Assembly (NCBI GenBank): GCA_921293015.1
Contig: OV121089.1
Span: 43,781,220-43,845,219 of the forward strand
Direction of reading: 5' to 3'
Origin: Phorcus lineatus
Lineage: Eukaryota > Mollusca > Gastropoda > Trochida > Trochidae
Length of the DNA stretch: 64,000 nucleotides
The translations under genes and the position numbers were made by a program. A model generated the notes under the pieces. The model was given only the letters and a program-made list of their open reading frames with translations. It did not search any database and was not told where the DNA came from. Below are positions 1-64,000 of this stretch, one piece after another. The stretch's first letter is position 1. Each line of letters starts with the position of its first letter.

Positions 1-145
1 CCTTGGTCCAACATTTAGCAACTTACTTTTTTTGATCCGCAAATACTCGAACAAATCTTTTGATACATATATATCGAATAAATCAAAACATTATTTGGAG
101 TATTTGCAGATCAAAAATAGTAAGTTGCTAAATGTTGGTCCAAGG
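1..145. mobile_element. Palindromic foldback element / MITE
   Basis: The two ends are inverted copies. The segment opens with CCTTGGTCCAACATTTAGCA and closes with the reverse complement, TGCTAAATGTTGGTCCAAGG. The arms can be followed imperfectly for about 55-60 bases each, leaving an AT-rich centre of about 30 bases. It has no coding capacity. The left end coincides with the window edge, so a target-site duplication cannot be checked and the element could be longer. Confidence 0.7.
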
Positions 146-795
146 ATAACCAAACGCAAACTCATAAACCTAAGTTGTCTTGTGGGTCACGGGTAGGTAA
201 AGGGGAGCAACCCAGTTACTACGTTGAGGCTGCAAATTCTTTTTTGGTGCCTATTTTTAACTGGCGGGCGCACCATGACACTAAAGTTAAAATTAAATTT
301 TTTTACATTTTTGTATCTATCGATGTCTGAAGAATGTGAATTGATGCTGGCACGAGTGATCAAACTTATAGTTTTATCACAAATGAAATCCCAAAATGGG
401 CAAATTGGTCATTTTCTTCAAAATAGCATGGCGTTCTACAGAACTGACATGGTTGTTTTGTTTTGCAAATGGCACCATGGGTATTCACTTTAAAAATATT
501 TTAAAAATATCCTTTTGTAGGAAATTGAATGTAGTTTCATAATTGATGCTGGCACGATGTGTCACATGAACGGTTTAGCATATACATGGCTTCAAAAACA
601 TAGTCCTACAGAAACGATCACCATTTCACGGTTCACTGATTCTAGCGCTTCGCTCACTTTGCCAGCTTTGTATGTCCCTGATTCTTGGACATGACACATA
701 AACAGGGAATACAAAACAGTATACCCCTATATAATTCGAAGGTCTTCCGATTTGGCGCCTTTTAGCGGCGTAGCTGTATATTGTCAATATTTGCG
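146..795. other. Non-coding stretch, probable intron of the rhodanese-like gene
   Basis: I see no convincing exon here. The phrase ATTGATGCTGGCACGA occurs twice, near 340 and near 541, which suggests an old tandem duplication of about 200 bp. If the first exon at 856-1035 is real, this stretch is the beginning of its first intron. Confidence 0.4.
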
Positions 796-855
796 CTATA
801 CAAATGTTTCAATGACGGAATGTATTAATGAATAGATAATTGGTTTGGAACTTAC

Positions 856-1035
856 AAGAAGAATGACGTCAGTGTTCGAGCTTGGTTTTAGCCAGTCTGC
901 CAGTGTGCTCGTATTGATATTTTTGACACCTGAGAATTTTAATTTGATGCTCTTGATGACTACTGACATTCCGAGTCCAACAGCACGAGTGGGATCAGTG
1001 AGGTCAACTGCTGTGTCGTCTGCCGAGTCCGCCAT
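856..1035 (-). CDS. First coding exon of a probable rhodanese-domain protein (partial gene)
   Basis: This 60-residue exon begins at an ATG in strong Kozak context (AAGATGGCG) and ends exactly at a consensus donor, GTAAGT (855-850), in phase 0. The peptide starts MADSADDTAVDLTDPTR and ends with TSTLADWLK followed by DVILL. That arrangement, 'IST..L..WL....DVILLD', is how rhodanese/sulfurtransferase domains begin, with the substrate-binding half still to come. An in-frame upstream ATG at 1047 would add MPSK, but its context is weaker. The catalytic loop is not seen, so the remaining exons should lie to the left of the window. An open frame on the opposite strand (845-1093) is its shadow. The family is assigned from a short N-terminal segment only. 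Confidence 0.5.
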
Positions 1036-1099
1036 CTTGGATGGCACTGGAACACTTCCCGTAGCTGGCGTTGGAAATAAAAGTAAAATCTAAATTAAC

Positions 1100-1490
1100 T
1101 TTTGATATATTTAGAAATGATTAAAGATTATTTAAGAGTGAATTGACTAGTCCTCGTATTACCATTTGAAAGACTAGTACTGACGTGCAAAAGGTGACCT
1201 AAATTGAGGAAAATAGATAAATCGACGTACACTCACTCCGTACGACAACTTATAAAATAATTACGACAGAAGGAAAGACGTTTCATTTGTGTTTCTAGTC
1301 ACTCAATTTCATAACACAAAGTACATAAATTAAATTATTAGTCATCCTGTAAATGGTCGTGATATATGTTGCTTAAATGCATACAAGAAAATAGACTACA
1401 ATACCCAGGTAGTAATTAAGCACCGGACCAGTACTACCAAACGTGAGAATCGAATGCAAAACATGCATTGATTGACATTGAATTGAAATT
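1100..1490. other. Non-coding stretch, possible promoter side of the rhodanese-like exon
   Basis: The stretch is AT-rich and I recognise no exon, repeat or strong TATA box. It lies immediately upstream of the minus-strand exon at 856-1035, so it should contain that gene's 5' UTR and promoter. Confidence 0.3.
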
Positions 1491-1501
1491 ACGTTACTCA
1501 C

Positions 1502-1553
1502 CAATAATTAAAGCACTGCTTAAGAAGAATAACGAACAGCTAAAGCGATACAT
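1502..1553 (-). CDS. Possible orphan signal-peptide exon
   Basis: The exon reads MYRFSCSLFFLSSALII and then one base of the next codon, followed by the strong donor GTGAGT (1501-1496). It has an N-terminal basic residue, a long hydrophobic core and a small residue at the end, which is a typical secreted-protein leader ending in phase 1. The lectin-like gene at 20.7 kb uses the same architecture. No partner exon is recognisable at lower coordinates, and the rhodanese-like exon lies in the way, so this may be chance or a fragment. Confidence 0.2.
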
Positions 1554-1699
1554 TTCTAAATATTCACAAAGACGGCAGACAGCTGCTGTCTGCAAGTATG
1601 GAAGCAGATAAGAATTCTTGATAAGTTTGTAAATGTTTCCAGCCAAAAGGTTGCTGTCTTCGGCTTTAGCTAATGTCACTAATTGGCAACTATTTTATT

Positions 1700-2420
1700 C
1701 ATTACTCGCTATATTTTTCGACTTTTGAAAAGGTTTCAGCTAGCCAAGAACAGATAAAAGCATGTGTTAAAAATGTTGATAATAATCCTACATATTGCGT
1801 TATACTATAAAAAAGGAATATACTCAAATCGAAAACACATCAATGCCCTCTTGTATTAACCAAAACTGTTCTCTTTTCAATTCAGTGAGTTGATAAGCTC
1901 ATCGATCTTCCAAATAATCCAGCCATAAGAAAATGGGATTCCTTAACGCATAAGACGAAAACATGTTACCAATAGCGAGTTCAAACAATGAGAAAGTTAG
2001 AAATAAAAAAAACTCAATTGTCCTTTGTTTATTTAAAGAGTCTGTTAAATAATATACCACATAGGGGTTTTACTTTGGGGTACCGTTTGTCAAGCAACAT
2101 TCAATATTTCCGGTTTGTTTTGACCCTGAAGTTATTTTCACGGTCACACAATTTAAGTTTGAGAAAAGAGACACAAATTTATCGCAATAACTCTTTTCCA
2201 ATTTTTAAAAATTACCTTTATGTATTGATTTGCAGGTGTTGCACATCTGATATCACCAATAATATTTCAAAATGAAATAAGCAGTTATTGCACATCTGAA
2301 ATATCTTATGATTGTTCGCCACACACGCCCAATTTCTCGACTATAATGCATATTTGAAGTTGGTTTCACTTTAATAGAAGAAAGGGAAGTAAAAACACAA
2401 ATCAGAAATGACTTGTAAAA
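1700..2420. other. Intergenic, nothing recognised
   Basis: AT-rich sequence with only short open frames of random composition. No repeat or regulatory site could be supported. Confidence 0.3.
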
Positions 2421-2427
2421 TAATTAA

Positions 2428-2628
2428 TCATCTGTCATCAATTTTATCATCATATAGTTCATGCATGTTCTTACATTGAGCTGTAAAAATATCTGTGTTC
2501 TCGTAACACACTTTTGAACAGTTTTCGTGTTTTTTGAAGAACTCTTTAGCAAAGCCACTACACATCCTTTTGTAAACACATCTGGTCTGTATATGTTCTT
2601 GTAAAGAGCAATCAACCGGAAACAAGGT
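2428..2628 (-). CDS. Possible terminal exon of an unidentified Cys-containing protein
   Basis: Reading on the minus strand, an acceptor TTGTACAG is followed by 66 residues open to a TGA. The peptide starts TLFPVDCSLQEH, has six cysteines (in the contexts VDC, TRC, RMC, ENC, KVC, AQC) and ends in the acidic tail DDKIDDR. Its composition is less AT-driven than the surrounding frames, and the acceptor position fits the open frame. I do not recognise the family, and no upstream exons were identified between 2.6 and 6 kb. It could be a real last exon of a small secreted protein or a chance frame. Confidence 0.25.
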   Translation of the reverse strand, partial: TLFPVDCSLQEHIQTRCVYKRMCSGFAKEFFKKHENCSKVCYENTDIFTAQCKNMHELYDDKIDDR

Positions 2629-2649
2629 CTGTACAATTTTGGCATGCGA

Positions 2650-4180
2650 AATTTTTCTGGTGTAATATTATAGTTACTTTGAAGTTATGTCAGCAGTCAT
2701 AGAAGTATGATATGATTTCAACTCATAATCAATAATCGAACATTAAGATTGCTTGATTAAGATCTTTATTACACCCTTTATATCAACTGGGAGGTGTACG
2801 TTTAGAGAGAGAGGTTTATTTCAGTAAAGGGGCCACAGACCCATTATACATGGCATACAATGTGCACATTTATAGCGCCAATAAAATCATTCACACAATA
2901 GGTAATGTTTACCTAAAAGTGGAAATAGAAATAGCGTTAGAAAGGCTTATAAGCGATTCACGTCCCCGTGTTATAATTTTTACAAAATCAGTGTGTCCAG
3001 AAAATAATGCTTGCATTATTTGAGATGTTAAGAACGGACACGTGTTTGAGAAAGTGAACGTCTTATGATACAGTCGTCTTAACATGCTATTGTCTCACTA
3101 GGACTAAAAGAAAACATAAAAAACATTACACATAAAATGGTTGAAGCTTTGATTGGTGTATGTAGTTTTAAAATCGTGGGAGCATAAATGTCCACCATTT
3201 CAATGTAAGTCAATCTAATACACTATAATACATGCAATCACAAGACTATTTTGTTAAAAAGAATATCATATTTTGTTTTGATTTGGGGTTAAACAAAATG
3301 GGAACTGGTGAAGTTCCTGAAGGTTGAAAGATACCAAGGGTAAACTCAAACCATTTAAAAAGCTATATTTTCAAAGTTTTCTACTTATGGGACACATTAC
3401 TGTTACAAATCGTAATACACAATATTGGGACCGTTTTTTGTCAAGCTATTGAATCAAGACGGTTACGATCCAACAGCCTTTAAAAATCCCCAGTTACCTC
3501 CCTTTGTTTGACCTAAATATTATCGGGTTTCTGAATATAGACAAACTTAACCGTTTTAATGCATAGACATGCTTTCAACATGAACACGAGTTTCGATTGG
3601 TTATACCTCTGACTATGAATAACCAATAAACGACGATTTTAGCCAGTATCAATCCCTGGAATATAACTTACCAATCAAACGAGTATTACCTCGTGAAACG
3701 AGCTCCTGACTCGTGTATCCCGATGTCTAGAGTAACCTGAATAATGGAGGGGATGTCAGCCTAATCCTTGTTTTACCATATTATTGTGGGTTTTTTCCCA
3801 TTTAGGTTTAAATGTTTATTAAAACCGCATTGCTATGTTCTATGAACGTCTAATACTAACTGGCACAAAATTATTTATAATGTCTTACTACTAACACAAC
3901 CTCAATTGAGTACGCTATCTTAAAGTGATACTGAGTAGGCCATGTTTTAAAAATTGTTTATGTCGCTTTATTAGTAAAATGCATAAATTTTATCACTCAA
4001 ATGCTAAAAAATTATGGTATTTACGTATTTTAAATGATTATCGACAAAAGGCAATAAAAATGTAACGAGGTTGAAATTCTACGCTTAAATTGCTTGTATA
4101 CTACTTATGTGATATGCTTACAACTGCAATACAATATTTGTCGTTGAGTCATAAGTTTCCGAAATTACCTTTAAATTAAG
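2650..4180. other. Intergenic, nothing coding
   Basis: No exon recognised on either strand. The sequence is AT-rich with scattered short homopolymers. The part at 3590-3700 contains several short complementary phrases (for example GATTGGTTAT and ATAACCAATA) that may belong to an old inverted-repeat element. Confidence 0.3.
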
Positions 4181-4263
4181 GCATTGGTGCACATTGCTGT
4201 CCGGTTTTCGATCATAAATAACAACTGCCTTTTTCTCACTATACTGATACCTGTAAGTATTAA

Positions 4264-4742
4264 AGAGCCACTCCGTGAGTTGTTGGAGTCATATATGCCA
4301 AACTTAATCAATGATGTCATTTGATCACGATGTATCGACTGTTACCAAAAGACACATTTGAAAGCTTTTTTTTTTTTTTTAACAGTGTCAATATGAACGT
4401 AGAACGTCGCAATCATGATCGAAAACCGGACAGTGGCACGCGTCAAATAGTAAAACGTAATTGTAGAGACCTATCCAAAACTGCTAGGAGGGCAGTTAAG
4501 AGTTGATCATTTTTAATAGGTTATGTAACTAGTATCCATGTTTATTGAACGTAATATCTACACCTCTGTGAATTTAAAAGGCTGTTTTTATATTATCATT
4601 TAAAACCAGTAATTTTCATATATACAATTGTATGTCTTTTGGACATGAAACGTTAAGATGTTTTATTTTTATATCACAACACATGACATTCAGGTTCGTA
4701 TTGAAGGTAAATAATATGTTATGAAAATCACGGAGTGGTTCT
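4264..4742 (+). mobile_element. TTAA-flanked MITE, copy 1
   Basis: The element starts AGAGCCACTCCGTGA and ends with the inverted TCACGGAGTGGTTCT. TTAA lies directly on both sides (4260-4263 and 4743-4746). TTAA duplication is the hallmark of piggyBac-type insertion. A second copy in the opposite orientation is at 34332-34761. Both copies share an internal 37-codon open frame, here starting at 4394 (MNVERR…), ending in TGA. A partial further copy of the family (TGTCCGGTTTTCGATCATAA) lies just outside at about 4198-4220. Confidence 0.75.
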
Positions 4743-4746
4743 TTAA

Positions 4747-7623
4747 GATGGTAATTTTCAGATACAAAAGTAGTTCTTGATATATAATAACACCATTTCA
4801 TGTTAAAAATTTAATGACTTATACACTCAGTTAAGAAACCTTATAAGATCACTTTATTATGGTATATTTAGAATTAATATCGGAAATGAAGGTCATAGTT
4901 GTGAAAATGTTGGTCATTATCTCCTTGAATAGCCCTTTTATATGATAAAAAATATCTTCAGAGAGCTCTCATTAATGATAGGAAAAACAATACCATCTCA
5001 GATACTTCAATCTTTTATTGAGAAATTAAGCATACATAGAGGCTTCAATTTTCATATCAGTTGAGATTTCATCACGGAGATAGGAATACAAATTGAAAAG
5101 CTTTTTTAAATAGTAGTTGGAAAACTAAATCACATATCTAGTAATAAATAAGGAACTGGGAACTGGGAACCGGTTGCTAATTTATTTTGATGATAGACTG
5201 ATATCTAAACTCCTACTACATTTCAACATATCTCTGTGAATGATCAGCTTACCAACTGAGTACAATATGTTTCCTTTACAAAATAAGGAATAAGTATTGG
5301 TTCAAACGTTATTTCCTTCCTTCTTCAACACTGCGTTTTTTTCTAAACGATTCAACAATGTATTACTTCCATAACATTGACAACGGTTTAATCATCAATA
5401 CCGAAGCGTCGCAGCCGTTTAACAAAACAACTGAATACTTCTAACGAATTATACTTTCTATGAATAATAACATTTAGTTTCTACGAATTTTAAAGCCTTT
5501 TTATTTCAAGAGTGCAATATTTCGTTGTATATATAATGAAATCCTTTTCAACAACAAAATGCCCCCAATCAGACACAAACGGAAGAAATATGGTATTCAT
5601 AAACACTAAATCTTTAACTCAAACCGTTCATAGATTCACTGCTTAGAAAATGTCTAATGTATCGATGTATTTATGTATTTAATACAACTCCCCTGACAAC
5701 TCACACGACCATCCACGTAGCAAAGTTGACGGGAGACACGATTCCTCTGTAGGCGTACAGACACGACAGAGAGACAAATCGTGAACAGATCATTCAACTT
5801 AAGGCTGCTAAAAATAAGACCATAGCGTTAGACGAAAGTTCATAATCATTGAACATATAACTTGGACATATACTAGTTAAAGGATCCTTTTCTTCCAAAC
5901 TGCCGAGTTTTAATTGAACAAAACTGAAAATTGGAAAACAAAAGTACGAATGTTCTTTTGGCTTGAAGGAAAACAGAAATGTGTAATCAGGAATAAAATT
6001 AATTTATCAACCATCGAGTTTACAAACCAATAAAGACAATGAAATATACACAAAATAAAAAGGTGCAACTCGCTTAAATTTGTATACGTATCTGTGTGGT
6101 ACAATAACCCTGAATGAACGAATTAATCGGAATAAATACAAGATGGTTATCCGGAATTACTGACACGAGAAAATGGAGGAACTGCACTGAAGAAGTGGAA
6201 AAGCTTAATCATCATTTTCCTTGGACTTCACCATGGTTGATGCATCGCTATCAAACACGTGCTGCCAGGGCTGACCACAAACCTTGTACAATACCAGAAT
6301 TGGAGGGAGTTCCTAGCAATACTTATCTAATCAAACGAAAACATACACTATGCCGAGTGACACTTTATGACTGTCAATCAAAAGCTGCATATACACATAC
6401 ATCATAAGCACCCTTTTTTGGAGTACACACTTAATTATACACCCATTTTAATATATAAGCTGCTGTATCCAGGTTGTCTGAAAGTTGGACTAAACCAAGA
6501 GCTTTATACCATTACTATCTCCCAGTATATTCATATGCTCCGCATCCATAATACTTTTATACATTTGTCTTACTAAGTAAGAGAAATCCTCCGTTATGAA
6601 TACACCGGTACCTCACAGTGACTTGGCCTGACTCAGTAAAGCAGCTTTCATAGTAAAGTCCAAATACTTTACGATGATTGATTTACCTCTATTGACTCTG
6701 TGAGGACGTAACTTTGTATACTAGTAAGTCAATATTCATCTTTAATTTATGTACCGTGAAACGGGTCGGCCCAACAAACGCATTGCCCACAATCATTATC
6801 ATTTACTGTATTGTCCTCATCAGAAAGAACATGTTTTGTTTATCAAATGTGATGTCACATGCTTGTTGTGTATGTCGTGTTGTTACTAAGTGAAAAAAGC
6901 TTCTTGTCTGATTCTTAGAGAAGGAACAACTTGGAAAACGACTGTGCTAATGACTGTTTGTAATCAAATTGTATAAATCATACGTCCTACCATTAGGGTA
7001 AGAACTGACCATTATTTAATTTTAAACTTCCATATGACTTTCGGAAAATCCCGTTCTTTGAGACTTTTTAAGAAGCTCAACCTTGTGACTCGCTGTTCAC
7101 GCAAACATTCATTTAGACTATGAAGGTTTTGTTCATGAATGGCTCTGCTCTTTAGCCCGTCAACATTCCTCATGTTCATGTGTTTTGCTACACAACCGGC
7201 GTCCAGTTGGTCAGTGGTGCTGCTATACTCGCATAATTATTTGTTTTTGGACTTTATTTCATACTGTTAATTAGAATTAAGATTTCAATGCACTTTTAAA
7301 ATTCACTCTCGAATTGTTCAAAAGTTATGATTAATGTTTCTGAACGAATATTTTTGAACGAACGGTGAATGAATTCAACATTCCAATTGAAAAACTTCAT
7401 GTGAATATCAGTTCATATTTTATGCTCATCATTGCTTTTTACCTATATGTTATTACAAACGAGAAAAAAATAATTAATTCACAGTGTTTTCTATTCATAA
7501 TTCGTTACAATTCCTTTTTGTACGTGGTCATAAACACCATAGGCCTATTTACTACCATGATCAATATCACGGTTGCTGGAAAAGAAGTCATCATAAAGGT
7601 AATGTACATACTACAAAGGTTCG
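4747..7623. other. Intergenic, no supported gene
   Basis: I find no exon that I can assign. The longest frames (6114-6407 and 7365-7721 on plus) have random, AT-driven composition. A phrase AACTGGGAACCGGTTGCTAA near 5158-5177 resembles the minisatellite unit at 31.4-31.6 kb, so it may be a solitary unit of that family. Confidence 0.35.
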
Positions 7624-10398
7624 AAAAAGAATATTTTATAAATATTTGCACCAATATATGTATTTGTATATTCAACAACACAATTAGTCTTTTAATCTCT
7701 ATTTCGTTAGAGTTGTATTAATAAAATATATTAAGGCTATTCCGATGAACAATCTATCAACGTATACAGTCGCAAAAAGCGTAAAAACCAAACAAAGCCA
7801 CGCTGTCGTTCACGCATAAAGAGTTGTCGAATGAAATTCAAGTTTTGAAAATATTTATGTATACATAATAGTAAGTAGATATTTCTAACACTATATTTCA
7901 AACACATAACTACAACTCTCACCTCTCAATTTACAGTCTTAATCATATGTAAAATATCGATTAAAATATCTGATCACAAATTTTTAAGTTCAAATTTTTC
8001 AGGCGTGAACAGTTTCTCCGTTTACAGTCATCTTGACCTGTCTCTCTCGCCAGCGCTACATTATCTTCTCATTGTCCCAATCCACAAAGCAGAAAAACAA
8101 ATGTCACATATAATGGTACAACTGTAGATCGTTACTTGTATAAAAATCATCAATTCAAAGGAAAGAAACTGTTTTGCGTTTACAAAAGATATTTCATTGT
8201 TTACATTTTGATATTTAGTGTCCCATTTATCTTAATTAGGTTTTCATCTATTTAGATGTGACTCGTGCGAAACTAAAACAAAGTTACAAAGCACTATCCA
8301 GATGTTATTTGAATATTCAACTCTTTCTTTTGTAAACATGATATGTTTGTACATGCACTCGGTTACTTAACAAATGTTGTCAGTGAATAATATGATATGT
8401 TTACCATTAACATACGGCAGTCAGACAAAAACTGCCTGAAAAACTATGTAAGGTTGACGTATAATGTTGATGCTTAATATCGGTCACGAACTATAATGAA
8501 CTGCATTGCTCGTACGATTTTGAGTTGTATATTAACTTAAGTAATTTAGACCTGTTGAACCTAAACAGGACGAGTCCTCAATATACAACCTTCAAATTCG
8601 ATTATTAATGTGGATCTCATATCGATCTCGATGTAATTGTTCAGTCATGCGTTTACAAGGATGCATAAAACGGTATAAAAAAAGTATGGATATTTGTGTT
8701 TGCGCCATTCCATACATGCCATGCTCCAATGCATGCTCATGGCGCTACATAAGTAAGAAATGAAATATGAATGATTATACAAAATATATTCCACAGTAAA
8801 ACATATTTACTAGACTAACATATAGTCCCTAAAAAAAAGATTTCACTAAAATGTAATTTGTAATTTTTGTAATTAAATAATACAAATAGGAGTTACTTGT
8901 AACTTGATAAATTATCATTGCTTAATTTCACGCCTTTGGCTGAGGCAACTAGACTTGCCAACATTTTCTAGACTTAAGAAGGCTCCTTTAATATTTTGCC
9001 ATAAGGTCTGGATGACAGACTTCATGTTTACTTGTGTCTTGTCTAGTTTGAAACAACATTTGTTTAACATCTTCTTGGCAAAACAAGGCTAAGTAAGTCT
9101 ATATAAGTGATTATTGATAGATTCCTAAAGTCTCTTGGAACAACATTAGAAACCTATAACTTGAACATAATCTAATTAAACTGAACTATTCTAAACAACT
9201 CGTATAAATACACGATCAAAAGAAACGACACAAGTTAAAATGAAAATCACCCTTGGGTGTTTAAGAATCCTTTCAATTTGTTATACAATAATTACAAAAG
9301 CCAACTAAATTAAGCTTTGATCTTCTGCATTTTTGTTATCATCGCTTTGATATAGTCTTAACCAGGCAAGACAGGATAGTGAAATAAAGCTTATGTGGCG
9401 TGAATGATGACGTCGCACATAAATGAGGGAAAACAAATAAATTTCTGAGATGACACATTTTGTTGAACACATGGTGTGCGTTGATAAAGGAAATAACTTT
9501 CTTGAGCCAGCAACCTTGAAGACTGGGCGAGGGGGCGCCCCATTGTCAGACACTTAATTTAACAGATTTACAAAGGCTGTTGCCCATCAAGAAAATGGAA
9601 TCTTCCAACAAATACCCCACTTGTTATACAGCAGGGTCAAAAATGACAGAAATGGATCCTTCCTTGAGTTGACCCCAACTCATACCCCACTTTTTGTTGC
9701 CACTTGGCAAGAAAGATTGTAAAATGACAAAAAGATGATTGTACCAAAGTGAAAATATTTTGACACAACTCGCTGATTAAAATTATGTCAAAGGCAAACG
9801 GTACGGCTCGCGTAACGGAGCCTGGTGAGATCTGCACACGTAATCTAATGGAGCATTTAAGACTTCCTTTTAATGAGAATTGTCGATATATGTATAGACA
9901 TATTCATAAATTGTTTGTATTTTCCATATACATGTTACAATGTTGACCATATATAATTTTATCTTATGTTGTTCCTGTATCAATATGTTTTTCCATCTGA
10001 TATAGCTATAATCGAAGGACCTTAGAAGATTGGTTCAGTCAGAAACATCCTACATGTATGGTTCCTCTTTCTTGTTTTATATTGATAATTTACAATAAAA
10101 TGTTTCTCAGGTATGAATATTTTATATATACTTTCTTCAAGGATCTTGTTCTTTTTAAGGTTTGCGATATCGTACCATTTATATAAATGCAACATATCTA
10201 TTATAAATCGATACTAAGATATCGCGTTGCACGAGTCTACTAAATTACTAAACTACATGTAGAGTTTTGCTGAAGGTAACTTTTCATTAATATTTTACTT
10301 GTATCAAGTGCAATAATATATAGTTTATCGTATCTACTATGATGATTGTCTTAAATGATACATTTATTTTTCCACTATGGTCACTTCATGTCACGCCA

Positions 10399-10430
10399 TG
10401 GCCGAGGTGAATTGTGATACCCCTCGGCCA
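10399..10430. promoter_or_regulatory. GC-rich hairpin upstream of exon 1 (copy 1; repeated in copies 2 and 3)
   Basis: The perfect 9-base arms TGGCCGAGG and CCTCGGCCA enclose a 14-base loop. A second short stem, GCCCC to GGGGC, follows at about 10475-10498. Both lie about 400 bases upstream of the signal-peptide exon and are conserved at 15356-15387 and 20327-20358. They stand out from the AT-rich background. Any regulatory role is conjecture. Confidence 0.3.
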
Positions 10431-10823
10431 CACATTTAGTTGATGTATTCATTATGTTTACAGAATAAACTCAACGCCCCAGTCTATTCTATCAGGGGCC
10501 AAGAGGCGCATGATATGCCACATAATCAGGAATAACTTATATGTATTTAACAATTATCTGGTTTCATGTCATTATTAATTTTCATATCATAGTGAGTATA
10601 TTTATGATTAGTAAGTGTATACCATGATCTATTTAATACTCGTAGTTTTGAATCTACAAGAAACCTGGCGTGTCACATCACTGAAGGAGCTCATCTTTGT
10701 CGATCTTATTTCTCAATTATTCATGAGTCTTTTTACGATTCAAGTAAACATCTGTTCATCAATTAATCATCTGTGTAACTGTGTATTAAAGACAGTTTGT
10801 GCGGTGACTAAGTAAATTACAAG

Positions 10824-10902
10824 ATGCGACTGACATGGAGAGAGGTGCATTTTGGCATCGTACTGATTTTCTACTGCTTCTTCACACCTTGTACGAGAAC
10901 AG
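10824..10902 (+). CDS. Signal-peptide first exon, tandem copy 1
   Basis: The exon opens with ATG and encodes 26 residues beginning MRLTWREVHFGIVLIFYC and ending PCTRT, plus one base. The strong donor GTAAGT follows, so the exon is in phase 1. It has a basic start, a hydrophobic core and a polar end, which is the pattern of a cleavable secretory leader. The sequence is identical in all three array copies. Copy 3 (20752-20830) is nearest to the body exons that begin at 24224. This copy is intact and could splice to the same body as an alternative first exon, with a ~13.3 kb intron. Confidence 0.6.
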
Positions 10903-11304
10903 GTAAGTTAATTATATTACTTACATTCGAAGATAAATATCAACTTTAAATTTGATACCATCCTAAAATCATGTTTATACTTTGGTTATACCTCTGATAA
11001 TTTATTTCAAATGAAAAAGGAAGTGATCGCAATTAATTTTAGCCGTGTAGTCAATTGCAAGATATAATGACTTTCATCACATCATAAATGTTTTTTTGCC
11101 GTTAAATAGGTAAAGTCGTCGTTTCGACCAACTTTCATCCTGTTTCATTTGTTATGGAAGCCAACTACAACCACAATGCAACCACATGAGATTTTATACT
11201 CGATGTACTTATAGACTTGGGAGATACTTTTACTAATAAGAAGGATTTCTCAGTTATTCGGGGTACAAATGCTTAGCAAACATTATGTGTCGATCATTCA
11301 AAAA

Positions 11305-11868
11305 GATTAATCTTTGACCAATCTCATTGAAATCAGTTCGAAACTTGTCCCTTGTACCTTGCTGCGGTTCTTGATGTGACCACGGCTCTTATTTTCAGAC
11401 GGCCGTGACTGCCAGATTTCGTCAGCCAATGAGCATCGTGGCTGAAAGACAATAGCAACTTTTGAATTGAAATTAAAAAAATCTCATTTAACCTAAGTAT
11501 CTCGGGATTCGAGCTATTTCTGACCCTAGAAAAGCCGAGCTGTTATGAAAGCAAAATGATTGTGCGTTTGTATACTATCATGACGAATACACTCACATTT
11601 GGTCGGAAACCTAAATGCAACAATAATTCTGTTCATTTTTAGGTTATCTATCAAAATATTTGACAAAACATTTTTCAAAGCGTCCCCTTACATTCAACTT
11701 TCCGCAATCTTTGCTGATCAGACAAAAACGAAATGTATGTTAGAATAATTGAAGGTGAAAGGTCACAGTCAAGGCCGTCTGACAAATCAATTCAAGAACC
11801 GTAGCGAGGTAGGAGGGCAAGTTTCGATCTGATTTAAATGAGACTGATTTTTTAAAACAATATTCTTT
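11305..11868. repeat. Foldback (inverted) repeat inside the tandem unit, copy 1
   Basis: The arm at about 11305-11415 (CAGTTCGAAACTTGTCCC, then GGTTCTTGA and CAGACGGCCGTGACTG) recurs inverted at about 11745-11868 (GGGCAAGTTTCGATCTGATT in reverse sense). The arms are about 110 bases and imperfect, and enclose about 330 bases. The same element recurs at about 16280-16845 and 21255-21810. It looks like an old foldback transposon carried along by the triplication. Confidence 0.55.
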
Positions 11869-12457
11869 AACCTGTACCAACATACTATGTGGTTCATTAA
11901 GTACTTTTCATTAATAACACATTTGGCTTGTGTATCAGTTTACAAACATTGATATTATTTTATTGTTTAGTGGAAGAATTTCCTCTCTTTGAACGTTTTA
12001 ACAGTGTTAATAAGTGTCATTTTTACTAAATGCATTTTCAGGTAATAGATTTACCGAGGATTTTAATTCCAATCAAACTGCAAACCTATTTAATTATCAG
12101 ATTGATTTTATTAGGTTATAGTCCAGCTTGTGGTTTGAGTCGCACAATCTGAATTAATCAAGCTTTTTGTTTCGTTATTTTGTTTTGAGAAGAATTTAAA
12201 CTACAAGGCAAAAGAAAGGTTTCACTCATTTTTAAAGACTATAAAATGAAAATAACGCAGATATGAGAGTTCAGACGATTGCTTTATAAATAGATACATG
12301 TGTCCAATATTCTCTTTAAAGAACATTCCAATGTCGGCATTTAAGTTGCCCCAATACATAAGGAAAGAGAAAGGGGTGCGATATTTTTTTAAAATGTGGA
12401 GTTAAAATACAAGTACACAGAAACCTTCAGTAGTCACAGAAATCACGGAGTCTGTCA

Positions 12458-12556
12458 TCAGTAGCGAGTGTGACCACCCTTAGCATCAAATAAAGCAAGT
12501 TCACGTCTCCACATTGAAGTCTTCAGGGGTCGGATGATCATCAGTGACTTCCATAT
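12458..12556 (-). pseudogene. Truncated Tc1/mariner transposase 3' end (array copy 1)
   Basis: On the minus strand the segment ends in GGHTRY followed by TGA. That is the classic C-terminal signature of Tc1/mariner transposases. The fragment is cut off at 12556 by the array junction, whereas the same sequence in copy 3 continues into the rest of the transposase. This shows that the duplication breakpoint lies inside the transposon. Confidence 0.65.
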
Positions 12557-15500
12557 TCCAAAAGAATATTTTATAAATATTTGCACCAATATATGTATTT
12601 GTATATTCAACAACACAATTAGTCTTTTAATCTCTATTCCGTTAGAGTTGTATTAATAAAATATATTAAGGCTATTCCGATGAACAATCTATCAACGTAT
12701 AGAGTCGCAAAAAGCGTATAAACCAAACAAAGCCACGCTGTCGTTCACGCATAAAGAGTTGTCGAATGAAATTCAAGTTTTGAAAATATTTATGTATACA
12801 TAATGGTAAGTAGATATTTCTAACACTATATTTCAAACACATAACTACAACTCTCACCTCTCAATTTACAGTCTTAATCATATGTAAAATATCGATTAAA
12901 ATATTTGATCACAAATTTTTAAGTTCAAATTTTTCAGGCGTGAACAGTTTCTCCGTTTACAGTCATCTTGACCTGTCTCTCTCGCCAGCGCTACATTATC
13001 TTCTCGTTGTCCCAATCCACAAAGCAGAAAAACAAATGTCACATATAATGGTACAACTGTAGATCGTTACTTGTATAAAAATCATCAATTCAAAGGAAAG
13101 AAACTGTTTTGCGTTTACAAAAGATATTTCATTGTTTACATTTTGATATTTAGTGTCCCATTTATCTTAATTAGGTTTTCATCTATTTAGATGTGACTCG
13201 TGCGAAACTAAAACAAAGTTACAAAGCACTATCCAGATGTTATTTGAATATTCAACTCTTTCTTTTGTAAACATGATATGTTTGTACATGCACTCGGTTA
13301 CTTAACAAATGTTGTCAGTGAATAATATGATATGTTTACCATTAACATACGGCAGTCAGACAAAAACTGCCTGAAAAACTATGTAAGGTTGACGTATAAT
13401 GTTGCTGCTTAATATCGGTCACGAACTATAATGAACTGCATTGCTCGTACGATTTTGAGTTGTATATTAACTTAAGTAATTTAGACCTGTTGAACCTAAA
13501 CAGGACGAGTCCTCAATATACAACCTTCAAATTCGATTATTAATGTGGATCTCATATCGATCTCGATGTAATTGTTCAGTCATGCGTTTACAAGGATGCA
13601 TAAAACGGTTTTATGTCAGTTGTAATATAAAATATAATAAGTATGGATATTTGTGTATGCGCCAGTCCATACATGCCATGCTCCAATGCATGCTCATGGC
13701 GCTACATAAGTAAGAAATGAAATATGAATGATTATACAAAATATATTCCACAGTAAAACATATTTACTAGACTCACATATAGTCCCTGAAAAAAAGGTTT
13801 CACTAAAATGTAATTTGTATTTTTTGTAATTAAATAATACAAATAGGAGTTACTTGTAACTTGATTAATTATCAATGCTTAATTTCACGCCTTTGGCTGA
13901 GGCAACTAGACTTGCCAACATTTTCTAGACTTAAGAAGGCTCCTTTAATATTTTGCCATAAGGTCTGAATGACAGACTTCATGTTTACTTGTGTCTTGTC
14001 TAGTTTGAAACAACATTTGTTTAACATCTTCTTGGCAAAACAAGGCTAAGTAAGTCTATATAAGTGATTATTGATAGATTCCTAAAGTCTCTTGGAACAA
14101 CATTAGAAACCTATAACTTGAACATAATCTAATTAAACTGAACTATTCTAAACAACTCGTATAAATACACGATCAAAAGAAACGACACAAGTTAAAATGA
14201 AAATCACCCTTGGGTGTTTAAGAATCCTTTCAATTTGTTATACAATAATTACAAAAGCCAACTAAATTAAGCTTTGATCTTCTGCATTTTTGTTATCATC
14301 GCTTTGATATAGTCTTAACCAGGCAAGACAGGATAGTGAAATAAAGCTTATGTGGCGTGAATGATGACGTCGCACATAAATGAGGGAAAACAAATACATT
14401 TCTGAGATGACACATTTTGTTGAACACATGGTGTGCGTTGATAAAGGAAATAACTTTCTTGAGCCAGCAACCTTGAAGACTGGGCGAGGGGGCGCCCCAT
14501 TGTCAGACACTTAATTTAACAGATTTACAAAGGCTGTTGCCCATCAAGAAAATGGAATCTTCCAACAAATACCCCACTTGTTATACAGCAGGGTCAAAAA
14601 TGACAGAAATGGATCCTTCCTTGAGTTGACCCCAACTCATACCCCACTTTTTGTTGCCACTTGGCAAGAAAGATTGTAAAATGACAAAAAGATGATTGTA
14701 CCAAAGTGAAAATATTTTGACACAACTCGCTGATTAAAATTATGTCAAAGGCAAACGGTACGGCTTGCGTAACGGAGCCTGGTGAGATCTGCACACGTAA
14801 TCTAATGGAGCATTTAAGACTTCCTTTTAATGAGAATTGTCGATATATGTATAGACATATTCATGAATTGTTTGTATTTTCCATATACATGTTACAATGT
14901 TGACCATATATAATTTTATCTTATGTTGTTCCTGTATCAATATGTTTTTCCATCTGATATAGCTATAATTGAAGGACCTTAGAAGATTGGTTCAGTCAGA
15001 AACATCCTACATGTATGGTTCCTCTTTCTTGTTTTATATTGATAATTTACAATAAAATGTTTCTCAGGTATGAATATTTTATATATACTTTCTTCAAGGA
15101 TCTTGTTCTTTTTAAGGTTTGCGATATCGTACCATTTATATAAATGCAACATATCTATTATAAATCGATACTAAGATATCGCGTTGCACGAGTCTACTAA
15201 ATTACTAAACTACATGTAGAGTTTTGCTGAAGGTAACTTTTCATTAATATTTTACTTGTATCAAGTGCAATAATATATAGTTTATCGTATCTACTATGAT
15301 GATTGTCTTAAATGATACATTTATTTTTCCACTATGGTCACTTCATGTCACGCCATGGCCGAGGTGAATTGTGATACCCCTCGGCCACACATTTAGTTGA
15401 TGTATTCATTATGTTTACAGAATAAACTCAACGCCCCAGTCTATTCTATCAGGGGCCAAGAGGCGCATGATATGCCACATAATCAGGAATAACTTATATG

Positions 15501-15780
15501 TATTTAACAATTATCTGGTTTCATGTCATTATTAATTTTCATATCATAGTGAGTATATTTATGATTAGTAAGTGTATACCATGATCTATTTAATACTCGT
15601 AGTTTTGAATCTACAAGAAACCTGGCGTGTCACATCACTGAAGGAGCTCATCTTTGTCGATCTTATTTCTCAATTATTCATGAGTCTTTTTACGATTCAA
15701 GTAAACATCTGTTCATCAATTAATCATCTGTGTAACTGTGTATTAAAGACAGTTTGTGCGGTGACTAAGTAAATTACAAG

Positions 15781-15859
15781 ATGCGACTGACATGGAGAGA
15801 GGTGCATTTTGGCATCGTACTGATTTTCTACTGCTTCTTCACACCTTGTACGAGAACAG
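15781..15859 (+). CDS. Signal-peptide first exon, tandem copy 2
   Basis: This exon is identical to the copy at 10824-10902: ATG, 26 residues with a hydrophobic core, phase 1, donor GTAAGT. It is intact and could serve as an alternative first exon to the lectin-like body exons from 24224. The preceding ~400 bases, including two GC hairpins, are also conserved, so each copy may carry its own promoter. Confidence 0.6.
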
Positions 15860-17428
15860 GTAAGTTAATTATATTACTTACATTCGAAGATAAATATCAA
15901 CTTTAAATTTGATACCATCCTAAAATCATGTTTATACTTTGGTTATACCTCTGATAATTTATTTCAAATGAAAAAGGAAGTGATCGCAATTAATTTTAGC
16001 CGTGTAGTCAATTGCAAGATATAATGACTTTCATCACATCATAAATGTTTTTTTGCCGTTAAATAGGTAAAGTCGTCGTTTCGACCAACTTTCATCCTGT
16101 TATGCATGGTAATTTTCATTTGTTATGGAAGCCAACTACAACCACAATGCAACCACATGAGATTTTATACTCGATGTACTTATAGACTTGGGAGATACTT
16201 TTACTAATAAGAAGGATTTCTCAGTTATTCGGGGTACAAATGCTTAGCAAACATTATGTGTCGATCATTCAAAAAGATTAATCTTTGACCAATCTCATTG
16301 AAATCAGTTCGAAACTTGTCCCTTGTACCTTGCTGCGTTTCTTGATGTGACCACGGCTCTTATTTTCAGACGGCCGTGACTGCCAGATTTCGTCAGCCAA
16401 TGAGCATCGTGGCTGAAAGACAATAGCAACTTTTGAATTGAAATTAAAAAAATCTCATTTAACCTAAGTATCTCGGGATTCGAGCTATTTCTGACCCTAG
16501 AAAAGCCGAGCTGTTATGAAAGCAAAATGATTGTGCGTTTGTATACTATCATGACGAATACACTCACATTTGGTCGGAAACCTAAATGCAACAATAATTC
16601 TGTTCATTTTTAGGTTATCTATCAAAATATTTGACAAAACATTTTTCAAAGCGTCCCCTTACATTCAACTTTCCGCAATCTTTGCTGATCAGACAAAAAC
16701 GAAATGTATGTTAGAATAATTGAAGGTGAAAGGTCACAGTCAAGGCCGTCTGACAAATCAATTCAAGAACCGTAGCGAGGTAGGAGGGCAAGTTTCGATC
16801 TGATTTAAATGAGACTGATTTTTTAAAACAATATTCTTTAACCTGTACCAACATACTATGTGGTTCATTAAGTACTTTTCATTAATAACACATTTGGCTT
16901 GTGTATCAGTTTACAAACATTGATATTATTTTATTGTTTAGTGGAAGAATTTCCTCTCTTTGAACGTTTTAACAGTGTTAATAAGTGTCATTTTTACTAA
17001 ATGCATTTTCAGGTAATAGATTTACCGAGGATTTTAATTCCAATCAAACTGCAAACCTATTTAATTATCAGATTGATTTTATTAGGTTATAGTCCAGCTT
17101 GTGGTTTGAGTCGCACAATCTGAATTAATCAAGCTTTTTGTTTCGTTATTTTGTTTTGAGAAGAATTTAAACTACAAGGCAAAAGAAAGGTTTCACTCAT
17201 TTTTAAAGACTATAAAATGAAAATAACGCAGATATGAGAGTTCAGACGATTGCTTTATAAATAGATACATGTGTCCAATATTCTCTTTAAAGAACATTCC
17301 AATGTCGGCATTTAAGTTGCCCCAATACACAAGGAAAGAGAAAGGGGTGCGATATTTTTTTAAAATGTGGAGTTAAAATACAAGTACACAGAAACCTTCA
17401 GTAGTCACAGAAATCACGGAGTCTGTCA

Positions 17429-17527
17429 TCAGTAGCGAGTGTGACCACCCTTAGCATCAAATAAAGCAAGTTCACGTCTCCACATTGAAGTCTTCAGGGG
17501 TCGGATGATCATCAGTGACTTCCATAT
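17429..17527 (-). pseudogene. Truncated Tc1/mariner transposase 3' end (array copy 2)
   Basis: This fragment matches that at 12458-12556: minus-strand GGHTRY-stop, truncated at the array junction. In copy 3 the last residue is changed to Cys (GGHTRC). Confidence 0.65.
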
Positions 17528-20500
17528 TCCAAAAGAATATTTTATAAATATTTGCACCAATATATGTATTTGTATATTCAACAACACAATTAGTCTTTTA
17601 ATCTCTATTCCGTTAGAGTTGTATTAATAAAATATATTAAGGCTATTCCGATGAACAATCTATCAACGTATAGAGTCGCAAAAAGCGTATAAACCAAACA
17701 AAGCCACGCTGTCGTTCACGCATAAAGAGTTGTCGAATGAAATTCAAGTTTTGAAAATATTTATGTATACATAATGGTAAGTAGATATTTCTAACACTAT
17801 ATTTCAAACACATAACTACAACTCTCACCTCTCAATTTACAGTCTTAATCATATGTAAAATATCGATTAAAATATTTGATCACAAATTTTTAAGTTCAAA
17901 TTTTTCAGGCGTGAACAGTTTCTCCGTTTACAGTCATCTTGACCTGTCTCTCTCGCCAGCGCTACATTATCTTCTCGTTGTCCCAATCCACAAAGCAGAA
18001 AAACAAATGTCACATATAATGGTACAACTGTAGATCGTTACTTGTATAAAAATCATCAATTCAAAGGAAAGAAACTGTTTTGCGTTTACAAAAGATATTT
18101 CATTGTTTACATTTTGATATTTAGTGTCCCATTTATCTTAATTAGGTTTTCATCTATTTAGATGTGACTCGTGCGAAACTAAAACAAAGTTACAAAGCAC
18201 TATCCAGATGTTATTTGAATATTCAACTCTTTCTTTTGTAAACATGATATGTTTGTACATGCACTCGGTTACTTAACAAATGTTGTCAGTGAATAATATG
18301 ATATGTTTACCATTAACATACGGCAGTCAGACAAAAACTGCCTGAAAAACTATGTAAGGTTGACGTATAATGTTGCTGCTTAATATCGGTCACGAACTAT
18401 AATGAACTGCATTGCTCGTACGATTTTGAGTTGTATATTAACTTAAGTAATTTAGACCTGTTGAACCTAAACAGGACGAGTCCTCAATATACAACCTTCA
18501 AATTCGATTATTAATGTGGATCTCATATCGATCTCGATGTAATTGTTCAGTCATGCGTTTACAAGGATGCATAAAACGGTTTTATGTCAGTTGTAATATA
18601 AAATATAATAAGTATGGATATTTGTGTATGCGCCAGTCCATACATGCCATGCTCCAATGCATGCTCATGGCGCTACATAAGTAAGAAATGAAATATGAAT
18701 GATTATACAAAATATATTCCACAGTAAAACATATTTACTAGACTCACATATAGTCCCTGAAAAAAAGGTTTCACTAAAATGTAATTTGTATTTTTTGTAA
18801 TTAAATAATACAAATAGGAGTTACTTGTAACTTGATTAATTATCAATGCTTAATTTCACGCCTTTGGCTGAGGCAACTAGACTTGCCAACATTTTCTAGA
18901 CTTAAGAAGGCTCCTTTAATATTTTGCCATAAGGTCTGAATGACAGACTTCATGTTTACTTGTGTCTTGTCTAGTTTGAAACAACATTTGTTTAACATCT
19001 TCTTGGCAAAACAAGGCTAAGTAAGTCTATATAAGTGATTATTGATAGATTCCTAAAGTCTCTTGGAACAACATTAGAAACCTATAACTTGAACATAATC
19101 TAATTAAACTGAACTATTCTAAACAACTCGTATAAATACACGATCAAAAGAAACGACACAAGTTAAAATGAAAATCACCCTTGGGTGTTTAAGAATCCTT
19201 TCAATTTGTTATACAATAATTACAAAAGCCAACTAAATTAAGCTTTGATCTTCTGCATTTTTGTTATCATCGCTTTGATATAGTCTTAACCAGGCAAGAC
19301 AGGATAGTGAAATAAAGCTTATGTGGCGTGAATGATGACGTCGCACATAAATGAGGGAAAACAAATACATTTCTGAGATGACACATTTTGTTGAACACAT
19401 GGTGTGCGTTGATAAAGGAAATAACTTTCTTGAGCCAGCAACCTTGAAGACTGGGCGAGGGGGCGCCCCATTGTCAGACACTTAATTTAACAGATTTACA
19501 AAGGCTGTTGCCCATCAAGAAAATGGAATCTTCCAACAAATACCCCACTTGTTATACAGCAGGGTCAAAAATGACAGAAATGGATCCTTCCTTGAGTTGA
19601 CCCCAACTCATACCCCACTTTTTGTTGCCACTTGGCAAGAAAGATTGTAAAATGACAAAAAGATGATTGTACCAAAGTGAAAATATTTTGACACAACTCG
19701 CTGATTAAAATTATGTCAAAGGCAAACGGTACGGCTTGCGTAACGGAGCCTGGTGAGATCTGCACACGTAATCTAATGGAGCATTTAAGACTTCCTTTTA
19801 ATGAGAATTGTCGATATATGTATAGACATATTCATGAATTGTTTGTATTTTCCATATACATGTTACAATGTTGACCATATATAATTTTATCTTATGTTGT
19901 TCCTGTATCAATATGTTTTTCCATCTGATATAGCTATAATTGAAGGACCTTAGAAGATTGGTTCAGTCAGAAACATCCTACATGTATGGTTCCTCTTTCT
20001 TGTTTTATATTGATAATTTACAATAAAATGTTTCTCAGGTATGAATATTGTATATATACTTTCTTCAAGGATCTTGTTCTTTTTAAGGTTTGCGATATCG
20101 TACCATTTATATAAATGCAACATATCTATTATAAATCGATACTAAGATATCGCGTTGCACGAGTCTACTAAATTACTAAACTACATGAAGAGTTTTGCTG
20201 AAGGTAACTTTTCATTAATATTTTACTTGTATCAAGTGCAATAATATATAGTTTATCGTATCTACTATGATGATTGTCTTAAATGATACATTTATTTTTC
20301 CACTATGGTCACTTCATGTCACGCCATGGCCGAGGTGAATTGTGATACCCCTCGGCCACACATTTAGTTGATGTATTCATTATGTTTACAGAATAAACTC
20401 AACGCCCCAGTCTATTCTATCAGGGGCCAAGAGGCGCATGATATGCCCCATAATCAGGAATAACTTATATGTATTTAACAATTATCTGGTTTCATGTCAT

Positions 20501-20751
20501 TATTAATTTTCATATCATAGTGAGTATATTTATGATTAGTAAGTGTATACCATGATCTATTTAATACTCGTAGTTTTGAATCTACAAGAAACCTGGCGTG
20601 TCACATCACTGAAGGAGCTCATCTTTGTCGATCTTATTTCTCAATTATTCATGAGTCTTTTTACGATTCAAGTAAACATCTGTTCATCAATTAATCATCT
20701 GTGTAACAGTGTATTAAAGACAGTTTGTGCGGTGACTTAGTAAATTACAAG

Positions 20752-23700
20752 ATGCGACTGACATGGAGAGAGGTGCATTTTGGCATCGTACTGATTTTCT
20801 ACTGCTTCTTCACACCTTGTACGAGAACAGGTAAGTTAATTATATTACTTACATTCGAAGATAAATATCAACTTTAAATTTGATACCATCCTAAAATCAT
20901 GTTTATACTTTGGTTATACCTCTGATAATTTATTTCAAATGAAAAAGGAAGTGATCGCAATTAATTTTAGCCGTGTAGTCAATTGCAAGATATAATGACT
21001 TTCATCACATCATAAATGTTTTTTTGCCGTTAAATAGGTAAAGTCGTCGTTTCGACCAACTTTCATCCTGTTATGCATGGTAATTTTCATTTGTTATGGA
21101 AGCCAACTACAACCACAATGCAACCACATGAGATTTTATACTCGATGTACTTATAGACTTGGGAGATACTTTTACTAATAAGAAGGATTTCTCAGTTATT
21201 TGGGGTACAAATGCTTAGCAAACATTATGTGTCGATCATTCAAAAAGATTAATCTTTGACCAATCTCATTGAAATCAGTTCGAAACTTGTCCCTTGTACC
21301 TTGCTGCGGTTCTTGATGTGACCACGGCTCTTATTTTCAGACGGCCGTGACTGCCAGATTTCGTCAGCCAATGAGCATCGTGGCTGAAAGACAATAGCAA
21401 CTTTTGAATTGAAATTAAAAAAATCTCATTTAACCTAAGTATCTCGGGATTCGAGCTATTTCTGACCCTAGAAAAGCCGAGCTGTTATGAAAGCAAAATG
21501 ATTGTGCGTTTGTATACTATCATGACGAATACACTCACATTTGGTCGGAAACCTAAATGCAACAATAATTCTGTTCATTTTTAGGTTATCTATCAAAATA
21601 TTTGACAAAACATTTTTCAAAGCGTCCCCTTACATTCAACTTTCCGCAATCTTTGCTGATCAGACAAAAACGAAATGTATGTTAGAATAATTGAAGGTGA
21701 AAGGTCACAGTCAAGGCCGTCTGACAAATCAATTCAAGAACCGTAGCGAGGTAGGAGGGCAAGTTTCGATCTGATTTAAATGAGACTGATTTTTTAAAAC
21801 AATATTCTTTAACCTGTACCAACATACTATGTGGTTCATTAAGTACTTTTCATTAATAACACATTTGGCTTGTGTATCAGTTTACAAACATTGATATTAT
21901 TTTATTGTTTAGTGGAAGAATTTCCTCTCTTTGAACGTTTTAACAGTGTTAATAAGTGTCATTTTTACTAAATGCATTTTCAGGTAATAGATTTACCGAG
22001 GATTTTAATTCCAATCAAACTGCAAACCTATTTAATTATCAGATTGATTTTATTAGGTTATAGTCCAGCTTGTGGTTTGAGTCGCACAATCTGAATTAAT
22101 CAAGCTTTTTGTTTCGTTATTTTGTTTTGAGAAGAATTTAAACTACAAGGCAAAAGAAAGGTTTCACTCATTTTTAAAGACTATAAAATGAAAATAACGC
22201 AGATATGAGAGTTCAGACGATTGCTTTATAAATAGATACATGTGTCCAATATTCTCTTTAAAGAACATTCCAATGTCGGCATTTAAGTTGCCCCAATACA
22301 CAAGGAAAGAGAAAGGGGTGCGATATTTTTAAAAAATGTGGAGTTAAAATACAAGTACACAGAAACCTTCAGTAGTCACAGAAATCACGGAGTCTGTCAT
22401 CAGCAGCGAGTGTGACCACCCTTAGCATCAATTAAAGCAAGTTCACGTCTCCACATTGAAGTCTTCAGGGGTCGGATGATCATCAGTGACTTCCATATGT
22501 TAAACAGAGCCGTCTCAGGTTCCAGCCGATCGTTTATAGATGGTACAAGCTGTCTCTATGTGATCCCAAAGGTGTTCAATGGGGTTCATATATGTTGAGC
22601 TGGCTGGCCATTGCAAAAAATTGACGTAAACTTTCTCAAAATAGTCGCTAACAATTCGGGCAGTTAAAGGTTTTGCGTTGTCGTGTTGCAATATCAATCT
22701 CCTAAGCTGTTGTTGGATGAAAGAAACGACCACATCAGTGCCACATCAATGTATCGCTGACCAGTCAGATGCCCGAGCGTACGTCATTTGGGCACAAATC
22801 CCTCAAAACACCATGATGCCTCCGCCTCCAAAAGCAAATTGGCGCGAGACGCTCACCCTTCGTTGACAAACTTGAACCCTGCCATCGTTCCTGAAAAGGT
22901 AAACCTAACCTCGTCTGTAAACATCAACCTCTCTCAGTCCTGTTCTTACCACCGGCTTACCGTACGTGTCAATAGCAGTGTAAACGGGTCAAAGTCATTC
23001 CACGAAAGGGCGGTGGTCTCGTTTACTAGCCAAACGAAGTGGACGAAGGATTGTTCTGATGACATGACCGAGTGCCGACGCCGCTGTTAATTTCGCCTTT
23101 ACGAATCGCTTCGGAGGTGAATCGGCCTTATGTAACAATCTTCAGCCACAGTTACACCTGGCATATGAAAAGTTTATTCACTTTCTACCGATCTTGGTGC
23201 AAATATCATGTAATTTGGGTTTGGTTTAAACGTCAATAAAATAACTTCAGCAGACATGACAAAGCGTCTCCAATCTCTTGTGCTAAAATTCGGATTTTGG
23301 CATGATCAAAAGGACAGAAGGCGTCACATTTCTCACATCCTAAATTTCGATTAAAATGTTCCAATTTTACTTTCTCAGAAAAAAAATAAGCAAAATCATA
23401 TTGACTTGATGCAAACGAACAAACATGTCTCGGTTTTAAAGTTCATTATTACTCATAAAAAGAATTTTTAGGGAAAAATAAGATTTACAGTTATAAAAAA
23501 TTTGACCCCTGGTCACTTCAATGACCTGCCAAAAACTATTACGGTTAACTGTACGGTATAGCGTATGTTTGCGTTAAAGGGAAATGGATCTTCACTTATG
23601 TATTAAAAAATAACAATTACCCGTTTCTTTTTCGCAATGCTACCATGCTTCAAACAAATGCCAATTTACATGATATTTGCACTACGATTCAACAAACTTT

Positions 23701-26700
23701 TGGAATGCAGCTGTTCTCGATCTTGGTCTGTCCCGTTTCTATCCTTTCTGCGTGTAGCCTTCTGATGGTGGTTTTGCCTTTTGACGTTTGAGAGCCCCAA
23801 TAGTGGACATACCGATCGCTTGGTCACATGCGCTTGCGTAAGTCTTGTGATACTTTTGGTGGCCTTATGTCACTAAAAGTCTGCTCTTTCATAGAAGGGT
23901 ATTTATGCGATATTGCCACACGTGCATCACAAACCATGCATCAAAACACGTTTTCCACGTATTTGTGGATGCACAATTCCAGTGGCTGCGTTCGATGCGA
24001 TGCGCTCGTGTAGAGGAAACGATGTAGTAATGCTATCATTTCCTGCCTAGAATTACACCCGTACCAGCCCTCTTAATGTTTTCATGACTAAACACAAAAG
24101 CGAAGCCGTTCTTTTGCCACGGAGTTTAAGAAAGTAACATTAACATTATGTACAGATAAATATTTACATGGGAAATTGGATATCAAAGTGTACGTTTATT
24201 ATGGTTAACTCATTTCATTTCAGACAGAGTTGTATATGAGCTCCAGAAAGGTCGTAAGTATTATTGGTTCACTATATATTTCCTTAAAGCGATGTACATA
24301 GTACATAAGAAACACATTATATGGATAACAACTTTTGTGTTGTGAAACATTGATCTGATGGAGGGTATGACGGTTTAAAGTATTAAAGAGGAGAAGTAAC
24401 GCATAAATTTGATTATTACAAATTATTATGTCTATTCGCTTCACTTATAAGAATCAACAGAGCCCAGAAAATGAGAAAAAAATACCATTTAATTCGACTA
24501 CTAGGCGACCTTTTATACCCCTGTTTTGGATAACCGCCTAATGAGTCTCGCAAACGCTTAGACCAAATCACCGAAGCATGACTCGAATCCATGGCCACGC
24601 CCAGTGTGTGACGTGCTAGGCGTCAGCTGAAGGTCCAGCCCTTTGATTTTCTATGTATTTTTAAGCTTATTCAACAGCAAAATAGAGGCAATAGCATGAC
24701 CGAAAGAATTCCAAAATACGATGTGTTACTCCTTCATGATATCAACTTTCCTTCTCAGTCGTCAAAATTTATTTTGATTGTCTGTGACAATCCTTGGACG
24801 CGGTTTTCTTGAGTGGGTTAATATCACAAAGGTAAAGAACTTAGTCGGTGAGAGATCTACAACTATGGGATAATACGTAGTGTTATATCATGTATTTATC
24901 GATCTGAAATTCTAGATTGTCTCTAAAAAATGAAAGTTTTTGTAATAAACGGGAGACAATGTAAAAAAAGATTAATGTTTACTGTAGAAAAAAATATTTT
25001 GTTTCACTCTTCTTTAATGCCAACTAAGTACTTAGTGGATGATCCGTTTGTATTGAACTAACAAAATAATATTACATTGTTATCTAGTATAACATCTCGG
25101 CAGGACACGCCTCAGTGACCACGGGCCAGTTCAGTTCTGTTCACTGGTGCTAATTAGCTAGTGATTCGAAAAAGCCGTATTAAAGTTGTTTATCGGCCGA
25201 TTTCGAAAATTTAATTTCAGGTTACTGGCAAGTTAGAATACATATTTTATGAAACACGAAAGTTGCCATTGGTCATTTCAGTCGATCTTTAAAGTAGTGT
25301 CCTTAAACGGTTTTGTATTCGAAATGTTCAAGAGAATATTTGAGAAGGATGGACGCAGAGTTAAATGAGATACACACGGCCAACCAGGGTCTCATGAAAC
25401 ACTAACGTAACCTTGAAACACTTTATGTCTACGGTCCTTTACGTTTGTTAAGTCATATGTAAGAATTCCGGAAATGGGGTCAGAAGGCCGGTCGTGTTCA
25501 TTTAACCGTGCCGAACATACGATAAATTCAACAGGGAATCAACTTTGACTTCTAAAACTTCATGACTAATAGAGTTAAGAAAATATATACATCGCTTCTT
25601 AAACTTCAATATTTATTCTAAACTAGGGCCACGTTTCACTATTGTTGATATTATATTAATTGCTTCAAATTTGTGTTGAAAAAAGGTACCTTAGCCTCTA
25701 TGTATTCATGCTAAAAGTGGAAGAAATTGAGAAATTGGTCGATTTTGTTACCGTTTTAAACTACTTTCCTACAAATATATCTCAAATGTATACGTTGTTA
25801 TATCTAGAATAATATTTCAGGAAACACTATGTAACATTTAAATTCTTTACTTAATGATCTGTTGAATATAATAGTGTCTTTGACACTGCATGTTCTTAAT
25901 TGAGCTACTTCCCTTAGATTAGTGACCCCCTTACTCTCTTCGCTGCTGTCTTGCGATATAGGGACGTAGAGGAATATATCAATAGTAGGTACAAAATGGT
26001 CCCATGTAATTATGTCACTGGCTTTTAGAGATTTAGATAATCATTTCAATAACAGACCGGTGTATCCAACTCCTTTTTTGTAAAGATATAGACGTATATA
26101 CCTGTACGAGTCATAACACTAATAAATAGCCTACTTATAAGTAGTCTTAAAAGTAGCCATCACAGATCTAAATCTTTACATAATTTGATTTAGTCCATGG
26201 GGTTCGATCTGCTTAGACAAGTAGAGCTGCATGAATGGTCGGGTGTCCACATTCAAAGTCTTCCCCTGCATGCCCAGGGCTTTGGTTGACAGTCATGAGG
26301 CTATTGGGCCCTCTAACTACGCCTTATCTATCTTTGAGCAATAGCAGCTAGACGTTTCCCCAATTCTTTTTCTCACTTTGAGTGCGACAATGTCGGGAAC
26401 AATGTCGCTTTTCATCGTTGCATATAATTCTAACGTTATAAAGTCTAATAGCTTTATCTATGGTTTGTCCGTTGAACTTGAACAAACTCAAAAGTCATTA
26501 GCCAGTAGGGTTCTAATAACTACTTGGACAGTAGTTTTGGATATATAAAAACGCGGATGGTAATTATTTATAAATTGTTAATGTTCTGATAACATGCTTT
26601 TAAAATTTTAACTAAATCGATTGAGTTATAAGGACAGAAAATAAATTACAGGTCTTCGCTATAAACAAACTGAAGAACAAGAAATATACACTTAACGCAG

Positions 26701-29700
26701 GTTCTGAAGACGAAAATCTCAGTGGATGGGGTGTTATTCGAGTTTTTTTAAAATTATGTACACAGATGAAATCAGGTGTCTCTTTTCTAGAGAACCTTAT
26801 TGCACTGAATGAAGGGTTTCGAAATCATCATCATCAAAGTAGTAACAATCTGTAAATGGGGGTATTTTAAGGGTTCTTCACAAGGATTACGGAAGTTTGT
26901 CAAACTTCTACAGTTATGGCTGATAGAATGAAGGCCTTTATTTCACGACCAAGTAAACACGTACGCTTCCCCCAGGGTTACTATGTCCGAAATTCTTGCA
27001 TATGATAAAGAGATATTTAATATTATGTACATGATGATATTTATCCTGTAAACTGAAAGCAAATGAACTTGCCTTGTCTATACATCATATTAAATCATGT
27101 AAAATCATATCATATCATTTCATATTATATGGAAATTTGGACAATGACAAATCGCTACATGATTAAAACAAGATCACAAAACTGTAACTGAACCTGTTGT
27201 AACCTATAGAATGTCAGCGCACTATAACCAATGGTTCGCAATTCCAGCCGAAGCTCGCAGGATTCACCGCCATGCATATCCAGAATAGTGTTGCGGGATT
27301 TCTCCCTTCAATAATAATTACAGACGTGACAAAGGTTAAATACGCTTTGCGTTTAACCCCAATCGTATCACTTCACGTCAACATGTTGCCAATTAGTATG
27401 AACATTAATAATTTGAAAAGCGGAATTAGATTCTCGTCACTTAATCGAGCATGGTACGGTCATTAAAGAAATCCTTCTATTGATATAGACAAAAATAGCC
27501 ATGCAATTAGTTTCCATTTTCGTGATATCACTTTATTCTTTAAGAAAACGTTCTCCATTGCATTCATGACTTATGATTCAGAGACCAACATAGCGCTGAG
27601 AAGACCAGTGCTAACGAGTGGAGGGAACTCACCTACAGAAGCCAACGACGGTGACTCTAAGTCAAAGTGGCCTTGTGTCAACGTAAATGTGTGCAATGGT
27701 TCACTTGGATGCTGGTGGCAGGTCGACTTTGGCGACGTCAAGACTGTCGACACAGTACTGGTGACAAACAGAGGGGATTGTTGTCGTATGTCTTCTTTTG
27801 ACGTATTTACATACAATTTATTTGATACAGCGCACGCTGATTTAAAAGGCCTTAGAAATCTTATCAAATCCATATAACACTAAGTTTAGGGTTAGGGGTT
27901 AGGTGAAGACCAACATAGCCACCCTAACCCTAATTATGATATTATTTTCAGTCTTGGCTGAAAAAGGGCTTTCTGGCCTCTTAAGCCATAGACCTGGGTT
28001 TAAATCCCAGTAGAAACGCTAAACGTGTGACTTAGGTCTCATATTGTACTGTGTCCCTAGGCGCGGTACTTCATCCGCGTTGCACTCTGTCTACATGTAT
28101 CCTGCTCAATCAGAATATATAAATTCGCTCTAGAAGGATCACAGGCGCCAGACTCTGAAATAACAATATCATGTAAATATATGTACATAAAGCTATATAA
28201 TATAAACAAGGTCTGACATTAGTGATAGAGTCTAGTCTGCATATAGGACCGGAAATGGTTTCCTGGTTCGGTCTGGCGCCAGTGAGCAGGAAGGTCTAAA
28301 AGTGTACCTGATGTGTACAGGCTACATGGTCCCCACTTTGTGTCGTTAAGGGAAATTAACAATGTTGGTTAGTACATACCTACACATAAGATTGTTATTT
28401 TTTGGGATCATCTTATTTTACATACATCATGACGTTTTCGTAAAAAAAAATCAATAGTAAATTCCGACCCTCGCAGTCGTTTTTCTGCTTCAGCTGTAGC
28501 CTAAAATAACTTGAAGTTTTTCCTAAACAATTAAAATGAATTACCTTAGTACACTCCATTTGATTCCTTATCTTGGTGTAATTTAGGTGCATCAGTGACC
28601 CCAAAAGTTATATCAAACCTAGCTTTCTATCTCTCACTATGCCATCTTTCAGTCTTTTCCTTCAGCCTATCGATCCCTTTTCTGTCTGATCTGTCCACAC
28701 TCGATCTTTTTAAAACATAAAACCCAAACAACTAACTCACACACTCATTACAAATACAATTTCTCAGTAACCTCAAGTAGTTTTAAGCATTACTTTATTG
28801 TAAATAGGTTTACCGTATAAGACTTAGTGTTCTTAAATTTTTTTACTTCAGCCGGGCGTATAGCCGACTTCTCTCTAGACGTGTATGACACAGATCCAGC
28901 TGTCGACCCTTCAGGCCAACCTAAACATTGCGCCTCTTATCCTGGTCCCATGAGTTCACCGGGCGTCACAGAGACCATTCACTGTGAGGTTTCACTCCAG
29001 GGCAGGTTTCTCCGTATTTCTCAACCAACAAACAAGTTGCAGTTCTGTGAGTTGCAGGCCTTTGGAACTCCGACTTATCGTGTTGAACCTTGTGAGTATT
29101 GTTTGTTTTAGTTGGATCGATTTTTCTTCTTATAAAAAAGGAATTATAATGAGTGAATTCAAGTTCATATTCAGTTGAACTGTTATTGACGAACATCTTT
29201 TCCGGTTATCTCCAGCTATCTCAATGGCGCATCATCTCAATAACAACCCTGTGATTATATCTATGGATGATAAGAGTGGTTATGTAATTGGAGTGATACT
29301 CACGATAATAACATCAACTAGATATTTGTCATCATGTGCTACTAGTGCTAACTAATTACCAAATAAATCGATGTCATCAACTAGAAAAGCAAAAGGCTAG
29401 TGCTAACAACGCCAAGTTGTTAATCACAAATAATTATTAATGTCATAAAATTATTATATCTATACCACTCATGTTGTTATCGAATACATATATATATTGG
29501 GTCTATTCCACTATTCTAGTAGGGGTCACAGGAGCTAATTAACTTGTTTACTGAATCGTTAAAGTGTCTGCGAAATGAAGCCTCGGCGTGTTGGGAGCCG
29601 ACCTTTTAAAGATGTGCTCATTGGGTGGCTCAAAAGGTCTGGAGACCAATGTTTCGAAGTACTTATATGACTTGTGTCTGGCTCTTATGGTTTCAGTAAG

Positions 29701-30119
29701 GCGATTGCGCTAACTGTCCGTGGAATTAGAACTATAAACTGCTCGCAAGATACTGTTGTTTGGTTAAAAAACAAACTGCTTTAAAGCGTAGGTTCTATGT
29801 TCTTCGTAGGAACCCTACAAAGATATATCAATATCATATTCGAACATATTATTATATATTTTTCTCAGGTGGTTCATTCCAGGCTAGTCCAAGTTCTCGT
29901 TATCCTGCTTTAAACATCGACAAAGCTGGACAGGATGTGACGTCACGAGCTGCATGTGCGGCAGAATGTAGCAAGAATACTTCCTGTGCTGGTTTCAACA
30001 TCAAATACTCTCCAAATGTTCTTTGTGAACTGATTCTTGAAGCTATCACTTGGTCTCCGATTGCAAGTTCTGAATTTGACTTTTATCAAATGGATCACTG
30101 TTGGCATATATGTGAGTGA
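20752..30119 (+). CDS. Secreted F5/8C (fucolectin-type) – PAN/apple domain protein
   Basis: Hand-built model with exons 20752-20830, 24224-24253, 27582-27785, 28852-29091 and 29869-30119, giving 267 aa. Every junction is GT–AG and phase 1, and all join in frame. Residues 1-26 are a signal peptide. Residues ~38-184 form a discoidin/F5-8C-like domain of the fucolectin type: NIALRRPVLTSGG, AND, GCWWQVDFG, VTNRGDCC, GRFLRI and FCELQAFG mark the expected strands and cysteines. Residues ~186-265 form a PAN/apple-like domain (AACAAECSKNTSCAGFN… CEL… DHCWHI). The protein is probably extracellular and may bind glycans as a recognition lectin; this is a family-based inference. Exon 1 exists in three tandem copies; I chose the nearest. 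The stop follows a donor-like GTGAGT at 30112, so a longer form with further exons is possible. Confidence 0.75.
22400..24010 (-). pseudogene. Decayed Tc1/mariner-type transposase
   Basis: Read on the minus strand, pieces of a DDE transposase appear in order. An N-terminal helix-turn-helix-like piece (TTIRRLHAERIETGQTK) lies near 23700-23775. Next come the first Asp region (FTDEVRF, near 22910), the second Asp region (LQHDNAKP.TARIVSDYFE), the third acidic site (NPIEHLWD, 22560-22590) and the C-terminus GGHTRC-stop at 22400. Stops and frameshifts interrupt it throughout, and a ~530-base element is inserted at 23168-23701. It is inactive. Its 3' end is shared with the array copies to the left, which carry only that end. 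Confidence 0.8.
23168..23701. mobile_element. Non-autonomous inverted-repeat element nested in the Tc1 fossil
   Basis: The left end has AAAAGTTTATT and then GTGCAAATATCATGTAA. The right end has the inverted counterpart, TTACATGATATTTGCAC then AACAAACTTTT. The arms are about 50-60 bases with gaps. The ~530-base segment interrupts the transposase between its helix-turn-helix part and its catalytic part, and it shows no coding potential. Confidence 0.5.
24600..27270. other. Intron of the lectin-like gene, no further feature
   Basis: This stretch lies between exon 2 (24224-24253) and exon 3 (27582). I see no additional exon in phase 1, no transposase and no strong tandem repeat. It is AT-rich throughout. 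Confidence 0.4.
27885..27933. repeat. Inverted pair of telomere-like repeats
   Basis: TTTAGGGTTAGGGGTTAGG (27885-27903) is followed 18 bases later by CCCTAACCCTAA (27922-27933). These are two to three units of the metazoan telomere hexamer facing each other, within an intron of the lectin-like gene. They are short and could be a decayed transposon end or a repair scar. Confidence 0.6.
27955..28120 (+). mobile_element. Old tRNA-derived SINE fragment
   Basis: The phrase GACCTGGGTTTAAATCCC resembles a B-box (GGTTCGAATCC) within a tRNA-like TψC arm. It is followed by GTGTCCCTAGGCGCGGTACTTCATCCGCGTTGCACTCTGTC, quoted here in part, which resembles the conserved 3' domain found in several animal SINE families. 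Boundaries and a target duplication are not clear. It lies in the third intron of the lectin-like gene. Confidence 0.4.
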
Positions 30120-30149
30120 TTATCCATTCACGGTTTCATGAAACCATAA

Positions 30150-30600
30150 AGTTAAGTGGATAAGAAAGCCATGAAGACTTACTGTTGTAAATGAAGTGTT
30201 CCGATATGAAGAACTGAACATGCTTGTCATGATGGTCTAGAAAGTTGCAAGAAAGGAGAAAACATAATATTTTAGAAGGAAGATTTGGGGAACTTCTGAT
30301 GGATTTTAAAATAACATTTGTAAACCCTAATGTGGCCCAACACGAAGAACTTTACATGTCTGTCATGATGGTTTTCCAAGTGTCAGGGAAGGAAAAAACA
30401 TAATATTTGAGTAACAAGATTTTGGGCGGTACGTATGACAGATTTAGAAATAACATTGGGGGTCAAGTGAATAAGAAAGTCATGAACATCTACTGTTGCA
30501 TTGAAGACTCAAGTGGCCTGATATGAAGATCTGAACTTGCCTATCATGATGGTTTGGAAATGTTAAAGGAAAGGATAAAACATATTATTTTAGTAAAAAG

Positions 30601-30602
<2 letters not shown>
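30150..30602. repeat. Degenerate tandem repeat, about three units of 140-170 bp
   Basis: Each unit contains a variant of GAAxxTGAACxTGxxTxTCATGATGGTxT followed by AAAACATAATATTTxAGTAA, at about 30150-30320, 30321-30461 and 30463-30602. It lies directly downstream of the lectin-like stop codon, so part may be 3' UTR. Confidence 0.6.
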
Positions 30603-30603
<1 letters not shown>

Positions 30604-30645
<42 letters not shown>

Positions 30646-30655
30646 TATAAAGATT
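30604..30655. repeat. (TA)n microsatellite
   Basis: About 50 bases of almost pure TA dinucleotides with one TG interruption, immediately after the degenerate tandem repeat. Confidence 0.9.
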
Positions 30656-30659
30656 ATAT

Positions 30660-31345
30660 TATATAGTAGCTAATAAAGGTTGAAAGGATAATGTGCCCAT
30701 GTATTGTTAGACTCTTTTTATCTTCGAAGTCCTTTTCTATGTGTATAGATAATGTTTTATTTTTGACGTGAATTTATAGTAGTAAGCTTACACTCCCTGT
30801 TAGTTCCCATGATTATTCTACCAAGAAATACATTGGCAGTTTCTCCGTGAAACTCTTTTTTCCGCGAATTTCCCATTTTCACTTGTATCACTATAGAGTA
30901 GCTAGACTGAAAACTTTTGTTATTTCTTAGCAAGCAACCTGTCAAAAAATTACATGAGTGAAAACCACTAAAATAGAGAGACTGTGATAATGTGGGTTAC
31001 ATATATATTTGATTTGTTTTTCTTTGCAGGGAATTTATTTCTGTTTTCACACCTTTTATTTCATCCCTTATTCAATCCACTTAAATCATGTTTGAAAGTA
31101 ATCTATTTGCTTTGAATTTTAAAAGAGGCCAAAAGACATGAAAATGATTCTTAGATCAATGAAAGAATACAATTATATTAATTATGGTTAATAAAGGTTC
31201 ACCATTGTATTTATTCTTGAGCTTGTAACTTGTTAAAACAATATGAAATCTCCATGTACATATTAAAAAAAGAAATAATAAAGCGCCATTAGCCATTTGA
31301 TTACGTTATTTATCAATTATGAAAGGAATAGTGTCTGTGTGCGAA
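30660..31345. other. Possible 3' UTR and intergenic sequence
   Basis: An AATAAA at 30672-30677 is a candidate poly(A) signal for the lectin-like gene, about 550 bases after its stop. Otherwise nothing is recognised. Confidence 0.3.
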
Positions 31346-31350
31346 TAATA

Positions 31351-31580
31351 GTGCTAACTTCACAATTTCATTTAGGAATTGAGAACCTGGAACCGGTTAC
31401 TAACTTCACAATTTGAATTTGAACGGGTTGCTAACTTTACGTTTTAATGAGGAGCTGGGAAATGGTTGCTAACTTCGATGTTTGAATAAGGAACTGGAGA
31501 GATGGAAGTGGGGCCTGGTTGCTAACTTCACAAATTCAAAAAGGAATTGGGAACTGTAAACCATTTGCTAACTTCAGTGT
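31351..31580. repeat. Minisatellite, 5-6 units of about 40-50 bp
   Basis: The units begin GCTAACTTCACAATTT and end in variants of GGAACTGGGAACCGGTT. Spacing varies between about 30 and 52 bases. A related single unit is near 5158-5177. Confidence 0.65.
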
Positions 31581-31599
31581 CATTATATCGGGAGAATGA

Positions 31600-32985
31600 A
31601 CTAAGTGCTTGCTTTTCGTTGGTTGATCGTTTAATGTTTTGATAATCTATTCACATGAAAAGAGGTATGGCGCCACCAGCCTTTTCAAAAACTCTGAATC
31701 GATCAGATTGAAAAGAATTTTATTCATATCAAAGGGTTTGTTTTAGCTTAAGGGTATCAAAAGCACAAAAACTTATAACTTTATAATATAACAGCATTTT
31801 CTTAACCCTTGAATAACAGTTAAACTAAGTTTCTTCAAACCTTCATTTTTCTTAATGAATAACATAACATGTTTGTATGTTTATAATTTTTTCTGTAGAT
31901 ATAGCATGTTTATGTTCATGCGAAAGTTTAAACCGTATTTTGGCACTTTAGCCCTTATATTTTACCATCAATTTGTCTGATGGAGGGATCAAACGACCTC
32001 CTAAACGTTACAATTAAATGTGGAAACCTATTTGAGTGTTTACACTTGTTTACTTGTGTTAAGTGATTAGTACAGGTCACGTGACACTTTAGTGTCGATG
32101 TTCTAAACTCGTCCCAGATGTGAAAGAATTTTCTTTCTTCATCATGATGTCTAACCACAATTTTCAGGATAATATTCCATGTTCATATCTCACCCAAGAA
32201 TACGTACCCAACAAAGACTTTTGAAAACGATGTTCAAATTTTGATATTTTTTTTTACTGAACTCGAAGTCGATTGATCTGACTTACTGATGTGGATGATT
32301 CGTTTCGGTCAAGTTTTCTTTGATTTCACTTGAATCTATGTTTGCAGGTTCTTCATTTTGTTGCGAAACAGCATTTATTTTGTTGAAGAAGAAGTCCGTT
32401 ATTCTTCGTTTCATGATGAAATGATTTTCAGTCAAAGCGAAAGTCGACAGTTCGCTAAACAGGTGTGTACTCGGATTAGGGTCAAAGATAGCAATTCAGC
32501 ATGCGCGAACCCAATTCCATTCCATTCCAAATTGGTCGCTTTTTTTAAGTAAACGAATTATTCTTCTAATTATAAACACGAAAGTTAGATCTATTATTTT
32601 AAATTCAGACCTGACATTAACGTCGTATTTCAGAGATTGGCCTTTTACCAATTGATTCTAAATTTCAGTATAACTTGCTCTAAATTATTTGCGCCAATAC
32701 ATACGTATGCAGCAGATTAGAAAATTAACGCCAATATAAATGTTTTTGCGTTAATGGCGAAATGGCGTTGGCTGGCTGAAGCACTGTAGTCAAGAAACAT
32801 TAAAAAACCAAATTGAATCCCAACTTAAATGTAGCTTATCCCAATCATTACTCCAATTATTATATGTGAACTCTTTTAATAACATCAAATCATGTAAGGT
32901 TTAAAACTTGCTCAGTTGTCTTGCTATAATACTTTCCTTACCTAACCAGTGAATGAGACCACCCGTGTTCCCATCAAGGTACATC
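31600..32985. other. Intergenic, nothing supported
   Basis: No exon could be assigned on either strand. An acceptor-like TTTGCAG at 32341-32347 precedes a 195-base open frame of unremarkable composition, which I do not call. Confidence 0.3.
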
Positions 32986-32989
32986 TCTT

Positions 32990-33600
32990 CCTCCTAAAAT
33001 AATAACACAAGCCCCAAGAAATATATAAGCAAATATTTCTTCTTCAAGAGGTGAGGTGAGGTGAGGTGAGCTGGTGTTTAACGCCGCTTTCAAGATTATT
33101 TCACTTATATTGCGGCTGCTAGTATTATTGCAGGGAGAAAGCCCGCAACACTAGTGTGGCTATGCATTGCGGTGAAACCTGCAAACATCGGCTGGAACTA
33201 GCGAACCATGGGTGGTACTGCACTGATTTTCAGAGTAACATTGCACCCAAACCTGACTGCGTGTAGAACAGTTCTCTACTTCAAACAGAGTTGCAGAGTC
33301 CCTGGTGGGATTCGAACCACGGACCTCCCTAACCACTGCGCTATCCCGCCCCCTCTTCTTCAAGAACGCAACTGTCTAAACCAGCTAAGACATTACAGAA
33401 GACACAAGCTCTGAGGAAGATATTACCAATATTTCATATACAAGAAAGCAATCACCTGCATGTACACAAGCCAAGATATTACTGCAGACAAGAGCTTGGA
33501 GGAAGATATGACTGAATATTTCTATTCGAGAAATCAATCATTGACACCAGCCACGATATACTGCAAACACAAGATAAAAGCTACAAGGAAGCCAAGAACT
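32990..33600. repeat. Degenerate ~85 bp tandem repeat, interrupted by a SINE
   Basis: Units related to AAGATATTACTGCAGACAAG…GAGGAAGATAT…AATATTTC…AAGAAAxCAATCA occur at about 33388-33473, 33474-33557 and partly 33558-33600. Another unit is split by the SINE at 33050-33353. They are degenerate but collinear. Confidence 0.5.
33050..33353 (-). mobile_element. tRNA-derived SINE, full length, copy 1
   Basis: On the minus strand it starts with a tRNA-like head. The A-box is in GGGATAGCGCAGTGG and the B-box is GGTTCGAATCC, spaced as in a tRNA gene. A body follows, then a tail of repeated CTCAC units. A perfect 12-base target duplication, TCTTCTTCAAGA, flanks it (33038-33049 and 33354-33365). Related, 5'-truncated or decayed copies are at 57620-57852 and about 62610-62832. 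The body phrase GTTTAACGCCGCTTTCAAG resembles widespread mollusc SINEs. Confidence 0.85.
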
Positions 33601-33665
33601 AATATGTCACGTCATATTAAGGATAAAAGATTTTCTCAAAATAACATACAATTTGGCCAGAATGC

Positions 33666-33985
33666 CGTCATGTTGACATTTTGAACACCTCCATGCTACT
33701 CCACTAAATTTACCAGCTGTACTTATTATGTATGTGCCTCATAACTTACCTTTACTTCTAAATCAACAAAGACAATTCTGTGTGACACAATCCTTGTTCA
33801 ATCAATATGTTGAACTTGGTGCAGTTATGTTTACATTTTGAACACATTATGATAATTACACTCACTGAGCCAGTTGTGTAAACATCTATGTACCTTATCA
33901 TTTACCTTTACTATATCATCAACAAGGACAATTCCTACCATCCTTATTCCACCCATGTCATGCTAACTTGGTTCCAACTATGGTG
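33666..33985. repeat. Two-unit tandem duplication, about 165 bp period
   Basis: TTGACATTTTGAACAC…CTTACCTTTACTTCTAAATCAACAAAGACAATTC, quoted in part, recurs as TTTACATTTTGAACAC…TTTACCTTTACTATATCATCAACAAGGACAATTC. The two units are clearly diverged. Confidence 0.55.
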
Positions 33986-34331
33986 CTTTCCTGAGCCTGC
34001 ACAGTATCTCTCTTTTGTTCATTAAAATGTAAAGTAATATTGACACAGTTGACCTAGCGATGTTAAAGGGGCCATGAAAAGTATTGCTATGTTGAGTGAC
34101 TGGTTACATCGAAAATATGGACTCATCAGACTGATGTTTGTCTCTCCTTATATCCTCTTTGATGGGTCACGTGACTCTAGTGGTCTGGACATCTCGTTCC
34201 AGCAGAATTCCGGTGGTTTTGCATCCTGTGGTTTTTACGTTGAGAGAATGGTGAGAATCCACTTGTACACAAGCCACTTCTGCTAAAAATCTGTCTTGGT
34301 TCTATATTGCAAATTAAATCGACTTGCTTAA

Positions 34332-34761
34332 AGAGCCACTCCGTGATTTTCATAACATATTATTTACCTTTGATATGAACCTAAATGTCATATATGGTCA
34401 TGTAAAATCAAAACATCTTAACTTTTCATGTCCAAAAGACATATGTATGATAAATACTGGTTTTCCATGAAATCACGTCCAATATACATGGATAGTAGTT
34501 TTATAACCTAACAAAGCCTATCAACTCCTAACTCGCCTCCTCGCTGTTTTAGATAAGTCTCCAAAATTACGTTCGACTATTTGACGCGCGCCACTGTCCG
34601 GTTTTCGATCATAAATACGACGTTCTACCTTCATGTTGTCACTGTAAAAAAACAATAAGCTTTGAAATATGTCTTTTTGGTAACAGTCGATACTTTGCGA
34701 TCAAATGACACCAATGATTAAGTTTGGCATATATGACTCCAACAACTCACGGAGTGGCTCT
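34332..34761 (-). mobile_element. TTAA-flanked MITE, copy 2
   Basis: The ends are AGAGCCACTCCGTGA and its inverse TCACGGAGTGGCTCT, with TTAA on both sides (34328-34331 and 34762-34765). It is the same family as 4264-4742 but inverted. Its minus strand carries the 37-codon frame MKVERR…DRKPDSG…LSKTARR, also ending in TGA and free of indels relative to copy 1. Confidence 0.75.
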
Positions 34762-34765
34762 TTAA

Positions 34766-36205
34766 GAGACGAGAGCAATCTATTGAGGACTCCATTTTAG
34801 AAATTCAAAATACTTTCCCCCCAAGCATCAGGCAACGATTGAAGCTGCCATTACCCTCAACACAGATCTGGAGACCAAGTCAGCCCAAGTTACAAATAAC
34901 AATTTTATGCCAACAACCAACCCTTTGACTAGCAGAAACAAGGACTCTAGATCTGAACAACTCTGCACTCTCTCAGCTATCTTCTCCAATATCAGTTGGC
35001 ATCAATAAAATGTCAACCTTAAAATAATAACTTTGATCTGATTATCAATTGAACAAAAGTGAGATTAGCCTGTTGAACAAGGTTCGTAATTTTATTCCCA
35101 CATTTTTATTTTATTCCCATTCTTTTTCAAACCTAAAATGATTCTTTAGAAAATAAAACTCTTAGGGACATGTAAGTCAAGGCTAATATCATCCATCCTC
35201 CAAATTCTGCAACATAGTCTATCTATTCATGTGCAGAAAATGCAACATCAATATGTAAGAGAAACCATGAGGGAGTTCAGACCGCGCCTATCTGAACACT
35301 TTCCAGACATAGCTTTTAAGAGGGACAAATCAGATTCAGACAACACCTGACTCAGAGTGTACCACTCACTCCAGAAGAGTACTAGAACCGAGGATATTTC
35401 TTGAGCTCCTAACATTCCATCTGCAAGACCTCAATAATAAGACCATAGGTTGAAACATTCCCCTTCATTGTTCAACCAATTCTTTAGAATGAAGTTATGC
35501 ATGAAATGATCGATTTTTTGAAATCTGGTATAAGAAAACACATTACTAAAGGGAATCAAACGACTTACAATATTATGTAAATTTGTTTTGATATTATTTC
35601 TGAAAAGGATTAGAATAATATATGCTATGCTAAACAAGCAGACATCAGCCAGGTTGCAGAGTCTGAAATATATTGAACAATATAGTTATGAAGCTGTTTT
35701 CTTTGATTGTAACTTTAAAGTAATGTAAGAAACATTGGAAACCCTTAAAGGCATCACTACAGATAATGACTGTTTAATTTTCCAATCTTCAAGGACCTTT
35801 ATAGTTTCTCAGTTCTGGTCGGAAACATAATTATAAGTTGTGTTTCCAAGGAAACAACCAAAAATAAAACCCCAAAGGAACCACTTCACATGATGATTGT
35901 TCAATATACCTGTAGGACCATCAGGGAGTGGGCAAATTTAAATCTCTACAGTTTGCATGCTAAATAATTCCTTTGTTAATTTTTTTGATGTTTTGTCAAT
36001 TATCAACCAATTTACTCATGCACTTCTATCCCCACAATGAGCTTGTCCAAGACCTCACAGAAAAACAATGAAATGTCAGGCTTCCGAAGGAATTCAAGTC
36101 ATTGAGTCTCAATTCTGTTGCAAACTTTCGTCTAAACATGATTTATACAACAGTTCACACACGACATTAACAGATTCCGGCCACAATGATAATACAAGTT
36201 AACAA
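34766..36205. other. Intergenic / 3' side of STN1
   Basis: I recognise no exon or repeat. Part of this lies just downstream of the STN1 stop on the minus strand and should hold its 3' UTR. I see no canonical AATAAA (TTTATT on plus) within the first 200 bases. Confidence 0.35.
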
Positions 36206-36208
36206 TTA

Positions 36209-39200
36209 TTATGTGCCACAAGGTAGATACTGGTTCTGGTAGGTGCGGATGACGTCACTGTTGGTCTCGAGGCGCTGTAGACAGTGCAGGAGAGCAGACT
36301 TGTGCAGCTTGGCGTACTGCACTGTGCGGTGTAGCTCGTCCAGCAGGTGCAGATAGTGGCAGCCCTTCTCAGCATCTGTACAAACAGATCATTCATTGCA
36401 CTTTCTTCACTCTGATTTGACTTTACTATACGAATTTGGTTTCCTAACTGCTTGGCCCGACCTGGTAAACTACTATTTTGAATCGTACTAAATTTATACT
36501 CATTGTTGTCTGCAATTTAACTTTAAGATCTAAACCTTCTTAAGATCTTGGCCTTTATGAATAACAGGCACTCAGTTCCACAGTTCCAATCATAATAATT
36601 TCCTGGCAGCTGCTTGATTTGATGTTTCTTTATCATTGACACCCTGCTCCAGATAGACAGACAGACTGACAGACAGATGATTAACAAAAGTCTACCATCA
36701 AGTCACAAAATCGGTTACTTATGTGTTGGTTACAATAAGGTAAGAACCTACAAGTTAAGAACAAAAAATTTATTTAAAAGCCTTATTCAAAACTCCTTTT
36801 TTACCCCTAGTCATCATTCTGAATCATGCAAGACGACTACAAGGAAATATTTTTTTTGCTGAATGGCAACCACTTAAGACCACGCAAGTTTGAAGAAAGA
36901 ACCACGTAAATGGTTAAAAGCTCAACTTACATTTAGCCTTCTGCGACTCTCTAGCCAGTATTGAGGATACAGTATTGTCCAGCTCACAGCTTGACTGCAG
37001 GTTCTGAAAGAGATAAAGACGAAATATCTTTATCTTAAATTACAAAATTAATCTTAATTCTTTAAACTCTTTAGACTGATAGTATTGTTGTCTTGCAGAG
37101 TCACAGCCAAGTTTGAGCGAATGACTAGTCTGTGCATTCTCAATCAATCAATAAGTTGTTGGACGGCTTTATGAACCACAAGGATAGATTTGGCACTCAT
37201 TCATAAAACAGTGAGTACAATAGATAGAATGATATTTTTATAATGAAGAAAATTAACTTTACTGAATACATCTTTCAGGTGTAAAAAATCCTATTTTGGA
37301 AAACCTGAGGTAATGAGTTCAGATTCTTGTGATTCAGCTGTTGTGAATAGTTTCACATCAGATAATGGGGAAGAAAAAAAGAGTTAACCTTTAACCTTCT
37401 TATAGAGAACTTATGTGAATCACTATAATGGTTCCAGCTAAATCAGCAGAGCAAACCCCTTTAAGACAACCTGGAATGTTATTTGATGTTTTATTTCACC
37501 AAATTTGACCAATTTAACATTAGTTTATGCAAAGTCTATAGATAACATTATAATATTTGCAGGGGTAAAACATGTCATTAATCCACTGCATTATCCATAT
37601 TCTTAGAGAAAACTCCATGGGTGAACATCTTTAAATGAATCAATTACGGGAGATAAGTTTGGAAAGCTAATCCAAACTAAGTTTAAGAACTCCTTTTACA
37701 GATTAAAAATGTTAATGAAAAATGTTTGGAAATTAGTAAAATTCGTTTCCCTTTTAATGAGATGCCTTATTTCCGTAAGTAAACATGCTACACGATCACT
37801 AAGCCCTTAAAAAACAAAGTTTATTAACACATTCAGTTAACAGGGATTGATTTGGTAATTTAAAACCGCACTTGTGCAGATAACGTTTGCTGAGTGTGCT
37901 TTTCTATCAGCCAATTTGTGTTTCAGGTAGCACCCAGTGCAAGCTTGATTTTTCCTTAAGACAATGTTGCAAATCCGTAACAGAACATGAAAGTTGGCGA
38001 TTAATCATTTACAATTCTGTGTCCATTCAGTTCTGAATAGAAAGACAAAAAGACATGTGTTGTTAAGAATAGTAACAAATTTCCTTTTTGTGATTCTTTG
38101 CAAAAAGTTAGAGAATGGTTACCGGTATTTTATTTTGGGACAGATAGAAAATATTTTTGTTTTTAATCACTCTTGGAGTTCATAATAAATGTAGACTCTG
38201 GTGCAACCGCTATCTGATCAGTGCAACCAAGTTGAATATTCAGATTACACAAGGTGCAGTCTATCAACAACAAAAAATGGTGGTTCAAGGAGTACATTAT
38301 CAAGATATGAACTTTGGAATCTTTCACGGTTTATTTTGATTGTTAACAGAAAAGTTTACACGACTCCCACACAGTTCTTACATGTGCCTGAACAGGGAAG
38401 ATATTTCCAGTTACAATGGTTACCTCATAAAGAGCTTTAGCCTCCATTCTTCTGCACACAAGACCCTGTGTTTCCTCCAATATCTGCAGGGCTTGGGTTA
38501 CCATGGAAACTGCACTCTGGGTAGCAGACTGAAGAATAAGATATTACACTAAAAATTCTTGGTAAGATTCAAAAGAGAGTTTATTTGTTTTGTTTTAGAA
38601 GACTTGATAATTCTTTCCCATTTCAATAAAAAAAATAATAAATTGCAATGGTGGTTTTCACTTTCTTCCTTTGGGGTTTATTCTATCTTAATTGATGTTA
38701 TACTTACCATAAAACAAGGGGAAACAATCACATTAGAAATGCATTAATTTATTAGCAGCCTAATTATTGAACACTTTTTAGAGAAAACTTTACTTTTGTA
38801 GGTCAAATTGAAAATTCTAATTAGCCTTGCACATAAGAAAAAGCCTTGAGCTTGGCCTTGAAATACCAATATTTTGAGACAATATCAGAATCCAAGGAAA
38901 ACTCTAACACTTAGCTATTGTAGTTAGAATCACCTCACAATCTCAAACCAACTCTCACACCCCTGAGGAGTGGGATGGTAGGCGGTAGGGCCTGATCCTT
39001 ACAATATCAGGGGAAATAATCTTAACACTCTGTAGGGGGCGCTTCTGTCGCACCTGATCTCCCTACAAGGGGTACTTATTAGGATGGCTCAGAGACAGCT
39101 GTCTTGGTCAGTTTAAATCAATTTTGTGAGGAAACAAGAGTCTACTACACTGAACTAGTGAGGGATGGATTTTAGCTCTTAGGAGATTGGTGTTTTTGTG

Positions 39201-42200
39201 TCTTGGAAGGAAATTATGACAAACTAACATAAAAGGTATGAAACTTCTAATATTTCTTCTTCATGTTTTGGAAAATTTTAAAAGCAAATTGATAGCGTTT
39301 TCAACAAATATTACAATTAGGAAAAAACCCCAAATATTTAAAGATTTCTACACCTTAAATCAACTATTAGGATTACTTTTGTGACTTATGAATAATGAAT
39401 TTGATAAGAAAAGCAGTTACAATCTCTAAGTGAGATTAACTAATGTATCAGTTGGTAAATTTTATGACTTTTATTAGGAAAAAACCTATTTGACAAAATC
39501 TGCTTAATTGAAGTCAAAAACTAATTTTTTTAAAAATGTCATTCCTGTGAGTTTTGTTAATTTCTACTAACTTTTATCAGGTATCAGGACCTCCATGTTT
39601 TCTGCTAGACTGCTAACTTCTTTATTTGGGCGTGGTCGTCTACACCAGGACTTTGCAAACATGACCTCTTTTCAACCCTCGCAGTAAGTTCACGGTTTGA
39701 ATAAAAAGTTTCAACAGTTCTTCCACTTAAACTTTTTTAAATGAAAAGCCATCATTATTTCTGTATACATTCATGAATCACTTTGTTAACTTTAAGCACA
39801 ATTAATCTCATTAACAGTAATTCAAGATCATTGGAGAAAACACATAAATTGAAGAGTTTGTATAAAATCCAAATTAAAACAAGTCTGTGCGCTATTAGCA
39901 AAACTTGAATTTTTTAAACACAATCCAACCAATCAAAATAAAGGCAGCACTTAACTGAAAGTCACTTCTTTTGATTAGAAATATCAATGCGAAATAGATA
40001 AACTTGAAAAAAAACTTGTAATAACTTTGTGAACTTTTTTTGCTATATAATGGGAAAAATTAAACCAATCAAAATATGTGCTCTTTCAGAGTGGTTTTTT
40101 TTCAATTTTGTGGATGACTGTGTCTCACAGTATATTAATGTTTATAAATTAAACCTTCTCCACATTTAAACATTTATCAAAAGAGATAAATCCATGACAT
40201 CATGAAAAGGATTCTTAAGTAGGCATATATAGCCGATTCTAGTTTTTAAGGTATATAATAACTCATGAAGCTCGATTCCTTGAAATGCTATTTAGCGTAT
40301 ATTACAATGTATAAGGCCACCCACTGAATAAGGCGACACCCTTTCTAAAAAATCTGATACCTCGTATATAAGGCGACCCTATACTAGCACGTCTTGGAGG
40401 CAGTATCATTCCACAAGTGAATCACTTGTTCATTACAATTCCTGCACAAATTCTCAGAGACTTTAATAATTTAATCATTCACTACAGCTGTAATACAGTG
40501 TTTACAAACTTTCAGGGGGCAGTTTGGAAACATGTCATACCTTTAGAGTGAACACTGATACGGATTTCTGAGTCAACAAATATTAAATTATTGTTGTGAC
40601 CAGTTTGTCTGGATTTGGAAGAGGATACTAAACGACCTTCCCTGTAATACCATTTTTATTAAACTGTTACTGAATAACTATAAAACGAGCGAAATAGCAT
40701 TAAATGGTAGGAATTTTAGTATTCTCTTTATTACTCGCCCACATAAATCAAGCATTACTGCCATTATAGTGCTGAAACTTAAATGTCTGTGAATTGGCAG
40801 CCATTGTGACAGCGGTTACACTGCAGTGTTATACAGTCAACTAATAACAAAATATATCATTTTGTCACCAGAAAAATTTCCTTTTGAATAAAAAAACAGA
40901 GCACCTGAAAGTAAATATTTGTTCAAGATATTACAATTTTGGCATATTTTTAGAAACCTGAAAGTAAATAATATTTGTTCAAGATATTACAATTTTTGGT
41001 TTATTTTTAGAATGAACAGTACACAACATCTTCCAACTCCAATAGGGGATGTTGTCTTGGTAACAGGAGGAGCTGGTTTCCTTGGCAATCATGTTGTCAG
41101 CCTGCTCCAAGAGAGGGCAGCACATGTGAGAGAGATTCGAGTCCTTGACATGAAGCCGTATAAAGACATACTGAGTAAATAGACACCTATGTATTAATTA
41201 TTTTTTTAAAAAGCATGCAATTTTCACATCCCCTGTCTATGTAAATTATAAAAGTTGAATTTTTTTCCTTATAAGAATTATTCACTTGAAAATCAAAAGG
41301 CACGAGCTCACCTTTAAGCTTCATATGTACAACTTTATTTAAATCATCCATTACAATTTATAAAATTCAAATAGCCACCAAGAAGTAAAGGTGTGTAATA
41401 AATTAAAGAAAACGGCAGAACTTTAACACATTGCATACTTCTAATTTCATCATTATATTGTTGAATAGCCACTGGACTCATACAGCTTCCTGTTTGTAGA
41501 TACAACTATCACAAAGCCTGTGGTGTCCACTATCGGCAGTATCACTGACCTCAACACAGTCTCCGAGGCATGTAAGGGAGTTAACTCTGTCATACACATT
41601 GCTGGACTGGTTAGTTTTGGGACCTTCCCTGACATGGATGGGATGAAGGATATCAATGTGAATGGTGAGGGACTGGAAATGCAGGAGCCGGTCAAGAAAC
41701 GGTCAAGAAAACAAATAAATAATAATAAATGAAAAATAAATAAATGAATGTATAATGATACTCTCCTCCTTTGTACTTGAAATAGGGTCATTTAAATCTT
41801 TTAAACATCAAATCTTAAAACTCTTAACAAAGGGTACTGTTGGAAAATCACCTTGAGAAAATCACAATATAATTTTTCACATTTAGATTGTATTGACAGC
41901 AAATTTATCATCAGAGTTTCAAAATAATATGTACTTTCTAATGCTGAGTGTATCAAATTGTATATTTACAAATGGCAGTATTTCAAGGATCATGCAAAGA
42001 CTTCAACCTATGTTAAATATCCATAGATTCTTGCCCTGACATATCATAGCAATTGTTCAATAACAATCCCTGTTCCTTTTCTTCCAGGCACAGCTACAGT
42101 GATCAAAGCCTGTATACAGCAGAATGTCGAGAGACTGATATTCTGTAGTACAGTGGATGTCGTCATTGGTTACAGGGATATCATAAATGGCGATGAAGAA

Positions 42201-45200
42201 TCTACAAAACCGCCTAAAAAGTTTCTGTTCCCTGGTTACCCAGCAACCAAGTACCAGGCAGAAACCCTGGTTCTTGCTGCAAATGGTCAATACACCGAAA
42301 ATGGTATGTTACCCTTGCTATATCAGTGAAAAATGATATGACAAAGAATTATCTAAGTTCATTTACAACATTGTCAAAATATGCTCAGAAAAAGCTGTGT
42401 TCAATAGTAATTAATGAGTACCCACATCTTGGGCTTCTACTCAAATATAATATATATATATATATATATATATACTTTACGCCTAATAACATTCTTTTGC
42501 TTTCCAGGCAGTCGATTACTGACATTATCACTCCGGCCGAATGTCATGTATGGGGAGGGGGATCCATATTACGTGACAGCGGGACTACTAAGCGCTAAGG
42601 CTTCAAGCGGCATGCTTATGCGTGTTGGAAATGGCCGAGCCCTTTTTCAACAATCATATGCTGGCAACACAGGTTGGGCATTTCTATGTGCAGATTCTGC
42701 TCTAAAAAATGATGTCACTGTTGGCGGCCAGGTTTATTTTGTGCCAGACGACACCCCTGTTATCAATACATTCAGCTTCTTGTCTCCATACCTAGACTGT
42801 CGAGGCTTCAGCCTTTCCAAGATTTATCTCCCTTACCATCTGGTATATGGATGTCTTCGACTGGTGGAGATGTTTTTATGGTGTTTATCTCCTTTAAAGA
42901 AAATCAACATGACTACCGCTTCCTGCAGTGTTCGATATATCAACATGAACTTGTACTTTAGTAGCCAAAAGGCAGAGAAACTTCTTGGATACAAACCTAT
43001 ATACAACCCAGCACAGGCAGAATCAAGATCTTTAAGCTATTATAAAAATATTGATCTTTGAATATCTGTCAGAAAACTACTTCTTAAGTAGTTCTAATAA
43101 ATCGTTTGAGCAAGGGGATTGTGGTATAAATGTGTATTTTGTGAGTTAAAAGTTTTTCATGTTCACAACAAGCAAAGATTTACATTTCATTATAGGTAAA
43201 CTTGACATGATTTTGCCCGAGTAGTTTTCAATTGCAATTTTTTTCTCCAAAATCATGTTGTTGGTGATCATTTGGAAATATCATTATTGGGCATTCATAA
43301 AATCATGGCATCATTTGACACTATCATTACTTCATATGAAATCAAGATATATGCCTACCTCTGGTTGTTGCTGGTTCAGTATGGCGGCTATGGCCGGCAC
43401 CCTACACATCTGATGCACTGTGAACTCCTTAATAGACACTGACAGTCTGAGGTGCTCCCGCACTGCCACAACCACTTCCTGCACGATCCGCTTCTGAAAA
43501 AAATAAACATCATTTGAAGTACCTCAACCTATCCAATCATTTTATTTCAATCATATTTTCATATACAGAGTACTCTAGAAATCCTAACCATCAAATCAAA
43601 AGTCGGTCATTATGACATCCAGTTCTTCATCAAAAGTAAGTTATTTTGACATTCAGTTCTTCATCATTATGCAAGCAGTCTTAAAGATCCATTTTCATCT
43701 TTGCATAATGTTCTAAGTAATTTTAACGTATTCATTGCAAAATTAGAAAACGTTTAATTCAAACAAAACGGCAATCGGACCAAAATTCATTAAAATAATT
43801 ACAATTAAACGAAAGGGCATTCCCGAATCGACGTGGTACTATAAATAGAAGGGGCGTATTATTTGCAAGATCGCGAAGGATTGTGGGACGTAAACAGAGG
43901 ATGTAAACAAAGATGGCCGAATCAAGACATTCACGGAGACCGAATCGAAAACTCTTGGAAAGTTTGGAGGTAAGGAAACGTTTTCATGTAATAGAACATC
44001 ATTTAGTTCGATAGAATATACGTTCATCTGCTCGAATAAATAATAAATAAATATCCATCATCGTGATCGGAAGCCATAACAATGAGATCGCGATAAACAG
44101 GAAGTATGGTAAATCCTACACATAAAACTGTGACGTCACGGATTGTGGGTTCGTTTATGGCTACGGCAAGTTTTGGAGGGTGGTATACTTTGAAATTAAA
44201 ATTAAATACCTTCTCGTTGATTATAAATTCTTTTTATGGTCTCAAAAAATTGCTGAAAGATTTTTCTTCAGAACTGTATAGTCGGATGTGCGATATATGA
44301 AAACGGAGTTATTACGAATGCAAAGTTGAAAATGGATCTTTAAGCCAATATGTCTAACTCAAGGACTCTTCATTCGGGTTGTGCATGTTTTGTTAAACTA
44401 ACAGCAAATAAAATGTTGTCATGCATGAAGTTTGACGCAAGTATTTCTAATTCAACAACCCTGACATTAGGGTGGCACAACTGTTGCTAGATGTAAGTTA
44501 TTTCATTGGCTTGTTATATAAAGCCAAAGGAGGTTTTTGACCTGAAAGATATCAGGCTATTGATGTTAATCTGCAAATAAAATCTGCTATCCAACCCGAC
44601 AAAACTACGCTTTTGAGCTGGGTAGTTTTCAAGCTTTTATCTCACACTGACTTGGTCCTCAAAAACTTACAGAACTTTTGACCCCTGTTCTTGTCTCCTC
44701 TCTGACAATGTCGAGGTCTTCCTGTACTCTGCGCGGCAACTCGAAAGGCTTGTCATAGCAAGCTTTGTACAACTTGGGAAGCTCCTGCATACGCACTGTC
44801 TCAGCTGTAGGGTTTTCTATCTTAGCTGTGAATACAGAGGAGAAAATATCAGCAAGTTTCCTGTTTAAAGATGTCAGAAGTCTTTCATGCTTCAGTACAA
44901 AAATTATGTTGTTTTAACTGAAGAACCATTCTGCTTAAATAAACCCACATAAGTTTTGAATTTTTAAATGCATGGAATCAGAATTTTTTTTAAATTTAAG
45001 GTATCTGAACAGAAATTGGTTGTAAAAGTTGATTTTGTAAGAATTGCTTTCACTCACTATTATAGCTAGCATTTTGGTGACCTTTGAAGAATATTCATAC
45101 CATGGTAAAGAGCAGTAATTTCGTTAACTTCACGGAAGACCTTGACTTTGCCCTTGACATGAACAAGGTCACCGTGTGTGTAGCCAGTAATGGCTGCTAC

Positions 45201-48200
45201 CTCGTCCTCTTTGACCTCCTCCAATTTCTGCTTCAGCGATTGTGCCAGTGTCGAAAACCTCGGGTCCTCTCCTGATATAATTTTTTTTTATTATCATTCT
45301 AGATATTTCAAGATTATTTGTTAAGATATGGTAAACTTCTCATTAAAAAGGCTCACAAAAGAAGTAAAAACCCTTGTACGGCAATCTTTCTCAAAACATT
45401 ACAAACATTCATTTATTACATCACTATGTTTGAGATTGTCATAATACATTCAGAAAAACAGTAATTTTTAAACAACTGGAGTAAAGACTACAACAAATTT
45501 TTTACATAAGAAACAAATCAAAACTAACGATCCTTACTAAATAAACAGTGGGACTAAATTACATTAATACTTTAATACGAGAGCAAATTCAAAGGAATAT
45601 TTTGCGAAAATATCGTATGATGAAATTGAATGATTGTAAACTATATATTGGAAACATTACCCTCAGATCATTATCAACAGTTAAATGCAAAGTTATTCCT
45701 CATATTTCATTACAACACAATAATTGTGCTAATTATTTCCTATTCACCTCTTAAGTCTGGTTTCCAGCAACAGCAAGTTATAACTCCAGTTCCATCGTCT
45801 ACTGAAAAAAAAAAAAAAGTCCTGTCATCAACAGAAGCTGTATACTCTGATGGCCTTAGTTTAAAGGAATATCTTCTAACATCTCAACTTTCACAACGAC
45901 AAGAGGTGAAAGTTCAACAATAGTTTTAATGATGATGTTCATAATGCATCAAAATTGAGTCAGAAATAATATCTAAGTAAGGAATCATTTGGTCCAAATT
46001 ACTCATGTAAGGTTTCCACAAAAACTTTAGAAGAAGGTACTTATAAAAGAGAAATTGACAAGACAAAGGTAGCAAAGCTCACATACATCTATCATAGCTT
46101 GGTCAATCCTTCAGGAAAAGTAGCTCAGATTTGTACTATTTTGAGTGCATGTACTTAAGATTTTCTATTTCATGGCAAAACAATTGTATCAATGACAAAA
46201 TAACGTGATAACGTGACATGACTCGTAGATCTCTTTACAAGGTGTGTTTGAAAACATAAAATCATTTTATTTCACTATAGGAGAGTATCATTTAATAAAA
46301 ATAAAAGTTTGGTTATTAACTGAAATCAGGCGCAAGAAAAAAACCTTGATAATGTACATTAAGTTTTTAGATAATGAGATACATCATTACTGTCTCCAAA
46401 ATGCAATTGCATAAGAAATAATCTGGTTAATTTTTATCAATTTTATAATCATTACGAAGGTAAAAAATACTTGGACGGCCAGGCTTCTCGATAAGGCAGT
46501 TTACGCCGAGGAAATATTTTCAGTACTTACAGGCATAGATAAAACATCTATCTCTTTCCTCGACTCTCACAACAAGTCCAAGTACATCAACCTTGTAGAC
46601 TGGATGAGTTCTATACACAAACACCTCTGAAACATGGATTTGATAAAACTGTTATATGCCTCACTATTGAAGCATATTGATCATATCAATTTGCACAATA
46701 TTCAGTTAAGTTTGTTTGAGGCACCATTACCCAATCTTATTCAAACAGTCCTCATTGACATTGTGGTAGTCAATTGAGAAAGAATAAGTTGATTAGAATA
46801 CAGACTTAAAAAAATAAGCATTTCATGAAAAGAGTGAGTTTGGTATTGAACAAGCAAAGGTAAGTTTTTTAAGATAATTATACCATTCACAAGTTTTATA
46901 AAGAATTAAAAAGGACTGTGTTTAATATTAATTTTATCTAGAAATATCTTAATCATTTTAAAGACACTACCATTTCTGTGGCGCTGAAACGTATGTGTCA
47001 TACAACGTCACGCTTAACAATTATGACGTCACATGACATTTGTCAACACAGTATATTAGGACACAATGTGTACCAGTGATAAAATTGCAGTTTCAGCAAA
47101 ACAACAGTATGTTAAACAGGCAAGTAATAAATTTTAATATCACATGATTATTTTTGAACTAATTTCAAGCATGTTTCTTAGTGTAAGATACCGTATTCGA
47201 CTTAATAACCGCCCACTCCCCTATAAGCGCCCACCCACCACGTTTTTGACTGAACAATATGAGTACTGATTTAGCGCCCACCTCTCAACATTGCTTACCT
47301 TGCATGCTGATTCATTGAGTGAGATTTTTCAGTCTTGCAATAAGTCTTTTACTTCCACTAAAGTGAAGAATACAGGGTATTTCAAGACCCCCAGCCACAA
47401 TCAAAATGATAAAAGTTATAAAACCATATTTCAAAGACATATGTATCATAAGAAACCACTTTCAAGACTAAACTTGAGGACAATTTTTATCGTTTTAATT
47501 AGCGCCCCCTTTTACCGATTTTTTAAGCGCTCCGGGCGCTTATCACGTCGAATACAGTATTATATTTTTTTAAGAATTTATAATTTGTCAAAGAAGACCT
47601 TGCATTCACTTAAATAAAAACATTTCGAAATGATTCAATTTATGTTTAGATTATTAATTTGATGTGTTTACACATTAATCTTTATTTCTGTGTAAAATAA
47701 ATAGAAAAGAAGACAGTATTTGGTCTTTAATCCTATATCAAAGGATGGTTTTAGTTTTTAGTGTTAGGCAGAGAGAGTAACAATAAGCAATATCCTGCAA
47801 AAGTTAACTTGTAGGTATCTGCAGTGGTGGTCACTAAGAGGATGAGCTGCTCATGGGGGACATTTACCCAAATTTGGTCTGACGAACCTTGGGATTTTAT
47901 AGAGTAGGATATCCCTTTATTATTTCAAAGCTACAAAGAATCCCTTTTGAACGATTCAAAATATTAGGCTAGATAAAAATATGAGTTCCATTCAAAAGAC
48001 TGTATTCATGAACACCAATGATAACAACTATTTAGAATAATCATAATATACATAACAGAAAATAAATTTAACATTTGTATCAGGTTTTTGTATTTTACTG
48101 TCTAAAGAAGTTTGAATTTAAATTTAAAGAAGTTTAGATTTTGAAGTCTTGTTTACCAGGACAATATTCACACGTTTTCAAGGTGCAGACGTCACGAATA

Positions 48201-48289
48201 AACATCTTGTTGTAAACGCGCAAATAATAATCGAGCCCCAACAGCTCCTGACACTTAACATCATCTTTGACGCTCATATTTTTCTTCAT
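36209..48289 (-). CDS. STN1: STN1 (OBFC1), CST telomere complex subunit, complete
   Basis: Nine coding exons on the minus strand, in transcript order: 48157-48289, 46531-46626, 45748-45801, 45101-45271, 44671-44825, 43359-43493, 38424-38528, 36931-37003, 36209-36375. Together they are 1089 nt (362 aa), with every junction GT–AG and in frame. Human STN1 is 368 aa. The N-terminal GLDYYLRVYNKMFIRDV, HPVYKVDVLGLVV and DDGTGVITC match the start of the family OB-fold. GDLVHVKGKVKVFREVNEI and RMQELPKLY…YDKPFELP close it at about residue 180. The rest is the winged-helix region, ending KGCHYLHLL…LETNSDVI. STN1 works with CTC1 and TEN1 to bind single-stranded telomere DNA and recruit DNA polymerase alpha for C-strand fill-in. 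A second in-frame ATG (48277) is a possible alternative start. An antisense HSD-like gene and a MITE lie in its introns. Confidence 0.93.
39595..43061 (+). CDS. 3-beta-hydroxysteroid dehydrogenase-like SDR, nested in a STN1 intron
   Basis: Five coding exons: 39595-39683, 41011-41174, 41500-41664, 42088-42303 and 42508-43061, giving 395 aa, all GT–AG and in frame. The extended-SDR Rossmann motif TGGAGFLG lies at residues 48-55. The catalytic STVD region is at about 160, and YPATK (Tyr190, Lys194) is the YxxxK pair. C-terminal family marks are LRPNVMYGEGD, VGNGRALFQQSYAGN and GGQVYFVPDDTPVINTF. The family oxidises 3-beta-hydroxysteroids or related sterols with NAD. The exact substrate cannot be read from sequence. 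The first exon encodes an Arg-rich, acid-poor leader (MFSARLLTSLFGRGR) that looks mitochondrial; an internal start at 41012 would give 365 aa. The exon 3 acceptor at 41500 is chosen for phase; the earlier AG (41468) would not join in frame. An AATAAA lies 35 bases after the stop. Confidence 0.88.
40903..41010 (+). repeat. 53-bp tandem duplication containing a 3' splice site
   Basis: ACCTGAAAGTAAATATTTGT…ATATTTTTAG (from 40903) is repeated from 40956 to 41010 with a few changes. Both units end in an acceptor-like TTTTTAG. Splicing exon 1 to the first one would give an immediate stop (reading Q-T-stop). The second gives the open frame. Confidence 0.75.
42447..42475. repeat. (TA)n microsatellite in an intron of the HSD-like gene
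   Basis: A run of about 14 TA dinucleotides, 33 bases before the last exon's polypyrimidine tract. Confidence 0.85.
43096..43101 (+). terminator. Poly(A) signal of the HSD-like gene
   Basis: AATAAA occurs 35 bases after the TGA of the HSD-like gene. It lies about 260 bases before the next STN1 exon on the other strand, so the nested transcript can end within the STN1 intron. Confidence 0.55.
43685..44339 (+). mobile_element. TTAA-flanked non-autonomous element in a STN1 intron
   Basis: The ends are AGATCCATTTTCATCTTTGCAT and the inverse of AGATCCATTTTCAACTTTGCAT (each given as a 22-base end; the first 12 bases are identical). TTAA lies on both sides (43681-43684 and 44340-44343). The interior carries a TATAAATA at about 43840 and, 70 bases later, a strong-Kozak ATG (AAGATGGCC, 43914) opening 19 residues, MAESRHSRRPNRKLLESLE, that stop exactly at GTAAGG. 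This looks like a promoter plus first exon carried by the element. It lies between two STN1 exons on the opposite strand. Confidence 0.65.
47191..47557. mobile_element. TA-flanked MITE in the first STN1 intron
   Basis: The left end CCGTATTCGACTTAATAA…CGCCC and the right end GGGCGCTTATCACGTCGAATACAG are inverted copies, with TA on each side. The interior has repeated AGCGCCC phrases (47272-47281, 47502-47510). An open frame at 47291-47617 overlaps it and is not a gene. Confidence 0.6.
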
Positions 48290-50830
48290 TAGCTTGGTAA
48301 CTTTTGTTGTAAACAGTCATAAACAAAAAGAAACGCTTGAAATCTAATGATTTCCCGTTTCTTTCGTCGAAATTTCATATTTGCCCCCAAAATAAGCAAC
48401 AAGCACGGAATAGAGTAATCTCCCCTTGCATACCACTAATGAAAATATTTCACAACCAACCTCTCGGGGACTGTCATAAAATCTGCAATAACAATAAATG
48501 AAAATAGCCGAAAAGTATAAAGAAATACAAATTATTATAGAAAACAGGAATACCCTTTTCATTTTATTGTGAATCTGAATAGTATTTTTAGACCTATATT
48601 CTCGGGATAAAAGGGCTTTCTTAGAAATTATTTATCATTTATGTAAATTATCAGCTTTATATTTTAATTACTCAGTTACCCTTAAGATTTTTGACAGACA
48701 AATGCAACCGATTCTTTGTGTGACACTGAAGTATAGTAATTTAACGTGTCATCCAATCTAATGTCTGATAATTTGTAAGATTTTGCAACGTTGGTCCTTC
48801 TTGCCTATCCGCCAGATTTAATTGTTTATCTTAAATTTAAGTAACGTTCATGTAGGCCTAAATATATATTCAAATGATATATTTTATACAAACATTATTT
48901 TGTGATACATAAGTGTTGTTAATTAACTATGATCAATATTAATCGTGTTGTACTAGCTGGTTTATGGACTGACGATCTTTATACAAATAACAGATATTAA
49001 TTGACAAAATAATCTACCAATTTAGTGCTGTTTTGTTTTTTCTATATTGTATTCTCTGATAGACCTCATATTGTTACCAAATACGTACACGAATCGAAAT
49101 ATCTTAGAAGCTTCCGTAATTTCCAAAATAAGGTGAAGAAGAAAATTCTGAAATTAATATTCATTTGAAAAAAAATGAAGATAACATTTGCACATTACAT
49201 AGGTAAGTGTAATTTTTGTTAACGGTAGTACTCTACTTTAGATTATTTTCACAAGTGGGGACCACCGGTAAAATAACTTGAACATTGATGAAATAAAAAT
49301 CCTCATTTTCAGCTTTGCAAGACCAAATGTTAATCATTCTATCTAACAATTGATTACGCTACTATTTGGTTGGTTACTTATTAATGCCAGTTGCACACAT
49401 TTTCAGTATATTCGAGTCGGATATTCGCAACATAACATATACAAGAAATAGTCTGGAAAGTTGCGATGAAAACTTCGGGAAACTTTATTAATCTATTTTC
49501 AGTATTTGTCAGGAAAATTACATCATGGTATATGATCTACAAGCCTTCCGTGACCCCAAATAAATAAACCTAACGTGCTCCAACGATGTTTTAAATAAAG
49601 GTTAAAAGTAAGAATCTTAAGAAGATTAATCTCCTTAAGTTGACAACACATAGCAAGAGATAGCAAATCGCACCTTTCATCCAGCCAGATTTGAATGTAC
49701 AATCACACGCGTGTAACAGGCCGTCAACGACAGGGAAACAACACGGTGACTCATCGATGACTCGTTATATGTATCATGTATACTTTTAAATGATAACGAT
49801 GTATTTGTGTCAATGGCCATTCATACTAATAAAATCTGTCTGTCTGTCTGATTAGGGTATTTGTGTCAAGGGTATTTGTGATTAAGAAAAGAATGACTAG
49901 ACTGACAGGAGATAGGAATAGACCCTGAAATATGTCTCTTCCATTTGCAACGATACACCCTGCAAGAATATAACAACGTGATTATAATTATTAAAGTCGA
50001 AAACTGAAAAATTGGAGACATTCAACGTTCTTAAAAGAAGTCTATACATTTTTATACAAATTTCATCGAAATTAGTCAAATAGAAAAGCAACAACATATC
50101 ATGTTTGTCACAATAAACATTTTACACTGAGAACGCAGGTTATATACCATCACATTCTGACACCTTCTAAACACACACAAAAATAAGGTACATTGTAAAT
50201 CCACAGGAAGTAAACAAAGGATTAAGTTTCTGCTCTCCAGTTCATCGTGCTTTTCATTGCAGAAACTCTAGAGACCCGTTTACCCAGCACGATTTGTTGA
50301 TTCAGTAATATTCGTCTTAGAGCATCCCAGTTATAATGAATATGAATGATATACCCAACCCTAAATTGTGAATATTTATATGTAAATTTCCAATACTTCG
50401 AGGTAATTACTTCAAATATTCAGCTGATTTAACCTGAGAAAAATCTAATGGCATCAACTAAAACTAAAATCAAAGACGTGTACTGCGAGAATACTACTCA
50501 TTTTACTTTATGCAGTCTACATCATCGATGTGCGTAAATCGAATTAAATTAAAAGTGGTTTATTGTACACATTTCTTCCTCAGTGGCTACGTTTTTATTA
50601 TTTTATTGTAACGTTTGAAATGTTGGAATATTTTCAAATATGTCACACAGTTCAACATCATTTTTTGTAAATTTTATTTAGTAGCCATACAATCTACGTA
50701 AAGCGCGATATCGCAAGGTCAGACAGCAGGGTCATTAACTAGGTCACACACTGCTCTCATTTGACTCACAAATAAACGTAATACGTGGAGTCATAGGCTG
50801 AATCAAATCTTGAGTCATCTTGGCTCGCTG
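48290..50830. other. Intergenic region between the divergent STN1 and P450 genes
   Basis: STN1 (minus) and the P450 (plus) are transcribed away from this ~2.5 kb, so it holds both promoters. A (TCTG)n run of four units lies near 49836-49852. I see no further gene. A minus-strand hydrophobic frame at 48344-48562 contains an acceptor-like TTATTGCAG and might overlap a STN1 5' UTR exon. Confidence 0.4.
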
Positions 50831-50838
50831 TCGACTGG

Positions 50839-50846
50839 TATAAAAT
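50839..50846 (+). promoter_or_regulatory. Candidate TATA box of the P450 gene
   Basis: TATAAAAT lies 77 bases upstream of the P450 ATG, a plausible spacing for a short 5' UTR beginning near 50870. The sequence TTCCTTCTGCAG at 50871-50882 could instead be a splice acceptor, in which case the true promoter lies further upstream. Confidence 0.4.
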
Positions 50847-50915
50847 GGGAATACAAAATTCTATAATTGCTTTCCTTCTGCAGACGCCTTGAAATCAACG
50901 AAGAGTTAATACACA

Positions 50916-53900
50916 ATGCCGGAAACAGCGAGCGACTTCATATCTGTCCTAACACCATGGTTGTTGGGTTTAGCAGCTCTGCTTGCTTTGGTATATATGT
51001 AAGTCGTTATCATTCATTAATCGATTTGAAAGTGCTATTTGACATGGGACATAAACAATTGTCCGCATTTACAAAAGGAGTTCGTAAACTAAGATCCATG
51101 GTGATTGCTATATCTTTTCAACTTAATGTCATTATTTCGAAAATATTTCGAATAATTAAGCTACTACGAACTTATTTCCAAAACTGGCAATTTGATTTTG
51201 CATGATGCTGTTAATAGTAGTTTGAGGATAAAATGTTCCTATTTCGAAAGTGAAAAAAATCCTTTAAATAATGACATTATGTCTCATGCTGTGTTCAATT
51301 GATATGTTTATCATTTGGCTGAATAGAGAGTTTGAACGAATTAATAGATATACATAGAATCGGTGTTTACTCTTAAGCTGTATATCTAGACAAAGCATTG
51401 ACATTGTATAAAAAAGGTTTCAGGTTGGAACTTCAGTTGACAATGCATTGCTTTTTACAAGGTACATCACTTGGACTCATGACTTCTTCAAGAAGCTTGG
51501 AGTTCCGGGACCGACGCCTGGCATTATGGGTAACATGGGCAACTATAAGAGAATGGTGAGTCTCTCTAGAATAAGATAAAACGAAGTACACAATCTTTAC
51601 AAACACTATAGAACATATATGTCATATCATCACCGGGTACACATTGTAGATATGATAACTTTAATAATAAAGTTAATTTATTTTAGAATGCATTAATTGA
51701 TAAGAATAATGAATAAAAGAATTCATCAATTGATAAGCATATTTTAAAATTACATAACATATAATTTCAACCCAACCGATGAAGGAGTGAGCATTTATTC
51801 CAAAACACAAATGAAGACGACCATGATAGACATTTGAATTGTAATTTCAAATCTTTCATGATTGGTAAAGCAATATTCATGGTGAAAACTCTTAAGTTTA
51901 CTTTGTTGATGTTTGCTCTGAAAAGGGGGTGGCCATGAATGACCTACAAATGGTGAAGAAATACGGACGTGTTTATGGGTATGTAGGTAAATAAATGAGT
52001 AGAAGTGTCAATCTTACTTACTTTCTAGATTAAATAATAATTAATACATTTTGGTGTAAGCTATTTTCTTATTATTGTTTTTGTCACATAAATTTCTTTA
52101 AAAAATAGTCGAAATCGCATCAAATTGTATTTACTTTTCCTTTCTGTTTGGTGAACATGTCGATGAATATCTTGTTTAAAAAAGTCAGTTTCATGTAAGT
52201 CATTTTCTTTTATTGATTCTTTTACAAATTAAAAAAGGTAAAAAAACTTTCTTTTTTGCTTCCTTAAAAAAGAGGAATGTCATGTCTCAAATTTTTTTCA
52301 GTTTCTTCCATGCTCGATTTCCCATTTTGTTTGTGGCAGACCCGGAAATGATCAAAGAAATTTGTGTGAAGAACTTTTCCAACTTCACTAATAGAGCGGT
52401 AGGTAAAAGGCATAGTGATATGGAGTAACCGCAACTAATTTTAGACATTTGAAGTAGCTTTATAAATGCCTACATGTATTTGAACTTGTAATGTAACCAT
52501 TACGTTTAGTAACCCCGAAACATTATGAAATTTCGTACATATTTTCTCTTCTCTCTCCAGGAGGTTTGATATTCAATTTGTATATAGCATTATTTTAGGA
52601 ACCAAAATATCATACGTCCTGATTCAAGTTCAAATGAAATCTCAAAACTTGAATCTTAATCTCTCAAATGCATAAATAAGGCTATTAATTGTTTTCAAAG
52701 ATTTTTTATTGTCACTAAAGTGGACTGAACACAACCAAATAGTCATTTTCAGAGTTTGACATATTTTGCTACAACAATAAACTCTGTCCCTTTAAATGCT
52801 ACAATTTATTGCTTCTCGCAGAAAGGTGCAGGGTTCGTTTTCAATTTCAGTGTTCTATTTTCTTTAGCTTGCTTCTTTAACAATTCAACACTGTGCTGTG
52901 GCATTGGGATATGATTTTCAACCTCATGTACCCTGCAACATTTATATAAAAAAAATTGAAAACTGTTGTAAGTGTAATGTTTTATCATCAGATCCCGGAG
53001 CCAATGAACAAAGTATTTAGAAGTGCTGTGTCGGTGGTTACAGATGATCACTGGAAGTTCAGTCGCAGTGTCCTCAGCCCGACCTTCAGTTCCGGCAAGA
53101 TGAGGCAGGTACTGTTGTTTTTAAATAAATTATTTTCCAAACCATCTAATGCCCAATAATGAATACTTGTATAATTATAACAACATATAACAATGGATTT
53201 AGCATGTCAAAGATCATTAACCGATTATGCGATAGGCATTTCCGGTACCAATCCTACTTATTAACCGATAACCCGCTTTTCAAAACTTGAAACTTCACCT
53301 ATACTTTATACCGTAACCATAACCAGCAAACTGGTTGTTTGTCAAAGGCAAATAGATTATATCTGAATCGACTTGTAGTTAAAGATATTAGTATTCAGCA
53401 GTAAGTTCGGGTATTTTGTATGTGAGCACAAGAAAGATGGAAAGACAACAACAGGTCAATAGTTAAGATTTACTTGTGGCGAACGTGTCAATGGACACTA
53501 TAATCAGCTTGCACGTGAAGCCTCTGTAAACAGCACCCTTTACGGATAACGAAAGTCTAGCACTAATGCGATCTACACTTCATATTTAAAACTTAAAACC
53601 TTTATGTTAATTAACCTACCTTATATCCGGATGGACCTTTTTGAAGCAATCAGCTTATCTTAGTCTTATGGATGGTTCTGTGTTCATTACAGATGGTAGT
53701 ACTGATTCAGAAATGTACGGAGAACCTGGTGAAGAATCTAAAACGCATTTCGAAAGATGGGAAAAGTGTAGAGATGAAAAAGTGAGTGCGCCGTAAGGCT
53801 ATACCATGACCTCAGATGTCTGCAACCTTGTATACGAAATAGGAAAGTGCAAGGGATCGACTATTCAAGAACTAATTATTGTTTGATGGAAGAAACCTCT

Positions 53901-56900
53901 TAAACCCTTTCAACACCAGAATACATCACACCCTTGTTATATATAACAAATGCATTTTGATAACTTCCTATCGAATTAATTATTGGAACTAATTAATTTT
54001 TGTTGATTAACTGATATGAAATTAATGCATCCGTTCACTGCAGGACTATGGGCTGCTACACAATGGACGCGATAGCCAGTACGGGTTTCGGTATGGACGT
54101 GGATAGCCAGAATGACACCAACAACGTCTTCGTCAACAACGCAGAGGAAGCTATGTCATTTGGATTTTCTTTCATTTTCCGTATTGTTTGTGAGTATGGA
54201 CATGTCATTATTACAGTTTTCAAAGATCAATAAGGGTTAATAACCGGTTGACTTACATATTATAGAAGTTTTGAGGCAAAACACATATTCGTCATAATTG
54301 AATGAAGTAATTAATATGAGATCAAAACGTGAGTTACATAGTGACTTACAGATACATACTCAAGTGAGGTGCATGTTGGATATAACCTAAGATGAGTCTG
54401 ATATTTTCCGATGTAAAAGTCATGGGATATCAACGCTGGTGACTTCATCTAGCGTAAGATGGCGCCATTGGTCCAGTCAAGCGATCAGAAGACTCAGCAG
54501 AGCAAACTTTATATAAACATTGTATTTTTTCTAACACTTTGTGGATACTTAAGGACCGTCTTTGTTAACCATCTTCATCAATCAAGATGAAGTTCCAGGG
54601 GAGTTCCATTTGAAAAGTTGAGGGATGCGTATTTGGGTCACTTGAATAATTTGGTTTATTAGTGTCTAGGCGATAAGCTACCCCTGCAATTCTTTAAATG
54701 TATTTGAAGCTTAACAGCATGAACGTAATGTTTAACAAAAATACGAAACTAAGGAAGTTGATAAAAATAATGAAAATACATCTTTCTCTGTTTCAGTGAT
54801 ATTTCCTTTCATGAAGCAAGTGTTTGAAGCTATGAACATCAGTTTTATGCCAAGTCAATCCAGAAACTTCTTCTTCGGGGTCATGAATGACGTCATCGAG
54901 GACAGAAGACGTAACCCTTCGGTAATGACTTTTTCAAGGGAGCAGATCCATTATCAATATAAAAATGATATGTTTCATTATGAATTTAATTCTACTGGAT
55001 TGTCTTTCCATATCAATATTGCTTAGCACAAGGACATCTTAAATAGGAAATAGGTACAGAGATAATGCTATGATAACAAAATATGAACTTGGTTTTGACA
55101 GTCTCTAAGCAGCGTTGTCAATGCGGGATTCCCCTCTTCATATAGAATGTAACCATGCATATTGCGTATTTTCATATCCGATGGTACCTTTAAACATGAA
55201 ATGTTGGTGACCATTGGAAATTATCATACCCATGTCAGTTTATATCCAACAAACATCTAACAAGAGTCCCAATGCACATTAAAGTCAGGTCTTAAACTCT
55301 TACTGCATGACCTTATGCCATAATAAATTAATGTTTGATATAGAAAAAAACCCAACTTCTATGATGTTGAGTTCATGCAGCGACTATAAGGCCTTGTAAT
55401 TTATAAAGTGCATGTTATCATGGATTTCATAACCGTCTCCATTAACATTGAACTCCCAAGGAGCGTCCGGACCTTCTCCAGCTTATGCTGAACACCCATA
55501 ACCTCGAAAATCAGGTGGAAGCAGACGACGAGCGGGACGCCATCTTGGAATTACCCAAACTCAAGAAACGACGTGAGTGAATGACAGACATTGTCTCTGC
55601 TAAGGCCGTAAGGGTAAAGCGAAGTCAGATCTTCCTTCGTTTACCTCCGTTTGTGTTGAGCACTTTCTAAAGTTCCGGTAGATAGCCCTAACCGCTAAAC
55701 ACGAAATTCAAACTATCTGCATAATTTCATCAAATGAACATGCATGGAAAGAATGGTTGTATGTCACCGGGGTCATCGTATTTAATGACCGTGGTCTGAC
55801 CAGACGGCTCATATGCGCAGTGCACATCTGAATCAATGAAATATTTCCCGAAGCATGCGGACATCACTGAGACTTTGTGCATGATTAATTTCTCGCCTAG
55901 AAAGAAAACATCGGTTAGCGTAGAAAGATGCCTCTTAAGCTACTTCTCTGGGGAGAGATTTGTGGATATATCGCTCTCATACATAAATTGGTAGCTGCTT
56001 CATTTCTTCATAGTGTTTATCAAATGTTGAAAAAAGCAGGACTTCGTTGTAGTGCTGATGTCGCATTGTCGTTAAATATATGCATAACATCATTAGGACT
56101 TACAAAGATACATAAATAGAAACCCGTTTATTGTAATCAATGTCAATGAAACTTTGCTTTCGGAATAAGGCATTCGGGGACCAAATCCATATCACATTTA
56201 ATTACATAAGGAGTATGGACATCTGTGAAACCTTTTTCCTGTATTTCAATATATCTGAATTCAAGTAACATCCAAAAAGTGACAAACGACGAGATCATGT
56301 GCAATTCAATAGTGTTCATGATAATTTCTTAATTGTCAATGAAACTTTTCTTTGGGAATAAGGCATTCGGGGTATGTGACCACAGGTTTTGAGGCCTAAT
56401 CCATATCACCACTTACTATTAATTACATAAGGAGTATGGGCATCTATGACACCTTTTCCCTGTATTCATGTGCAATTCAACGGTGTTCATGATAACTTGG
56501 TATGCTTCACCTTTTCGTAATTATCAGAATTCGACTCATACCATGTTGCCCAGTGAAAGACGGATTGGCATGAACTTAATACTTTGGTTGTTGTGGGGTA
56601 ATGTTTGGCAGTTATTTTCATTTTATTGGTGTAGCTCTGACGAACGACGAGATTATGTCCAACTCGGTTGTGTTTATGCTGGCGGGATACGACACGACCT
56701 CAAGCGCTCTGTCCTTCGCTTCCTACCTGCTGGCCACCAACCAAGACTGCCAGGACAGGCTGATAGAAGAGATCGACCAGAATATCGGAAAGGTTTGTGT
56801 CTTCAATTTTCATATTTTAAATATTGAATTTCTTAGTGTATCTCAGTGAAATTAAAAATAAATTTGTCATTGAGTGGAAAATCAAATTCAGTGATCAGCT

Positions 56901-59404
56901 TTGTGTAATAACAACATTCTTATGCAATATTTTTGTTAGAATCTCATATCATTCGAATAAATAAGATTTGGTTTATTTAAGAATAACGATAAGATTTATT
57001 GATGGTCAACGTCTTTATGTATATAATATTCTAACACGATGACGATGATTGATTTTCATGTTCAGAAAGGGTGTAATTATAAGCACAAATGAAAATTATG
57101 CTCTAGTTCTTTAGTTTCCATATGTAAATCTTCAGGATCTGGCCGACTACGACAATGTGATGAAGCTTCCTTACCTGGATAGAGTGTTCAGAGAGACCCT
57201 GAGGATCTTCCCACCTGCGACCAGGTAAGATATCAGCTGGTGACTTCATGGTATTTTAAAGATAATTGCGTTGCTAGCTTACTATTGAGATTACTTGTCA
57301 ATCTTTCTAAACCAAAAGAATTAATGTTTGTGGAAATGTTAAATAACGCTTTTTTTTGGGGGGGGGGGGGGGGGGGTGTTATGAAGGATATGAAAAATCA
57401 CCTCATTCACTCAAACTTATTTTGAATATATTTGATTTGAAAAAACAGCAAAAGCAAACTAGATGTATTTAAATGATTAATACCATTCAGGATACGTGGT
57501 TTCCGCCAAAGGGTATTGCATATTTTTTCCAAAATGTATTCTGGCACACAGACACATACGGACATTGAAAATATGAACCATCTGATTCGTGAAGAAATAA
57601 TGAGAAAGTACCTGCCGAAGGTGAAGTGATATTGGGTTTTATGCCGCTTTCAAGATTATTTCACTTATATCACGGTCACTAGTGTTATTGGCATTGTGGC
57701 TATGCATTGCGGTGAAACGTGCGATCATCGGCTAGAGCTAGCGAACCATGGGAAGTACCGCACTGAACTATATTGCAGCATTGCACCCAAACTTGTCTGC
57801 GTGTAGAACAGTTCTCTACTGCAGACAAAGTTGCTGAGCCCCTGGCGCCATTGTACCTGCCGAAACCCTAATACATTAAATTCAATGAACCCATGGTCTG
57901 ATATTAACCAAATACGATATGTTTTGTGAAGGTTTAGAAGAAAGGCAGCTGGCGACATCACAGTGAAGGGCATCAGAATCCCGGCAGGCACAGCCGTCAA
58001 TTTTCCAATTTACGCCATTCATCATGACCCGGAAATCTGGACCGACCCGGAGGTATTCAATCCGGACAGGTACTTAACACAAAACATCTTGATTACTGTT
58101 CATGACCTTCACACTATATCTTCTCTTCATGACCTTGACACTTAATCTTCTCTTCATGACCTTGAGGCAAAATATTCTTGAATATTTTTCACGGCCCTTG
58201 ACACCAATTCTTTATTGAAAACTGCTCATATATTTAGCCTAATAAGCCACATAAGCCTAATATAGCCTAATAAGCCATATATTCCTAATTTAGCCTAATA
58301 AGCCATGTAAGCCTAAAATTTATAAATGCAAGACCAATAAGGCGAAATCGGCTAAAAGCATATTTGCCAATGATAATTATCCGAGTATATCACACTTCCA
58401 GGTCTTGAGTCTCTGGGAAGAATTGCTGTTATGTGATAGCAATACGTTTGAATAAATAAAGTCGAAATTCAATTTCGTTCTTTTAATTGCTTATGATCAT
58501 ATGACCTTTTTCGAAAACATCCTAAAATCAAACAAATCCAAGGGTACTAACCATCAATGTTTACATTAGCGGATGTTTTAGTGTTATTCTATTCTTGCGC
58601 TTTGAGTCTTTCAAATTTGATTTGTTCATCATGTAGATTTCTTCCCGAAAACAAGACTGAACTTCACGACTACTCCTGGGTTCCTTTTGGCATCGGACCA
58701 AGAAACTGCATTGGTATGAGGTTAGCATTCCTTGAATTCAAGATGGCGCTGGTTACAATCCTGCAGAACTTCCGGTTTCGAACAGCCCCTGACACTGAAG
58801 TAAGTTTTGTAACGCTTTCTTCAAAAGATATAAACCTAGTTTAAAATAAACTAACAACAACCCTTTCCAAACTTAAAGTTTCAAAAGGGCATGTATTGTG
58901 AATTTTAACTGTCTAGGGGACAGTTGGGCCTAGTTTTCGAAGCTCTCTTTAACAAAGTCCGCCTAGTTTTCAATCTCTCTTTAAATATGTCGGCCTAGTT
59001 TCAAAGCTCTCTCTTATTGTCCTTTCTTTCATTGTAACAAATATATACAATATTTAGAAAAAACAGCCAACGGGCTAGTTGTTGCATTTCGTACGTACGT
59101 GCGGTGCCATATTCAATATTCACCTCATCGCACTCAAAGAGCGGCGGGGGATATTGTAAGCTTAACTTTGTATATACATCTTTGCAAGTTGAATTAACAC
59201 GGGGTTAATGGGTTAAGATCAAGGCGTGTTCATAACCTGTTTTCAAGCTAATAGTAATACATCAATATGTTATTTTATTAATACAAAACGATTTTTAGAA
59301 ATTATCTGTCGTTTTGTTACTTTCAGATTCCTCCAAAACTTGAGAAAGGGGCATTCGTGCGGGCATTGAATGGAATTTATCTGCGTTTGGAAGCAAGGAC
59401 CTGA
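50916..59404 (+). CDS. Cytochrome P450, CYP3 clan, complete
   Basis: Fourteen exons: 50916-50998, 51462-51555, 51926-51978, 52302-52398, 52992-53108, 53693-53781, 54044-54189, 54797-54921, 55461-55572, 56635-56792, 57136-57224, 57932-58069, 58637-58799 and 59327-59404. Total 1542 nt, 513 aa, all junctions in frame. Residues ~10-27 are a membrane anchor, followed by the hinge KKLGVPGPTPG. The C-helix WKFSR is at 130-134 (WxxxR). The I-helix oxygen-activation motif AGYDTT is at 322-327. The K-helix ETLR is at 378-381, and FNPDRF is in the PERF position. FGIGPRNCIG (451-460) holds the haem thiolate Cys458. SVLSPTFSSGKM and TMDAIASTGFGMDVDSQ are typical of CYP3-like enzymes, which are ER monooxygenases of broad substrates. 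Its 3' end faces a second P450 of the same clan. No frame breaks seen. Confidence 0.95.
56280..56328 (+). pseudogene. Relic of P450 exon 10, copy A
   Basis: TGACAAACGACGAGATCATG and the following bases translate as TNDEIMCNSIVFMI, matching the true exon 10 start LTNDEIMSNSVVFML at 56635. The copy lacks a good acceptor and breaks off before the AGYDTT motif. It lies in the preceding intron, within a ~195-base tandem duplication (about 56130-56500). Confidence 0.75.
56466..56500 (+). pseudogene. Relic of P450 exon 10, copy B
   Basis: ATGTGCAATTCAACGGTGTT and following bases give MCNSTVFMI, a second, shorter remnant of the same exon segment. It shares flanking sequence (ACATAAGGAGTATGG, TTCCCTGTATT) with copy A. 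Confidence 0.65.
57358..57376 (+). repeat. Run of 19 G
   Basis: A pure G tract follows eight T in the intron after P450 exon 11. Such tracts often collapse or stall in sequencing, so its length is uncertain. Confidence 0.85.
57620..57852 (-). mobile_element. SINE copy 2, 5'-truncated
   Basis: It matches the body of the SINE at 33050-33353 (TGCCGCTTTCAAGATTATTT, GGCTATGCATTGCGGTGAAA, GTGTAGAACAGTTCTCTACT) but lacks the tRNA head. A 12-base duplication, GTACCTGCCGAA, flanks it (57608-57619 and 57853-57864). It sits in the P450 intron before exon 12. Confidence 0.8.
58095..58165. repeat. Minisatellite, three ~28 bp units
   Basis: CTCTTCATGACCTTGACACT and variants recur three times just after P450 exon 12. 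Confidence 0.6.
58236..58323. repeat. Minisatellite, three ~28 bp units
   Basis: AGCCTAATAAGCCAxxTAAG followed by CCTAAT recurs three times in the same P450 intron. Confidence 0.7.
58927..59022. repeat. Minisatellite, three ~33 bp units
   Basis: GGCCTAGTTTTCGAAGCTCT followed by CTTTAA recurs three times in the last P450 intron. Confidence 0.6.
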
Positions 59405-59501
59405 TAATGTTACTTATTTTGTGGTTCGTCGTGATAGAGTAACAGAATATTTTCTGAGAATATCATCATGATTATTTTTGTGCGAAGGTGCGCTTCCGAG
59501 C

Positions 59502-59507
59502 AATAAA
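59502..59507 (+). terminator. Poly(A) signal of the complete P450 gene
   Basis: AATAAA lies about 100 bases after the stop codon. A second AATAAA is at 59598-59603. Either gives a short 3' UTR that ends well before the convergent P450. Confidence 0.55.
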
Positions 59508-59609
59508 ACCGGACTGGAATATTCTAAATCATAATTTTGTATCATTTACCATGCCATTTGCTCATTAACTATATACAACACTAACTTATTTCAGATGAAT
59601 AAAAGACAA

Positions 59610-61325
59610 ATCGAAACGTTGAGTTATGTCTTGTTTTGTATATTTAGGTAAATATTATGTTTAGACTACATGTTGAAACAACTTTAAAACGAACATAAAA
59701 AATACCATGTCTAAAAGGTAGTCATTTAATTTCGTAATATTTTATTTCTTTGGAACAAAAATTTGCCTTTTTGTAGAACCGATAAGGTTAATGCTGATAT
59801 AATTTATAAAGAACATGTAAATTATTTTATTCCCCTGCATTTGGTGACGAGTTCCATTATTTGCTAAAGTGTACAGCCCTGAATCATAATCACTCTATTC
59901 TTATTGACAACTTCGCTTTTACATTACCGAGCCTATTCAAATATAAAAGGCTACTTACTAATTATAACACAAAGGTGCCGAAAAGCTTGCAAAATTTATC
60001 AAAATTATTTTGCTATTATATTGCTAGTTCTTTTACTATGAATGAGGACTAATTGTATCGGTAGAAATAGTTGCAAAATGCATGCTCTACATATATATGT
60101 ATATTTTCATTTTTTTTAAGTTATAAATTTTGTATGCTATTGAAATGTGCCTGACTTTATCTTGGAATAGATATATATTTCTATACAGGTTTATATTATT
60201 GTGTCAATGTGAAAATTTGTCTGTCTCTGCTGCCTTGATTAGTTTGTATCTAAAATTGTTTATCATTTCTTGCTCTTGACTTGGCACGACCCGATCGATT
60301 TTAATTTCTTTTAGAGAATCTCGCCTTCCTTCCAAACGTTTATGTACATTTCAACGGCTTCATTTATTCAGTTGGTCTGTTTACGTTCATGCTTAAGTTA
60401 TCGAAAATTAATATAGTTCCCCACGCCAATGGGTTACAAATATCGTATATGGCTTCTTAAAAACGTATTTTACTGCGCCCCAATCTAAGGAAATTTTACT
60501 ATTGGTGCAAGAAGAAAGTTATTTTGCTAAAACGCAATCATATAACATAAATAGAACTTGAGGAAATATTTTTAAGTTTGAAATCTTTCAGAATGTAAGT
60601 TTGTCTTTTTGCAATAAAAACAACTCATTCAGGCATTATTACGAGATAAACCGTATGTCCACAAACTATTACACCGTCTAACCATTTCTTTTCTTCTTTT
60701 TGCAGTTCCACAAAATTATAAATAATGATTTCTACATTTATGAGTATCAGTGTTTAAAAATATGATAACGCTCTTGAAAGATAGAATTTCAAAAATAGTT
60801 TGAAATACATCCATACCGTAACGATATTCAATCACGCTGCCAATGAATGACAAATACGGATTATATCCACAAATCAATTTATTCACAACAGAAAATGCAT
60901 TTTCATAACGAAAAGAACTTATGAAAATAACTGAAATGTATGAATAAATATGTTTGTAATTTTTTGTAAACAAATGTGTAAGATTTTGCTCAAGTCCAAC
61001 GTTACTTAGATATAAGTAAGTCAAAGAAATGTTTACCGAATGACATGGATAATTTCCGAAGAAATACCAAATCTGGCAAGATGTGAAAACGTTTTAATAT
61101 AAACTGGGTGGACTAATTTAGTCACTAAAGAAAGGTTGCGAAAATACAACGACTCACTATTTACATTACAAAAACAAGAAACACAAAAGAATAAATATGA
61201 AAGCGACACAAACGTATTTAGAAAGTGATATTTGATCTTGAAGCAAGTCTAGTGAATTCAACTAGACCATGAATGGCATGTCGCAGACCACGATCTGTTG
61301 ATCTTTTGTCCCTGATCTGATCAGA
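59610..61325. other. Intergenic region between convergent P450 genes
   Basis: About 1.7 kb of AT-rich DNA. I see no P450-derived exon, no repeat and no other gene. It should include the 3' UTRs of both P450s. Confidence 0.4.
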
Positions 61326-61330
61326 TTCCA

Positions 61331-63494
61331 TCATTCTCTCTTGTCCACGCCAACGTAGTGATCATTCTCCGGATGGAGAAATGCACTCTTCTCCAGTTTC
61401 ACCGGAATCTTAAACAAAATTTCGAAATGTAGAATTAACCTTATTTGCTGAAGACTTTGAAGTCCTTTTTGGCAATAGAAATCAACTTGCATTGTATCGT
61501 ATATCAGCGTTATCAATGTGCAAGTTAAATATCTTATGATATATACTGCATGTATACACAATCCCTCAACACAAATTTAACGTCCAAAAATTAATATTAT
61601 TGACATTTCTATGTGTATGAATTCAAATGTTAATTTAATTGAAAATTTCTTGAAAGTCAAAAAGAGAAGGACGAAGTTTGTTTCTTAAAGAGTCTCCCTA
61701 AAACGCATTAATGCTTGTTGGAACATCGATGGAACAGCAATAGGTTTACCCAAAGGAAATCTGCTCACCTCTGTATCCGGTGCTACCAGAAATCGGCACC
61801 TCTGCAATAAGACGACCACAGCCTCCTTGAATTCAAGCAAACCAAGCCTCTTTCCGAGACAATTCCTGCGTCCGATACCGAAAGGCAGCCATTTGTAATC
61901 ATGGAGTTCAGATTTGTTCTCCGGGAGAAATCTGAAACATTCATACAGGGTTACTAAATAGAAAATGTTTTCAATTAATGAATAATTAACTGTCAATTAT
62001 TCTTTAGGGCAAAGTTTCCGCTGGACACCATTCAATGTCTTAGGGTTATTGTCACACTAGTAACTAAGCCAAGCTTTTGGACAAACTCGTAATAATTACG
62101 TTCACAAAATTTTAGACATAACGGAGATTTAGATGTGTATGAAAATGATCAACTATAGACTAAAAAGATAAATCAGCAACAAAGTTTCAACATTCAGAAT
62201 ATATTATCATAGCAAAAACGTTAAACATCAATAAGAATGTTAACAGCTGAGATTTCTGATGTATGAAAGAAGACTGTGAAAGTAACTATCAGATGTAATA
62301 GAATGAAAACCTTACATTTTAAGAAAGAAAATTTCATTCTGAAAGTTATTATTTTTGTTTAACTTTGTATCTGACTTTTGGTCAAGAGTCACTAATTACA
62401 GAAGTATGAAACTTTATAAAGTATAGAAAATTCACAAAGACGAGGGGGAAAAATTCCAAAAAAGTTGTCTGGGCAGTGTTTACTGTATGATCCTTATTGA
62501 GCAAAGAGTAGCATAAAAACAGACTGAATCCAAAATGTATTCAAAACCGTTTGATACCTTTTTTGTCAACCAAATTCTTCCTTATTTCGCTAGATATATA
62601 GTTGAGATAATATGAGGTTTCAAGAGCAGTTCACTTGTTCTATCGTGGCTGTTAGTATTATTACAGGGAGAAAACCCGCAACATCATTGTGGTTACGCAT
62701 TGCGGTGAAACCTGCGACCGTCCGCTGCAACTAGCGAATCTGGGGTTGTTATTGCACTGATGCTGCACTGAAATTCAATGTAGCATCAGTGCACCGTGTG
62801 TAGTAGTTCTCTACTGCAGACAAAGTTGCATATTGCTCGATAAAAGATTTTTGATATGTTCAAGTCAACTTGGTATCACAAAAGCTAATTTTGACATTTG
62901 TTACCTAAAGTTAAACACATAATTTCTGCACAAGGACTAAAGTTAGTGGCATTACAAGTTCAGTTAATAGTTCTAAATGTTAGTCAAGTTATTCTCACGT
63001 TCAAACAGCCTCACATTTTCGTTTTTGAAATAGTAGTAATAATAATAATATAAAAGTTATTATTCTATTACTATTCATAAACGATAGAAGGCCAGTGAAA
63101 CGGTTTAGCAGGTCGGGAGTTTTTAGACCACTTCATGAAACTTCTTTACTCTCCTGGTCATGTTCAGTATACTATGATACAAGCAGGAAAAGTGACATCA
63201 AGTGTGTATCAATTCAACTTTAAAAGCAATGTCCTTAAGAAAAAAATCAAACACATAAGGAAAAAGTATGCTTAATAGGGATAAATTTATCCCAACTAAT
63301 CAATTCAGAAATAGATCTCTTAAACAATCATTTTCATAAGATTAGAGTGGAAGTAGATGTACCTGTCGGGGTCAAACTTGTCGGCATGAGGCCACACGTC
63401 CTTTTGCAAAGCGAAGGTGGGAATGACAACACTCATTCCGGCTGGAATATGGTAACCATTAATCGCGATATCTTGCTTCGGCTTTGGAGATAAC
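61331..63494 (-). CDS. Second CYP3-clan cytochrome P450, C-terminal exons (partial)
   Basis: Three minus-strand exons are visible in transcript order: 63363-63494, 61769-61931 and 61331-61408 (stop TGA). They give 123 aa with in-frame GT–AG junctions. The first ends KFDPDR (PERF position). The second carries FGIGRRNCLGKRL with the haem Cys, and the last is IPVKLEKSAFLHPEN…DKRE. The last two exons are exactly as long (163 and 78 nt) and in the same phase as those of the complete P450 at 50.9-59.4 kb, so the two are paralogues. Proline after the glycines is replaced by Arg (GIGRRNC versus GIGPRNC). The upstream exons, including the I-helix and anchor, lie beyond the right edge. Confidence 0.92.
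62610..62832 (-). mobile_element. SINE copy 3, decayed
   Basis: CTGTTAGTATTATTACAGGGAG, ATTGCGGTGAAACCTGCGA and AGTTCTCTACTGCAGACAAAG (short excerpts) align with the SINE body of 33050-33353. No head and no clear target duplication are seen. It lies in an intron of the second P450. Confidence 0.65.
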
Positions 63495-64000
63495 CTGTGA
63501 ATATAAAAATCAAAAGTGTAGATGGAATATTTTCATGAACGTATGAAATCGTTAATAAAGCCATATCTCGATAGGTTTAAGAAGACTTTTATTCCTGTAG
63601 TCGGAGAAAACAAGCCAAGTTCATACTATTCCAAAAATGTTACCAACTCTGTAAGGATATAATGTCCTTGCGAGAGATTGAAAGTTAGAATAACGCCCCT
63701 GCAGCGTTACAGGTAACTACCTAGAATATACGGTTCAAAAGTTACCCATAAAATTCATTATCTTATGACACAAACTATCATTCAATTAGAAAAAAATCAC
63801 CAAAATAAGAGCAAATAACTTATTTTCAACACATCGAATTCAAGAAAATGTCTCAAAGGTTGTAATAGGAAGTAGTTGTAAATCTAAAAACGAAACAGCT
63901 GAAACCCAAGATGAATAAGTATGGCTCATATTTGTTTATCGCACAAGTTCACAAATGATTGCATTCAAATGAAACATGGAACATAATCAAAATCCTTAGC
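63495..64000. other. Intron of the second P450, to the window edge
   Basis: No further P450 exon (the K-helix ExxR exon would be next upstream) is seen before the edge. The sequence is AT-rich and otherwise featureless. Confidence 0.5.

Follow-up and report, generated by a model that had tools for sequence, protein, structure and literature searches.

A probable young partial tandem duplication places three identical leader exons before one body of a lectin-like gene in Phorcus lineatus

We analyzed a window of 64,000 nt from the Phorcus lineatus genome, in which self-BLAST revealed a unit of 4.94–4.97 kb repeated head to tail three times on the plus strand (copy 1: 7625–12559, 4935 nt; copy 2: 12560–17530, 4971 nt; copy 3: 17531–22498, 4968 nt). 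Positions 7625–17527 match 12560–22498 at 99.3% over 9939 columns, and 7625–12556 match 17531–22498 at 98.7% over 4968 columns, identities that rule out chance as the source of the repeats. The three-unit array is real in the assembly. Each unit, as seen in copy 1, comprises upstream sequence, a leader exon, the start of intron 1, and a stub of a Tc1-like element, with the filler TTCC at the end of copy 1; copy 3 adjoins the gene body. When the species' own genome was searched with 7624–9500, 20300–21300, and 21300–22498, near-full-length matches were found only at the three units, among the best 40 candidates for each query. Tandem Repeats Finder, with a longest detectable period of 500, returned zero rows for 5000–28000, and no Rfam match at gathering scores was observed in the window. 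A second gene inside the unit was not found among the four of eight ORFs of at least 70 aa over unit 1 that were scanned against Pfam: none scored above cut-off, the best being DUF7202 (E = 0.0041).

The coding part of leader exon 1 lies on the plus strand at 10824–10902 in copy 1 (MRLTWREVHFGIVLIFYCFFTPCTRT, phase 1), at 15781–15859 in copy 2, and at 20752–20830 in copy 3, and the three are identical, as the initial annotation had stated. Each is a signal-peptide-like exon of 79 bases in which 26 codons and one further base precede the donor (CAG/GTAAGT in all three copies), so that it ends in phase 1 and in phase with exon 2. A scan of the window for signal-peptide-like phase-1 first exons returned no plus-strand hit besides these three, and a single hit on the minus strand; when 20 sequences from a first-order Markov model (54 kb, plus strand) were scanned likewise, 19 gave no hit and the other gave one, which makes a chance leader unlikely. 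The flanks of the leaders differ: copy 3 is marked by substitutions at positions −44 and −14 relative to the ATG, where copies 1 and 2 are alike. The 14- and 22-base indels that had been offered for telling the copies apart do exist, the 22-base stretch ∼2.1 kb before the leader and the 14-base stretch ∼240 bases into intron 1, but both are common to copies 2 and 3 and missing from copy 1, and thus do not tell copy 2 from copy 3. Nor would they mark spliced transcripts as had been suggested, since only a very long 5′-UTR could bring either of them into the mature mRNA.

Exons 2–5 are single-copy in the window, whereas the leader is present three times. Exon 2 (24224–24253, plus strand) is a 30-base symmetric phase 1-1 micro-exon encoding (D)RVVYELQKG, and no other short symmetric exon between leader 3 and exon 3 satisfied the criteria applied. 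Exons 3 (27582–27785) and 4 (28852–29091), both on the plus strand, encode the first and second parts of an F5/8C domain, and exon 5 (29869–30119, plus strand) encodes a PAN-like domain and the stop codon, with AATAAA downstream at 30672. Exons 3, 4, and 5 each have one strong tblastn match in the window, the others being weak (E = 3.9 and above); together with the unit lengths from self-BLAST, this bears out the earlier proposal that a unit of ∼4.95 kb occurs three times and the body exons once. The F5/8C domain is homologous to F-type lectins (3cqo: E = 9.8e-15; 1k12: E = 4.7e-13), and the PAN_1 match reaches 19.6 bits (E = 8.1e-4), below the curated cut-off of 21.4. The product is probably secreted, with an F5/8C (F-type-lectin-like) domain and a PAN-like domain. 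The available text of one source gives the fucose motif of F-type lectins as a His upstream of RxDx4(R/K), with the gap printed as 24 (PMC5712786); the gap in 1k12 is 26. The full motif is missing from the array gene, in which RGDCCPGR is present but Val occupies the position of the 1k12 His, and paralogs A and B, described below, likewise have no His at the fucose-contact position.

A search of the same genome with the array-gene protein listed 45 matches, of which paralogs A and B were those in which the number of leaders was read. Both lie on the same contig, 5.5 Mb from the array gene, and both have the same five phase-1 exons with one leader each, exon 2 being 30 bases long in paralog A and 27 in paralog B. 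Because they keep the five-exon layout with a single leader, they support the gene model, including the linkage of leader to body that the initial annotation had proposed, and they indicate that the triplication is derived. They also undo the contrast that had been drawn with whole-gene lectin expansion, for whole-gene duplication has occurred here too. Pairwise dN/dS among the array gene, A, and B is 0.28–0.40. The leaders themselves are less easily matched: blastn with the array-gene leader gave no match at E ≤ 1 in the paralog region, tblastn found only the paralog B leader (E = 0.002), and the paralog A leader was called from alignment position and donor. In the region of paralog A, six of seven left-flank matches, the unit-block matches, the leader, and exon 2 each occur once and in collinear order, which is the unduplicated layout.

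The boundaries of the units are informative about how they arose. The junction between copies 1 and 2 (12556–12560) reads ...CCATAT + TTCC + AAAAGAATA..., and is identical at 17527–17531. The right breakpoint of the duplication (22498) falls inside a relic of a dispersed Tc1-like element on the minus strand (22137–23090, outer ends approximate; a DDE_3 match that stays under the cut-off, and GGHTR close to the C-terminus), and every unit ends in the stub of this relic. The array interior shares no stretch longer than 29 bases with either flank, as judged from 1.6 kb on the left and 1.8 kb on the right.

Copy 2 is a crossover chimera, of copy-3 type until about 14970–15079 and of copy-1 type thereafter. 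A single switch fits 32 of the 33 informative columns, and as few runs were obtained in one of 100,000 shuffles. To the left of the switch copy 2 has no substitution relative to copy 3 over about 2.5 kb; to the right it differs from copy 1 by two substitutions and one 14-base indel. It has one private substitution. Between copies 1 and 3 there are 33 substitution columns over some 4.93 kb (0.67%), a divergence that, set against a dS of 0.35 between the array gene and paralog A, makes the array far younger than the paralog pair. Polarizing the variants with paralog A gave no direction, its base being available at only four of the 34 substitution columns and split two to two.

We interpret the locus, with a probability of roughly two in three, as the product of a recent partial tandem duplication affecting the 5′ end of the five-exon gene, with starts that would be redundant after splicing. 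The first event would have duplicated this part in tandem, with one break lying 3.2 kb before the leader exon and the other in intron 1 within the Tc1-like relic; the ends would have been joined through the 4-base filler to give two copies, and unequal crossover between these, reading the sequence as assembled, would then have given three. Besides the poor leader matches in the paralogs and the promoter search described below, two observations in the paralog A region count against this reading: one left-flank match is inverted, and five matches of 23161–23716 are out of order.

Given the phase of the leaders and the structure of the paralogs, any transcript starting upstream of a leader and using its strong donor could be spliced to the one exon 2 and would encode an identical protein. 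Copy 1 would adjoin the old upstream neighbourhood, with intron 1 now ∼13 kb, and copy 3 would keep the old intron 1 of 3.4 kb, with the distal upstream region 10 kb further off. As judged from the DNA, the likely effect is that start regions become redundant and perhaps interfere with one another while the protein is unchanged, and the three putative promoters may possibly all be in use. A search for TATA-like words within 500 bases, together with CpG content, revealed no clear core promoter beside the leader: the only such word was TATTAAA, lying 40 bases from the ATG, and CpG content did not point to a promoter.

The three-start array is perhaps neutral. A copy-number variant segregating in the population, in which mainly one copy is transcribed and the rest are passengers, is compatible with the partial duplication and differs from it in promoter use; we consider the odds of this about even. 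It accords with how little copy 2 has diverged from its templates, and identical intact leaders are expected without selection because the array is young and partly homogenized: at such divergence, an exon of 79 bases can readily escape change by chance. The available text of a study of D. yakuba also reports raised expression in five of 66 whole-gene duplications, with no excess over background (PMC5460883).

An assembly artefact, in which a true locus of one or two units was expanded by the assembler through repetition of a stretch or the merging of two haplotypes, is unlikely but deserves weight, for a path error would produce just such an identity as the ∼2.5 kb shared by the left parts of copies 2 and 3. 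Against it, copy 2 has its private substitution and its 14-base difference from copy 1, the array lies in a contig or scaffold of 49.6 Mb with zero N in the window, and the unit-to-unit junction with its filler should derive from reads, so that a tandem duplication probably did occur at least once. We think it improbable that amplification of promoter and leader is the trait itself, with the number of start regions of a defence or recognition lectin varying among animals by unequal crossover and tuning output or tissue range at a fixed protein. It is very unlikely that the leaders are internal exons of transcripts starting left of the array, with several leaders per mRNA leading to a stop (an expression brake) or to a tandem-leader protein: AG sites do occur upstream of the ATG, and in copy 3, where these sites were read, an extra leader 3 entered from 20720, 20741, or 20771 (this last lying within the leader) would be open and end in phase 1, but the open sites are weak (pyrimidine share 0.35–0.53) and all six in the 400 upstream bases with a pyrimidine share of at least 0.65 run into stops in the incoming phase. 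A whole-gene tandem array whose first two bodies were deleted would fit the whole-gene paralogs on the contig, but is scarcely credible with both junctions identical and sharing the same filler, and with body or right-flank sequence between units limited to matches of at most 29 bases.

If the starts of the partially duplicated gene are used, the locus would offer a clean natural test of extra promoters without extra coding sequence, with identical proteins, the paralogs as the unduplicated comparison, and two substitutions marking copy 3; if they are unused, it would be an example of a young partial duplication whose birth steps are still readable.

Among known systems, the F-type lectins FBP32 (3cqo) and Anguilla agglutinin (1k12) share with the array gene an F5/8C-type domain, the RxDx4R motif, and a signal-peptide-like leader, but the array gene differs in the Val at the fucose-contact His and in having one domain followed by a PAN-like module. 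In UGT1, protocadherin, and similar clusters the first exons are unlike one another and supply distinct N-terminal parts. The array resembles these variable-first-exon clusters in having several tandem first exons before one shared exon set; its first exons, however, are identical and code only for the leader. No earlier report of the layout of this array in lectins or animals was recognized in the titles and abstract openings of the papers listed by a literature search. The closest counterpart is PEP1 of Arabis alpina, in which, according to the available text, exon 1, part of the promoter, and intron 1 are in tandem before one downstream body, and the two exon-1 copies have their own start sites by 5′ RACE and are both spliced to one exon 2, the duplication being polymorphic within the species (PMC3527215). 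PEP1 is a plant MADS-box gene with two copies and diverged upstream sequences, whereas the lectin-like array is from an animal and has three near-identical copies, read here from the DNA. In the array, too, the first exon is in tandem with neighbouring upstream and intron sequence, the body is single, and every first exon is intact with its donor in phase with the common exon 2. The initial annotation had called the layout unusual; with the proven precedent of PEP1, it is of a kind already known rather than new, and PEP1, with its two starts, shows that such a layout can work.

Self-comparison of the window revealed one head-to-tail array of three plus-strand units (copy 1, 7625-12559; copy 2, 12560-17530; copy 3, 17531-22498), with identities of 98.7-99.3% among them. 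We searched the species' own genome (G000; 958 Mb, 74 contigs, the window being C15:43781220-43845219) with three parts of the unit (7624-9500, 20300-21300, and 21300-22498). Among the best 40 candidates for each part, near-full-length matches occurred at the three array places only, and most of the shorter ones represented dispersed repeats; upstream sequence from 7624-9500 also had some matches near paralog A (described below) and at C15:28.37 Mb, and no match of 20300-21300 outside the array covered the leader exon. The three-unit array is a genuine feature of the assembly, correctly described in the initial annotation. Two dispersed repeats recur in each unit: 20300-20433 and its copies in units 1 and 2 precede each leader by about 0.3-0.45 kb and have many matches elsewhere, and 21096-21258 and its copies lie about 0.3 kb into intron 1, with three matches elsewhere.

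Every unit contains the same exon, MRLTWREVHFGIVLIFYCFFTPCTRT plus one base, with GTAAGT next (leaders at 10824-10902, 15781-15859, and 20752-20830). Splicing the leader to exons 2-5 (plus strand: 24224-24253, 27582-27785, 28852-29091, and 29869-30119) gives a predicted protein of 267 amino acids, all four introns being in phase 1. Its Pfam matches to F5_F8_type_C_2 (E = 1.9e-12) and F5_F8_type_C (E = 1e-8) exceed the cut-off, and that to PAN_1 (E = 8.1e-4; 19.6 bits) falls short of its cut-off of 21.4 bits. Of six matches to solved structures, the best were to FBP32 and Anguilla agglutinin, both F-type lectins. The fucose motif retains its RxDx4R part but has Val at the position of the fucose-contact His, so fucose binding is not to be assumed. 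By its hydrophobic core, rather than by a trained predictor, we judged the leader to be a putative cleaved signal peptide. Elsewhere in the window, exons at 40892-43061 (plus) match 3-beta hydroxysteroid dehydrogenase (Pfam, two ORFs), 61685-61996 (minus) is a Cytochrome P450 exon (Pfam E = 1.9e-15), and ORFs on both strands from about 52180 to 63532 resemble, by eye alone, further P450 exons.

All three leaders are, as had been proposed, intact, identical, and in phase with the body, and each is followed by a consensus-like donor. The further proposal that three starts feed one body is partly supported; we infer that transcripts from any copy would encode one protein. No clear promoter emerged from a search for TATA-like words and CpG content. 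The leaders might instead be internal exons included serially in one transcript. In copy 3, where this was analysed, weak AG sites at 20720, 20741, and 20771 would hold the frame, but the six AG sites with better pyrimidine tracts would introduce stop codons, and serial inclusion is therefore unlikely. The 22- and 14-base indels suggested as markers do not separate copy 2 from copy 3, since these copies have both stretches in common; one stretch precedes the leader by 2.1 kb and the other is within intron 1. Copy 3 can be told from the other two copies by substitutions at positions -44 and -14 relative to the ATG, which are informative in transcripts provided that the 5' UTR extends that far.

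Searching the species' own genome with the protein (45 matches listed) returned two close paralogs besides the lectin gene, both on the same contig and modelled with five exons: paralog A (C15:38319440-38324149, minus) and paralog B (C15:38306047-38313706, plus). The three genes share a five-exon structure with phase-1 introns throughout (exon lengths: window gene, 79/30/204/240/251; A, 73/30/213/240/251; B, 79/27/213/240/251), and pairwise dN/dS (window gene-A, 0.40; window gene-B, 0.29; A-B, 0.28) fits protein constraint. In the 50-kb paralog region, tblastn located the leader of B (E = 0.002) and did not recover that of A; DNA alignment puts the latter, with a hand-picked ATG, at the expected place and with the same donor (ACAG/GTAAGT). 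Leaders diverge fast: those of A and B align at 74% across 47 bases (E about 7e-4), and the window leader has no blastn match at E <= 1 in the paralog region. Its position, donor, and phase, together with the A-B-window triangle, lead us to assign the leader to this body. Within the 50 kb examined, the only full-length match to either paralog leader is that leader itself. A short-period tandem repeat (L041, C15:38324863-38325560) lies about 0.7 kb upstream of the paralog A leader. A short dispersed repeat with window members at 27209-27343, 33067-33365, 57620-57847, and 62618-62832 also occurs just upstream of exon 3 and downstream of exon 5 of paralog B.

Six of seven left-flank matches (5182-7459), the unit-block matches, the leader, and exon 2 are single and in the same order around paralog A; matches from 23161-23716 in intron 1 to this region are out of order. 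Judged from these alignments, paralog A and the lectin gene are related as segmental paralogs. Collinear homology extends 2.4 kb or more beyond the left edge of the array, so part of the upstream sequence conserved between the paralogs lies outside the unit and is not repeated. We read the single-copy layout as the ancestral state and the three-unit array as derived. Window segments 5182-7459 and 17718-19406 match C15:38330425-38345858 (minus).

Both unit junctions are identical (...CCATAT-TTCC-AAAAGAATA), and the outer flanks are different. The right breakpoint is, by sequence similarity, inside a Tc1-like element that is dispersed in the genome: of the best 40 places scored, 37 outside the array match the final ~360 bases of the unit (80-83% identity), a DDE_3 match under the Pfam cut-off adjoins the unit end, and the element's reading has GGHTR near a C-terminus, an ending typical of Tc1 elements. 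Among 34 substitution columns, copy 1 is distinct in 23, copy 3 in 10, and copy 2 in one. The copy-1 and copy-3 columns fall into four runs, a number matched in 1 of 100000 shuffles, and a single switch point, located between columns 2411 and 2520, accounts for 32 of 33 columns; copy 2 is thus of copy-3 type on the left and copy-1 type on the right. Left of the switch, copies 2 and 3 differ by 0 substitutions; right of it, copies 1 and 2 differ by two substitutions and 14 bases. Such a chimeric copy 2 is what one would expect if two tandem copies had undergone unequal crossover. Between copies 1 and 3 there are 33 differing columns over about 4.93 kb (0.67%), far below the dS of 0.35 between the window gene and paralog A, and the array is most likely a duplication of recent origin that may be polymorphic. 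Polarising the substitutions by paralog A gave no direction: 4 of the 34 columns could be used, and they split two against two.

In D. yakuba, tandem duplication of whole genes seldom increased expression (5 of 66 cases at most) and chimeric structures often changed it (PMC5460883), so a dosage effect of the array cannot be assumed. The layout itself is already known in kind. At the PEP1 locus of Arabis alpina, the tandemly repeated segment is about 2 kb long and comprises exon 1 with part of the promoter and part of intron 1, both exon-1 copies have separate start sites by 5' RACE and join the same exon 2, and identical proteins are predicted in one accession (PMC3527215). The window array shares this layout, with three near-identical copies and in an animal gene.
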